Assembly: GCA_030998015.1 (NCBI GenBank)
Contig: JARWMV010000249.1
Coordinates: forward strand, 372,001 to 436,000
Direction of reading: 5' to 3'
DNA from: Ceratorhiza oryzae-sativae
Lineage: Eukaryota; Basidiomycota; Agaricomycetes; Cantharellales; Ceratobasidiaceae
Length of the DNA stretch: 64,000 nucleotides
Under the pieces are notes generated by a model that did no database searches, was not told the origin of the DNA, and worked only from the letters and a program-made list of their open reading frames with translations. This document shows positions 1-64,000 of this stretch, in pieces (the first letter of the stretch is position 1; every line of letters begins with the position of its first letter). Both the position numbers and the translations under genes were made by a program.

Positions 1-137
1 AGTATTTAAGCAAGTCTGTGTAGTGTTTCTGGTCTCCAGAGTACTTTACCTTGTCTATTCACCTGTTCTACTACTCTGAAAGCCAGTATTACCCTCCAGG
101 GATTCCCCTGGCCATCTACAAGTCATTGGTTGTGACA
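1..137 (+). repeat. LTR-X family fragment (3' part)
   Basis: This is the 3' part of a roughly 420-bp LTR family, called LTR-X here, that recurs many times in the window. The shared landmarks are AGTATTTAAGC, a CTCCAGAG...CTTTACC block and the terminal GGTTGTGACA. The left side runs off the window. Confidence 0.7.
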
Positions 138-518
138 AACAACTTGTAGACAGCTGAGATGAGACCTGTGCATTTAAAAGTACTGCAAAAGAGCTCTGGG
201 GCAAAGACACATGGTCTGAGAGCAATAAGGGATGTGGAATGACAAGGTGGAGCACTCTGGAGATGAGAGACCTTCCACAGATTTGCTTAAATATTACACA
301 GTGCCAATATGGCAAGTGACGTGTAACAATAAGCAAGGGATAGTGCAGTGCAAGTCTCAGGAAGTCAATATAAGCAAATATAAGCAAGACAAGTGGGAAC
401 AAGCAAGAATGGAAGCACATGTACAAGCATATGTGGCAAGAGGTGGCAAAAATCAAAGAAATGAGCAAGGAGTATTACAATTGGAATCACTAAGCATGGC
501 AGGAGCAAGGCTTGTGGC
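138..518 (-). repeat. LTR-X copy, inverted
   Basis: Reverse-orientation LTR-X copy: it carries the reverse complement of the GTATTTAAG block and ends near GGAGCAAGGCTTGTG, the complement of the family start TGTCACAAGCCTTG. It sits head-to-head with the neighbouring copies and is decayed. Ends are approximate. Confidence 0.6.
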
Positions 519-835
519 ATGCTTCTTGCCATGTATGCCTGTATCTGTGCTTCCATTGTTCCTTGTTCCTGCCTTCCTTGCTTGTACTTGCTGAGATTCA
601 CTTCCTGTTGCTTGTACTGTGTTAGCCATCACTTGTAGTAATGCATCACTTGCAATGTTGACACTGAATAGTATTTAAGTGAGTATGTGAGTGTCTCTGC
701 TCTCCAGAGCACTTCACCTTGTTGTTCCACTTCCCTTTCTGCTCTCAGACCACCTGGCTTGCCCTAGAGTTCCCTTGCAGTATTCTCAACAGCTCAGGTC
801 TCATCCCAGCCATTGACAAGTTGTTGGTTGTGACA
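519..835 (+). repeat. LTR-X copy (3' end at TTGGTTGTGACA)
   Basis: Forward LTR-X copy ending in the family terminus TTGGTTGTGACA. It abuts, and apparently truncates, the gypsy-1 reverse transcriptase at 836. The 5' end is unclear. Confidence 0.6.
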
Positions 836-1985
836 CTCTTGGTGAAGATCTTTGCACATCAGAGCTCCTCGATCAGCTCATCCTGAGGCAGCAGTGCAAA
901 GAAGTCCTTGATGGTGATATTATTCAGGTGATGATAGTCAACCACCAGGTGCAGGCAGCCATCAGCCTTCTTGACAAACATCACTGGAGTGCCTGCACAT
1001 GAGGTGATGGGACAGATCTTGCCACTTGTGAGCTTTGTATCAAGGTGCTCCCTGAGCACAGCTGTCTCAGCCAGTGTCATTGGGTAGATAGGACCCCAAG
1101 GAACATCCTTGCTGTCTTCCAGTAGGATTGTGAAATCATAGGGCCAGTGAGGGTGTAAAGAAGTAGAGAATTCTTCCCCAAACATTTTCTGGAACTCTTG
1201 GAACTCAGGAGGGATATTCAGAGTTTCTGTAAGATCTGCACTCTTCCCAGAGTGCATTTCAGGAATTTTGACAGTCTGGTTTGTCCAGTCTGCATCAGGA
1301 TTGGCCTGCCACAGACAGGGAAGTACCAGAATGATGTCCCAGTCACTGAGATGGAGACAAAAGAATGTTGCAGTTAATCAATGTTATTGTATGGTAAATT
1401 TCATGGTGCATTGCAAGTGGACCAAGTTGCTGACTTCTTTGCTATTAATCCCAACAACTTGTTGTGGGGAACTGAGTTCTGTGAGGGGAATAGATAGATC
1501 ATATGCATGTTGAGGGTCAATAAAATTTGCAGAAGATCCAGAGGTGATAAGAGCTGAATGGGGGCCTTTGATTGCCTCAATGTCAAGAGTTATTAGGAGC
1601 GATGATTTGGATTGAATTGCACAACAGATTAGTGGTTTTGATGTCATTGTGGGAGGGATTACAGCACCAGACACAGGTAAAATGGGCTGCATTAGGCTTT
1701 TCCCAGATTGTGCAGGTTCCTCTTGATCAATCAATCTTCCAACCTTCCTTGAGACTGGCTTAGGATGTTCTTCAGCTTTAAGTTCCCCACCATTGGGGCA
1801 GCTTTCAAACTTGTGACTAGAATTGCTGCATTTGGGCCATTGTCCTGCCTTTTTGCACTTCTCCAGGATCTCCACTGTCATAAAGCCACTAGATCTTGCA
1901 TTTGTGGGTTTGGAGGTGCTCTGGGACAAGGGGTGGAGCTTGACTCCAGTTCTTTGTTGGCCTCAAACAGTTTGTTGTCAACCAG
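836..1985 (-). pseudogene. gypsy-1 gag 3' end, protease and N-terminal reverse transcriptase (broken)
   Basis: Minus-strand Ty3/gypsy remnant. At 1929-1384 lie a degenerate zinc knuckle (PKCSNSSHKFESC, with W where the first Cys is expected) and a retropepsin-like stretch in which the usual DSG reads TSG (ALITSGSSANF), so the catalytic Asp is lost. At 1257-859 is the N-terminal part of a reverse transcriptase, with the family-typical KKADGCLHLVVDYHHLN. The palm with YxDD is missing because the element is cut off at 836. Its gag continues on the other side of the gypsy-2 insertion at 10256-10418, in register with the CCAG target duplication. Confidence 0.85.
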
Positions 1986-2102
1986 TGTAGTAGGGGCTGG
2001 AGACCAGGGTGTCTGGCAGAGCACCAGCAGTCATGTGACTTTGTATCTAGTGTTGTTCATATCATCTTGTCCACCATCTCTTGTGTGATTGCAGCATGTC
2101 CA
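1986..2102 (+). repeat. gypsy-2 5' LTR (117 bp)
   Basis: TG...CA ended repeat, matched almost base for base by 10139-10255. It is very short for a gypsy LTR. Confidence 0.9.
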
Positions 2103-2699
2103 CCATGGTGATGTGAGTGGTGATTTGGACACACAATCTGCACACCTGCATATTGAGCACTTGTTTGCCCAAAGTATGCAACTTTTACATCACTCAAACA
2201 GGGTTATCCTTGTGGCCCACACATTTTTTCACCTATATATTGCATCCCTCCCTCCCCTGCCTTATCCAAGTCAGTTCTGCCCACAACAACAAGAAAGGAC
2301 CAGGTGCCACCTCTTCAGGACAACCAAGGTTGATTCCTACCCTGTTCTGCATCTTCTTCTTCCACTTCTGCTGTTCCTGGCGCGTTTCCTACACCAGTTT
2401 CTCTTGCAGGACCTCAGGTCTCAACACCCCCTGTTCCTTCTCCAGAATCTAGCTCACTGGATCTTGAGTCTCTTATTCTCAGATTCAGCAGGCCATCTAC
2501 CCCCCTCCTTGTTAATACCACTTTAGAACCTTTGGGTGTCCCTTCTCTGAGCCCACAGCTGGAACTTCCCTCTCTACTTTCTTTCTCACCCTCCACTCCT
2601 ACCCCTGCCACTTGTACTCACTGACTTGCCACCTATTCAGACCCCCTGCAACTGTCTACTGCTGTAGTTGACTGCCTTGCTAGCACTTTTATTGCACCT

Positions 2700-5437
2700 G
2701 TGCCCAGCATGATGGTTTCAACACCCCAGATGATGCCACAGCCTCCTCCATTGACCACCATGGCAAGCAAAGATCTTTGGGCTGCTCAGGCCAACCTCAA
2801 CAGGCTCCCCAAGTTCAACAATGATACAGACCCAATGCATGAAGTTGAGTGGCACCATAATTTCATTGTAGCAACTTGTGGGGTCACCAACCAGGAGAGA
2901 GCTCAAGTCTGGTGTTATGGATCACTAACATTTTTTCTATTATTTTAGTCTGGTCTGCCAACCTCAAGCAATGCCTCTGTAATTTTTCTTGAAATTAAAT
3001 GAATTTGTATGCGTCTGAAATTGTACTATTTATGTTCCATTAAATAGTACAAAATCTCCTCTTTCCAACGCATATTTTATCGTGATTTTATCTTAAGAAC
3101 TCAGAGAGATATAGAGGTTACGATATTTCCTCTTATCAGGAGATATTGATTGCAACATTGCACCGCGCATATCTCGGCAACCGCTTACGCTATCAAGGCG
3201 ATCTTGTGCTCTATCGATAGCTAATCTTCGGCGGTATCTGCTGCCCGAAGATCGTCGCGATCCACCGGATCCTCGCACCGGAATGGCCCGAAGATCATTA
3301 GAATCTTACTGGACCATCAATCAAGATCTAATGACTCCAGTGAGTCAGGAGAGCTTCCCAAATTGATCCAGAAGCTTCTCTGACTCACTTTATGACTCAC
3401 TGAGATGTAGCCTCTGTTCATTACATGTATATACTATCATAATATGATCTACAACCCAATAGCAGGTCTCAGATGCATCAATGCCTTTGATCCACACCCT
3501 GTCTTTACTCTTTTATCCTATACTGGGCTAGGGTGTACCCCAAGTATAGCAGTACCCTCTCTTGATGATTGCACAGGCATGCATGTATCTATTTGGCTCT
3601 GGAATGCACTCCTCAGGGTATAAAAGGACCTCCTCTGAGGCCCTTCCAGACCACCTTCCCTCCTCTCCTCTACTCAACCCAGACTGGTTATTGGTTTCTT
3701 TTCTCTTTCTATTTCTCTTGTCTGTGTGTGATTTCTTATATAATTAGTACTGAGGAATAAAGTACCATATTAGTTATATACTGTCTGAGTCATTGTATCT
3801 TATATAGAGATATATATAAGGATACAGTATTGCCCAATTGAGTGTGACATTAAGTACCAGCTATTAGAGGAAATCTAAGTACCTGTAGCTGAGGAAGTAC
3901 ATGCATTGGGCAGCCCAACATCTATCCTATAAGCTATTGCTTAAGTCTAGTATTAAGATTAGTATCAGTTAGTCCAAGCAACTAGGGCTGAACTACATTT
4001 AAGATATCCTAGGGAACCTGACCATAGTAGTGTTGCTCTTTATACCTATAAATTAGTCAGTTTACACTGTGAAAGATTAAGACTACCTTGAGTGTTACTT
4101 GATTGCATTGCAACTACTTTGAGCCTTCTTACTCTAGTCTAAGAAGTATTGAGTACAATTAGTGTATACTAACATATCTTCATTTGCTTAAGCTCTAGAT
4201 ATTCAAGTGTACCCTGACCTGTAACATCTGGGCTGATTGGCAGGTCTTCCAAGGTGTTGCCTACAACTGGTACAAAGCCCTCCAAAAGTCAAAGGCTATT
4301 GGACTTCAGGACTGAAAAGACTGGTTGAAGCTTCTCCCTAGGATTGAATCCTGCTGGCCAACTCCAGTATGCAACGCTATGGCCATGGCAGAGCAGAAAT
4401 GGATTTGGTGGGATAACAGCATTCTTAGGATTGACAAGATGATGCCAGGCCTGCTAGACAAATCAAATCCAGTCTGTCCACACAAGATGTGGGCCAAGCA
4501 ACACTTGTTGAGGGGCAAAGATTGTGGGAGTTCAGACAAAGACCTAGTTCACAATATGCTCAAGCATGCAATCCCATGGTGGATCATCAGTCTGCTACCC
4601 AAACACTGATGTTACAGCGCTGACTTTGATGGACTCTGCAAGGATATTAGCAAACTTGCTGCAATAAAGATTGTTAATGCATATAGGCTCAACCAGGCTA
4701 TTGCTACATTACAAGACATCAACCTGGGTCCTCCACTTGCTTCACAACCCCTGTGTTCCTTGTCCTCTATCCAGACTCCTTGCTCAGGCAGGCTTTGTTG
4801 TCTGGCTGCAAACACAGTTCCTCCAGCCTCCATCTCTGTCCAGGTGCCCATCCCAGCTCCAACCTTCACCCAGACCTGCTCCCAGGTTGCATTTGCTCCC
4901 ATGCTCAAAAGTCCAGCTCATGGAACAGCAATTCACCAGCTCCCTCCACACATGCCTGCAGATATTCTGGTCCCACAGCCACCTCCACTGCCTCAAACAC
5001 CTGCTCAGTGCTGCCTGTGCAACCCTGTTCCAGGCCTTGTAGCTGAGAATACACCTGAGGAGCATGCTTGGCATGTGGGTCTTGTTGCAGAGTTTATTGC
5101 CAAGCATGGAGAGGACATGATGCCAAACCTTACTTGCCTGTTCCTGTTGTTGCTGGGCACCCTGCAGCAGACTTGAGACATGTGCACCAAGTGTAGGAAA
5201 GGCTTCCACACTGCAGTCCAGTGCAGGGATTGGAGTGCTTGGCTTGAGGAACCTGAGTGTGGCATGCAAGCTGCTATCCTGCACAACCTCAATAAGCCCT
5301 ACTCTTTGCAGGCAGGCATGGTGCCAGGAACCCCAACTCTGGGCCAGTGTTTTGCATGTGATACAGCCCAGCTGGAGGAGGAGGATGAAGGGAACCAGAC
5401 CAATTATGTTGTGTTGGAAAACAAGGAGGGTCAGTGA
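2700..5437 (+). pseudogene. gypsy-2 gag, interrupted by solo LTR A
   Basis: Capsid/nucleocapsid region. An N-terminal piece runs 2700-2912 (the PKFNNDTDPMHEVEWHHNF style of retrotransposon gag), is split by the solo LTR 2913-4226 plus TCTGG, and resumes at 4232. A CCHC zinc knuckle (CTKCRKGFHTAVQC, spacing C-x2-C-x4-H-x4-C) is intact near 5183-5224. Several stops and frame changes show it is dead. The Pro-rich segment around 4750-5050 is poorly defined. Confidence 0.75.
2913..4226 (+). mobile_element. Solo LTR A of a 1.31-kb LTR family
   Basis: 1314 bp, begins TGTTATGGATCACTAAC and ends CCCTGACCTGTAACA. A perfect 5-bp duplication TCTGG flanks it (2908-2912 and 4227-4231). Related copies lie at 25682-26988 (-), 28716-30027, 41417-43332 and 45645-46952. 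This copy keeps CpG-rich stretches (around 3170-3290), so it is younger than copies B, C and D. It carries a TATA-like GGGTATAAAAGGACC near 3616 and an AATAAA-type site near 3757. Confidence 0.95.
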
Positions 5438-6120
5438 GCAGAGGTGGCTTGCTTGCTGACCCCTGTGTGTGTGATGACCCAGCTGGTAGTGGTATGCCGG
5501 GGGTGGGACATTTGAGTTCTAATGCTTTGTCTGAGACTCCATATTTATCTCCTGATGTATGCTTTGAGCATGCATTCAATGACATTGATTGCTCTTATTT
5601 CTCATCCCCCAAGGTCATTGACCTTTATGAAATTTTTGATAAAACTAAATACAAAGACAACCCATTCAGGGTCTGGGCACAAGTGGCGCAGTCAGAGGAG
5701 GCCAAACCCAAGCTCAATGCTTGAGTGACAGTAGACAGCAGGGCTATGTTGTGTGTGATGGACAAGACTTACTGGGCTCAGATCAAGGTGATAATTGGGC
5801 AATTAGCTGAGTCACCTATCATTTGTTGTATGGCTGATGGTTCATGCATGTGCTCAATAGGCAGAGGAACCTTGTTCATGGGTGTGGAAGGTCTGTGGCA
5901 CCCAATTTAGTTCAAGGTCCTAGACTTGAAGGGCAACTACAATCTGTTGCTCAGGAAGCCCTGGCTACACATTGCAGGAGCCACACAAGTCTTTGCCAGC
6001 AATACCTTACAAATCACTGGACTGGGTGGCATAATCAAGCTGTGAAATGGTCACCCTCTTGCCACCACACCAACCACCAGCAAAGCACTGCCACCAATGA
6101 CAGACTCTGGCGCTAACAAT
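5438..6120 (+). pseudogene. gypsy-2 protease region
   Basis: Follows gag and precedes RT, the usual place for an aspartic protease. The expected active-site triplet appears at about 5725-5760 as DSR (TVDSRAMLCVM) instead of DSG/DTG, followed by flap-like sequence. In-frame stops occur around 5722 and 5908. Assignment rests on position and one weak motif. Confidence 0.5.
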
Positions 6121-6726
6121 GACCTGACCTCCCACACCCTACTGCCAGCTTAACTGAACAAAGAACAAGAGACAGATAAGAGAGAGGACAAGACAAAGGA
6201 GCAGAAACCTGGTGAGCAAGTTCCACTTTGTTGAAGCCAGCAACCACAAGGGGAGCAACCTGACATGCTGGATGACTTGGACAACCTGTTTTGGTTGGAT
6301 GGGTTGATGGTTGAGAGGCTTGAGCAGCTAGACAGTATGGATACCAAGTGTGCTATAGAGGATGGACAAGAAGAGAATGCTGAGGTACTCACCAAGAGTG
6401 AGCCAGTGGAGGTGCAGAGGGTCAAGACTGAAACTGAAGATGAATTCTTGGAGCAAATGTGGAAGCAGGCAAGGCAGGAGTGAGAGGAGCATACACAACA
6501 CAAGATACTGCTGACCAACCTTGTTGCACAGGAGGCAAGAGTGTATTGTCTAGAAGACATCATTGACCAAGCCCTCTGATCCATACACAGGGCAAAAGGG
6601 CCAGCTGGAATTTTTGCACTCAACAGTGACAACCAGGAAGATTGCCACCCCTCAGCCCAGTGGCAGATGCCAACCCCACTGATCCCTGACTTGGCATGAT
6701 CAAGAAATCCTTTTAGCCCTGAACAT
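6121..6726 (+). other. gypsy-2 linker between protease and RT
   Basis: About 600 bases with a short acidic open stretch (6265-6483) rich in Glu/Asp. I see no catalytic motif; it is probably the degenerate protease-RT connection of gypsy-2. Confidence 0.4.
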
Positions 6727-7989
6727 GTGGCCAACATACTCAATAAGGTCACGGTGGGAGAAGATCTGTCAGCAGAGCAAAAAGAACAGGTTTGGGGCTT
6801 GATCAGTGAGTATGCCAATATCTTCACCTGCTCTTTATCAGAGGTGCTGGTGGTAGACTTTGCACAGATGAAACTCAACATACCAGAAGGTGCTCAATTC
6901 CCTCAACAGACTGGCCAGAAACAATTGACAGAACTGCAGAGGGAGTGGCTATACAAGACGCTAGACAACATGGAACATGTGAAGATCATTGCCAAAGTCC
7001 TGCAAGAACAAGTCCTAGCAGTCTCACCAATGAACATCATGCCAAAGCCAGGTGGTGCAGAGTTACCAAGCTTGGCCTCTCTTTGGCAAATGGCCAACAG
7101 GCAATGTTGGCTTTATGACCTGCCTGTTATGTGGCTGGATGTCAAGGTAGAAGGACCAGAGGATGCACCTGGCAAAACTGAGACTAAGTACCATCTTGTT
7201 CATAACTTTGCCCCTGTTAACAAAGTCACTCAGCTATGGCCATTCCCAATGGGAGACTTGCCAACTATGCATCACAAGGTGGCTGGTCATCAATGGATCT
7301 TGGTCATGGATTTCCTCACTGGCTTCAACATGATCTCAGTAGCCCCAGGGAGCATCCCATACACAGGTTTTCATGTTGACAGACAAGGGTACTATGTTTA
7401 TTTGCACATGCCATTTGGTCTGAGCAGTGTGCCAACTACCTTCTGCAAAATGGTCTCAGCAGCACTCCACAACTTGATCGGAAGTGTGTTGGAGGTGTGG
7501 ATGGACAACATTGCTACTGCCTGCAATGACTTTGAGATTGGACTTAATAACATTTGGTTGATCTTTGCTAAGTGTCATGCACACAGTCTCTCACTTTCTC
7601 CTGCTAAAACCATTTTGTTCATGTCAGAGGCCTGCTTTGCAGGAGCACTGTGTTTGTCAGAAGGCATAAGGCCTGATCTATCAAAGGTTCAAGCAATCCT
7701 GGAGTGGCCTGAGCCCAGAACAGCACTGGATGTTCTCAGCTTCCTTGGGTGCATTGGTTCCTACAGTTCCAAGATCAGAAACTACACCTGCATTGCACAG
7801 CCTCTCTCAGACCTTATGAGAGACATACACCCACCACAGATCAACACCTTGAATAATAAACAAGAGTACAAGTGCATGCTCAAAGACACACAAATTACAC
7901 TCAGCAAGGAAGGAAAACAAGCTTTTGCAACACTCAAGATGATCCTTATGAGTGACACTGTCACACAAGCACCCATCTACAATGGCTGA
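6727..7989 (+). pseudogene. gypsy-2 reverse transcriptase
   Basis: A 420-codon open stretch covering most of a Ty3/gypsy RT. It shows the LVHNFAPVNKVT motif, VMDFLTGFNMI, MPFGLSSVPTTFCKMV, and the thumb/connection motif with LSFLGCIGSY. The catalytic YxDD box reads WMDN (about 7498-7509), so the second metal-binding Asp is Asn and the Tyr is Trp; catalysis is very unlikely. The reading frame ends at TGA 7987-7989, where RNase H follows directly. Confidence 0.85.
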
Positions 7990-8400
7990 CCCTTCATTGT
8001 GACCACAGATGGATTGAAGTATGGGTTTGGGGCTGTTCTGTCACAAAACTTCAATGTCACAGACAGCAACAGGATTAGTCACTAGGTGATGTATCCAATT
8101 GCATTTGCCTCCAAATGAACCTCACACACCAAAGAAAGGTACATCCCATTCTTGCTTGAATTTGTGGCACTCAAGTTTGGGCTCAACAAGTTTGACAATA
8201 TCATATTTGGCCAATCAATTGAGCTTGAAACTGACTGCAAGGCCCTAGCAGATCTGCTTGGCAACAACAAGCTGAACTTGATGCATGAACATTGGCAGGA
8301 GTCGATTATTGCCAGGCAGATAGTGGTGGTTCAGCACAAGCCTGGAACTGAAAACTGGGTGTGTGATGCACTCTCTTGCATGTACAAGTCTTGCCCAGAT
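7990..8400 (+). pseudogene. gypsy-2 RNase H
   Basis: Continues RT after a stop. It carries a TDG...GFGAVLSQ element (the TDAS box of retroelement RNase H with G for S) and a later ELETDCKALADLLG region. Two further stops lie around 8085 and 8116. Confidence 0.75.
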
Positions 8401-8479
8401 GACAACACAAGTCCAGGTGCTAGTGAAACAGTTGACCCTGGCTGGGAATCAACTCAGGGCCTAGTGAACAACATGTACC

Positions 8480-9606
8480 ACCTACTCCATGACTCCAAGT
8501 TGGCCCAGCTCATCCAGCACTTCAAGAACAACCCTTTCTTCACCAATATCCTATTACACCTTGTGTTCGATGTGCCAGAGGACAACAAACTGGAATTGGC
8601 AGAGGAAGAATGGGCTAGGAAGAGGAGAGCACATCATGTGCAAGGATACCTCATCAAGGAGGGTAAACTATGGCTGTTAAAGAACAAAGCAGGCACAAAA
8701 GTTGAGTGTATCCTGTCCTCTGAAACTAAAGCTCTTGTGCTGGTGGTTCACTTGGTAGGTGGCCATTTCGGATGCAACATGACCATACTTGCCCTCCAAA
8801 CACAATTCTTCTGGCCCAAGATGTGAAGGGATGTGATCAAGATGGTTACTTCTTGCCCATGCTGCAAAAATTTCGGCCCATGACTACTCTCAGCACAGAT
8901 GCAACCCATTACACAAGCATGTCCCTTCAATCTGCTTGTAGGCAACTACATCTCACTCCCAAGCAGGCACAGTGGGTTCAAGACTGTTCTCATGCTTGTG
9001 GACATGTATAGCTGCTTCATGTTCACTTTCCTGCTCAAAGGACCTGGTACTGGCAAATTCACAGTCAACATGTTAACAAAGATATCTGACATGCTGCTCA
9101 CACCTTGTTTGTTTATGGCTGATGGCAGGTCCCACTTTGACTGCAATGAGGTCCAAGATTGGTTGAATGCTTGTGAGGTCCAGCTGCTGAAGATACCACT
9201 GTACACACCTTGGGCCAATGGTCTAGCTGAAGGATCAATCAAGCTACTCATCAGCTGCCTCAAAGCCCTGTGTACCAATACAGTTGGCAAATCACCAGAA
9301 GAAGATGGAGACCTGTCTGGCACTCCTGCAGCCTGGCCCAAATATCTTGCTACAGTGACAGCTCAACTGAACGACCAGGTACTCTTATCCCTCCAGTACA
9401 CACCATGTGAGTTACTCACCAGTCAGCCCCAAGGCGAACACAGAATCCAGCTGAGTCATCCAACCTCAGATCCGAGCAATTCAGAGGTCAAAATCAACAT
9501 GGCGCTGACATTTGCTCTCAGACAGGATGCTTACACTCAAGCTCTGGACTACGCCAACCAGTGTAAACATGCATTTGACAAGCATATACAACCAGTCGTG
9601 TTCTGA
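8480..9606 (+). pseudogene. gypsy-2 integrase
   Basis: HHCC zinc domain around 8745-8870 (HLVGGHFGC ... FFWPKM ... CPCC) with an internal TGA at 8824-8826. In the core, the first catalytic Asp position reads NYISLP rather than DFI-LP; the second Asp (MADGRSHFD) and the Glu (GLAEGSIKLL) remain. Inactive by motif loss. Confidence 0.8.
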
Positions 9607-10138
9607 CCAGGAGACCTAGTTCAGCACTACAATACTTGATGGGACAAGACACACAGTTCAGCTTGCAAGCTCATACCACAGTGGTCCAGACCCCTTTGTG
9701 TTGTCTCACAGGCTCTAAATTCCTATGCTCTTGAGGACCTGCATGGCCAACCTTTCATGTCAGCCACTCACACCTGACTCCTCTGTCCATTTGTACCACA
9801 TCCAGGATCTGCACTTGCTGCATATGCCAAAGGGCTCTGTTACACCTGTATTCTTGACCTTTCTGCCTCCCACCTGCTCTTGCCTCCTTCCCCAGCCTCA
9901 CTGCCAACCACCCCTTGCCCTGAGTCTAAGTTTCTGCTTGAACACAAAGATCCAATGCAACCAAATAAATATCAAACAACTGTCACAAGCTAAGTCATGA
10001 CTCCTATTCCTGTTCATATATCCCTTTTGCACATACCTCACCTGTTTATCACACTTTATTCTTGCATACCCTGACTTCTCTTCTGTTTCAGGTTTCTCCA
10101 CAAGTCCAAGGATGGACTTAGCCTTATGGGGGGGGACC

Positions 10139-10255
10139 TGTAGTAGGGGCTGGAGACTGGGGTGCCCAGCAGAGCACCAGCAGTCATGTGACTTTGTATT
10201 TAGTGTTGTTCATATCATCTTGTCCACCATCTCTTGTGTGATTGCAGGGTGTCCA
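10139..10255 (+). repeat. gypsy-2 3' LTR (117 bp)
   Basis: Partner of 1986-2102, preceded by the polypurine tract and followed by the CCAG duplication. Confidence 0.9.
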
Positions 10256-10418
10256 CCAGGCAGGCAATACTAATCAACTCATCCAAACTGGTGATGCTCC
10301 AACCAATGGTGGGCTCAATCAGCTTGTTGCAGACAAAGGGTTTGAGACCTCTGGAATGCAGCCATCAGAACACTGTCAGACCATTTCACATCTCCAACAA
10401 TGACCCTAAACTCTTGGG
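10256..10418 (-). pseudogene. gypsy-1 gag, middle segment
   Basis: Minus-strand gag fragment (EFRVIVGDVKW ... KPFVCNKLIEPT) lying between two insertions. Its C-terminal side joins 1985 across gypsy-2. Its N-terminal side joins 21292 across the LTR-X/chromovirus insertion (FAK at 21292 followed by EFRV here). One frameshift is visible. Confidence 0.8.
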
Positions 10419-10630
10419 TGTCACAAGTCCTGCTCCTGACATGTTATTGATTTTGTTTGTGATATGCCTCTTGTGCTTCCTTGATTTTGCCTGCTTTTTG
10501 CAACATGTACTTGGGCATGTGCTTCCCTCTTTGCCTACTCTTGCTTGCCCTTCCCTATTCTTGCTTATACTTGCTTACACTTGCTTCCTGTCACTTGTAC
10601 TGTGTTAGCTGTTGCTTGTGCTTATGTGTC
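10419..10630 (+). mobile_element. Solo LTR-X inserted in gypsy-1 gag, 5' part
   Basis: Starts TGTCACAAGTCCTG and continues at 21127-21291, which ends AATTATGACA. Flanks read TTGGG (10414-10418) and TTTGG (21292-21296), a 5-bp duplication with apparently one change, since gypsy-1 gag is contiguous across it. The chromovirus 10631-21126 interrupts it. Confidence 0.75.
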
Positions 10631-11412
10631 GTGACCCTCTGGAGGCTCCCTTGTGGAGCACTTAAGTAGTGGCTGCGTTTACGGTTTGGTGCTATGCAGT
10701 ATGTATTTAGCGTTCTAGTTACAGTGTTTGCTATGGTCTATGGTGGTTGACAAGATAAAGCAAGCTGAGGTGTCCAGTCTTGCTTTATCCTCCTTATATA
10801 TACCTGTGGCTGCGGTGGCTGCGGACGTATGATCTAAGCACACTCCGCAGTAGGTGTAGGTTATGTACAGTACTACAGGTTAGGTAATTGTTTGTCTTAA
10901 GTTTGTGCAGCTCCAAATCTTATAGAGCCGCGCAAGGTCCGAGGGGTAGGCGCTGAGGTCACGTGATCCTGCCGTAAGCGCCGAGATCACGTGACAACTC
11001 GCTCCTTGCTCCAAGTAACATGGGAGAGAAATGCTGGAGTGAGTTCAGGGTAACAACCATAAGCGCTGAGGTCACGTGACCCTTCTGTAAGCGCCAAGAT
11101 CACGTGACAACTTGCTCCTCGCTCCAAGTAACAAGGGAGAGAAATGCTGGAGCGAGTTCAGGGTAACCACCGTAGGCGCTGAGGTCACGTGATCATGCTG
11201 TAAGCGCCAAGATCACGTGATAACTCGCTCCTTGCTCCAAGTAACAGGGGAGAGAAATGCTGGAGCGAGTTCAGGGTAACCACCGTAAGCGCCGGCTAAG
11301 CGCCGAGGTCACGTGACCTTGTTTATGGCTTGTTCCGCTTAGGAAAAATGCCATAAATCTGTAGAAATATTTGGTTGTTTTGTTATGTCCGTTTGACAGG
11401 TCATAACATTAT
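10631..11412 (-). repeat. Chromovirus 3' LTR (782 bp)
   Basis: Pairs with 20459-21126. The 114-bp size difference equals one extra internal tandem unit. Outer ends taken as GTGACCC...AACATTAT from the GTGTC duplication and polypurine tract; they do not follow simple TG...CA ends, so each may shift by a few bases. Confidence 0.88.
10947..11287. repeat. Three ~113-bp tandem repeats in the LTR, each with two CACGTG sites
   Basis: Units begin near 10948, 11061 and 11174, each reading (A)GCGCTGAGGTCACGTGA ... GATCACGTGA ... CTCGCTCC ... GAGTTCAGGGTAAC. The other LTR has two units (20775-21001). CACGTG is the core of bHLH E-box sites, so a promoter or enhancer role is possible; that is inference. 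Confidence 0.85.
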
Positions 11413-11424
11413 CCCCCCCTTTGG
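11413..11424 (-). other. Polypurine tract of the chromovirus
   Basis: On the minus strand the run CCAAAGGGGGGG immediately precedes the 3' LTR, the expected plus-strand primer site for reverse transcription. Confidence 0.75.
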
Positions 11425-11473
11425 ACATGTCTTGGGGGACCTCGAGACATGGTTTAGTTCCTTATGCAAAAGG

Positions 11474-11600
11474 AATCTCATGCACCAAGGAGGTTAAGGG
11501 CGCTGGACTTGAACCAACGACCTTTCAGCTGATTCAGTATTGTTCGATGAGGTCAGGCTGAGTCAGGCTAGACCCCTTAACCTCTCCGTTACATGAGATT
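11474..11600 (-). ncRNA. tRNA-like hairpin between Rep and the 3' LTR
   Basis: Outer arms AATCTCATG (11474-11482) and CATGAGATT (11592-11600) and inner arms AGGTTAAGGG (11491-11500) and CCCCTTAACCT (11573-11583) are inverted repeats. On the minus strand the 3' half forms a perfect T-arm, GTTGG-TTCAAGT-CCAGC, next to acceptor-like CCCTTAACC. GGTTCAAGTCC resembles a Pol III B box, and a T-rich run follows. I cannot fold a normal D-arm or anticodon arm, so this is a tRNA-like structure or tRNA relic, not a proven tRNA. Confidence 0.45.
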
Positions 11601-11717
11601 GTTTTTCTTTTCTTTGTTGTGGAGGTTATTTAGGGGTGAGGATTTGTCTGCTTCTTCTCAGAAAGCCCCAACCGTTTGGATGGGCATAGCAGAAGTTGTA
11701 CAGTACCATAAATTATT

Positions 11718-13004
11718 CTAAGGGAATACAAAGAATGGCTTTCCTCCTGCATACACCCATTCCACATTTCTTGATACCCATAAGTCCCCTTCTTCCCCCT
11801 CTATGTCCAACCAACATTTCATGATTGCTGACCGGCTATTTCCCAGAATGACTGTTGGCCGTACCTTCATCAATTTCACGTGCGTGTACCTGCCTGTGAA
11901 GTCCACCTCGTACTGGCTCAGGGCCTTGAGCGAGTACTTCCTGTTCGACTGGACCATGTCATCCAGGATCCAAATGTCGGCATCTTCCGACAAGTTGCCC
12001 ATATTCCACACATTGCACATCCGGCTGTGGCAGCCCTTGGATCGTGCATATGCCGTTTTCCCCATTCCAGTTTCTCCTTCTATCACCAGGATGCGATGGC
12101 GCACCCCTCTTCCCTTCTTCTCGACTTCCTCAGCAAACCATCTGTCTGCTCAGTCGATGTGCTCCCGGTCTTCCGGGACCTCTAACTCCACAGGGATTGC
12201 AGGCATGCAACCCTGGTCTTCCTTGTATGTGTACTTGGCATATGCTCGTACCAAGTTCCACGTCGTCACCATCTGGAGGGGGCGGAGGCGCTTGAACGCC
12301 TGGTAGTACTCCTGTTTTGTTGCTGAGGCAACAATCTCCGTCCCATCCTCCAGGTCTGCCTCCATCCTTGACCTTTTTCCGCCCTTTCCCTTTACCAAAA
12401 TCTCCTCCAACCTTTCCAAGGTCAGGTCCCCTGCCATCAGGTCCTCTATCTCCTCGCCATTAGCTCCAACGTCCTTCCAAAGATAGTTGAAGGCTTCCCT
12501 TGCTGGGTTGCCTCCTGGTCCGTCCTTGAGGTCCTTCGGCAGGATGTTGGGGTGTTGCCCCTCGAAGTCCCAGAACCAGGTGTTCTGGGTGTTCCAGCTG
12601 CCCTTCCGCTCCTGACTGATGGAGAGGGCGTGGACATGGAGGGGCCAGGCTGGGTCGTAGTTTGGTTCCTCGGGGTTGTGGTGTTCCACCACCGCCAAAG
12701 TCGCCCAATGATTTGGCCGTTGGCGGCAGAACGCCTTGTATCAGGCGACGAGCCCACTTGAGGGCTGATCGTGTAGCTTCGACCAGGTCAGCAGCACCGC
12801 CCTGGTCTGGATGCGGAACCGAGGGGCCGGCGCGGTTTCAGTCAGCTCTTCGGACCCTCGATCCGTCGGCGTAGGCCGCATAGAAGCGGGTGAGGGGGCT
12901 CGGCTTGATACCGAGGGCACTGGCGATGGCGACGCCGACCTCTGCCCTTCGCTTGATCCGCTTGGCTGGGGTGTTGCCGCGTTCAATCCATTTCCGCTTA
13001 GCAT
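11718..13004 (-). pseudogene. rep: CRESS-DNA-virus-type Rep (HUH endonuclease + SF3 helicase), two in-frame TGA codons
   Basis: A single minus-strand frame of about 428 codons, broken only by TGA at 12743-12741 (codon 88) and 12152-12150 (codon 285). Rolling-circle motifs appear in order: motif I LLTWSK (codons 71-76), HUH motif II HVHA (123-126), motif III YLWK with the nicking Tyr (174-177). The superfamily 3 helicase follows: Walker A GETGMGKT (310-317), Walker B ILDDM (346-350), motif C VILGNS (385-390). Length and order match Reps of circular ssDNA viruses such as gemini- and genomoviruses (known families). A Ser/Pro-rich N-terminus of about 60 residues precedes motif I; a second frame from ATG 13047 overlaps it, so the true start is uncertain. 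The gene lies inside an LTR retrotransposon, in the same sense as gag-pol. Activity as read is impossible without readthrough. Confidence 0.9.
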
Positions 13005-13079
13005 CGTTTACAGTTTTAGAGGTATTTGGGGACTGGGAAGAGAGCATGAGAGTGCGGGTTATCTCGGGCCTTGTGCTTG

Positions 13080-13092
13080 TCTATATAAGCTG
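13080..13092 (-). promoter_or_regulatory. TATA-like box upstream of Rep
   Basis: TATATA (plus strand TCTATATAAGCTG) about 40 bases upstream of the first Rep-side ATG (13047), a plausible core promoter position. Confidence 0.4.
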
Positions 13093-13300
13093 CAAGGTCC
13101 GTTTTGATTGTCACATGACTCCGTCTTGCATTTGTTGTGATCACATGACCTTATTTCGGTGATGACGCATCTCCGAGGGGTGCCCTCCCATCCGTTCCTC
13201 CGCGTCGGCCTTGATCCTCGCTACGCTCGGGGCCTCTCCCTCCCCCACTTGGTCGGTGCCCCCTCTCCGACCCCTCTGGTAGTTAGGGGATAGCGTATAT

Positions 13301-13422
13301 TCACGTGACTAGGCTAGGTCATGTGATTCCTGTGCTTTGTTGTTTGTTTTCTGGCAGGTGGTCACGTGACTAGGCTAGGTCATGTGATTCCCATGCTTTG
13401 TTGTTTGTTTTCTGGCAGATGG
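13301..13422. repeat. Two 61-bp direct repeats with CACGTG in the Rep/antisense-gene intergenic region
   Basis: Units 13301-13361 and 13362-13422 each start TCACGTGACTAGGCTAGGTC and end TTTTCTGGCAG plus four bases, differing at a few positions; a partial third starts TCACATGTC. They lie between two divergent genes and could be promoter elements or iteron-like sites. No TAATATTAC-type nonanucleotide hairpin was found here. Confidence 0.8.
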
Positions 13423-13462
13423 TCACATGTCTGTTGGTGTCACCTGACCAGTCCTTGTTTTG

Positions 13463-14088
13463 ATGTTTGTGCAGGTTATTGTGTTGCACCATGATTTTTT
13501 AATGTTTGTGGTTTTGTTGTTTTCCTTCCTCATCCTGTTCTTTACTATGCGTGTTATTTCCCTTAACTACAATCCCCTTGACTGCACCTGCTGGTCTCTC
13601 CCTGAGGGGGAGTACTGCGCCTACTGTGATGCTGTGTGCGACGCCTCCCTTGAAGACTTCTATCAAGGTGTTGGGGACTGGTTCTTCTGTGGGGTGCCAG
13701 GTATGTGTGTTCGTTCTTTGTCATTCTCACGTAGCTAACTTGTTCTGTAGAAGAGCGCATCCTCCTTGATGGTCAGGCCCATGAGGCCACCCTTGAGCAT
13801 GTCTGGGCGCTCGTTGATCAGGAGTACAAGTCCTTTGAGGAGCGGTCTCACCAGGCTGCTCTTGCCAAATTCTTCGAGGAGGGCTCTGCTCCCTTGTTTG
13901 ATGAGGCTTCGCCCTTTGCAGTGTCTGGTTCTGGGTGTTTCCAGAACTACATGGCCGACTTCCCAGGGGGGGAGGCTCCTTGGCTGCAGCCCACTACCTG
14001 GTCAGTTGTTCAGACCAATAAGAAGGATAACAGGGGCAAGAAGCCCTATACCCAGCCCCTCAAGGGCAAACGTAAAAATAGAGAGTAA
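13463..14088 (+). CDS. Unrecognised Cys-rich protein, two exons, antisense within the chromovirus
   Basis: Exons 13463-13700 and 13751-14088 join in frame across a 50-base intron (GTATGT...CTGTAG) to give 191 residues, or 163 if the in-frame ATG at 13547 is used. The longer form starts with a hydrophobic stretch (about residues 14-29). After the second Met comes a Cys cluster CTCWSLPEGEYCAYCDAVC (a possible metal site), an acidic middle, and a basic tail KGKRKNRE. I do not recognise the family. It is transcribed against the retroelement's genomic RNA, so its intron would not be removed during retrotransposition. It diverges from Rep, the layout of ambisense CRESS viruses, but no capsid feature is evident. 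Confidence 0.65.
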
Positions 14089-14171
14089 AAAGAAATGTAT
14101 TAAGTTTGGTGTGTAAAAGAAAAATAAAAACTCTTATACATTCGGGAGACAATTTGTGGGAGGCAAAGTGG

Positions 14172-14702
14172 TCATATGGGGATTGGTTCCAACAGTGGCA
14201 CCTCCTCCAGAGCTTCGACAAGCTCGTTTTCCCACTGGTCCCAGTCCTGTTTGGCTTCCTCCGCAGCTGGGTCCAGGGTGGGTTCCTTTATTTCTGGCTT
14301 GGCTTCTTCCTCAGCCACGACCAGTGATTCTAGGCTTGATGTAAGGCTTGTCATATCAGTGTCGTAATTGGTGTTTTTGTTTGGGTGCACCTTCACCCAA
14401 TTTCGGAAGTCATTCATGTTTGCCTGCTTTGTCCTGATAGCAGTAAACATCTCATCAGTGGTAGTTGCTTCGAGCAGTCCCACATACGGTGCAGCTGGTG
14501 TCAACTTCCATTCTTCCAGCAATGCCTTTGCCCGGCGCTCCACCTCCCAGTCCCCTCCGTCTGCCATTTGGCCCGTGGCCCTCCTCTGTTGTCTTGCTGC
14601 CTTGGTCACCACGTCGACTGTTGGTCCCACGATATTGTCGACGACATACATGGTGTTCTTAACAAGGCGTTTCTTGTTGTTGGCTTCCGGCTTCCATGCC
14701 AT
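14172..14702 (-). CDS. Unrecognised ORF B, acidic C-terminus
   Basis: 176 codons from ATG 14702. A basic, Gln/Arg-containing N-terminal third is followed by a mixed helical region and a strongly acidic tail (EEEAKPEIKEPTLDPAAEEA...). It overlaps ORF A in another frame, and the two look like one protein split by a frameshift near 14715. It occupies the third-ORF position after pol. No recognised domain. Confidence 0.5.
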   Translation of the reverse strand: MAWKPEANNKKRLVKNTMYVVDNIVGPTVDVVTKAARQQRRATGQMADGGDWEVERRAKALLEEWKLTPAAPYVGLLEATTTDEMFTAIRTKQANMNDFRNWVKVHPNKNTNYDTDMTSLTSSLESLVVAEEEAKPEIKEPTLDPAAEEAKQDWDQWENELVEALEEVPLLEPIPI

Positions 14703-14992
14703 GTCAGGACCCCTAACCTGGGATCCAGGTACTTGTCATCGTCAATCCAGTTCCTTTCATCCCTTAACTTCTTTGGGATGTATACTAGGTTAGCCCCTGG
14801 CAACAGTCGTTCAGCGTACCTCTGGGCGTCTTCCACACTGGAGCAGTACATCCCTGGTTTAGGACGATTTTCCCTGCCAGGGTAGGGTGCTGGCCGCCTG
14901 GTGGTGGGTGGCTGCCGAAGTGGGGCCACCTGATTTTCAGCAAGTGGGGTGTAACGGTTGGGATGTGCGACTGGGTGAGTGACGAAAGGCAT
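14606..14992 (-). CDS. Unrecognised ORF A (probable N-terminal part of ORF A/B)
   Basis: Open from ATG 14992; Pro-rich start, then a globular-looking stretch (CSSVEDAQRYAERLLPGANL ... KKLRDERNWIDDD). A short GT...AG segment at the A/B junction is only 27 bases, too short for an intron, so a frameshift is more likely. Function unknown. Confidence 0.45.
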   Translation of the reverse strand: MPFVTHPVAHPNRYTPLAENQVAPLRQPPTTRRPAPYPGRENRPKPGMYCSSVEDAQRYAERLLPGANLVYIPKKLRDERNWIDDDKYLDPRLGVLTWHGSRKPTTRNALLRTPCMSSTISWDQQSTW

Positions 14993-15078
14993 GTTTTGGG
15001 GTTTCGCAGGTGTGTTGTGGTGCAAGTGAGGTGGTAGAGCAGGCTCTGGCCTTTCTTGGGTATCCTGGATGGCTCTTT

Positions 15079-18000
15079 TTAAAGCTTTCCAGATCCTCGT
15101 TTGGTTCTCTTTGGCCTGCCTTTCGAGTCACCTGAGTGCTGACTTGTCTTGACTGGCATTGGTGCATCTGGTAAGCGCCTTTGCAAGTCATTTAGAACCT
15201 CTTTCATGTCAGCAAACTTGCTGGCACGTTCCATTGTGTCTTCTATTGGGTCGTAGCCCTTCCATCTGATTTGGTAAAACAGCTCGCCATTCCGCCATTC
15301 ATAATTTGCAATGTGGTCCACCTCGTATTCCTCCTCTCCTTTTTCCGTTATGATTGGTGGTGGCTTGGCCTGCCTTCTTCGGAAGTCTTTATCTTCTGTG
15401 AATGGCAAGAGGAGATTTACATGGAATACATTGTGTACACGTATGGTTTTAGGTAGGTCCAGGCGATATGCATGGGATGAGATCTTTTCTGTGATTTCAA
15501 AGGGCCCCCCTTTTTGGTTGTCCAGTTTCTTGGAGGGTCTCTTGGACGAGAGGTTTGTTAGGAGCAGCCAAACCTTGTCTCCTACCTTGAATTCCCTCCC
15601 TTTCTTTTCCATTTGTTGGTGTAATTCCATTGAGGCTCTTGCCTCATCCCATACCTTTTCCATTTGATTACGCATGTTGTCTGCAGCGGTGCCTCAGATG
15701 GTTCTTCTCCCTCTCGGACAACCCATCTTGGGTTTTTTCCATATACTGTTTCAAATGGGGTTTGTCCTGTTGTAGCATTTATGTGGTTGTTATGGCAGAA
15801 TTCGGCAATGGGTAACCATTTTACCCAATCATCTTGTCTATAATTGCAGAAGGTTCTTAAGAACCCTTCTACCCATTGATTTGTCCTTTCCGACAGACCA
15901 TCTGTTTCTGGATGGAAAGCAGTGGAGAATCTGGGCTTTGTCCCAATTCCTTTGTATAGGGCCTTTAGGAATTGGCTGTTAAAGGTTGGCCCTCGGTCTG
16001 AGACAGTGGTTTCTGGGGTCCCGTGATGTCTCCATACTTCCCTTATGAATATTTCTGCCAGTTCTTCTGCATTGGTGCTCTCCAGACATGGTACAAAATG
16101 GGCCTGCCGGGAGAAGCGATCTACAACTGTCAAAATACTGTCGTACCCCTTTGAGACAGGTAATTTGACGATGAAATCATATGCGACATCTGCCCATGGT
16201 TTCCATGGGATTGGTAAGGACTTCAGGGGAGTGCCTTGTTTGTGTCCTTTGCTTCTTTGACACGTTTCACAAGATTCCACGTATCGGTTTACTTGGGCCT
16301 TCATTCCTGGCCAATAGTAATCCCTTGATAGTAATTCTAGTGTTCGGGCTTGTCCCTGATGACCTGCCACTGGGGCGTCATGGCACTCCTCAAGGAGACT
16401 CAACCTCAAGTCCTTGTCATCTGGGATGTAGAGCCTATCGTCATACCTTAATAGGCCCTCCTTCATTTCATACCGTCTAAATTCCTTCTGTACTGAGGGC
16501 GGTAGTTGTTCTTTATTTGCCACACTCAGCCTTAAGGATCTGATAGATTCGTCTTCTTCCTGAGCTTCTTTAAGCTCTTCCCAGAAATTCCCCTGTACTT
16601 CTGCCATGAAACCTATGAACCTTTCTTCTGGAATCATGATCTGTGGTTCCATAGGGGTATCCCCATGGTCGCTCCTTCTGGAAAGGGCATCTGGCTTCTG
16701 TGAGAGTTTCCCTGGTCTATACACAATCTGAAAATTGAAGGGTGCCAGAGTGAGATACCATCTGGCATGCCTTCTATTCCACATCTGGGCATTTTGCCAG
16801 TACTGGAGGTTCCTATGGTCAGTGTATATCACAATAGGTTCCTCTGTCCCTTCTAAGTATAACCTCCAGTGCTCTAAGGACCTAACAATTGCAAGCAACT
16901 CCTTGTCGTAGGTGTCATAATTTTTCTCTGGTGGGGTGAAGCTCTTCGATAGGAAGGCAATTGGATGCAATCGGTTGTCATCACCCTTTTGGCTTAGTAC
17001 CGCCCCCATGGCCACTCCTGAGGCGTCTGTTTCCAGTATGTATGGCCTGTTTGGGTTTGGGTGGATCAGGACTGGTTCTCTTGCTACTGCTTCTTTGATA
17101 GCTTCAAATGCTTCCTGTTGTTTTCTTTCCCACAGGAATTTGACATCTTTTTGGGTGAGATCTGTGAGGGGTTTGGCTAAGGTACTAAACTTCTCTATCC
17201 ACCTTCTATAGAACCCCACGAAGCCTAGGAAGGCTTGGACTTCTTTTACTGTGTTAGGTTCTGGCCATTCTAGAACTGCCTTTACCTTTTCCTTTTCCAT
17301 CGATATCCCTTCTGGGGATATGACAATTCCAATGAAGCTTACCTCCTTCACAAAGAACTGACACTTGTGTGGTTTGAGGAAGAGGTGGTTTTCCCTCATT
17401 CTTCTTAACACTTCCCTGACATGTTGTACGTGTTCTTCCCTGTTTCTGGAAAACACTAGTACATCGTCCATGTAGATTACCACATAATCGTCTATTATAT
17501 CACGGAACTTTTCCATCATGAACCTGGTAAAGGTTCTTGGTCCTTCTTTTACTCCGAATGGCATGACCAAGCATTCAAACTGGCCTTCTCCTGTCCTGAA
17601 AGCTGTTTTCCATTCGTCTCCCTCTTTTACCCTGATGTTGTTGAACCCCCATCGAACATCCATTTTTGAATAGATGGTTGCATCCTTCAGTCTCTCAATC
17701 AATTCTATTTGGATTGGAAGTGGAAACCTGTCTGGCTTGGTGATGTCATTCATCTTATGGTAGTCGACTACCAACCTAAGCCCTCCATCTGCTTTGTTCA
17801 CATAGAAACAGGGTGCAGCTACAACTGACTGGCTGGGCCTTATTTTCCCGTTTCTTAGTTCCTCCTCTAGGTACTCCCTGAGCGCCTTTGTTTCTGCTGG
17901 CGACATACTGTACCTCTTTGCAGGCTTTGGCAGCTCTGCTCCCTCGATCAGGTCCATTTTGAAGTCTAGGTTACCTCGGTGGGGTGGAAGTTCTCGGAAA

Positions 18001-18491
18001 CCTTCTTCCCCAAATAGGTCTTCAAAATCCCTAAATTCTTCTGGGATTTGTAGGCCTTCACTTGCTGCCCTTGCCTTGATTTTGTTTGGGTATGAGATGG
18101 TAAGGTCTTTCCAATCTATGATAGGTTCTGCTTCTTCAAGCCATTCTTTCCCTAGGACTATGTCTGTGTCACCTAGGGTCATTACATAAAGGGAGCATTT
18201 TAGTGTCTTCCCTTCCACTTCGATGTTTAGTTCTGCCCTTTCTTCTATGGCATCCTTGATTTCATTCCCATCAATGGCCACAATTGATTTCTTGTGTTTG
18301 AGGGGAGTGGTTGGGATCCTTTTTTCCCTTGAATAGGCCTTATCGATGAAGTTGGTTGAAGATCCTGAGTCAATCAGCGTCTTAGCTGGTTCCATGATTC
18401 CCTCTACCGTAGTGTATATTATTGATTGATTACTAGACTTCTTGAGGTAACATACATCTGCGGTAGGGGTTATATTGGGGTCCTCCAACAT
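15079..18491 (-). pseudogene. Chromovirus pol: protease, RT, RNase H, integrase, chromodomain
   Basis: Near-complete polyprotein. Residues from 18491: protease LIDSGSS (39-45), RT with VVDYHKMND and catalytic YMDD (340-343), RNase H TDAS (488-491), integrase zinc residues H703/H711/C740/C743, and core D772, D832, E868 (DD35E spacing). One frameshift near 15690 moves to the frame 15675-15079, which holds the GPY/F-like module and a chromodomain (YQIRWKGYDPIEDTMER). All catalytic residues are canonical, unlike the older gypsy elements here. The chromodomain would direct integration to modified histones (known for chromoviruses). It follows gag and lies upstream of the extra ORFs. Confidence 0.92.
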
Positions 18492-18499
18492 GGAAGTGG

Positions 18500-20336
18500 T
18501 AGGACCAATTAGTTTTCCGACTCAGAGCTGCTTTCTTCCTCAACTTGTCTGCTGGCCTTCCCTTGTATCTTAGCTTTGTCTAGGTCCACTGGCCTCACAC
18601 TCCTTCAGGACATGCCCTGATTTACCGCATTTGATACAGAGTCCTTCTTTCCTTCGCCTGTCCTTTTCACTGTTTGGTATCCTTACCATGTTGTTGGTTT
18701 GGGTGTTCCCCTGTTTGCCACTGGTCCCTAAAGGCTTGTTCCCCCCTTGTTTGTATTTCGCTGGTGTCCAGGTTGAATTTGATGAGTTGCTGGTCCTTGT
18801 ATTCATTTTCTGGTTTGCAAACTGCATGTCATCCATTTTGCAGGCAAAGTCGATTAATTGATCTAAGGTATATGATGGACCTTCAGCCTCATTTGCCAGT
18901 ACTTCAATCCTTAAGATCTCTTGTCGTACTTCGGGTTTTAACCTTCCCTGAATTGGTCCTTGAGGGCTTCCTGGTTCCAGTCTACCTCTTGGATCAGGAT
19001 CCGGAATTGGGTAGCATAATCCAATGCACTCTTGGTCTGTGTTAATTTCCTTAGTTTCCGGATGGTCTTTTCCTTTATGACTGGGTCATTAAAAGCATCC
19101 AGGAATCCCTTCCTGAAATCCTTCCAGGATGCAAGAATACCTGTGTGTTCGCCTGCTAGTAGTTTCCGGCGGTAAGGTTGTGCCCAGTTTGCTGCTTCCC
19201 CATCCTCCATGTTCATTAGCACAGCAGATATCTTTTTTCGGTCATCAAAGGCTGATTCGTCATAGTCAGCAAAGAAAAGTTCCATGCTGATTATGAAGTT
19301 CTCTGCTTCCTTCCCCTTTTTCCCATTAAATTTGCTGGGTCTCCCTAGTCTCGCCTCCTTAGGAGTGTGGTTTGCAGCAAGGGTAGGTTGGTTTGCTTGG
19401 GATGGAGGTTCTGTTCGGGGTCTTATTGTGGACTCAGCCTGGAAGGTTCTTCCCAGAAAGGGTGTTCGTACTGGGGAGGCTGAGGGGGATCGTGAGGGGC
19501 TTCCTATGACCACCCTAGTTCTTCCCCTGGTTTCTTCTGTCCTTTCCCTTGGCCTTCCTGCTTCAGTTGTTTTCCAGAGCTCATTTCCTAGATCGGTTAC
19601 CCGTTGTTCTAGTGCGATTAGGATTCCCCTGTGTTTTCAGTTTTCTTCTCTAAGCTTTCGAGCTTTCGCTCTTGCATTCCCAGTACCGGTTTATTTCCAT
19701 GGAGATGTCCTTTAATTCTTTTATCAGGTTCCCCATTTCTGCTTTTAGGTCGTCCTGGTTCTTTGCCACATAGAGGACATTTTTGTTGGATGTTTCCATT
19801 GACCTTACCATCCAGTCCATTTCCTTCTTGTCGGGTTAGTGATATTTGACACTGATTTATACCTGTGATTGCCTTTTCTAGTTCCCTATGATTATTGTCT
19901 CTAAGTTCCTTGAGCCCCGCCCTGATGGCTGTGGCAATGGTGTGAATAGGGTTGGCAGTGGCTATGGCTCCGGGACCTGGCTGGGGTTGTGTCCTTGCCT
20001 CTTCCGCCAAGGCCGTGCCTTGTTCGTATATGGTTCGGGTCATATCTTCTACCTCATCCCTCTCTGGATTTGAGATATCTTCTGGGTCTGGATTTATCAG
20101 GTGAATTGGCGGTTGAGGGCTGCGGAGTGGTATTCCCCCTATTTCCCCTCCCAGGATGGGGGCCCGAGTGGGGTTGGGTTGAGCCACTGGTGTGGGTTTT
20201 GTGGCAACCCCCCTGGCATTCCTTGGAGGGTCTCATCTGGGTTACCTTCAGCCTCTGGGGAAGCAATGGGTTTGGGTGATTGTGGCCTACTATTTGCCAC
20301 TCTGCTTTGAGATCGAGTTTGTGGTCTCTGTGACAT
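18500..20336 (-). pseudogene. Chromovirus gag, several frameshifts
   Basis: Starts at ATG 20336 (MSQRPQTRSQSR), then continues in three other frames: 20187-19618, 19513-18938 (a clear retrotransposon gag core: FNGKKGKEAENFI ... WKDFRKGFLDAFNDP ... YATQFRILIQEVDW) and 18836-18570 with zinc knuckle CIKCGKSGHVLKEC. It ends with an acidic Ser/Glu tail near 18500. Pol begins in a different frame, so normal expression may have used frameshifting, but the other shifts show decay. Confidence 0.8.
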
Positions 20337-20458
20337 AGTTTCTTTATGTTCTCTTATGTATCACAGGAGTTAGCTGGTTTTCTGTGTACTCAGCCCTTAG
20401 TATCTGTGCAGTATACTTATGTTCGCCACTAGTTAAGTTAAGAGCTTGCTTTATAATT

Positions 20459-21126
20459 GTGACCCTCTGGAGGCTCCCTTGTGGAGCACTTAAGTAGTGG
20501 CTGCGTTGACGGTTTGGTGCTATGCAGTATGTATTAGCGTTCTAGTTACAGTGTTTGCTATGGTCTATGGTGGTTGACAAGATAAAGCAAGCTGAGGCGT
20601 CCAGTCTTGCTTTATCCTCCTTATATATACCTGTGGCTGCGGTGGCTGTGGACGTATGATCTAAGCACACTCCGCAGTAGGTGTAGGTTATGTACAGTAC
20701 TACAGGTTAGGTAATTGTTTGTCTTAAGTTTGTGCAGCTCCAAATCTTATAGAGCCGCGCAAGGTCCGAGGGGTAGGCGCTGAGGTCACGTGATCCTGCC
20801 GTAAGCGCCGAGATCACGTGACAACTCGCTCCTCGCTCCAAGTAACATGGGAGAGAAATGCTGGAGCGAGTTCAGGGTAACCACTGTAGGCGCTGAGGTC
20901 ACGTGATCATGCTGTAAGCGCCAAGATCACGTGATAACTCGCTCCTCGCTCCAAGTAACAGGGGAGAGAAATGCTGGAGCGAGTTCAGGGTAACCACCGT
21001 AAGCGCCGGCTAAGCGCCAAGGTCACGTGACCTTGTTTATGGCTTGTTCCGCTTAGGAAAAATGCCATAAATCTGTAGAAATATTTGATTGTTTTGTTAT
21101 GTCCATTTGACGGGTCATAACATTAT
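20459..21126 (-). repeat. Chromovirus 5' LTR (668 bp)
   Basis: Near-identical to 10631-11412 but with two rather than three internal tandem units (20775-21001). Confidence 0.9.
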
Positions 21127-21291
21127 GTGTCACTTGCCATCTTTGCCCCAAATAGTATTTAAGCAAGTCTGTGAAGCGTCTCTGGTCTCCAAAGCACTTT
21201 ACCCCATCTATTCACCCATTTCACTACTCTGAGACTCAGTATTTCCCTCTAGGGATTTCCCCCAGCCATCTACACATCATCAATTATGACA
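21127..21291 (+). mobile_element. Solo LTR-X inserted in gypsy-1 gag, 3' part
   Basis: Continuation of 10419-10630 beyond the chromovirus, beginning with the GTGTC duplicate and ending AATTATGACA. Confidence 0.75.
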
Positions 21292-22724
21292 TTTGGCAAA
21301 GTTGCTGGCAGAACCTGTTGGTTTCAGCTCATTGATTCAGTGCTCAACAACCTGCAGGGCTGAAGGATCAGACTGATTGGCAAGGAATCCTGTCTAAAAT
21401 GCTTCCCAACTGTCTATAAGTGGATCCTGGTCTCCCCCAAGCAGTTTGTTGAGGTAGTACTGGCCCCACTGTTTGGGGATGCCCTCCTTCAGGTTCATCA
21501 GCACATACATGATCCTGGAATCATCTGTGGGAAAGCTGGAGAGGTTGTCAACAAGGCATGTTTTGCAGTCCAGCATGAGGGACTTTTCTGCATTCCCCCC
21601 TTCTTGCTGCCATACTGCTCCAGAGCAGGAATCTTTGACTTTGACTGAAGGGGAGCTGGTGTTTGCATTGCTGCACACAGCTTGCTCCAGAGGTTGTGTT
21701 AGGTCATGGGTGAGAACATGGGCAATGTTATTCATGGTGTGCACTTCCTCCTGATCTTTTGTCTCTTGTTCTGGTGCAGGAGTCCAATGGAGGCTGTAAG
21801 CACTGAGTGTCATGGGTTCTGGAGGTGCACTGGTGCACAAGGCAGGTGGAGAAACTGCTGGCCACTCTGCTGGCTGCTTTTCTGGTACTGTGGTGTTGCA
21901 AGAGATTTCTGTGATCACTGGGGTGGTGAAGAAGGTTGCGTTGCTTGGCTGGGAGGGTGTGGATATTCCTGTGGGTTGAACTCCAGCACACATTGATCTG
22001 CTGGACTCCTAGGTGCATGTAGACATTGTTTGTAGTCCTCCTCTCCACTGTGTTATGCCTTGGGCTGCCTAAGTGAGCCTCAGGGATCTTCTGACCCAAA
22101 TCTGGTTGGGATGGCATGGTCTCTGTATGCCAATCCAGTGACCAGTGATGGTTTGGGTGTGCTCTCTCCTGCTAGGGTGCTTGAGCAGACCAGAGTTTGT
22201 TGCTCTGGTTCCTTGACAAACCTGCTGATGTCTTGATGTATTTCTGTGAGGGCTGACATGATCCTTGCCTCCAATTCATGGATCTGGTTGTTGAGATTGA
22301 TTTGTAGCATTTCTAGCATCCCATGGAGTGCTGGGTGTTTGGAGCTGCTGCTCCTGGTGCCAATGAGATAGTCAAAGAGATGACCTAGTTTTTGATAGTC
22401 TTGTGGACCATACAGAAAGGCCTGTGCACTGTCTCAGGATGTGGTGGTGTCTGGTGTGCTCCCTGCTGGTGCAAGAGATGCAGCTGGGAGTAGTCAGGAG
22501 CTCCTGGCTGATAAAGTGGCCAATGCAGAGTGTTGTTTGGACAAAGTGTTGTAGGTGCAGAATTAATGCCTTGAGTTGTAGGTGTAGGTGATAGCAATGT
22601 GCTGATATGTATGGACTTCAGCAGTAAGCTTTTCATATGCTTGCACAAAATGACATTGGAATGGATGGTGGGGAATCTAGTCCAGAGTGATATGAGGCAA
22701 CAGCCTGATAAGAGCACTTTACAA
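21292..22724 (-). pseudogene. gypsy-1 5' untranslated region and gag N-terminal half
   Basis: Minus strand, directly downstream of the 5' LTR 22725-23107. It encodes a coiled-coil-like gag start (LQINLNNQIHELEARIMSAL, 22319-22080) and a gag core ending WGQYYLNKLLGGDQDPLIDS (21480-21394), then runs into the 10418 segment. A second copy of the same gag lies inverted at 24339-25345. Confidence 0.8.
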
Positions 22725-23107
22725 TGTCACAAACAACAGTTTGTAGAGAGCTGGGAGAATCCTTGGAAGGGGAATACTGGCTCTCATAGTAGTGGAATGG
22801 GTGAATAGACAAGGTACAGTGCTGTGGAGACCAGAGATGCTTCACAGACTTGCTTAAATACTATCTGGGGCTAATGTGACAAGTGACACATAAGCACAAG
22901 CAAAGGCTAGTGCAGTACAAGCAACAGGAAGCAAATATAAGCAAGTACAAGTGAGTAAAAGGTGAGGACAAGTGAGACAAACCAGAACAGGCAAAAATGG
23001 AAGCACAAGCACAAGTACACATTGCAAGGAGCAGGCAAACTTGAGGAAACAAGAGAGAGATATCACAAATTGAATCAATGAACACATCAGGAGCAAGGCT
23101 AATGACA
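22725..23107 (-). repeat. gypsy-1 5' LTR (LTR-X family)
   Basis: Minus-orientation LTR-X copy, TGTCACAAACAAC...AATGACA on the plus strand, followed directly by gypsy-1 leader and gag. Confidence 0.75.
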
Positions 23108-23300
23108 TGCAGCTTGTACCATGCTCTCCAAATTGTATTCAAGGAAGATTGTGAAGTGGCTCTGCTCTCCAGAATGCTTCACCAGGTCATTTCACCCATT
23201 CTAGTGCCCTGACACTATATTTCTTCATCCTTGGGCTCTCTTGCAGCTTTTACAACCCCCAGGACTACTCTCAACTGTCTTCAAGTTGTTGGTTGTGACA
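23108..23300 (+). repeat. LTR-X 3' fragment
   Basis: Forward copy lacking its 5' half, ending TTGGTTGTGACA. Bases 23301-23468 after it hold nothing I recognise. Confidence 0.6.
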
Positions 23301-23468
23301 TAATTGTCTCATGTCCATGATTGACTAGCTGATGTCTATCAGGGACACATGAGAACTCTGGGGCAGTTTTCTAGATAACACTACTAGCCAGCCATGCAGT
23401 TCCAGGCAAATCAACATGTAGACTCTCACAGAATCTGATAAAGGCACCAGGGACATGAGAACACCTTG

Positions 23469-23887
23469 TGTCACAAGCCTTGCTCCTGACATGTTCATAG
23501 ATTTCATCTGCAATATGTCTCTCTTATTTCCTTGATATTGTTCACTCTTTGTCATGTATACTTGTGCTTGTGCTTCTATTTTGCTTGTTCTCACATGTGT
23601 TGCTTGTTCTTGCTTGTTCTTGCTTGTTCTTGCTTAGACCTGCTTATATTCACCTCCAGGTACTTGTTCTGTGCTAGCTCCTGCTTTCAGTTATGTGTTG
23701 CCAGTCATATTGACACCAGAATAGTATTTAAGTGAGTCTGTGAAGTGTCTTTGGTCTCTAGAGCACTTCACCTTGTCATTTCACACCCCTTACTGCTCTA
23801 TGACCACCTGTCTTTGCCCAGAGCTCTCTTGCAGTACTTACAAATCTCAGGACTCATCCCAATCATCTCAAGTCATTGGTTGTGACA
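23469..23887 (+). mobile_element. Complete solo LTR-X with target duplication
   Basis: 419 bp, TGTCACAAGCCTTG...GGTTGTGACA, flanked by CCTTG on both sides (23464-23468, 23888-23892). It defines the ends of this LTR family. Confidence 0.9.
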
Positions 23888-23907
23888 CCTTGCTCTGCAG
23901 CCTTAAC

Positions 23908-24338
23908 TGTCACAAGCCTTGCCTCTGACATGATTGCCAAGTGTTCTATGTAATTCCTCTCTGAATTGGTTGTTTTTGACTTCCCTCTGCAATTGGTCCC
24001 TGTGCACATAGTTCTATTCTTGCTTTGATTTGCTTGCTTGCATTCTCCCTCATTTGTAAACACTTCCCCTCACTTGTACTGCACTTAGCTGGCTGGCTGT
24101 TGCTTAGTTAACTTGCAGCCAACTAGCTCTGACTTGTAGCTATGCACTGCTTGTACTTTGATCTGCAAATAGCATTTAAGCAAGTTTGTGAAGCTTCTCT
24201 GGTGTTCAGAATGCTTCACCTTGTTGTTTTACCCACTCTAACATTATGTGACAGGTTCCCCCCATCCCAGGGGACTCCTGGCAGCTCCTTTTACTCCTAG
24301 GACCACCACCAACTGTCTACAGGTTGTCAGTTGTGACA
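23908..24338 (+). repeat. LTR-X, 5' LTR of a second gypsy-1-type element
   Basis: About 430 bp, TGTCACAAGCCTTG...CAGTTGTGACA, followed by the same leader sequence that follows the gypsy-1 LTR (GTGAAGTATTCTGATTAGGC here). Confidence 0.8.
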
Positions 24339-25345
24339 TTGTGAAGTATTCTGATTAGGCTGCTGCCTCACATCATGGTGGAGTTCATTCCCCACTATCC
24401 ATTACAACGTGATTGTGTTTAAGCATATCAGTGACTTGCACCTCCAATCTTGTACATTTCAGCACATCACTATGACCTACACCCACAGCTCAGGGCATTG
24501 ATCTTGTGTCTGTGACATCATGTCCAAATAACACTCTGAAATAGCCCCTTCATTGGCCAAGAACTCCCCACTCCTCCCAGCTGCATCTATTGGACCTGTG
24601 TGGAGTGCACCAGGCACCACCACATCCTTGGACAGTGCACAGGACTTTCTGCATGGTCTAGAGGACTATCAAAAACTAGGTTGTCTCTTCAACTAGCTCA
24701 TTGGCACTAGGAGTGACAGCTGCAAAGCCCCAGTGCTTCATGGGATGCTAGAAACACTACAAAACAATCTCAACAACCAGATCCACGCATTGGAGGCAAG
24801 GATCATGTCAGCCCTCACAGAAATGCATCAAGACATCAGCAGACATGTGAAGGAGCCAGACCAGCACACTCTGGTCTGCTTAAGCACCCCCAGCAGGAGA
24901 AAGCACACCCAAACCATTGCAGGTCACTAGGTCAGTGTACAGAGACCATGCCATCCCAACAAGATTTGGGTCAGAAGATCCCTCAGGGTCACTCAGGCAG
25001 CCCAAGGTGGAACCCAGCACAGAGGAGGACAACAAACAATGTCTACATGCACCTAGAAGTCCAACAGATCAAAGTGCACTGGAGTTTGACCCCACAGGAA
25101 CATCCACACCCTCCCAGCCAAGCAAAGTGACCTTCTGCACCACCCCAGTGGTTGCAGAAATCTCTTGCAACTCCCCAGCACCAGAAATGCAGCCAGCAAA
25201 GCATCCAGCAGTTTCTCCTCCCTTGCACACCAGTGCACCTCCACAAAACATCACACTTGGCACTGATAGCAGCCATTGGACCCCTGCAACAGAGCAAGAG
25301 ATAAAAAAGCAGGTGGAAGTGCACAACATGAATAACATTGCCAAC
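24339..25345 (+). pseudogene. Second gypsy-1-type leader and gag N-terminus
   Basis: Plus strand. It encodes the same coiled-coil start (LQNNLNNQIHALEARIMSAL) and the YRDHAIPTRFGSEDP segment found inverted at 22319-22080, then the gag linker to NMNNIAN, where an inverted LTR-X at 25346 cuts it. A frame change lies near 24930. Confidence 0.8.
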
Positions 25346-25681
25346 TGTCACAACCAATGACTTGTGGACAGTAGGGATGAGACCTGTGCTTTTGAAAGTA
25401 CTGAAAAAGAGCTCAGGGATGAAGACAGGCAGTCTGAGAGCAGTAAGGGATATGGAATGTCAAGGTGAAGCACTCTGGAGATCACAGAAACTTCACAGAC
25501 TTGCTTAAATACAACGCAGTGCCAATATTGCAAGTGACATGTAACTACAAGCAAGGGCTAGTGTGGGTACAAGGAACAGGAAGTGAATCTGAATCAGTAT
25601 AAGCAAGTGTAAGCAAGACAAGCAGGAACAAGCAAGAATGGAAGCACATGTACTCATGGTGACAACAAGTGTGTGAAAGGC
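25346..25681 (-). repeat. LTR-X, inverted and truncated
   Basis: Begins TGTCACAACCAATGACTTG, the complement of the family 3' end, and is truncated at the LTR B boundary. Confidence 0.65.
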
Positions 25682-26988
25682 TGTTACAGGTCAGGGTACA
25701 CTTGAATATCTAGAGCTTAAGCAAATGTAGATATGTTAGTATACTCTAATTGTACTCAATACTTCTTAGACTAGTGTAAGAAGGCTCAAAGTAGTTGCAA
25801 TGCAATCAAGTAACACTCAAGGTAGTCTTAATCTTTCACAGTGTAAACTGACTAATTTATAGGTATAAAGAGCAACACTACTATGGTCAGGTTCCCTTAA
25901 ATATCTTAAATGTAGTTCAGCCCTAGTTGCTTGGACTAACTGATACTAATCTTAATACTGGACTTAAGCAATAGCTTATGGGATAGATGGTGGGCTGCCT
26001 AATGTGTGTACTTCCTCAGCTACAGGTACTTAGATTTCCTCTAATAGCTGGTACTTACTGTCATGCTCAATCAGGCAATATTGTATCCTTATATATCTCT
26101 GTATGTAAGATACAATGACTCAGACAGTATATAACTAATATGGTACTTTATTCCTCAGTACTAGTTATATAAGAAATCACACACAGACAAGAGAAATAGA
26201 AAGAGAAAAGAAACCAATAACTGGTCTGGGTTGAGTAGAGGAGGGAAGGTGGTCTGGAAGGGCCTCAGAGGAGGTCCTTTTATACCCTGAGGAGGGCATT
26301 CCAGAGCAAAATAGATGCATGCATGCTAGTGCAATCATCAAAAGAGGGTACTGCTATACTTGGGGTACACCCTAGCCCAGTATAGGATAAGAGAGTAAAG
26401 ACAGGATGTGGATTGAAGGCATTGATGCATCTGAGACCTGCTATTGGGTTGTAGATCATATTATCATAGTATATACATGTAATGAACAGAGGCTACATCT
26501 CAGTGAGTCATGAAGTGAGTCAGAGAAGCTTCTGGATCAATTTGGAAGGCTCTCCTGACTCACTGGAGTCATTAGATCTTGATTGATGGTCCAGTAAGAT
26601 TCTAATGATCTTTGGGCCATTCTGGTGTGAGAATCTGGTGGATCATGATAATCTTCAGGCAGCAGATACCGCCAAAGATTAGCTATCGATAGAGCATAAG
26701 GTCACTTTGATAGCATAAGCGGTTGTCAAGATATGAGTGGTGTGATGTTGTAATCAATATCTCCTGATAAGAGGAAATATCGTAACCTCTATATCTCTCT
26801 GAGTTCTTAAGATAAAATCACAATAAAATATGCATTGGAAAGAGGAGATTTTGTACTATTTAATAGAACACAAATAATACAAATTCAGATGCATACAAAT
26901 TCATTTAATTTCAAGAAAATTACAGAGGCATTGCTTGAGGTTGGCAAAGCAGACTAAAATAATAGAAAAATGTTAGTGATCCATAACA
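25682..26988 (-). repeat. LTR B of the 1.31-kb family
   Basis: Reverse complement of LTR A's family (TGTTACAGGTCAGGGTACAC ... CCATAACA). Flanks (AAGGC and AGGAG) do not match, so this is not a simple insertion. Many C-to-T type differences from copies A and E. Confidence 0.85.
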
Positions 26989-28715
26989 AGGAGCTGGAGG
27001 AATTGGTAACAATAACAACCAAAATAATCAACCTCATCTAGACATGACACTTAAGCCTGAAGTGATACCAGAGTATGATGGTGATCCAGATAAATTATAT
27101 GAATGGATAGACCAAATTAGTTTATATATGGCCATGGGTCTAAATGAGAACAACAGGCTCACCCTGACTATCCCATTCAGGTTTACTGGAGATGCTAAAC
27201 AGTGGTGGTATCAGTTCAATGAGGAACAAAGGTTTAGAATGTCTACAGATTAGAATCAGATGAGAGCTTGCTTAATTAATTTCTTTTGGACTCCTAATTG
27301 GATTACCAGGGCTAGGAACAAAGCTTTGGCTGCCAGGTTTAAGGATTCTGTCAACAATAAAGAAACTGCTTGACATGGTTGAAGACTGGGATGACCTTAC
27401 TATCATTGCTGAAGTAGCTAGGTCAGCTCCTACACAATGGAGAACTATAGCCAACCATGAGGACGTTGCAGACTGGTCCACTTATGTGATTAGAATCAAG
27501 GAACAAAAAGATTTATTGCAAGACTGGCCTCACCATGTGAACAACCAAGATACCTATGACACAGTCAAGGAGGTGATCAAAGCTTTGAAGGCTGAAAAGC
27601 ATCAGAAAAATCATGGTCACAAAGCTAGTGCTCATGCAGTAAATTCTTCTAACCCTAAATTCAAGGCTTAGCAGCCTGATAAGTTCAAAGCCTTCAAGAG
27701 GCCCTTCCCTGCAGACAATTCTAATGTTTCTAAACATAAGAAAGGGACTCCTAAAGCTAGAGGAATGAGAGGCTGTATTCATTGTGGAAGTCTTATGCAC
27801 TATGACAAGGAATGCAAGCAAAATAAGTCTAATGCTAACAATGTCCAAGTTTGTTTTGCTGAAACTGCTGAAGCTGAACAAACTGCTTATGTTGAATATG
27901 AAGCTGCTTGTAATGATTCTGACCATGAACCATCTGAAGACCAAGAGGATGAATCTGACTCTTCTAGTTCTTCTTCTGACTTGGATTTTTGATTTATTCC
28001 CAGCCTTTTGAATCTAATGAGACAGAGGACTTGGAAGTAAATGCAGATGACCAGGATATACAGGCTGTACACAATTATAACGCATTAGCAAATCAAACAA
28101 TGGCTACCAAATCATTTTCTATTCAATTATCTACTAGAAATGAGCCTCTTGACCTTAAATTAATCCTGGAGGATAAAACTATTATTCTTAAAGAGGTGAT
28201 GGAACATGCTTCAGGAACTCATTTCTTGGGAACTAAACCTACAGTAGCTATGGCTAGGGTAGGGAATGAAGAAGGCTTAGCAGAAATTACTGTTGACTCA
28301 GGCTCTGATATTACCCTGATTAGGTATAATTTCCTGACTAGCCTGAAACAACCTCCTAAAGATAAATCTGGCCAAAAGATAAATCTTATTCATGTGACTG
28401 GTAAAACTTGTATTACAGGATATGTAGTATTAGACTTAACCTTCCCTACTAAGGATGGACCTGTAAAGATGCAGGTAGAAGCCTATGTAGGGAAAGGAAT
28501 GAAAGTACCTTGCATTCTGGGTAATGACTTTTCTAACCAATATAGAATCTCTTTAGATTGCCTCTCCTCTCCACACTGAATACTCTTTGGCAGCTCTGGT
28601 AGGTCTGCTGAAGTAATTGAATTAGAAACTGAACCAAGATTGTATGAAGCTGGAAATGTATTTGAAGTTTACACTAGACCAGACTTCAAGACAAGCTTAG
28701 AGAGAAGAGCCTTTC
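26989..28715 (+). pseudogene. gypsy-Z gag and protease
   Basis: A third gypsy lineage. The gag core starts abruptly at LTR B (GAGGIGNNNNQNNQPHLD, then EVIPEYDGDPDKLYEWIDQI), followed by a CCHC knuckle CIHCGSLMHYDKEC (27776-27817) and a protease with an intact active site VDSGSDITLI (about 28292-28321). Stops lie at 27253, 27375 and 27671. It ends at LTR C with the RT domain missing. Confidence 0.8.
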
Positions 28716-30027
28716 TGTTATGGATCACTAACATTTTTCTATTATTTTAGTCTGCTTTGCCAACCTCAAGCAATACCTCCGTAATTTTCTTGAAAATAAA
28801 TGAATTTGTATGCATCTGAATTTGTATTATTTGTGTTCTATTAAATAGTACAAAATCTCCTCTTTCCAATGCATATTTTATCGTGATTTTATCTTAAGAA
28901 CTCAGAGAGATATAGAGGTTGCAATATTTCCTCTTGTCAGGAGATATTGATTACAACATCACACTGCTCATATCTTGGCAACCGCTTATGCTATCAAAGC
29001 GATCTTATGCTCTATTGAAAGCTAATCTTTGGCGGTATCTGCTGCCCGAAGATCGTTGTGATCCACCAGATCCTTGCACCAGAATAGTCCAAAGATCATT
29101 AGAATCTTACTGGACCATTAATCAAGATCTAATGACTCCAGTGAGTCAGGAGAGCCTTCCAAATTGATCCAGAAGCTTCTCTGACTCACTTCATGACTCA
29201 CTGAGATGTAACCTCCATTCATTACATGTATATACTATGATAATATGATCTACAACCCAATAGCAGGTCTCAGATGCATCAATGCCTTCAATCCACATCC
29301 TGTCTTTACTCTCTTATCCTATACTGGGCTAGGGTGTACCCCAAGTATAGCAGTACCCTCTTTTGATGATTGCACTGGCATGCATGTATCTATTTGGCTC
29401 TGGAATGCCCTCCTCAGGGTATAAAAGGACCTCCTCTGAGGCCCTTCCAGACCACCCTCTCCTCCTACTCTTACTCAACCCAGACCAGTTATTGGTTTCT
29501 TTTCTCTTTCTATTTCTCTTGTCTGTGTGTGATTTCTTATATAATTAGTACTGAGGAATAAAGTACCATATTAGTTATATACTGTCTGAGTTATTGTATC
29601 TTATATACAGAGATATATAAGGATACAATATTGCCTGATTGAGCATGACATTAAGTACCAGCTATTAGAGGAAATCTAAGTACCTGTAGCTGAGGAAGTA
29701 CATGCATTAGGCAGCCCACCATCAATCCTATCAGCTATTGCTTAAGTCTAGTATTAAGATTAGTATCAGTTAGTCCAAGCAACTAGGGCTGAACTACATT
29801 TAAGATATCTAAGGGAACCTGATCATAGTAGTGTTGCTCTTTATACCTATAAATTAGTCAGTTTACACTGTGAAAGATTAAGACTACCTTGAGTGTTATT
29901 TGATTGCCTTACAACTACTTTGAGCCTTCTTACTCTAGTCTAAGAAGTATTGAGTACAATTAGAGTATACTAACATATCTACATTTGCTTAAGCTCTAGA
30001 TATTCTAGTGTACCCTGACCTGTAACA
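28716..30027 (+). repeat. LTR C of the 1.31-kb family
   Basis: 1312 bp, TGTTATGGATCAC...CCTGTAACA. Flanking 5-mers (CTTTC, GAATG) do not match, and the host element Z lacks its RT palm exactly here. This suggests recombination between two insertions rather than a plain solo LTR. Confidence 0.85.
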
Positions 30028-31558
30028 GAATGTCTAGTGAAAATGGGATAAATTGAAATCCCATACTTTCAAACTAGCTAAGCTAGTCCTAGCCAATGCA
30101 CCAGTTCTCTCTTACCCAATACCAGGGATGCCCTATATGCTTTATACTGATGCATGTGACTTTGGAATAGCTACTATTTTACAGCAAATTCAAACCATGA
30201 AACTTCAGGACCTGAAAGGAACTAGATTTTATGATCAATGTAAGAAAGCTCACCAAGAAGGGTTACCTGTCCCCAGGTTTATCACACCTGACTCCAAAGG
30301 AAAGGTCATCCTGACTGGGGGGGCTGATGGTACTGAAACATTTGACTATGAAGATACCTGGAATGAGGACTTTGAAGAAACTCAAGTACACATAGAGCAA
30401 GTCATTGCCTACTGGTCAAGACTCCTGAAGTCAGCTGAGACAAGGTATTCAGCCACTGAGAGAGGAGCTCTAGGTGTAAGATGATGGTCTAGTGAAATTC
30501 CACATGTATCTTGAAGGAGCTAAAGTTGTAGTAGTGTCAGATCATGCTGCCCTTAAATGGAGTAAGACTTACCAAACTGTGAACAGAAGACTATCTGGCT
30601 ATGGCATAGTAATAGCAGCCTTTCCAGACTTAGTAATAGTTCACAGAGCAGGCAAAGTCCATACTAATGTTGACCCAATCTCTAGACTAAGAAGAAGGAT
30701 TCCTAGACAAGATGGACCTTTAGCAGACCTATCAACCCCTCTTACCTTTAACAATGACACAGAAGATGCCTTGAAGAATCTTTACCAAAAAATAGGTGTA
30801 CACTTTGAGAAGGATTTGCTAGTCCAATCCACTATGTGTGCTTTAACCAATGAGGAAAAGCCTTCCAAAGGTTTTAAGACAAAGTTTAAGGTAAGAAACA
30901 AAGTATATAAATCTAATGTCTCTCTTGCTACATCAGGTTTGAATGAGCTACACATCAGCATTAATGAGTGCAAAGTTAACTGCTTTTATGAAGCATACAC
31001 TAATGATCCCCATTTTGCTGATGTACTCAAGAAACTGCAAGGTGAGTATGATCATCTAAATCCACCTTATAAACAATACAGGATTGGAGAAAATGGTCTT
31101 ATTTACTTTTGCAGAGATGACAATTACAAGTTGTGTGTCCCTAAAGACTTACAGAAGGAAGTAGTAGCTGAAATACATGACTCTCTTCAAGAAGGAGCTC
31201 ATGCAGGCTACCATAGGACCTACAATAAAGTAGCCTCTACCTACTACTGGCCTAAGATGGTACAAGTCATTAAGGAATATGTGTGCACTTGTGATATTTG
31301 TCAAAAGGCTAAGCCTAAAAGACATGGACAAAGAGGTTTTATTCAATCTATTCCAATTCCTTGTCAGCCTTTTGAAGCGTAACCATGGATTTTATAATGG
31401 ATCTTCCTCCTAGCAATGGATTTAATGCCTACTAACTATAGTTGATAAATTAACTAAGTATGCACTCTCTATCCCTTGCAATACTTCTATCAATGAGGAA
31501 GAGACTGCCAAACTATTCCATGCACATATATGGACTGAGCATGGTCTTCCAAGACAGG
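30028..31558 (+). pseudogene. gypsy-Z RNase H and integrase N-terminal half
   Basis: RNase H begins with the family-typical ANAPVLSYPIPGMPYMLYTDA and GIATILQQ (TDA box), then an ERGALGVR segment before a stop near 30482. Integrase follows with HHCC residues (EIHDSLQEGAHAGYHR ... CTCDICQKAKPK) and the first core Asp (TMDFIMDLPP, about 31387-31416). The core is interrupted at 31559 by a hAT-like insertion and resumes at 34586. Confidence 0.8.
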
Positions 31559-32388
31559 TAAGGGTGCTGTGCCAGGCTCCTGCAGATGGAATGTGCAGGA
31601 ATTCTGTATGAAAATCCAGCATATTCCAGTGCTGCAGGAGACAGAGACAGTGCAGGAATTGCCCCAGGGGTGCCAGGGTCCTGGGCAGAGTCCTGCAGCT
31701 CCTGCATTCCTGCATTCCTGCAGACTGGCATTCCTGCACCAGTGCATGACCCACACCATTTGTAGCATTCAATACATTGTTAAATGCATAGAGTTCAGCA
31801 GATTTGAATGATATATACATCATATCTTAGAGCTCAAAACCAAGTGAGATTGATGCATATTGGTCTTGGGAAAATCATCAGTGGTAAGTGCAACCACCCA
31901 TGTTCCCCAAAATAAGTGTTGAACAGGGACATAGATATACCATTCAACTCGTCTTGCTGAGAGGAATTGAATGAGCCTACTTATACCTCAATCAGATGTC
32001 TCTTTGAGGAGGTACACACAATATACACAGGGTTAGCCCCTGAACAGCACCACAAGCACTAGTGAAACTAGCCATGGAAACATTGCTCCCCTGTTATAAA
32101 TGGATGCCAACCACCCATGAGATGCCGAATGCAAAAAATTAGCATGATTGGAGTAGTATCAGTTGGTAAAATCAAGGGAACATATGCCCTGGAGTCTCAA
32201 AACACCCTTAAATCACCTTGGCACAAGTGCACACTTCATTACAGGCTTTCTGAGCATCAAAGATTGACCACAAGGCACATATTACCCTAGTTAGCATGTC
32301 TGGTGTCCTTAAAAATAGTACATTAATATAAATTTCCAATTATGTACAGCTTTTCAGCTTGGATGTCACCAGAACATATGAACACATA

Positions 32389-33972
32389 CACTGCACAGAA
32401 AAATGATTGCAGCATGTGACAGAAAATCAATTGTTCTCAACTCCAGAGACAGTTACTACATTTTGTGTACATGCATCAGTGCGAGTCAAGAGAGCAGTAC
32501 AATAGACACATAAAGCAAAAACAACAAGCAAAATCAATGAGTTGGATGACAAGAAATAAAAGAAATAAGGTTGGGTTTGCTGCAATCATTTTGCATGATG
32601 TAAGCAACCTGAACTGCTTATGGTTCACTATGACTGTTTTTTTCTTTTCTAGAGCTAATCTACCTGATTTTTTGATGCATTGGTGGCCACTATATAACCC
32701 TTGAAGTGTGCTCATATAATCCTCCTGAAACAGAAAGGTCTGACTGACTGCTGTGGCTAGCAGGCTGAATGGGGTACATGACACTAATGTTGGTCAAATC
32801 TGGTCTAGCTATTTACATGGTGACAATATCTTTACACCAAATAAAAGTACTGGCCATCCATGTAAACTAGATGAATCTGAGGGCTGCTGGGCTGCATTGC
32901 TGATGTCTTGTGGTGTTGTCAAGACTGCAGCTGATCTTAAATGCAACTTTTCCCCCCATGTTAGCACTGATATGCTCCAATGGCAACTAAACAAGCTTGG
33001 TTTTGTGTCTATTGTCAACGTAGGGTTCCATTCCTCAATTGCAAGAAGCATTTGAGGCAGCTGCACTGGGGGTGGTTGCATTTGACTTGGGACAAGGTAG
33101 ACTGGTCTAAAATTCATTTTTCAGATGAGTCCAAGTTCTTTGTTTTTGGGGTTGGAGGGCCAGGTATCTACTATAAGAAGGTTGGTGACCCAGCAAAGCC
33201 AGAACATATGAAGCAAGTTGTCCAACATGGCAGTGGTCATGTTATGGTTTGGGGGTATATTACAGCAGAGGGTGTTGGTCAATTGCACCTTATAGATGGC
33301 ATGCTTACAGCAATCAAATACACCAAAATCCTTTCCACTGAATTCTTCTGCCCCCTGCTCAAATCCTGCATTTGTCCTTTGTCAGTAATCTTCCAGCAAG
33401 ACAACAATCCAAAGCATATGGCTCAAGTGACCAAAAAGTGGCTCCTTGATTGTCAACTCAGGGTTCTTCCCTGGCCATCAAACAGCCCAGATATGAACCC
33501 AATCAAGCATGTTTGGTCTTATCTCAACACCACTGTTCATGCTGAACAGCCCCAGCCAACAAATTGCTGGGAGCTGTGGGAGGCTCTGGAGCAGCACTGG
33601 TACAAAATTCATGCTCAATATATATGCAATCTCTATAAGTCAATGCCCTGCTGTGTTGCAGTGCTGGTGAAGGCAAAAGGTGGGCACACTAAGTACTGAA
33701 CAGTATGCTTGAATGTGAGTACCTTTGTTGCTTTTTTTGAATATCAGGATGACTTGCTTACATCATGCAAAATGATTGCAACAAACCCAATCTTATTTCT
33801 TTTATTTCTTGTCATCCAACTTATCGATTTTGCTGGTTGTTTTTGTTTTATGCAGCTATTGTTCTGCTCTCTCCAGTTGCACTGACGTATGTACATGAAA
33901 TGTAGTAACTGTCTCTGGAGTCAAGAATGATTGATTTTCTGTCATGTGCTGCAATCATTTTGCTGTGCAGTG
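32389..33972 (+). mobile_element. Tc1-like transposon (Tc1-a) with ~220-bp terminal inverted repeats
   Basis: Ends CACTGCACAG...CTGTGCAGTG. The left ~220 bases match the reverse complement of the right ~220 at most positions (e.g. GTTGGATGACAAGAAATAAA in both arms). A TA precedes the left end; the right flank reads TC, so the TA duplication is altered on that side. It is nested in the hAT-like element. Confidence 0.85.
32750..33699 (+). pseudogene. Tc1-a transposase, frameshifted and missing the catalytic Glu
   Basis: The N-terminal DNA-binding half (to about 33015) and the C-terminal catalytic half (to 33699) are in different frames, joined near 33017-33030. DDE motif: FSDESKF (first Asp) and FQQDNNPKH (second Asp) are present, but the third residue in SPDMNPIKHVW is Lys where Tc1 transposases have Glu (NPIEHVW). 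Not functional on two counts. Confidence 0.85.
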
Positions 33973-34577
33973 TCCCAGTTCATTGCAATCCAATGTATGT
34001 ACTAAAGAGATACAATGTAGGTGGGGTTTTCAAGGTCCAGGAACATACCTGGGTTGTTATATTGGTTTCAAAATGTCATCTCAGAGCTGAAATAGTATCT
34101 GCACACTTCTGACAATATTTTCTGAGCATTAATGTGCTGTGATCTCCATGAAAATGAATTTGCTACACCATATAAGCTACATATTAAGAATCAGCTGACT
34201 TTTGCATGTTTTATGAGGTATTAGCAAAGCAGATGTCATGTGTTTGAAGGTGACTCAAATATTGGCCTCAAGACTCAAAAAGAGAAAAATGCATGCAATT
34301 CATCAGATTTAATTTTGTATGAAACAAGCAACACACCATTTGAAGGCCCTCAGTTGTGCACATCTAATGGTCTATTACACAAGCAAATGTGACAACATCT
34401 GACCATAATCACTTGCAGGAGTCCTGGAGTTCTGGCAAGCTCCTGCATCTGCTGGAATTCCATGTGGAGTCTGGCTCCTGGCATGCTGGAGCTGGAGCCA
34501 GAGCAGGAATCAGAAAAAATGCAAGGAGTCCACCTGCAGGAGGTGGACTCCTGCAAAATTCCTGTGCAGCATCCTGA

Positions 34578-35440
34578 AAGACAGGTTATTACTGACAGAG
34601 ACTCTAGATGGACAGGAGCCTTTTGGGAACACTTAACCTCTTTGGTTGGTATTCAGAGATCACTCACTACAGCCTACCACCCACAAGTTGATGGACAGAG
34701 TGAGATTATGAACCAAACCTTGGAGATTGCCTTAAGAGCTTTTGTCTTTCCTTCAATGGACAATTGGAGTGACCTCCTCAATGATTTTAGCTTCACTTAC
34801 AACACCATGGAGCATACATCTGCAGGATTTACTCCTTCTTATCTTCTTTTAGGATTTGAACCACTTTGCCACTTAGATTTACTTACTTCTACTGGTAAAG
34901 CTTTAGCCAGACCCTCTGTAGAAGACCCTAAGGCTGTGAACTTCAATGAGATGACAAAAGCAGTTTGCTCTCAAGCTCAGGATGCATTGAAATTGGCTCA
35001 GGTTCACATGGAGGATTGATATAACAAGAACCATAGTTATCATGATCTATAGGAAGGAGATTTGGTCATGTTGAATCCACATTCCCTAAACCTACTGAGA
35101 AATCAGAAGGGAAAAGGAAGGAAACTCTAGATGAAGTATGATGGTCCCTTTGAAGTTCTAGAGAAACTTTCAGATGTAACCTATCACATCAAGATTCCAG
35201 TCAGCTACAAGATTCACCCTTTGATTAATATAGCTCATCTGCAACATTATCATAGAGATAAAGATGGTACAGACTGTCCCAAGAAACATCTGAATAGATC
35301 TGACTTTGACAAGGAACCTGAATGGGAAGTGGAAGAGATTCTGGATGAAAAGATGATCAAGAAAGGACAGCAAAAACAGTGTTGATATCTTACAAGATTT
35401 GGGGTTATCCACCTGAATGGGATGAATGATTATCCAGCAG
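34578..35440 (+). pseudogene. gypsy-Z integrase C-terminal half and chromodomain
   Basis: Resumes with the second catalytic Asp (VITDRDSRW) and the Glu (HPQVDGQSEIMNQTLE), then a GPF/Y-like module (KYDGPFEVLEKLSDVTYHIK) and a chromodomain-like end (EWEVEEILDE ... YPPEWDEW in a shifted frame after TGA near 35383). Stops near 35018 and 35050. Confidence 0.8.
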
Positions 35441-35634
35441 CAGTTGACAAATGCTCCCAGGATTCTCAAGGAATGGGAACCTAAGCAACACCTCAAGACA
35501 TCCAAGAAGTCTTCATCCTTTCCTGAAAATCATTCCAAGAACAACACATGATCTCTCTGTTGTTTGTTTACTGACAAAGTCATTTTGTAGACATAAATCG
35601 GCTAGCATTTACCACTGGAAACACCACACTAACC

Positions 35635-36117
35635 ATGGCCTACCTCATTCTCATCATTGCTGTTACTCTCCCAATTGCCCTCATGGTAATTGCCACTCTT
35701 TACTACCTCTACAGTCTAGGAGAAGACTTCCTATGGGTTGCACCTGGACAAAAGGTAGCACTGGAGTACTCCAACCTAGAGCACACCCTCACTGTCACTG
35801 GCAGAGTGGTGATCTCTCTACCATACAAGCTGGTGTACCTCAGCAGGCAGAGAACCCTCTGGACTGTCAAGCCAGCCAACATCCTCTCTATAGCATTGGT
35901 GAGGAATCACAGGCAGTACAGCCCTTACAGGGGTCCAGGAAACAGAGGCATGCCCTCTGAGCTTTTCATCCTGCCAGACCATCCATACTGTAAGTCCAAA
36001 ATCTCTTTACTGGGCTCAATGCTTATGGTACTGGACAGTTCAAATGCAAGGGATGGAGCAACAGCAATACTTAGGATCTTTTCTACAGCTGTAGATAAGA
36101 TTACCCTGGCTTGGTAA
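35635..36117 (+). CDS. Unrecognised single-pass membrane-type ORF after gypsy-Z pol
   Basis: 160 codons from an ATG in good context. Residues 2-28 form a strong hydrophobic segment (LILIIAVTLPIALMVIATLY), followed by a soluble basic domain with no motif I know. It lies about 200 bases downstream of pol, the place where some gypsy elements carry an extra or env-like ORF. It is intact, unlike its surroundings, but may be a chance survival. Confidence 0.4.
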   Translation: MAYLILIIAVTLPIALMVIATLYYLYSLGEDFLWVAPGQKVALEYSNLEHTLTVTGRVVISLPYKLVYLSRQRTLWTVKPANILSIALVRNHRQYSPYRGPGNRGMPSELFILPDHPYCKSKISLLGSMLMVLDSSNARDGATAILRIFSTAVDKITLAW

Positions 36118-36554
36118 GTTACATCTCTCCTGATCATCTTATCAAGTCCACTGATCTATTTAGATCAACCACATCTAGTCCCCATCCAGAAACCTTTGCC
36201 CTTATCTTCTCTTTAAGTCTTGTACCAGAACTTTCTGTAAATGGATTTAAAGTATAAAGTTGTCTGATACCCAAAGCAACCATCAGAATGAGTCACTGAA
36301 AAGTAATCTCAGTTGTCTGCTTGGACTGATTACCAACTGTAAGGTTTAAGGACTATATAAGAAAGATCTGGAAGGATCAGCATGTGATAACTGTACAGAT
36401 AACAGGAGAGCGCACTCTATTTGGCCAGTTACAAGCTTCTCTTAGTTGGAATAAGCTTCCTTTTGGCAACTGGATGTGAAATAAATGCAGTATAAGATTT
36501 TTGTGTTGTCTCTAAGGTACTACAGCTCTATACTGCACAGTTTACCCTCTAAAC
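36118..36554. promoter_or_regulatory. Gap with TATA-like box before the 36.5-kb gene
   Basis: No coding potential seen. GGACTATATAAGAAAG at about 36350 resembles a core promoter and GAAATAAATGC near 36478 a polyadenylation site. Confidence 0.3.
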
Positions 36555-37460
36555 ATGTCTGACTACTTGATTGAACATCCCCAGACTCCCAGCACTCATC
36601 TGGACATTCTACAGCATTGCTTTATGGGCCTTAGATAGGAACACACTAGGGTGCAAGCTAAAAATAGGCAGAATAGGCAACAATCTGGGAGGGATAGGAT
36701 TGAGCCTGCCCCAGATGTGCCACTTCCTGTGTATCCAAATCCAGCACCCTCTCCCCTCTATCCTCTGCTTCTAACTTACCCATTGGAAGCTCCCAGTCAA
36801 GGCCCTCATTTCAAGATTGGATGGCCAACTCCCCCTTCTCCAGGGTTGGAGCCAACCCCATTTGATCTGGTTTTGATGCATGGATGGGGCAGGAGGGATG
36901 AAAGGGCTGTGCCTCCTCCAAGGAGCATAAGCCCTGTTGACTATGAGGAATTCCTGGAGTGGATGGGCTGGTAAGTTCTTGACTTTGATTGAGTCAAGGT
37001 CTAAAGCTGATCTGTTTAGGGATTATGGACATTGGCCCCATGAGGCTTCCAGAGAGCCTTCCATATGCTCTGAAGAGCCTAGTGATGAGGGATATGACTC
37101 TGTAGAGGAGCTTCCCAAATATCAGTGAGTTCACTTCCTTTGAGTCAAGATCCAAAGTTGACTTGTTTAGACTTGCTTACCCTCCTTCCCCTTCTCCTGA
37201 ATACCAGCCAGAAATGCCCTCTAACTCATTTTCTGATGGAACTGAGTCATCTGGTGACCTTCTGGTCATGGATTTGGCCTTAGAAAGTAGGGTACAGGAG
37301 CTGAATAGGGAACTGGTGGAAGAAGTTTGAAATATCAGAGCTGCTCAAAGATGTCTAAGGGATATCTTGGATTCAGATGACCTGTACTAGTTTAGTTCAC
37401 TTGGAATTCATGGCATTGTCCCCCACTTCCACCTGTGTGATCTTAAGGGATAATCCTTTG
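36555..37460 (+). pseudogene. Unrecognised spliced gene with in-frame stops
   Basis: ATG 36555 opens a Pro-rich protein. An in-frame TAG falls after residue 27 (CTTAGATAG), then the same frame continues to the first GT at 36971. Two introns join in frame: 36971-37019 (GTAAGT...TTTAG) and 37125-37170 (GTGAGT...TTTAG). Exon 3 has a coiled-coil-like stretch (LALESRVQELNRELVEEV) followed by TGA and TAG stops where Trp and Gln codons would fit. Family unknown. The two introns share a 29-base 3' half, discussed under findings. Confidence 0.5.
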
Positions 37461-37489
37461 ATTTCAAGGAGCAAACTAAGGGTGTCTCT

Positions 37490-37502
37490 TAGCTATAAAG
37501 GC
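37490..37502 (+). promoter_or_regulatory. TATA-like box (CTATAAAGG) before the 37.6-kb ORF
   Basis: Lies about 105 bases upstream of ATG 37601, with a pyrimidine-rich leader between. Suggestive only. Confidence 0.3.
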
Positions 37503-37600
37503 AGCCCTTGAGAGCCCTCTCTCCTCAGTGGTTCAACACCCTCCAGCTCTACAGTTCTACTACTCTTTTATCTTCATATCCTCATCTTCTTTCCACCATG

Positions 37601-38073
37601 CAGACTCCTCCCTCTATGTTGAATGATGTCCAGATTTTGGCCAGCATCAACTCAATCCTGTCCTGCAAGCACTTCCATGTGTTTGCTAGTGTCATGCATC
37701 AGGGGGAGAGTAAGCTCTTCAGTGGCCCATCCATCCTTGAGTGCAAGTTCAGGGAGGGCATTGAAGTACAGCCAGTGTTGGTCAGATCTGGTATAAGGAT
37801 GGCTGGTACCTGAATGACCAAATCATTCATACTCTTACTGATGCTCTATTGCAAGTGCACAACTGTGTTGCCACATTCTGCAATGATGGAGGCCTTAAGA
37901 AGGCTGAGGCTTTAAACTGCTTTGGAGTGGGCTCACCTCTGTATGTACAACTTAGGGTGGCAAATATTGCTTACCCTCTAGAGCCAGAAGAGGGGTTTCA
38001 TATCCAGGACTTGCATGAGCCTTTTGATTCCTTCCCTGACCTGATCTACACAGTAGTTTGTCTCCAAATCTGA
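37601..38073 (+). pseudogene. Unrecognised ORF, one frameshift
   Basis: Open from ATG 37601 (MQTPPSMLNDVQILASINSI) to about 37770, then continues one frame over (GQIWYKDGWYLNDQIIHTLT ... CVATFCNDGGLKKAEAL) to TGA 38071. It looks like a real, regular protein with Cys and aromatic residues but I do not recognise it. The related-looking ORF at 40879-41385 may be its continuation beyond inserted repeats. Confidence 0.45.
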
Positions 38074-39194
38074 GGCAATCACATGCTGTGTGCCTTGAAC
38101 CATCTGGCTTGCTCTAGGTAGAGATGTTGCCTGAGAAACCCACAGCTGGTATACCAGCATTCTGCAGGTAAAAATACCCACAAATACCCACTGCAGGGTG
38201 CAGGTGCAGGTGCAGGTATGGCCCAAAACCTGCAGGTAACCAGGCAGGTAACCAGTGGTAACCCACAAACAAGTGTCACCATACCCACAGATACCTGTGC
38301 AGCAAGAGCAGTGAGAATGGCTGCAAGAGCAGAATGAGGTAACACAAAAGGTCGCCACAATTTTTGGTAAATAGCACCATTAAATAGAGTGAAAATCTAG
38401 CTTTCTAACCATATATAACACATAGCCAATGAAAAATTACTAAGGGAGGATGGCAAGCAAACACGTTTGGAAAGTAATCCCCCCCAAAGTGCAGACTAGT
38501 GGCCACTTTCAAAACTCACCAAATACTTAATATATATATATCACTAGATGCGCATGAGTTAGGAGAGCTCGAATATACTCGTTTCAGCTTCATAGCATTA
38601 CTGTAGCATAAGTTATAGGGGAAATACAGGGCGGAAACCCCTGACAGTCCAAAAACTACTAGTGAATTCCACTGTGCAAATGCTGCTCCCTTGTACTAGA
38701 TAGATGTGATAGGTATAAGAGATGCTACCTACAAAATTTCGGCTCATTTGGACAAGATTTAGAGGGTGAAACAGGGGAAACATACCCCTTAGTACCGAAA
38801 GTACAGCCAAATCCCCTCTCCAGCATGTCTGAGGGAGTTTGAAGGTTTTCTGATGATCCAGATGGACTCAGAGCACCTTATTACTGTAGTAGAGTGACCT
38901 GTCATACTCATCTACATGTCCATTTGGTGAGTTTGCTTGTCCTGACCTGGGGGAACTGGGCATCAGCTGGAAATCATGGGAGAGGGAGTGAGTTCACCTA
39001 CATGGGACATAGTTATGAGCACAATGCTGTATTATATGGGGGTTTTCTAACACTCTGAGTCCACTGGAACCATTATATTTGCTTGTAAATGCCTCCTTGA
39101 TGTTGAAATCAGGGCTGCACAGATTTGGCAATTATTTTCTAGGACAAAAGCCTTGTGATCTCATGACTGAGATTTTTCCCACATGTGATACATA
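38074..39194. repeat. Unassigned repeat region with GCAGGT-rich satellite-like stretch
   Basis: 38160-38300 contains GGTGCAGGTGCAGGTGCAGG and several CAGGTAACC copies; a matching GGTGCAGGTGCAGGTA occurs at 40760, on the far side of the palindromic element. 38350-38820 holds no recognisable gene. 38820-39100 has a weak plus-strand open stretch. Probably an older insertion into the unknown gene. Confidence 0.4.
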
Positions 39195-40640
39195 CAGTGG
39201 GCCACAAATCAAATGGGACATGTGACCATCTGACAGAGAATCATCTGTAAAAGATGAAGGATAGGCAATATCAGACACATGTATTAGTAGAATATATAGC
39301 TATATGCCATATGATTTCCCTGGCAAATTTTCAGGACAACAGCATGACTCTATGGCAAGATAACTTTTGGAGAAATTTTTGGCTGTCCCATTTGATTTGA
39401 CAATTTGTACCTGCATACTCATGCTGGGTAAAAACAGGCTAGCCTGCTCATTTCCTGGTCAATTTATCTAAAAAGAAATATGCCAGGCATCTTTTAAACA
39501 CTGTAAGAGTATGTTTTCAGAGTTTCAGCAAGTTGGGATGCACTATTAGAAAGTTATAGGCTGTTGAAGATGCTAGGTTTGCATGCTCTCCCACCCCTTG
39601 TTTCACACTGATTTAGGCAGTTCATCTAATACAAATGACATTAAGACATTCAATGATCATTTATAAGCTCTAAATGCATGAATGAAACCAGCTAAGAGGC
39701 ACATACAGGAGTGGAAGTAGCTGGGATACATTTCCATGCATACACCCAATGGAATAAACCAGTCATGCTGAGGGCAGGAGTTCAGCTGGAAGTCTAAAAG
39801 CTACATAGATTATAGTACCCCTGGGAGGGAATCTTTGTTCTAAGTTTCAAGGGGACAGGGTAAAGACAAGGAAAGTTACAGACCATGCAGTGCAAATTGT
39901 CTCCAATCTCATAGTAAATCTGATCAAAAAGTCCAATTTTTGTACTGCATGGTCTGTAACTTTCCTTGTCTTTACCCTGTCCCCTTGAAACTTAGAACAA
40001 AGATTCCCTCCCAGGGGTACTATAATCTATGTAGCTTTTAGACTTCCAGCTGAACTCCTGCCCTCAGCATGACTGGTTTATTCCATTGGGTGTATGCATG
40101 GAAATGTATCCCAGCTACTTCCACTCCTGTATGTGCCTCTTAGCTGGTTTCATTCATGCATTTAGAGCTTATAAATGATCATTGAATGTCTTAATGTCAT
40201 TTGTATTAGATGAACTGCCTAAATCAGTGTGAAACAAGGGGTGGGAGAGCATGCAAACCTAGCATCTTCAACAGCCTACGACTTTCTAATAGTGCATCCC
40301 AACTTGCTGAAACTCTGAAAACATACTCTTACAGTGTTTAAAAGATGCCTGGCATATTTCTTTTTAGATAAATTGACCAGGAAATGAGCAGGCTAGCCTG
40401 TTTTTACCCAGCATGAGTATGCAGGTACAAATTGTCAAATCAAATGGGACAGCCAAAAATTTCTCCAAAAATTATCTTGCCATAGAGTCATGCTGTTGTC
40501 CTGAAAATTTGCCAGGGAAATCATATGGCATATAGTTATATATTCTACTAATACATGTGTCTGATATTGCCTATCCTTCATCTTTTACAGATGATTCTCT
40601 GTCAGATGGTCACATGTCCCATTTGATTTGTGGTCCACTG
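39195..40640. mobile_element. Giant palindromic Tc1/mariner-type element (697-bp inverted arms, 52-bp spacer)
   Basis: Arms 39195-39891 and 39944-40640 are almost perfect inverted repeats (a handful of mismatches seen) around a 52-base spacer. Ends are CAGTGGGCCACAAATCAAAT and its complement, flanked by TA on both sides (39193-39194, 40641-40642), as for Tc1/mariner insertions. No transposase or long ORF inside. Confidence 0.9.
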
Positions 40641-40878
40641 TATATGGTTGAAAAGCTGTGAATCATGCACATTTTATGAGCACATAAGCTAACAGTTGTG
40701 ATGAGTTTTGCAAAAGTGTCCCCCTTTTCATGGATTCACCTCCACACTGTTTGGAGGCACAGGTGCAGGTGCAGGTAGGGGACTTAGGGCACCAGTTACT
40801 GGCTGTGGGTGTGGGTAACTGGCAAGTTAATCACCCAACATCTCTAGCTCTAGGGGGCTTGTTCCAGATGAGGGACAC

Positions 40879-41385
40879 TTGCTGGAGCTTCCTCCTGTGC
40901 CCTGTGGGATTCTGGCATTTTCCCAGTGCACCTGGGATAAATATTTGCTGGAACACCCTTATGGGAACTGGGAGTTGCCTGCAGATGATGGAGTCCCTGC
41001 TGTTTGGGGAAACATTGTAGTAGGTGCCTCCAAGCTCATGCTTTCTTCATTGCTGACTCTTAATTAGCACTACCTGGTGGCCCTATCAGAGGAATATTCT
41101 CATAGGGCAGCTAAGGCTAAATATGAAGAATGGTGGGCAGGGCAGAAAGATAAGAAGCTTAATGCTTGTCTTAGAGCTTTCTTTGAGGATAAAGCCTCTG
41201 AGACTGCAGAACCTTCATTGAGCCCTGAGGCATCTCTTAGCAATGAAGGGTCAGATTCTGAGACTCTCAGTGGCTCCTGCCCTCCTTCACCTCCCAGCAC
41301 TCCTGAAACTTGTCCTAACAACAAAGGAAAGGAAAGGGAGCACATTTACATCAGCTCTCATGGTGAGGGATATGATCCTCTCTAA
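40879..41385 (+). pseudogene. Unrecognised ORF pair upstream of LTR D
   Basis: 40879-41067 (aromatic, Pro-containing, GILAFSQCTWDKYLLEHPYG) ends at TAA; after one stop the same protein appears to continue at 41077-41385 with a charged helix (AKAKYEEWWAGQKDKKLNAC) and a Ser/Pro-rich acidic end. It stops 28 bases before a G-run that borders LTR D. Family unknown. Confidence 0.4.
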
Positions 41386-41403
41386 TGTGAGTGGACATAA
41401 CAG

Positions 41404-41416
41404 ACTGGGGGGGCTA
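41404..41416 (+). other. Polypurine-like tract before LTR D
   Basis: ACTGGGGGGGCTA ends exactly at the LTR start, as at a 3' LTR. It suggests that LTR D is, or derives from, the 3' LTR of a once-complete element rather than a solo LTR. Confidence 0.4.
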
Positions 41417-43332
41417 TGTTATGGATTACTAACATTTTCTATTATTTTAGTCTGCTCTGCCAACCTCAATTGATGCCTCTGTAATTCAATTGTGAAATAC
41501 TTGAATTTGTATGTGCCTCAATTTTATTATTTTGTGTTCCATTAAATAGTGCAAATTTCCTGCTCTCCAACACATATTTTATTAAGTGTTTACAATAAGA
41601 TCTCAGAGAGATATGGAGGTTGTGATATTTCCTCTTATCAGGAATTATTGATTACAACATTGCACCACTTGCATCTCAGCAACTGCTTATGCTATCAAAG
41701 TAACCTTATACTCTATCAATAGCTAATCTTCAGTGGTATCTGCTGCCCAAAGATTGTTGTGATCCACCAGATCCTTGCACCACAATGGTCTGAAGATCAT
41801 TAGAATCTTACTGGACCATCAATCAAGATCTAATGACTCCAGTGAGTCAGGAGAGCCTTCCAAATTGATTCAGAAGCTTCTCTGACTCACTTTATGACTC
41901 ACTGAGATGTAGTCTCTGTTCATTACATGTATATTCTATGATAATATATCTACAAGCCAATAGCAGGTCTCAGATGCATCAATACCTTCAATCTACACCC
42001 TGTCTTTACTCTCTTATCCTATACTGGGCTAGGGTGTACCCCAAGTATAGCAGTACCCTCTTTTGATGATCGCACTGGCATGCATGTATCTATTTGGCTC
42101 TGGAATGCCCTCCTCAGGGTATAAAAGGACCTCCTCTGAGGCCCTTCCAGACCACCTTCCCTCCTCTACTCAACCCAGACTGGTTATTGGTTTCTTTTCT
42201 CTTTCTATTTCTCTTGTCTGTGTGTGATTTCTTGTATAACTAGTACTGAGGAATATAGTACCATATTAGTTATATACTGTCTGATTCATTGTATCTTATA
42301 TACAGAGATATATAAGGATACAATATTGCCTGATTGAGCATGACATTAAGTACCAGCTATTAGAGGAAATCTAAGTACCTGTTGCTGAGGAAGTACATGC
42401 ATTAGGCAGCCCACCATCTATCCAATAAGCTATTGCTTAAGTCTAGTACTAAGATCAGTATCAGTTAGTCCCAGCATGTCATAGCCTAGACCATGACACA
42501 AATTTATTTCAAATTTTTATAAATTTATTTCACATTTTTCTCCATTTTATTTTATATACTTTTTGGCCAAGTCATGGATATTAGGATATATGCATAGATT
42601 TACTTACATAAGGAAGTCATGTGACCTTGTTGTTGTTTGACCCTTGTTTGTATCTCCCAGAAATGTCTTTCTCTGATGGCATGTCATTAGCACCCTGGTT
42701 ACCATCATACCATAGTTACTGTTGTCATTGTACCATAGTTACAGATTGTACCATTGTTGCTACTTCTTATTTGTCCTTGGATTTGATATGTACAGCCTTG
42801 GACATGAGTATAAAAGGGAGAGTCTGAGAGCCTAAAGCCTCAGAACTTGACCTCCTGTTGATATCCCCTCTACCTGTGTGGTTACCAAGTCTAGCAGTAC
42901 TTGCCCAGTCCTCTTTAGGACAAGCACACCTCTGAACCCCCTCTGTGTGTTGTTGCACTCCATCCCCTCACTGCACATCCATCCTTAGATGTTGTGGTTT
43001 GACCTTCAGCTGTTATAGCCTATAGGTCTGCCTTCACCTCACAAGCATTAGGCATTGTTGTTCAGGTTGTTGGCTCTGACACAGTGACTAGGGCTGAACT
43101 ACATTTAAGATATCTAAGGGAACCTGACCATAGTAGTCTTGCCCTTTATACCTATAAATTAGTCAGTTTACACTGTGAAAGATTAAGACTACCTTGAGTG
43201 TTACTTGATCACATTGCAACTACTTTGAGCCTTCTTACTCTAGTCTAAGAAGTATTGAGTACAATTAGTGTATACTAACATATCTACATTCACTTAAGCT
43301 CCAGGTATTTGAGTGTACCCTGACCTGTAACA
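41417..43332 (+). repeat. LTR D of the 1.31-kb family, split by another LTR
   Basis: TGTTATGGATTAC...CCTGTAACA, about 1306 bp once the inserted LTR and its duplication (42477-43086) are removed. Outer flanks do not match each other. CpG sites present in copies A and E are mostly lost. Confidence 0.85.
42477..43081 (+). mobile_element. Solo LTR F1 inside LTR D
   Basis: 605 bp, TGTCATAGCCTAG...GGCTCTGACA. Flanks read CAGCA (42472-42476) and CAGTG (43082-43086); both derive from CAGCG by a single CpG transition, and LTR E has AGCGACTAGGG at the matching place. Relative of LTR F2. Confidence 0.85.
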
Positions 43333-43566
43333 GAACCAGACCCTGCACTACCTGTGGTAACCCCTGAAGGAGAAGAGGAGCACAAAGTAGAGGAAATTTC
43401 AGACCTGTGACACAAGGGTAGAAGAATGGAATATTATGGCAAATGGAAAGGCTATGGAGCAGAAGAAAACAGCTGGCAACCCAAAGCCCATCTCAAAAAC
43501 ACTCCAGAAAAGTAGCAGAATTCCACCAGTCTCATCCAAACACACCTGGGCCTTAATGGGGGGAAG
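43333..43566 (+). pseudogene. gypsy-F pol C-terminus (chromodomain) and polypurine tract
   Basis: Encodes a chromodomain-type tail (EYYGKWKGYGAEENSWQPKA, after a TGA near 43410) and ends with TTAATGGGGGGAAG directly before LTR F2. All upstream parts of the element are gone; it abuts LTR D. Confidence 0.7.
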
Positions 43567-44076
43567 TGTCATGGCCTAGACCATGAGCACAGTTTTATTC
43601 TGATTTTATATTTTTTTTTATCTCTATCTCTTGGTTTTTGGACAAGTCCTGTTTATTCAGATATATGCATAGAATTATTGACTGAGTCACATCAACTTGT
43701 TGTTGTTGACCACTGTTGATGTATTCTGGAATATTCTGTTGACATGGCACCACTTTCATAGATTGTAAAATTCTGTATTTCATATGTACTGCCTCTCTAT
43801 GAATATATAAGGGAGAGTCTGAGAGCCTTAAGCCCCAGAACTTGACCCCCTGTTGATATCCCCCCTACCTGTGTGGCCACCAAGCCTAGCAGCCCCTGCC
43901 CAGACCTCTTTAGGTCAAGCACACCTCTCACACCTGCCTGCATGTCATTGTATCCTACCCCTTCACTGTGCATCCCCTTCTAGATGTTGCAGTTAGACCT
44001 TTGGCTGTTATAGCCTATAGGTCTGCCTTCACCTCACAAGTGTTAGGCCTCATTGTTCAGGTTGTTGGCTCTGGCA
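43567..44076 (+). repeat. LTR F2 (3' LTR of gypsy-F)
   Basis: TGTCATGGCCTAGACC...GGCTCTGGCA, about 510 bp, preceded by a polypurine tract. It truncates the Tc1-c fragment. Confidence 0.75.
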
Positions 44077-44904
44077 TAGCATGGATCATAGGCCTGTCCT
44101 GGACATTGCCAAATACATTCAAGCCCATCCAATGAAAAAATATTGAATTTTGATTCATCTGAGAAGACAACTTGAGCCCACTCATGAGTGTCCCAAGATA
44201 AATGCTCCACAGACCAGGCATGACAGGCTAGTCTCTGCTTTTTTGTTAGTGAAGGAACATGCTGGTGCTGGCAGGCCATGAGCCTAAGCTCTCAGAGATG
44301 GCTGCAAATTGTTTCAGGATGGATGTGGGGAAAATACTGCCACTGCAGCTCAGCAGCATCGCCATGGCAGAGTTTGGCAATACTGATGATGGCATACCAA
44401 TCATCTCTAGCAGTCATCCTGTGTGGGCAACCAGTACAAAGGGCTGTGGGATATGTGGCATGTGGTTTGAGGTAGTGATGATAGATTCCCTTAACAGGTC
44501 TGCAGTCAACACTGACCACATGAGCAATGAATGACACTGCTTGCAATCCTAAGATTCTTCATAGTTAGAATTTGGGACTTTTGTCCATCAGTAGTGTAAA
44601 TGGCCATGGCTAGGATAGTTATTGAGGGTAGGGCAAGGGGTTATCTGTGGTTACATGTGCAGGAAGATTCAAGAAGTATCAGGTGTATGCAGCCTGCATA
44701 AGTCTTGTCCCAAACACTTGCAAGCAAAGCCACAGCTGCAACCATTCACATTTCAACAATTTACTGTAAAATATATTTCTGTATACCTGAGATCCAACAC
44801 TACATACTATATTACTACACCCAAGGGATATATACAACCTTTCACAAGCAATCAAGTTGGTGAGCACTTTTGGTCATGTGGGACACAACTTATGTGAGCC
44901 AGTG
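44077..44904 (-). mobile_element. Tc1-like fragment (Tc1-c)
   Basis: Minus strand. The terminal repeat CACTGGCTCACATAAG begins at 44904 next to TA. A decayed transposase reads down to 44077, with helix-turn-helix-like sequence and FSDESKFNIFSLDG, the first catalytic Asp region. The rest is removed by LTR F2. Confidence 0.7.
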
Positions 44905-45174
44905 TATGTCATTGTCATTGCCTTTACCCCTCTCATCACTGTTGTCACCAAGCCATCAAGACTTTCCCATCTCCCTTTTCTTATGTCTTCCTAAGTAGGA
45001 GCTATGTTGGTTGTGGTGTCTATTGCTATCTATTATGTGTCATATTCTACAGTGTGTGGTCAAGGTCCCTTTGGTTGACAAGATAAAGCAGGCTGAGGCC
45101 CTCAGGCTTGCTTTCCCTTTACTATATATGCCACAGGGTAAGGATGTGATGCTACAATGCCAGAATATCAGCAT
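44905..45174 (+). repeat. Decayed relative of the Rep-chromovirus LTR, left part
   Basis: GGTTGACAAGATAAAGCAGG...CTTGCTTT and a following TATATATGCC match the chromovirus LTR (10747-10800) with CpG losses. It is split by Tc1-b and continues at 47776. Confidence 0.6.
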
Positions 45175-45242
45175 TACTAGCTGATTAAAAAAGTATTGCA
45201 AAAAATATCACATGCCTTGATCACACCCCTATCCCTTCCTAT

Positions 45243-47627
45243 GTTCATGGCTCATCCAAAGACTTGAGAACTCACTGAGGGTGAGCAAGGTGGTATAGTT
45301 GCTCTACAGAAGCATGGCTTGAAGCTGGAAGAAATTGCTGAAGAAATGGGTGGTCTTGACATCAGCACTGTCTCAAGAACTGTAGAGCATGCACAACATC
45401 ATCATACTGTTGCATCTCTTCCTTGCACTGGCTGGCTGAGTACCATCACTCCCCACATTGAACAAGCTGTTCTTTGCAAGATCAAGGCACATTGCTTCAG
45501 CCCTTATGGTGTCATCACAAAAGATCTAGGCTGTGTGACAGAGCATCAAGTTTGTACAGTTGCTACTCAACATGGCTACAAGCAACTGGTGGCAGTTGAA
45601 AAGCCATTTATTCCCCCTCCAACCATGCCTAAGCATCTTACATGTGTTATGGATCACTAACATATTTCTATTATTTTAGTCTGCTCTGCCAACCTCAAGC
45701 AATGCCTCTGTAATTTTTCTTGAAATTAAATGAATTTGTATGCATCTGAAATTGTACTATTTGTGTTCCATTAAATAGTACAAAATCTCCTCTTTCCAAC
45801 GCATATTTTATCGTGATTTTATCTTAAGAACTCAGAAAGATACAGAGGTTGCGATATTTCCTCTTATCGGGAGATATTGATTACAACATCGCACTGCTCA
45901 TATCTCGGCAACCGCTTACGCTATCAAAGCGATCTTATGCTCTATCGATAGCCAATCTTCGGCAGTATCTGCTGCCCGAAGATCGTCGCGATCCACCGGA
46001 TCCTCGTGCCGGAATGGCCTGAAGATCATTAGAATCTTACTGGACCATCAATCAAGATCTAATGACTCCAGTGAGTCAGGAGAGCTTCCCAAATTGATCC
46101 AGAAGCTTCTCTGACTCACTTTATGACTCACTGAGATGTAGCCTCTGTTCATTACATGTATATACTATGATAATATATCTACAAGCCAATAGCAGGTCTC
46201 AGATGCATCAATGCCTTCAATCCACACCCTGTCTTTACTCTTTTATCCTATACTGGGCTAGGGTGTACCCCAAGTATAGCAGTACCCTCTTTTGATGATC
46301 GCACTGGCATGCATGTATCTATTTGGCTCTGGAATGCCCTCCTCAGGGTATAAAAGGACCTCCTCTGAGGCCCTTCCAGACCACCTTCCCTCCTCTACTC
46401 AACCCAGACTGGTTATTGGTTTCTTTTCTCTTTCTATTTTCTCTGGTCTGCATGTGATTTCTTATATAACTAGTACTGAGGAATAAAGTACCATATTAGT
46501 TATATACTGTCTGATTCATTGTATCTTATATACAGAGATATATAAGGATACAATATTGCCTGATTGAGCATGACATTAAGTACCAGCTATTAGAGGAAAT
46601 CTAAGTACCTGTAGCTGAGGAAGTACATGCATTAGGCAGCCCACCATCCATCCTACAAGTTATCGCTTAAGTCTAGTATTAAGATTAGTATCAGTTAGTC
46701 CAAGCGACTAGGGCTGAACTACATTTAAGATATTTAAGGGAACCTGACCATAGTAGTCTTGCTCTTTATACCTATAAATTAGTCAGTTTACACTGTGAAA
46801 GATTAAGACTACCTTGAGTGTTACTTGATTGCATTGCAACTACTTTGAGCCTTCTTACTCTAGTCTAAGAAGTATTGAGTACGATTAGTGTATACTAACA
46901 TATCTACATTTGCTTAAGCTCTAGATATTCAAGTGTACCCTGACCTGTAACAACATGGGCTATAGAGAACACTGGGAGAAACTGGACCTACATTCTTTGG
47001 ACAGATGAATTACAGATGCAGACTGGGGAGAGGAAGGGGAACCAGTTTGTCACACACAAGGCAGACAGAAAGTTTTCGCCTGACTGCATCACACCTATTT
47101 TTCACAGTGGTCACCAATCATTCATGGCATAGGGATGTGTGGCTCATGGGTGGAAAGGGCCACTGATTTGGCTTGATACTTTGCAGAAACCCAGTGCTAA
47201 AGGGGGGAAATCAACTGGCCAGGGCTTGAACAACAAAGCTTATACTTGTCAAGTCATCAACAGACCCCTGAAAGCTGCAGTAGCTGCTCTAGAGGCTCAG
47301 CATGGTCACCAGATACTGGTTGTAGAAGATGGGGCGCCAGTGCACCAAGGCAAGTTGGGTGAGGAGGCTTGTGAGGCAGCAGGGATTTGGCACTTGACAC
47401 ACCCACCAAGTTCCCCTGACCTGAATCCCATTGAACCAATCTGGCATCTTCTCAAGGAGCATGTTTACAAGACCCCTGGTGCCTGTACTAGCCTTAGTAA
47501 ACTCTGGGAGGTCACACAACAAGTCTGGAATGAGATAACTATTGACAAGATCAATAAGCACACTGGTCAGATGGAGGCTTGGGTTGCCGCTGTCAAGGAA
47601 GTGGAGGGATATCACACCAGGTTTTGA
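45243..47627 (+). pseudogene. Tc1-b transposase, interrupted by LTR E and by stop codons
   Basis: From ATG 45243 a DNA-binding half (KLEEIAEEMGGLDISTVSRT, helix-turn-helix) runs to the LTR E insertion at 45645. The frame resumes after ACATG at 46953 with ILWTDELQ (first Asp), then VVEDGAPVH (second Asp) and SPDLNPIEPIW (catalytic Glu), ending TGA at 47627. All three catalytic residues survive. Broken by a TGA near 45261, a TAG near 47132 (FMA-stop-GC, where Trp is expected) and the LTR. Confidence 0.85.
45645..46952 (+). mobile_element. Solo LTR E of the 1.31-kb family
   Basis: 1308 bp, perfect 5-bp duplication ACATG (45640-45644, 46953-46957). CpG-rich like copy A, so a young insertion. Confidence 0.95.
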
Positions 47628-47775
47628 ATACTTCTTATGACTATAATAGCTGATTCCAAACACTGTATACTTATCTAATTAATATTTGTCTGTGTTCTGG
47701 GTAGTTTCAAGCCAGTCAAGAGGCAGGTGTGCAATCACATGGAAAAATTTGCAATACTTTTTTAATTGGCTAGTA

Positions 47776-48760
47776 CATCCTTACCACAGGGCATGAGTCA
47801 GGCTGTTCTGCAGCCCACAGTATTTGCTGGTCATGTGAGGTGCCTAGCCACTAATCAACAGTGGTGAGAACTCATGTCATTGTTTACAACCATTATGTGC
47901 TCTTAGGGTTGTTGTGGCTCCAAATCTTATAGAGCTGTGGAAGGTCCTAGGCTCATGTGATGATTCACTAAGTGCCAAGCTCACATTGTAGCTCACTCCT
48001 CACTGTTATTCCCTGCACAGATGGCCATAATGTAACAAGGGAATTAAGCTATGGTTTATAGCATTTTATCTCAAGTTAAACAAGCTATAAACAAGGTCAC
48101 ATGACCTCAGCACTTACCATGGTTATCTAACTCACTCCTGCAATTCTCTCCATTGTAACTTGGAGTGAGGAGCAAGTTATCACATGACCTCAGTGCTTAA
48201 ATCACATGACCCTTGGTCCTTGTGTGGCTCCATAAGATTTGGAGCTACAACAACCCTAAAAGCAACTTACTCAATACTTGTTGACACCACATGTGACCCA
48301 TAAAATACTGTGGACTGTGGAACAATCTGACTACTACCTTTGAGGGTATATAACTCATCAAAAGCAAGACTGTGGACCTCAGCTTGCATTATCTTATCAA
48401 CCACAGGGACCATCTGTACATACTACATAAATGCAATCAATATACATTGCAAATCACCACTGACAACATAGCCACTACTTCAGGAATCAACAGAGACAAG
48501 GAGACAGAGGGGTCTTGACACTCACTCCTCATTACAATGGAGAGATTTGGTGGAGTAAGTTGGTAAGCACCAAGATAAGGCCAAGGTCACATGACAACTT
48601 GCTCCTTGCTCCTCATTACAATGGAGAGATTTTAGAGGAGCAAGCTGGTTAGCACCAAGGTCATGTGACCTTTTTTGTAGCTTGTTTGGCTTGGGAGAAA
48701 ATGCTACAAACAATAGATTAATTCCCTTGTTCTGTTGTGACTGTTGTGCAGGTCATGACA
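47776..48760. repeat. Decayed chromovirus-type LTR pieces in both orientations
   Basis: 47776-48040 (+) has GGCTCCAAATCTTATAGAGC, as in the chromovirus LTR; about 48045-48430 (-) contains the complement (CATAAGATTTGGAGCTAC) and GATAAG...; about 48510-48760 (+) has ATTACAATGGAGAGATTT repeats. Sites that are CACGTG in the young element appear as CACATG or CATGTG. Short repeats CTCACTCCTCA persist. Confidence 0.6.
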
Positions 48761-49345
48761 CAAGCCATCTCAGGCCCCACTTACCTCTGCTTTACATATT
48801 GCCCATGACACCACATGTGTATTTATTTTGTAATCACAATGATATGCCATTGATCAGTAGTAAGTACATTATGTATATTTGTTTCATGGGATAATGAACC
48901 ACTGGAATCAAGGCAAGAGCATGGAGACAAGATTCATTACTCAATTAAGGGTGTCCCAAGTCCTTGTATGAAATTGATACTGTGCTGCTATAGTGATTTT
49001 AACAATGACTAACAAACATGAGGTGGTGGGTGCAAAATTAGGAACACACATGAACAGGATGATGGTCCCAGCACAGCCGTGCTCCCACAAACAACCCATA
49101 GAAAGGAATCAATGTGAGGAGGGACTGGGGAGGAGTCCAAATTCAAAGGTCAAAATCACTCCATATTCAATAGCAACCACCTTGAGATGCGAATATCGTC
49201 AAGATTTGCTAGTAATTGCTATTAGGTCAACTGGAATACACAGATTATGTCTACATAATAATTATCATACAAGGAATAGATGCATTAAGCGCCTTGTTGA
49301 CTGTCAGCAGAAACCCAATCGGCACAAGGTTCCTACATACCTGCG
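48761..49345. other. Transition from repeats to gene space; nothing recognised
   Basis: No motif-bearing ORF, repeat or RNA gene that I can support. CpG becomes normal from about 49180 rightwards. Confidence 0.4.
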
Positions 49346-50336
49346 CTATGAAATCGTTCCAGATCGTTGGGAGATATGTGTTTTGACGTAGTGTATGAGA
49401 TCCTCGACCCGCACGAATCGTAACCACTTGTCCGTATCCCCCCCGTCATCCTGATCCCAGAGCAGTTTGGTTGGTTGATTACCACGATAAATCGCTGTAG
49501 TACACTGGTATGATTCTTCAACCAAGACGCCTGAGCGCAATACTCCCGTATTCGCCCTAAACAGTCGGAATTCCCATCCATGAAGTGGTTCTCCATCAAC
49601 GCGGATAACCCGCTTGGGTATATCACATTCGATACGAGCAAAATCGAAACCTATTGGCTGCCCCAGTGCTTTCGTGTATGATTCTTTCAGAGTCCAGAGG
49701 ATGTATAGCCGACGGAGCTTTACTTCGTCTGCATGATCAGGAGTAAGAAAAGACATTTCGAGGGGTGTGAGCTATCCAAATGTTAGCGCAAGCGACGTGG
49801 CAAAGAGGAAACATGGGTCAACTTTGTGTATTAGCGATTCAATGTAGTCATCGACAGACATGCCAGGGACTGCAGATATTCGCATAGCGTCGATACCTGG
49901 GAACGAATCTGGAGGTGAGCAACCCGAAATCAACGATAGCCTATACTGACCGATGTTCCAAACCTTGTGCTTGGGACCTATGGCACACGCCATTCCAACG
50001 ATGTTGTGAGTATGGGTAATGTTGTAACCAATCGTTTTTTGATCGTTTCCATGATCCTCGGCGAGGTGAGCTTTGCCAGACCAATAAACTCAATCCATGG
50101 GTATGCTCACAATGTACGGTTTCCCAAACTTGGTTTCCTTCAACGACCAAGATGTTCGCGGAGCTTTTCGCTGATCCATGAGGACGTAGGGTATAAGGCG
50201 ACCAACCAAGGACTCTGTGAGACGTGTAAGCCCAATCAACCAAAGAAACAAGGAAATGCGCACTCCAAGCCTCATCGGGATCGGGTATTGAAATTATCTT
50301 TTCATAAGATTTGGAATCGAGGACCCGAAGGCACAT
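49346..50336 (-). CDS. 4'-Phosphopantetheinyl transferase (Sfp/Lys5 type), five exons
   Basis: Transfers phosphopantetheine from CoA to carrier-protein serines (aminoadipate reductase, PKS/NRPS or fatty-acid carrier domains), in the cytosol. Exons on the minus strand: 50336-50264, 50214-50111, 50056-49951, 49896-49823, 49771-49346; the introns of 49, 54, 54 and 51 bases keep frame, giving 260 residues. Motifs in order: WKSLVGRLIPYVL, TKFGKPYI, YNITHTHNIVGMA, the Mg-binding IGIDAMR, and WTLKESYTKALG with the second acidic pair. The N-terminus is slightly short for the family, so an upstream exon is possible. It diverges from eIF5A. It is the first intact gene next to the transposon block. Confidence 0.88.
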
Positions 50337-50693
50337 GGAGAATTCCTAACGGGGAGTGAGGACACGACCAGGGAGTGAGGAGACTGAACACACGTCGGCA
50401 GTAGCCTGTCTACCAAGTGTAATGATCCAGGAGTGAAGCAGGGGCTCCTTTTCAGAGGTCCGGGTTGTTGTCATTAGGGTATATCGTTATGTTGGCAGTG
50501 GTGGCTGGTGAGGAGGAGTTCACGTGACTGGGGTGAATAAATCCGGCGATTTATGGAGTTGGTATCTTCTGATTGGCTGACGCCGATCAGTCTAAAAATT
50601 TGATCTGCTTCCGGATAAGAGCGTTCGAAGGCCTCGCACGCGGTGCTCTTGACCGTCACCTGTCTGCACCACACCCCAGCTTGCCCTGCCACC
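50337..50693. promoter_or_regulatory. Shared divergent promoter region (PPTase / eIF5A)
   Basis: Contains CACGTG (50521-50526), a CCAAT box on the minus strand (ATTGG, 50572-50576) and a pyrimidine-rich run near the eIF5A leader. No TATA box obvious. Confidence 0.4.
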
Positions 50694-51432
50694 AGTAAGC
50701 ATTTAGTGCCGGATTGTCTTGTTTTTGCTGGAACGCCATTAGTGTCCGACGACGAGCAACACAACCACCAGTTCGAGAGTGCCAATGCTGGCGCCTCGGC
50801 CACCTTCCCTATGCAATGCTCTGCGCTCCGCAAGAACGGCCATGTCGTGATCAAGGTGCGAGAGTCCGTGTGCATTTCATGTGGGGATGACCAACCCCGT
50901 GGCGCCAGGGGCGCCCATGCAAAATCGTGGACATGTCGACCTCCAAGACCGGTAAACACGGCCATGCCAAGGTCCACCTTGTTGCCATTGATGTACGCGA
51001 CTTTCTTTATCAAATAGGCTACTCAATCTCATACATGACATTTGGCAGATCTTTACTGGCAAGAAGCTCGTACGTACCGGAGACGTTCGATCAGCCAAAC
51101 GACTATACTGACAAGCCTTGCAGGAAGACATTTCGCCATCCACTCACAACATGGACGTTCCAAATGTCACTCGCACCGAATACCAACTTGCATGTAGCTC
51201 TACTAAACGTTGGGTGTGGTGCTAACATGCTTCTTAGGTTAACATCGATGAGGGGTTTTTGAATTTGATGACACAAGATGGAACGGCTAAAGACGATGTC
51301 AAGGTTCCGGAGGGTGATCTTGGAAAGCAAATCCAGGAGGACTTCGATGCCGGTAAGGACTTGCTGGTGACAATTGTCGCTGCAATGGGAGAGGAGCAGG
51401 CCATCTCTGTGAAGGAAGCGCCCAAGGCTTAA
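50694..51432 (+). CDS. eIF5A: Translation elongation factor eIF5A
   Basis: Hypusinated factor that helps ribosomes through Pro-rich and other stalling sequences. Exons: 50694 (the single A of the start codon), 50743-50855, 50909-50992, 51049-51069, 51124-51189, 51238-51432; 480 bases, 159 residues, the usual size. The hypusine loop is [12 protein letters not shown] (exon 3), with the Lys in TGK-HG as the modification site; GRPCKIVD precedes it, and [11 protein letters not shown] and GFLNLM mark the C-terminal OB domain. The start codon is divided A|TG by a 48-base intron (CCACCA^GTAAGC...CATTAG^TGTCC). Exon 4 is only 21 bases (IFTGKKL). The last intron (51190-51237) begins GC, not GT. Confidence is high because every splice restores conserved residues. 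Confidence 0.96.
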
Positions 51433-51751
51433 GGGTATGTCTGGTGAAGTTGTCCCGTTTCCGCATCATCAACTAAGCTTGATAGGCTCCCTGGTTTGCG
51501 GCGTTTCACACACTTGCAGATTTTGCTCTCATTATTGCATCGCATACCACTTGTACTCTTGTTCAGCTTGTCAATCCAATGAATCAAGTTGTAAACTGCT
51601 TCATGGGCAATGTGTGAAAGAAGGCTACCCCGGGTTAAGGGTGGGCCACGATTTGGAAATTGGATCAAAACTGCTCTGCTGAGCTAAGCGCTATAAACCG
51701 TTTGAGTGCTCTCCCCGACTGCCAATTCCGACTATATCTGGCCCGCCTACG
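51433..51751. other. Intergenic region eIF5A-Def1
   Basis: 3' untranslated sequence of eIF5A and the promoter of the next gene; no clear TATA box. Nothing else seen. Confidence 0.4.
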
Positions 51752-54670
51752 ATGTCGAATCTGCACGAAGAGACGAGCTCTAGCCTCGCGAAAAAGTATG
51801 GAGCCCAACTGTCGCAGCTGAAAGAGATGTTTTCCGACTGGAACGACGAAGATCTCCTGTCAGCGCTCCACGATACCCATGGCTCAGTCGACGTCGCCGT
51901 CGATCGCATCAGTCAAGGTGTGTCGAGCTCCTCTCGGCTCAACATCCACTAAGCGTTCACAGGGCAAGTGCAGCAGTGGGGTGCGGTGAACCGCAAGAAC
52001 AAGAAACCACAGACGGTTGGGCGCGATTCACCGCGCGGCGGGCGTGGACGCGGACGCGGCGCAGCCCGCGGAGGGCATCGTGGGGGGCCCTCGCAGCGTG
52101 GATCTCACTCGCGTATAACACCATCCGTGCCTCCAAATGGCACCGGCTCTGATGCGGCCCCAGCCCCAGTCGGTGATTCCGGCATAGCTCCCGAGGAATC
52201 TGCGTCGGGTCCCTCACAATCCCCCGCGCCGGAACCTAAGACAAACGGCACGCAACCACCGAGCAAACTGCCCGCGAAAAGTAATGGCACCGCTGCACTT
52301 CACGCACCTGTCCCACCAGCCTCCTCACCGGCACCCGCCGCGCCGCCAGTCAAGTCTTGGGCGTCCTTGCTAAAACCTAAACCCACACCTGTGCCCGCGC
52401 CTGCGCCTGTATCCGCACCCGCGCCCACTCCAGCCACGAAACAGCCTTCCCTCGCCACTGCCACGCAGCCGCCTGTGGCACAACCCGAAACCCCACCACC
52501 GGCTGAGTCGCTCACGACAGAACATCTGGACGATACTGTGCCCGCACAACCCGCGGCAGACTCCGAACCTACCGTCCAAGAAGTGCCTCTTGAATCAGAA
52601 CCTGTGCCAGAACTCACGTCGGAGCCGTCGTCAGAGCTTGCTGCACACATTCCTCTTGCTGAACAGGCGCCGCCCACTCAGACTGCCCCCGATCCAGAAC
52701 CCACAAAAGCCGAACCGCCCAAACCCGTTCAGTTAGCCGCGTCCCCTGCACCCACTCTTCCTCTCAATGCTCCTCCAGGGCTAAATCTCGTCGCACAGCA
52801 AACACCCACGAATGATCCTTCGCAGGCCATTCCATCGCCCGTCGGCATCCCACGTCAACCCGCTCCAGCAGTAACACAAAAAGCTGCCATCCAGCATCGT
52901 CCAAGCGCTCGATATCCAAAATCTGACCAGGCCGTTGTCATGCCCAGCGGCTTTGGTGATCTCGTGACTGGAATGGGTGGCCTGAGCTTTGGTCAATTCG
53001 GTGATCCTGAGACTGGGACAGAAGACTCTCAAATTCCGTACGTTCCTGCTTGAATTGCCCACGCGCCAACTGACTTTGAGTAGGCCCGAAAGCTCTCATA
53101 CTCAGGCCCAGGCGCCAGCATCAGCTACCATCTCGAGCGAAGCACCAGTGCCAACCCAGGCAGCAACCATTCAAGCTCAGCCGCAAGAGGCCCCCTCTGT
53201 TCCGCCTCACCTGAATATTTCTGATCAACTCCCTCAAGCCCAAGATACAAACACCATGCCACAAACGCAACACTCCCAGACACCCTTGCTGTCCCATCAC
53301 TTGTCACAACAACCACAGCAACCCTTGGCCGGCGGGCAATCTCATTTCTCGCCTCCGGTTCAATCGCAACCTACTCCGCAGTCCCATTTTCCAGCGCAAA
53401 TCCAACAACACCTGCCTCAACACCAGCCGGTTGCTTCTACCCAATCTCCTCACATTCAAAATGCCCCACAACAGGAGCAACAACAGCCACTGCACGCCTC
53501 GCATCTCGTCCATACTCAAGTGCACGAGCCATTCCCTCAGCATGCGTTATCGGGCGTGAACCTCTACCAGCAGCCCTCTCAAAGCCCGTACGGACAACAA
53601 CCGCAACCGCAACAGCAGACTCAGCAGGCCCAACAGCTTCATCCTGGTTTGCGTCAGTCCCACCTCGCGCCACAGCAACAGCACATCTCCCCGCCTGCCC
53701 AACAATCCCAACAGCCTATTCTTGGCGCCAGCCTTGCTTCTCATTATCAGCAGCCTCACTTGGAAATCGGAGTGGGCTCGGAGTATGGCGCATTTGGGAA
53801 CTTGGCACAAGCTGCGGCGGGAAATTTTGGCGGCGGGCCGGAGAGATATGGCTATGATAACCCACATTCGGTGCGCGAGAAATCTGTGCCTTTTATTTAT
53901 CTATTCAGTGCTCATCTCAAAGACAGCACCAGGGTGGATTCTACGAATCGCCCTATGGCGTACCGGCTCGTGGGGTGGCCACCTCGGATGACATCAATAA
54001 AGGCTCACCGCACCAACAACAATCGGCCGCTCTTCCTCAAAACCCTGCTTCATCGCAACAACAGCCTCAGCAGCCCAGCCAATCTGGACAGCAGCAGCCG
54101 TACTCGGGGATAACACCCATGCCCTACTTCTATCCCCCTTACTACCAAAATCAGTACTTTGGTCAGCCCTCACCGAACTACGGCCAGCCGTTTGTCAAGT
54201 ACCCACCAATGTACCCGCAGCAGTCGCAGCAACAGTCGCAGCAGCAACCTCAGCAAGGCCAGCAACAGCCACAGCAACAAGCCCCTCAGGCGAAAGCCTC
54301 TGGCTCCCTGTATGACGATCAGTACTCTCAAGGCGGGTACCAACCACAGCAACAACCAACAGTCGGCTCGGACTATGCCAAGACCCAACAACAGCAGTTT
54401 GGGGCCCAAGGCGCAGGGCTGCAAAGCTTGCTCGGTGGTCAAGGACGTGCACCTGTTGCTTCGGATATGGGGCTGAAGGGATACAGCGCCACGGCCGACA
54501 AGTCGCGAGTCGGACAACAACAGCCACCATATTACACAGGCTCTATGCGCTACCCCCCGCATCCGTCCCACCAGCAGGGCTACCAGCAGCAGCAACCGGA
54601 CAGCAACTACTACTCGTACGCTGGTCGACAGCCTCAACAACCCAGCCAGAGCTACGGACAATGGCAGTAA
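51752..54670 (+). CDS. DEF1: Def1-like RNA polymerase II degradation factor (CUE domain, Pro- and Gln-rich)
   Basis: Exons 51752-51917, 51963-53037, 53084-53870 and 53927-54670 join in frame to 923 residues. Residues ~20-56 form a CUE domain (LKEMFSDWNDEDLLSALHDT ... AVDRIS) followed by QWGAVNRKNKK, the arrangement of yeast Def1, which recruits elongin-cullin ligase to stalled, ubiquitinated RNA polymerase II. An RGG-like patch follows (RGGRGRGRGAARGG, around residue 80), then about 300 residues rich in Pro/Ala/Ser/Glu and a long Gln/Pro/Tyr-rich tail, as in Def1, whose Q-rich tail is trimmed by the proteasome on activation. Introns are 45, 46 and 56 bases. The assignment rests on the CUE domain and composition; another CUE/Q-rich protein is the alternative. 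Confidence 0.85.
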
Positions 54671-54952
54671 ACGATCTGGTCGTTTGAAAACGTAAGGAGA
54701 ATCTTTGAGCGATCTGTGTGTGCTTGTGTTGTGTGTTTGTGTTGTGTCTGCAACTCGATTTGTGCTTCTATGTCTTGCTGTGTACGATCCTATGCCTAGG
54801 TTGACTGGAATATGATATGAAATGGGCCGCAGCTGTCTATTCGTTGCAAGCCAGGGTGTTGTGTGGGCCGAGGGAGCCGCTGGGCTGTTGGGCGGGTGGG
54901 CTGTGCTGCTTACTTAAGGGGGTGTCGAGTGCAGTCGACCCCCTGTACCGCG
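54671..54952. other. Def1 3' region and phosphatase promoter
   Basis: TG-repeat-like stretch (GTGTGTGCTTGTGTTGTGTG near 54715). No gene. Confidence 0.4.
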
Positions 54953-57232
54953 ATGCCGCACCTGCGCCTGGGGTCGGAGCTCGACATCCCACCCGACCTG
55001 CTCGACACCCAGCTGCGCGACGAGTGGGCGACCCTCAAGGCGCTCGGCGACTCGGTCCGCAACAACCTGCGCCTGCGCCCCATCGCCGCCGCCGACGAGG
55101 ACGATGGCGAGATCGACCGCCCCGAGTTTCTGAGCCCAACCGCGCCCCACCCCGCCGGCGCGCCGTCGCTGGCTGCTGCGCTGGCGGGCGTCCCAGCCAG
55201 GGTGAGTCACACGCCGGAGCACTGCCCTGCCGCTTACCCATCGAGCAGACCAGACCACCCACGCGCGCGCCCCCCGCGCCCCGGCCGCTCGACCTCGACG
55301 GGCTGCTCGCCATGACGAGTGCGCTCCGGATCGACACCCGTGCGCCCGAGGCGTTCGCCGAGCTCCACGTCCCTGGCAGCATCAACTGCTTTTTCTTGAC
55401 GCTCAAGCTCAAGCGGCTATGCAAACCCGGTGCACTCGCCAGCATTGCCGGCATCCAGCCATTCATCACGTCGGACGCCGGTCGCGCATCCTGGGACGCA
55501 CTTATGACTCGCTGGGACGGCTCTGTCGTCGTCTACGAACATGAAATGGAAGCCGGAGAAAACGACGTACGGAGCACGCCAGCCCCCGGCGCGGGCACAG
55601 CATGGTCACTGCTCACCATAATAGCACAGCTGCCCGAGTGCCGGTCCACGTACTACCTCGCCGGTGGTCTCGCCGCCGTTGCTGCAGACCCCCGCCTCGT
55701 GCGCAGCCCAGCCGAGCCCACCGACTCGGTGCCCACGCTTATGAACAAGCCCTCTGCGCTCGGCGGACGCTTCGAACTGCTCACCAGCTCGCCCGACAGC
55801 ACAACCCAGTCACTTCCCGAGCTAGACCCGTCAGACCGTCCCGCACGCAAAGACTCGTCCTCGTCCAGTCTCCAGTCCGGCTACCTCTCCCCCCCGGCCC
55901 GTGCGCTCTCGCCAGGGAGCCCGGCCCGTAGCCCGCGCCCTGTCCTCTCGCCCTCGCGCAGCCCAAGTCTGACCGACCACTCGCCCTCCCCATCACCCTC
56001 GGCCACGACGTTTCCCTTGCGCCCGCGCACTGGAGCGCCCAAACTCAAACGTCTCGATACAAAATCAACCGAACGACTGTCCCCTGGCTTGGTCATTGAC
56101 AGCGCCGTGGACCCTTCTCCCCCTCCGCCACCCAAGCTCCAGCTGCACACCGTGACCACCCGCCCAACCGCAATCAAGGCCGCGACGATCCCGCTCCGCC
56201 CACTAAACCTGCATCCACCCACATCTCCATCTTACCTCGCCACTTCACCTACCTCGCCCGGGTTCCCTCGCTCCTCATCACCCCGTTCACCGGTGCCTCC
56301 CACCCCCGGGACGATTCGAGCATTCCCGTCGTCTATTCCCACACCGACGCCTGGTCATGTGAGCTCACCACACGACTTTGAAGTCAGCACAATTCTACCT
56401 GGGTTTTTATTCTTGGGCCCTGAACCAGCTACTATGGAACACGTACGCGAGCTGGAGCGCCTAGGAGTCAGGCGTATTGTCAGCGTCGCAATTGAATGCG
56501 ATGACGATCAAGGATTAGGCCTGCGGGGCAGGTTCGAAAAATATTTCCGAATACCCATGAGGGACACCGTGGAGGAGGAAAACGTAGGACGAGGCGCACA
56601 AGATGTCTGCGCCTTCCTAGGTATGTTTCAAACTATTACTTCTTGAGCGCTAGCTAAGTGGATTTACGTGTTTTTTTTGTTTTGTTTTTTTTTTTTTTTT
56701 GACAGACGACGCTCGTTTACACTCATCTCCTACCTATGTTCACTGTAAAGCTGGCAAATCCCGCTCAGTCACGATGGTCATGGCCTACCTTATCCACGCT
56801 AACCACTGGCCACTCTGGCGCGCCTACCAGTTCGTCCTGGAACGTCGACGCGAAATTAGTCCTAACATTGGGTTTGTCTCGGAACTGATGAATTTCGAGG
56901 AGCGCGAGCTGGGAACCAAATCCATTGGCGTGCTCTCGGAGCATGATGATCCACCCGACATTTCAAACGGCGCGGCTGGTGGCGGGGCTTCCACCGGCAA
57001 AGCGGGCAATTTTGGCCACCTTGCCAACGCCCGCAGAGGGGGACAGCTTCGTGAAAGCCTGCCGCCGGCATTTACGGCGCCTCAGCAACCAGACGATCTA
57101 GGGACTAGTGCCGAGATGGAAGTGAGAGACAGTACTGGGCGATACAGGCACGCCCGCCGTGTGCCTGTTGATGAGAGCACCCTTCAGCCAGGACGCAGAG
57201 TCAGCAAAGCAGGACTTGAGGGCACTCGGTAG
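54953..57232 (+). CDS. Dual-specificity protein phosphatase with N-terminal rhodanese-like domain
   Basis: Exons 54953-55201, 55249-56620 and 56706-57232 (introns 47 and 85 bases) encode 715 residues. Residues ~100-220 resemble a rhodanese/CDC25-like module (LDLDGLLAM ... IDTRAPEAFAELHVPGSINC), which in MAP kinase phosphatases docks the kinase. A Ser/Pro-rich linker of about 240 residues follows. The C-terminal catalytic domain starts near FEVSTILPGFLFLGPEPAT and has the general-acid Asp in IPMRDTVEE and the signature loop HCKAGKSRS (HCx5RS) just after intron 2, with AYLI and NIGFVSEL completing it. This is the domain order of MAPK phosphatases; the substrate is inferred. Intron 2 ends in a long T-run (about 56671-56700). 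Confidence 0.9.
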
Positions 57233-57621
57233 CTTTCCACACAGATCTTCGGTAGAAGGAACCGAGGGCTCTGCATCGTTGTATTGCATTGATGGCTTGT
57301 TTCTTTTCACATGTTGCTGTTTGATCGTAGCAGTCTCGTTTTTTATGTATTTATTAGTACCGTTCTACTTATGCTTTTTGCTCTACCGATACTGAGTGAT
57401 CTAGGCGCTCGCTCACCCCGGATCAAAGTCTAAACGGCAAATGCTTGAGGTCGATCAAGACGCCCTTCAAAGGACAATGAAAATGGGAAGTACATGGATT
57501 GAACGCTACAAAAGGCCACATCAATACTAATTACAGAGGAATCCAGTTTACCCTGCCACGACAAGTTCAAAGCGCATCAGTGTTAGGTGACGGCCGCCAG
57601 AACCTAATCCCTACCTGCACG
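57233..57621. other. Convergent 3' region between the phosphatase and Frag1-like genes
   Basis: Two genes converge here. No ORF with motifs and no RNA gene seen. Confidence 0.4.
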
Positions 57622-58794
57622 TCATACGGGTATCTGCGAGGTTGTGTTCCTAACTTCCTGCATCCCCGGGTCGCTCCCGCCTAAGGAGCCGCTGATCGGA
57701 CGGTTTTCTTGATGCCGCAGACCAGCCACGCTCTCGCTTCGTTGGCCACCTCTCATCTCAACTCGTAATTGGTCTCCCACTCCAGAAACCTCATACTTTC
57801 CATCGGGGGATCCTGCAGCGGGCCGAAGGTCAAAATAGAAAGAAAGAACGTAGAACACGAATATGAATGCGATCGTCCATTCGAGAATGGCTAACAATAC
57901 GCTGTCAGTAAGGTGTTGTCAGAAAGTGGTGGTACCTGTATACCGGCAACGTTGTTGTGGCTCTTGTACATTGATATACCAAAGCCGATGCTCAAACCGA
58001 TTTCAATCGTTACAACGATCAACTTGACGATATATGACCAACTTAAACCTTTGGCCATCTAGCAAGCAGTTAGTGAAAGTTCAAAAATGAATGATGCAAG
58101 TTTCACCTTCATTATATTAAAAGAAAAGTCAGTCACGTCCATCAGTCCTGCAGCATGTCGTGCTTCCCTCTTCAGAACCAAGAATTCGATGGTGGTAGCA
58201 ATAGCGCTCAGGACGGTACCGAGCATAAATATAAGTCTGGAGTAATTTAGCCCTGTTCCGCTGTCTGAGGTCGGTGAGAAGTGAAGGGCTTACAAGAACA
58301 GTCTATGTAACGAGGTGTGCCTTAACGTGTCGAACCCGCTGAGGAGGCCTAAACCAGCAGCAGCAACCAGAGCACAAATGCAACTAATCACTCCCGAGAC
58401 AGCTCCACGGCGGCGGAGATTGGGCAACAATTTCCCCCGCATCCGGTAAATGCGTTCGGAGAGGACACTCAGGAAGAATCCGAGCCCAGTGATGACGCTG
58501 CCAGTCACGAATAATGGTTTCAAGTAGGATGCCCCGATGTCCGAGATGTATCTACAAAGTGAGTTGAAGTAAGGTGCTGAAGTGCTAGGATGAGAACTAA
58601 ACAAAAACGAACGGGATAGAGTCGTCCTGAGAGGGATATATCGGTTTGCCAGTCGCTGCCCAGGTGATAATCATGGCAAGCAAAGTTGCTTTGGAGCCAG
58701 TCAGTGCAGATTACAGATTGATGTAGCGGCAGGACTCACCGCACCACATAAATGCAGACGCGAGGGGGTACATCCATGCATGGAGTCCATACAT
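57622..58794 (-). CDS. Frag1/DRAM/Sfk1-family multipass membrane protein
   Basis: Six exons on the minus strand, roughly 58794-58740, 58688-58613, 58551-58294, 58236-58107, 58058-57945 and 57890-57622, giving about 300 residues. Family hallmarks: AWMYPLASAFMW (first membrane segment), GKPIYPSQDDSIPYISDIGA with the conserved SDIGA, and further segments ending AILEWTIAFIFVFYVLSFYF before a charged cytosolic tail. About six membrane helices, as in Sfk1, which affects plasma-membrane lipid organisation in yeast; DRAM relatives act in lysosome/autophagy. One exon edge may be off by a base. An upstream exon is possible but not required, because ATG 58794 suits the family start. Confidence 0.8.
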
Positions 58795-61700
58795 GATGGA
58801 GGAAAACACAAGGAAAGGGAGGTTGTCGTCCTTTCACAACCCCACTAGGCTTTATAGCACCTGATTCTGCGTCATCGGGAGCCCGGTCCTCACCAAAACA
58901 GATGACATCAAAGTGACTCCCATTTGATTTCATTCCATCTCGTGACGAAATGAGATGCCCAATTGCGCAGTCGCCTCCACCTCTACAGTATCGCCCCTCG
59001 GGCGTCCGAAAAAATTGCCAAGAAGCGCCATAATTGGCTGTTGAATGTTCGCAGGATGAGTCCAAGTCAAAAAACCAGCCAAGCTTGAGAGATTTTTTGA
59101 AGTAGACGCAGCTTTTAACGGACATTATTCAGACGCCATGCGAAAGGAATAACCGGCGCAACCTTAGCAACCAATTGTGGGTTTTGTCGAAACCATTGGC
59201 ACAGACATAGTCTAGGTTTATCCGCTCCGGAACCACACATGAGCATCGTAGTGAATATTCACTTCATTCGGGTACATCGATGGACGCGTAGGTGGTGTAC
59301 AATAATGACCAAGACGTGGGGGGGGGGGGGACAGGATAAAAACAGAGACGCGCCGATTGCGTGTAGCAGCAAGTGAATATTGCACATCTGTATGTGTGGC
59401 ATCGTGATACCAGCTCTCATCCTCACTTTGTAAATCGCCGACTCTGCGGCTCGTCTGCCGTGGGGGGTGAGTGGGGGACACTCAGACCAGTCGACACGGC
59501 CTGGTCAACCGACGAGCTTTATTCCACAAAACGAAGTACTTTTCTTCTAGTGGTCGTGCTCCTTCCTGGATTCAGCTAACAACTCCCAGACGGCGGTTCG
59601 TGTTCTGCCCTGTTGTGGAAACATCAGCACGAAAGCTCGAGTGAAGCATAGGCGCATGGATGGATAGTCAGAAGTGTTACCAATGTTAAAGGTCTCGACA
59701 TGGGGACTTAAGACAGGGATAACTATGATTGCTCATCCGGGAACGAAGCAAGCGGGAGTGGGGCGTATTCTCACCTTAGATTGAATGTAGTGGACCACTC
59801 TGGAATTATAGCGAATTGTCAGCGCTGCTTCACCAGCAGATATCAAAACAGTATTCAGATATAGATGACAATCAACTTCCGAAAGCCCGCCTCGATTTGT
59901 ACACCAAAAGCATAATGGGCTCCCTTATGTCCGCCCATCGAAAGCTTCATCACATACATTCGTTCAATGCTGAGACTTACCGGTGATGGCGGTACACAAA
60001 TTGCCTTATGCATACCTGAAATGTGAATAGTTAGCGGGCATTACTCCTAAACATCCCAGGCAAGTAAGGTGCATCAGACAAGGCTGAAAGTAGTTTGTCA
60101 ACAGAGGCAATCTGAATGTGGTAAAGTATGGTATAGATGTCGCATCACCTGCGAATTAAAAACTGAGTACCAATGGCTCACCTGGAGGCAGAGAGATTGA
60201 TCACGCTCAAGAAATTTTCGTTATAAAAAGCCTAACACAGGCACGTGATATGCAAGCAACCGCAAATCGCCCTGGACGTTCCAACACTTTTACGGTCATT
60301 GATAATTCGGTTATGTAGCCGTCCAACTTCGCAGAGGCAACAAAGAAATCGACAAAAATTCTTTATATTTTCATACAATCCAGGCACCATTGCATCACCG
60401 ATAGTCAAAGTGACGTTTTGAACCGTTCACTCACGGCCATTTTTGACTTGACGAGGACCTGTGCTCTCCTGATATTTATTGGATTTGGAACATTTGAATT
60501 CGGCCACCAAGAGCGCATGTTCAGTATCTTCAAATGAGGGTCACCAGGCGAAAGAGGAGGTGATTGTTACTCTGAGTAAGACCAGTTTTTTATCGTTGGT
60601 TACTGTGTAATGCGAAATTTGCCAACCCGGAATGTGTACTTTGTTTGGATGGCCAATATAATTAGAGAAGCCCACTTAAGGCGGCTCCTTTGGTGATCCA
60701 GGTATATTAACATTGTCCTCAACTGAGCCTAATTCTGTTTTCTGGGGGATTGGATGTATCTCTGTTCTCTAAATTTCATAGACCGGTCATCCGATAACAA
60801 TTCCTGAGAATTTTTCAGATTTAGTCGCGAGTCCGATGCTTGCTGTACGCGAAGTAGGTACCGATTCCAACGTACGTGGGATGCTTGGGGCAATCAAACA
60901 AATTTTAGGACGGGCTAACGAAATGGCCAGGCTGTGGCCATGGGATTGCCCAGCTTGGTTGTGTATATATGCTCACAGCTTAACTTTTTAGCGTGCAACT
61001 CTGATCCTAGACAAGAGGTAGGCCTTTACAAGAACACGATGGCGCTAATATACGGACACGACGTCCTGGGCCTCTGCACGAGGCCTAGAGATCATGCGTG
61101 TTGTCCGGCTCTCCTTGTTGGCAGAGTATGGACACAATTTAGTTCTCAGCCTATGTTTCACTCTGCCATAACCGTCGTATTTGCACATCACGCATACTTT
61201 TTTCGATTGTCAACCTGCCCCGTAGCCTGTGTAGGCTGCAGCTCGAATACTTGGCCGCGCAGACTTGAATTTCCAGCGTGACTAAAGGTTCTTCGTGTGG
61301 GCGCTGTATGCCTCCCCTATCTCTATCTCTCATCGGGTTGATTTGTACGCGCTTGAGAGCCCATCAGAGCATGAGAGGAGCAAGGGGAAGTCTTAAGTCC
61401 TTGTCGACTCTAGGCGGGTCTAGGAAGCTCTGGCGGCTGAGCGGCCCCGAAACGCCAATAAATGCGTGCTACATAGAGATCACACACCAAACCTACCATC
61501 TATCCCACCTTATAACCTAGCTGGCAACCTCATTTATCCATGGTATAAAACCAAATGCTATAAAATAACCCCGTAGAAATGCTCCAGAATGCTTACTCCA
61601 TTACGCCTTGAGTGCCGGCTGCTGCCCAATCTCGGCGGCAATATAGGCACCTAAGTCAAGCACGCTTCAGGACACCCATTACGACAGCTCAAAAAGACGT

Positions 61701-63245
61701 CAGTTGATGCGCCGCACATGGCTAAATCAAGGTAAATATCTAAAATTGTATTTGGACTAGATCCGCATAGCACAAATGCAGAATACTTGCGTAGGCCTAT
61801 GTTTGCTGAGTCGGACAATGTTTGAAACTCATGATCATACAAATCTTCCACTCGAGCCCCGCAGCAAGCCTTCCCAGAGCCACCCAGAGTCGCCAAGAAC
61901 TTCGGAATTCATCTCACTCCTCTTCTAATTTAATGGGGCCTCCAGCGCCCACGAATCGCCGTGGTGCGGTTGCGATCACACAAGCAGCTTTTCATCTCTC
62001 TCCGCGGTGCATACACACTTGCCTTTGGGCGGTATATAACACGCCCTTGCGGTCATGTTATCCCTGCACAACTGTAGACTCGTTTCAGATGTAAATTCTA
62101 CATTGCAATCTCAAAAGCCATATTCCTGCCATACGGTTGAATTTTATGCATTTGATTAGATTTCCAAGCAAGGGTCAATGTGCGTACACATATATTCCAC
62201 GCATGGCAGCGGTGCAATTTGGTCATCCCAAATTTCCGGAAATAACAGTTTCCAAGTGTAGCTGCTAATACAACTGCAGTAGGCGGACCAATCAGTGGAT
62301 CCTCCGCTGCGATTGAGAGCCGTATACCGCCTAACACGGCCACTGGCGGAATATCAACTTTTCAGCGAGCCACGAGCGGGCCATGCTTTCTTCCTGCGGT
62401 ACTCCTGCGGAACGCCATTCTTGCGCCAGGTCGCGTTGGGATCGCGCGCCGCCGCTTCAGGGGCGAGTCGCTTTCATGGCCGACTTTTGGCCATGTATGC
62501 CGCTCCCAGACCCTGGTTGGTCGCTGAGGCGGCAGTGAGGTCGTAGGCAATGCATTCCCGAGCTAGGCGCTCGTGTGGTTAGCATTGCTCACGTGGCCTT
62601 GTTTGTCCAACGAAGCGCTCTCCAGCGTAGCTTGACGTTCAGCTGGCTGCCGAGGGTGCTCATGTCTCCTACGATAATGGCATGGCGTTCAATATCCTTT
62701 AAAGGATCAGGTCCTATCATCAGGGAATTTCTGGAGCCGAGCTTGAATGCATCCTCTTGATCTCGCCCGGTGAACAGCTGAACCTGATTGGTCCAAACAG
62801 GCCTCGTTGTACAAGCGTTGCTGGTGTCTGATACGGATCTTGTCTGCCTCTACTAGCTAGTGCTGGAATATTCGTCAGACAGCGTGTCTCATACTTTTGC
62901 TGGCCAATCTAGTTAATCTGGACTAATGAGCATGTCGGGAATAGCTGGGATCACCGAGCAACTATTAAGCCATGGAGCCACCTCCACTCATCCAGATTCG
63001 CTTCCTCGTTACTCAACTGCCTCGAGTCGCCAGACTTCCCTTCAACGCCGAAGCTCTTCCAGCATCTCCCAGCCCTCCAATCATCAAGACTCTCATTCTC
63101 ATCGAGGCAGCCCCGCCCACCCTGAACCGCCTAGTGAACATTCCTTCATTGCCCAGCCCCTCCTCAATGCAAAGCGTTTCGACCTACCGGAGCAGATACC
63201 CCGGTGTGTCGATACGATACGTCTCTGCTCGGCAATTCTGACAGC
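58795..63245. other. 4.4-kb region with no gene I can support
   Basis: Open stretches (for example minus 59125-58795, plus 60934-61281 and 62295-62546) lack motifs, good starts or consistent introns. A G-run lies at about 59319-59330. CpG is normal, so it is not decayed transposon sequence like the left side. It may hold promoters, non-coding transcripts or a fast-evolving spliced gene. Confidence 0.4.
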
Positions 63246-64000
63246 ATGGGCAGTTTTTTCGGCCAGATTGTGACCCCGTCTGACCCCGACTACTCCATGG
63301 CCATTGCTCGTTGGGCTTACAACGCACAGCGATATGCTCGTCTCGTTGCGTATCCGCGCTTTGTCACCGACGTTTTTGCGGTTATATCGTATGCTTACGA
63401 AAATGGCATTCCGCTCACAGTGCGCGGTGGTGGGCACTCGTGCGCTGGTACCTCCTCCTGCGCCGGAGGTCTTGTTATCGACCTCTCTCGTCATTTTGCC
63501 GGGGTCCGAATCGACACCCTCAATCAGATCGCATTCGTTGGCGGGGGAGCTGTTTGGCGTGATGTAGACGAGGCTGCTATACAGTACGGTCTCGCTGCCG
63601 TTGGTGGAACTGTTAATCATACCGGTGTTGGGGGATTGACTCTCGGGGGAGGTTACGGCTGGCTCACTGGCCAACACGGTTTAGCGTGTGACAACGTCAT
63701 AGCTGCCACGATCGTGACTCCTGGAGCAGCTGACTCAAATGGAGCACTCCATCCAACATCGCGAACTGTATCGGCAGTATCTGAGCCAGACTTATTCTTT
63801 GCTATCCGGGGTGGAGGGGGTAACTTCGGGGTGGTTACTGAGTTTGCGATCAGACTTCACCCACAAAGGCGTATGGTTTGGTCAGGAACCATAACCTACC
63901 CTCCCGAAGCACTAGAGGATGTTTTTACAGTGCTCGAAGAGTGGTGGAAGGAAGCAAGTTCGGGGAAGCGGCCTAAGGAGTCTTCTTTGGTCTTCTTCTA
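63246..64000 (+). CDS. FAD-linked oxidase (6-hydroxynicotine-oxidase/BBE-like), 3' end outside window
   Basis: Open from ATG 63246 to the window edge (251 codons, no intron seen). It holds the FAD-binding half of a PCMH-type oxidase: an RYARLVAYPRFVTDV start, the flavin-linking His in VRGGGHSCAG, GVGGLTLGGGYGWLTGQHGL, and RGGGGNFGVVTEF. The second, cysteinyl flavin link of berberine-bridge enzymes is not evident (NHTGVGG in place of a GVC-type motif), so single His attachment is expected. No signal peptide. It oxidises an unknown small molecule using O2; such genes are common in fungal secondary metabolism and sugar oxidation. The C-terminal BBE segment lies beyond the window. Confidence 0.9.
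   Translation, partial: MGSFFGQIVTPSDPDYSMAIARWAYNAQRYARLVAYPRFVTDVFAVISYAYENGIPLTVRGGGHSCAGTSSCAGGLVIDLSRHFAGVRIDTLNQIAFVGGGAVWRDVDEAAIQYGLAAVGGTVNHTGVGGLTLGGGYGWLTGQHGLACDNVIAATIVTPGAADSNGALHPTSRTVSAVSEPDLFFAIRGGGGNFGVVTEFAIRLHPQRRMVWSGTITYPPEALEDVFTVLEEWWKEASSGKRPKESSLVFF

Follow-up and report, generated by a model that had tools for sequence, protein, structure and literature searches.

Within a 64-kb window (the whole stretch of DNA analysed) of contig JARWMV010000249.1, part of the 48.8-Mb genome of Ceratorhiza oryzae-sativae, we identified a 10.5-kb Ty3/gypsy chromovirus (10627-21122, minus strand) in which pol and the polypurine tract (PPT) are separated by a 3.6-kb cargo. This module comprises ORF A, ORF B on the opposite strand (with a predicted intron), a gene resembling the Rep of CRESS-DNA viruses, and a tRNA-like structured stretch. 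This architecture recurs in many copies with target duplications and in two diverged families, between which Rep has a low dN/dS. The window copy is probably a decaying member of a long-lived chromovirus lineage in which the Rep module has been spread by retrotransposition.

Architecture of the element

The element is bounded by a 666-bp 5′ LTR (20457-21122, minus strand; 2.1 units of 113 bp, five TCACGTGA palindromes), with an approximate inner end 2 nt short of the usual ...CACRACA, and by a 782-bp 3′ LTR (10627-11408, minus strand; 3.1 units of 113 bp, seven TCACGTGA). Since the LTRs run from TGTTATGACC to GGTCACRACA, the target duplication is CATAA (21123-21127 on the 5′ side, 10622-10626 on the 3′ side) and not GTGTC, as an earlier note on this DNA had it. 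The presumed primer-binding region (20431-20456, minus strand) shows 12-nt complementarity to AGCTTGCTTTAT in the LTR, 36 nt past TATATATAAG, suggesting that the element may prime itself. The gag region (18938-20187, minus strand) gave a Pfam gag match in the piece 18941-19513 and none in the piece 19621-20187. It is followed by pol (15079-18491, minus strand), in which protease, RT, RNase H and integrase occupy 15582-18491 in this order; the SH3-like and chromo domains belong to its C-terminal part (15079-15675, minus strand), which lies in another frame in the window copy. The chromodomain at the integrase C-terminus scored 26.8 bits with PF00385 (cut-off 25.1). Together with the PPT (AAAGGGGGGG, 11413-11422, minus strand), these features bear out the earlier description of a chromovirus with LTRs, gag-pol and a polypurine tract.

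Downstream of pol, ORF A (14172-15025, minus strand), which has no assigned function, is split over two frames in the window copy; it is open to its usual C-terminus in 18 of 30 ORF A loci (L021-L050). ORF B (13547-14088, plus strand) is predicted to encode 163 aa when an intron at 13701-13750 is removed. The intergenic region from which Rep and ORF B diverge (13005-13546) contains six TCAYRTGA, a 61-bp repeat present twice, a conserved non-coding block and, by eye, TATATA about 75 bp upstream of the Rep ATG. The Rep-like gene (11718-13004, minus strand) encodes HUH-type motifs I-III, a GRS-like stretch, Walker A, Walker B and motif C. As had been reported, the series LLTWSK, HVHA, YLWK, GETGMGKT, ILDDM and VILGNS lies in a single minus-strand frame (12794-11835), between pol and the 3′ LTR and in gag-pol sense; the gene is not open in the window copy, however, as TGA occurs at codons 88 and 285. 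Between Rep and the PPT, the tRNA-like stretch (11470-11606, minus strand) was recognised by eye on its fold and has a B-box-like GGTTCAAGTCC; an Rfam search for structured RNAs returned no match. Rep is thus cargo of the element, as proposed, but not its sole cargo.

Copies and relatives in the genome

The C-terminal part of Rep is encoded at at least 150 places in the genome (150 of 191 candidates were scored, and all 150 matched). The Rep-PPT-LTR junction was shared by all 20 copies read, on many contigs. Among 13 copies inspected, both ends were found in 10, of which six had perfect, mutually different 5-bp target duplications and four had no matching duplication. The six different duplications show separate retrotransposition events. 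The earlier note had suggested looking for further LTR-bounded copies in which cargo and junctions agree, and several such copies are present in the genome. An endogenous viral Rep inserted secondarily into a single retrotransposon copy, or an assembly join, is refuted by the shared junction and the differing duplications, and its probability is negligible. We propose instead that a chromovirus lineage acquired a small module of genes, a CRESS-like Rep among them, in the interval between pol and PPT, and that the module then multiplied by ordinary retrotransposition.

For 105 of 127 RT matches (at least 86% identity), a same-strand Rep was found within 16 kb downstream, in 75 of these pairs at 4.5-6.0 kb from RT. 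The other 22 had no Rep among the matches listed; some of them may perhaps reflect an incomplete list of Rep matches. One RT match in the 60-80% identity band (C20), likewise without Rep among the matches listed, does carry Rep and corresponds to L074. Two Reps about 3.9 kb apart on one contig (C143) were considered as rolling-circle products and set aside as such, the 911-base slice read showing the usual Rep end, PPT and LTR.

A sister family (L073/L074) has the same module in the same gene order; identity is 68% for pol, 71-73% over 343 aa for Rep and 61-63% for ORF B exon 1. The four Rep-less relatives read in this genome, L075/L078 (pol pieces 51-58% identical) and L076/L079 (42%), lack the module genes and have a G-rich PPT within a few bases of the end of pol; for L075, a paired copy of the LTR was found upstream.

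Identity of the Rep-like protein

We found the motif order characteristic of CRESS Reps (HUH motifs I, II and III, then Walker A, Walker B and motif C) and built a regular expression from it. This expression matched an intact natural copy and none of its 200,000 shuffles. It also matched 6 of 83 open pieces of at least 300 aa in the loci examined, all six being Rep. The expression is strict: of nine family members tested it matched 5, and it missed one of seven intact own copies (L019). The central domain of geminivirus Rep (PF08283) matched 12 of 50 members at E ≤1 (best E 0.001), upstream of Walker A; in 7 of 10 members listed individually it aligned near full length, between motif III and Walker A (E 0.001-0.19). 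PF00799 matched one of the 50 (E 0.23). No Pfam family exceeded its cut-off for Rep, the best PF08283 score being 19.5 bits against 24. The support for the CRESS-type identity claimed in the earlier note thus consists of the motif order and sub-threshold Pfam matches, which suggest that Rep is a HUH endonuclease/helicase of geminivirus-genomovirus type.

Other sub-threshold Pfam matches were as frequent or more so (nSTAND3 in 29, AAA_22 in 18 and PRMT5_TIM in 10 of 50 members). These matches, the lack of a curated family above its cut-off and a narrow distribution of homologs would suit an unrelated P-loop protein with a chance resemblance to Rep motifs. At least 49 homologous proteins in one search and at least 60 in another, each limited to the approximately 8,000 candidates with the most words in common, came exclusively from Ceratobasidium or metagenomes. 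Such a chance resemblance is nevertheless decidedly improbable, given the absence of the ordered motif series from all shuffles and the near full-length PF08283 alignments.

Searches of the PDB gave two insignificant matches with the single protein (E 1.5 and 2.4) and none by profile, and tblastn of Rep against phages and plasmids gave no match. Two AlphaFold2 models of Rep were of poor quality, with a pLDDT of 35 from 13 aligned sequences and 37 from 50. A search of viral_contigs by Rep alignment confirmed no relative; eight contigs of that set match a GRS-like DNA pattern, as a pattern match alone. A Rep tree of family members only did not order our two families relative to the Rep homologs of Ceratobasidium AG-Ba, and we therefore claim no dating.

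Integrity and selection

Rep was uninterrupted over 428 codons in 7 of the 20 copies read and interrupted in 13, the window copy being among the 20. Between the two families, Rep has a dN of 0.23 and a dS above 2, giving a dN/dS of 0.08-0.11; dS is saturated, which bears on this ratio of about 0.1. Read with that saturation, the substitution pattern shows apparent purifying selection on Rep between the families. Within the family, L002 and L051 gave a dN/dS of 1.02 (271 codons, 30 changes), the values for L052 and L077 were 0.34 and 0.35, and 21 pairs of intact Rep copies ranged from 0.29 to 0.59.

The interrupted copies and the single ratio of 1.02 would fit a module captured once and hitchhiking under its own promoter, with Rep having no role in the element cycle, as would the divergent arrangement of Rep and ORF B and the TATA-like box before Rep. 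Such passive carriage is rather improbable, as dN between families is as low for Rep as for pol (0.22), and two families and several species have retained the module or its genes, where loss of a neutral cargo would be expected.

Palindromes and possible roles of Rep

The TCACGTGA palindrome occurs 14 times in the element and once in the rest of the window, clustering in the LTRs and the Rep promoter region. The degenerate form TCAYRTGA numbers five and seven in the two LTRs and six in the intergenic region (expected 0.01-0.07), and none in gag-pol, ORF A and Rep; it is also commoner than in simple shuffles in the rest of the window (13 vs 3.6). Within TCACGTGA lies CACGTG, a general transcription-factor site. 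The sister family has four to five TCAYRTGA per LTR region and two per intergenic region, in the TCACATGA/TCATGTGA forms only, and the LTR region of the Rep-less L076 contains one palindrome. In the conserved intergenic block, 101 of 133 aligned bases are identical between L014 and L074; 31 distinct sequences showed hardly any covariation, and we therefore propose neither an RNA nor a cruciform structure there.

The placement of the palindromes is consistent with action of Rep on element DNA. We tentatively suggest that Rep may recognise the palindromes in the LTRs and its own promoter region and nick or unwind extrachromosomal element DNA (LTR circles), which would amplify this DNA or regulate the module. 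As alternatives to action on LTR circles, Rep may serve in autoregulation or manipulate the host cell cycle. A protein acting without rolling-circle replication, as a DNA-binding repressor or helicase controlling the LTR and the Rep promoter or as an inducer of host S phase, would likewise account for the same palindrome at both sites, and agrees with the failure to find a canonical nonanucleotide (nick site). The HxH, YxxK and Walker positions, invariant or nearly so across 13 aligned members, would be needless for a pure repressor, and we regard this alternative as somewhat unlikely. Returning to Rep acting on LTR circles, its fullest form would be a composite element with two replication modes, reverse transcription and Rep-driven rolling-circle amplification of extrachromosomal LTR circles, in which the LTR repeat units (palindromes and hairpin) would serve as origins. 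We consider this unlikely; the idea of circular-DNA amplification draws on the palindrome common to the LTRs and the Rep promoter region.

Discussion

For Tuber melanosporum, Liu et al. 2011 (PMC3198968) describe many similar geminivirus-like Rep copies inside a mobile element, a DNA element with 37-bp terminal inverted repeats, transposase ORFs and no obvious target duplication. On that description, the two cases share a fungal genome with a multi-copy geminivirus-like Rep in a mobile element; they differ in that the present element is an LTR retrotransposon with gag-pol, LTRs, 5-bp duplications and a low between-family Rep dN/dS. Instead of terminal inverted repeats and a transposase, LTRs and gag-pol surround Rep, and no transposase was present among the element ORFs scanned.

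The element resembles Ty3/gypsy chromoviruses in its protease-RT-RNase H-integrase order, chromodomain, PPT, LTRs and 5-bp duplications, and differs from them in that a stretch of 3.6 kb with three genes separates pol from PPT and that the LTRs are built of a variable number of 113-bp units. Rep has in common with geminivirus and genomovirus Reps motifs I-III, a GRS-like WDFEGxHPNI stretch, Walker A, Walker B and motif C; unlike them, it is borne by a retroelement and too divergent for curated profiles, and no capsid gene was recognised among the module genes scanned. Gypsy/errantiviruses are an example of retroelements with captured viral envelope genes. There too, a gene of another virus class was gained by an LTR element, downstream of pol and ahead of the 3′ LTR; here that gene is a putative replication initiator and not an envelope. 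A literature search of titles and abstract openings found no Rep-bearing LTR retrotransposon among the matches listed.

If Rep, as a replication initiator of DNA-virus type, is kept under selection in a retroelement, two usually separate replication worlds would be linked. Such a retroelement would bear on the origin of composite viruses and transposons, and makes possible a direct test of Rep action on reverse-transcribed circular DNA. As standard profiles overlook this high-copy Rep-like lineage, endogenous Reps in fungi may be undercounted.

Structure of the element and its cargo module

The LTR retrotransposon occupies positions 10627-21122 of the window on the minus strand. Both LTRs start with TGTTATGACC, the 3′ LTR ends with GGTCACGACA, and the 5-bp target duplication, given as GTGTC in the earlier note, is CATAA, read on either side of the element. 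Over 665 aligned bases the LTR pair shows 10 differences, 9 of them transitions, and the 114 gap columns of the alignment correspond to approximately one 113-bp repeat unit. In the 10 copies whose two ends were both read, LTR length likewise varies by steps of roughly 113 bp (about 549-553, 652-666, 761-779 and 892 bp), even between both LTRs of a single copy. Since gag, protease, reverse transcriptase (RT), RNase H, integrase and a chromodomain were all detected with Pfam, the element is a chromovirus. In the stretch that follows the 5′ LTR, at 20431-20456, 12 nt are complementary to AGCTTGCTTTAT, located at LTR position 530 and 36 nt downstream of a TATA box; this pairing might permit self-priming of the Tf1 type.

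The cargo lies between the pol stop (15079, minus strand) and the polypurine tract (PPT; 11413-11422, minus strand). ORF A (minus strand) follows pol, and in the window copy it is divided over two frames; by our count, 18 of 30 ORF A loci (L021-L050) are open to the usual C-terminus. ORF B (13547-14088, plus strand), with one inferred intron, is separated by a 542-bp intergenic region from the Rep-like gene (13004-11718, minus strand). Between Rep and the PPT, a tRNA-like structured stretch (11470-11606, minus strand; fold z -5.6) contains a B-box-like GGTTCRAGTCC and was matched by neither ARAGORN nor Rfam. It was found in L001-L020 and L080 and, by eye, in the sister-family loci L073 and L074, where an A-U pair of one stem is exchanged for G-C.

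Elsewhere in the window, a large inverted repeat (25681-30028) has arms of ~1.3 kb that fall into two blocks and are 96-97% complementary. By eye, additional pol ORFs of retroelement type and one ORF resembling a transposase were seen at 6727-9606 and 32980-33699 (both plus strand).

Identity of the Rep-like protein

All six Rep motifs named in the earlier note are present, but the frame that it described is not open in the window copy, being broken by TGA at codons 88 and 285; an uninterrupted 428-codon frame was found in 7 of the 20 copies read, the window copy included among the 20. They stand in the expected order, which none of 200,000 shuffles reproduced. A GRS-like stretch, WDFEGxHPNI, separates motif II from motif III. 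PF08283 matched 12 of 50 family members (best E 0.001), below its cut-off; no Pfam family reached its own curated cut-off, and other families gave sub-threshold matches equally often. A PDB sequence search with Rep gave no significant match, and two structure predictions were of unusable quality. Taken together, the protein is very probably of CRESS type. Among the best ~8,000 candidates scored, at least 60 proteins are homologs at E up to 1, and every one comes from a Ceratobasidium species or a metagenome; ORF A has three homologs, two from Ceratobasidium.

Separate insertions across the genome

The 48.8-Mb assembly containing the window (G000:C249:372001-436000) was searched for further copies, which the earlier note had proposed as a check. 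A DNA search gave at least 40 matches at 90-100% identity (40/40 scored, of 182 candidates), and at least 150 places encode the C-terminal 143 residues of Rep (150/150 scored, of 191 candidates). The PPT/LTR start after Rep is identical in all 20 loci read, bearing out a lineage with the same cargo and junctions. Of 13 copies examined for both element ends, 10 yielded the two, and six of these have perfect, mutually different 5-bp duplications (CATAA, ACATT, CTACC, AGGAA, CTCGA and TGATT); the other four (L003, L007, L014 and L016) have no matching duplication. The Rep-bearing retrotransposon is thus real and widespread in this genome, not a one-off.

Among the matches listed, 127 RT matches had at least 86% identity; 105 of these had Rep downstream, same-strand and no more than 16 kb away, with a spacing of 4.5-6.0 kb from RT in 75, and for 22 no Rep was listed. 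Rep accompanied 2 of 7 RT matches at 60-80% identity and 1 of 16 at 45-60%, and 44 of the 150 Rep places scored had no upstream RT, again among the matches listed.

Same-direction Rep pairs occur 3.9 kb apart at C143:10585-14953, and 2.5 and 4.7 kb apart on contigs C251 and C36. Two copies (L056 on C16, L062 on C206) have a common 5′ flank and unlike 3′ sides, perhaps as a haplotype or assembly duplicate. At L041 (C234:139116), similarity to the window element drops away at about 14200, directly behind ORF A, which hints that this copy was broken or rearranged.

A sister family, Rep-less relatives and selection on Rep

A second family of this genome (L073, L074), whose pol is 68% identical to that of the window family, shares the gene order pol-ORF A-ORF B-Rep-PPT-LTR. 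More distant relatives, L075 and L078 (aligned pieces of pol 51-58% identical) and L076 and L079 (42%), lack the module genes in the stretches read and carry a G-rich PPT within a few bases of the pol end, the LTR start at the PPT being confirmed by a paired LTR copy for L075 only. The module would therefore have been gained after the Rep-less lineages split off, or lost in them; we favour gain. L077, with a 45% pol and PPT beside a Rep-bearing fragment, is tentatively read as two neighbours.

Comparing one family with the other gives Rep a dN of 0.23 (pol, 0.22) and dN/dS 0.08-0.11, with dS saturated, whereas intact copies within the first family give 0.29-0.59 (21 pairs); L002, also in that family, gives 1.02 against L051, 0.34 against L052 and 0.35 against L077. 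Long-term constraint is therefore clear, whereas among recent copies it is weak or absent. The Rep-bearing element is maintained in this genome. In some copies Rep is more diverged from the window than the remainder, as at C233:46173-52308 (Rep piece 86%, RT 97%, ORF A DNA 99%), and in several, divergence climbs from the intergenic region or the Rep start onward.

In Tuber melanosporum, a geminivirus-like Rep has been reported inside a fungal DNA transposon with TIRs (PMC3198968). Titles and abstract openings in the part of the open-licence literature surveyed yielded no Rep-bearing LTR retrotransposon; as far as searched, the combination is new.

Palindromes and a possible role for Rep

The element holds 14 copies of the palindrome TCACGTGA, 12 of them in the LTRs and 2 in the intergenic region, versus one in the remainder of the 64-kb window. 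The looser TCAYRTGA occurs 5 and 7 times in the two LTRs and 6 times in the intergenic region, with none in gag-pol, ORF A or Rep. In the sister family each LTR region has 4-5 and each intergenic region has 2, every one TCACATGA or TCATGTGA, and the Rep-less LTR regions have 0 (L075) and 1 (L076). Outside the element, the remainder of the window holds 13 where shuffles give 3.6, which makes this looser form mildly common in any case. The palindromes are thus co-located in the LTRs and the intergenic region. In its best form, the 113-bp LTR unit contains, by eye, a 10-bp inverted repeat, AACTCGCTCC/GGAGCGAGTT.

Palindromes adjoining a hairpin in the LTR unit resemble a rolling-circle origin. 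However, a role as promoter elements is just as likely for these sites, and no rolling-circle nonanucleotide was found. Rep may bind the palindromes of the LTRs and intergenic region and, more speculatively, might drive rolling-circle amplification of LTR circles.
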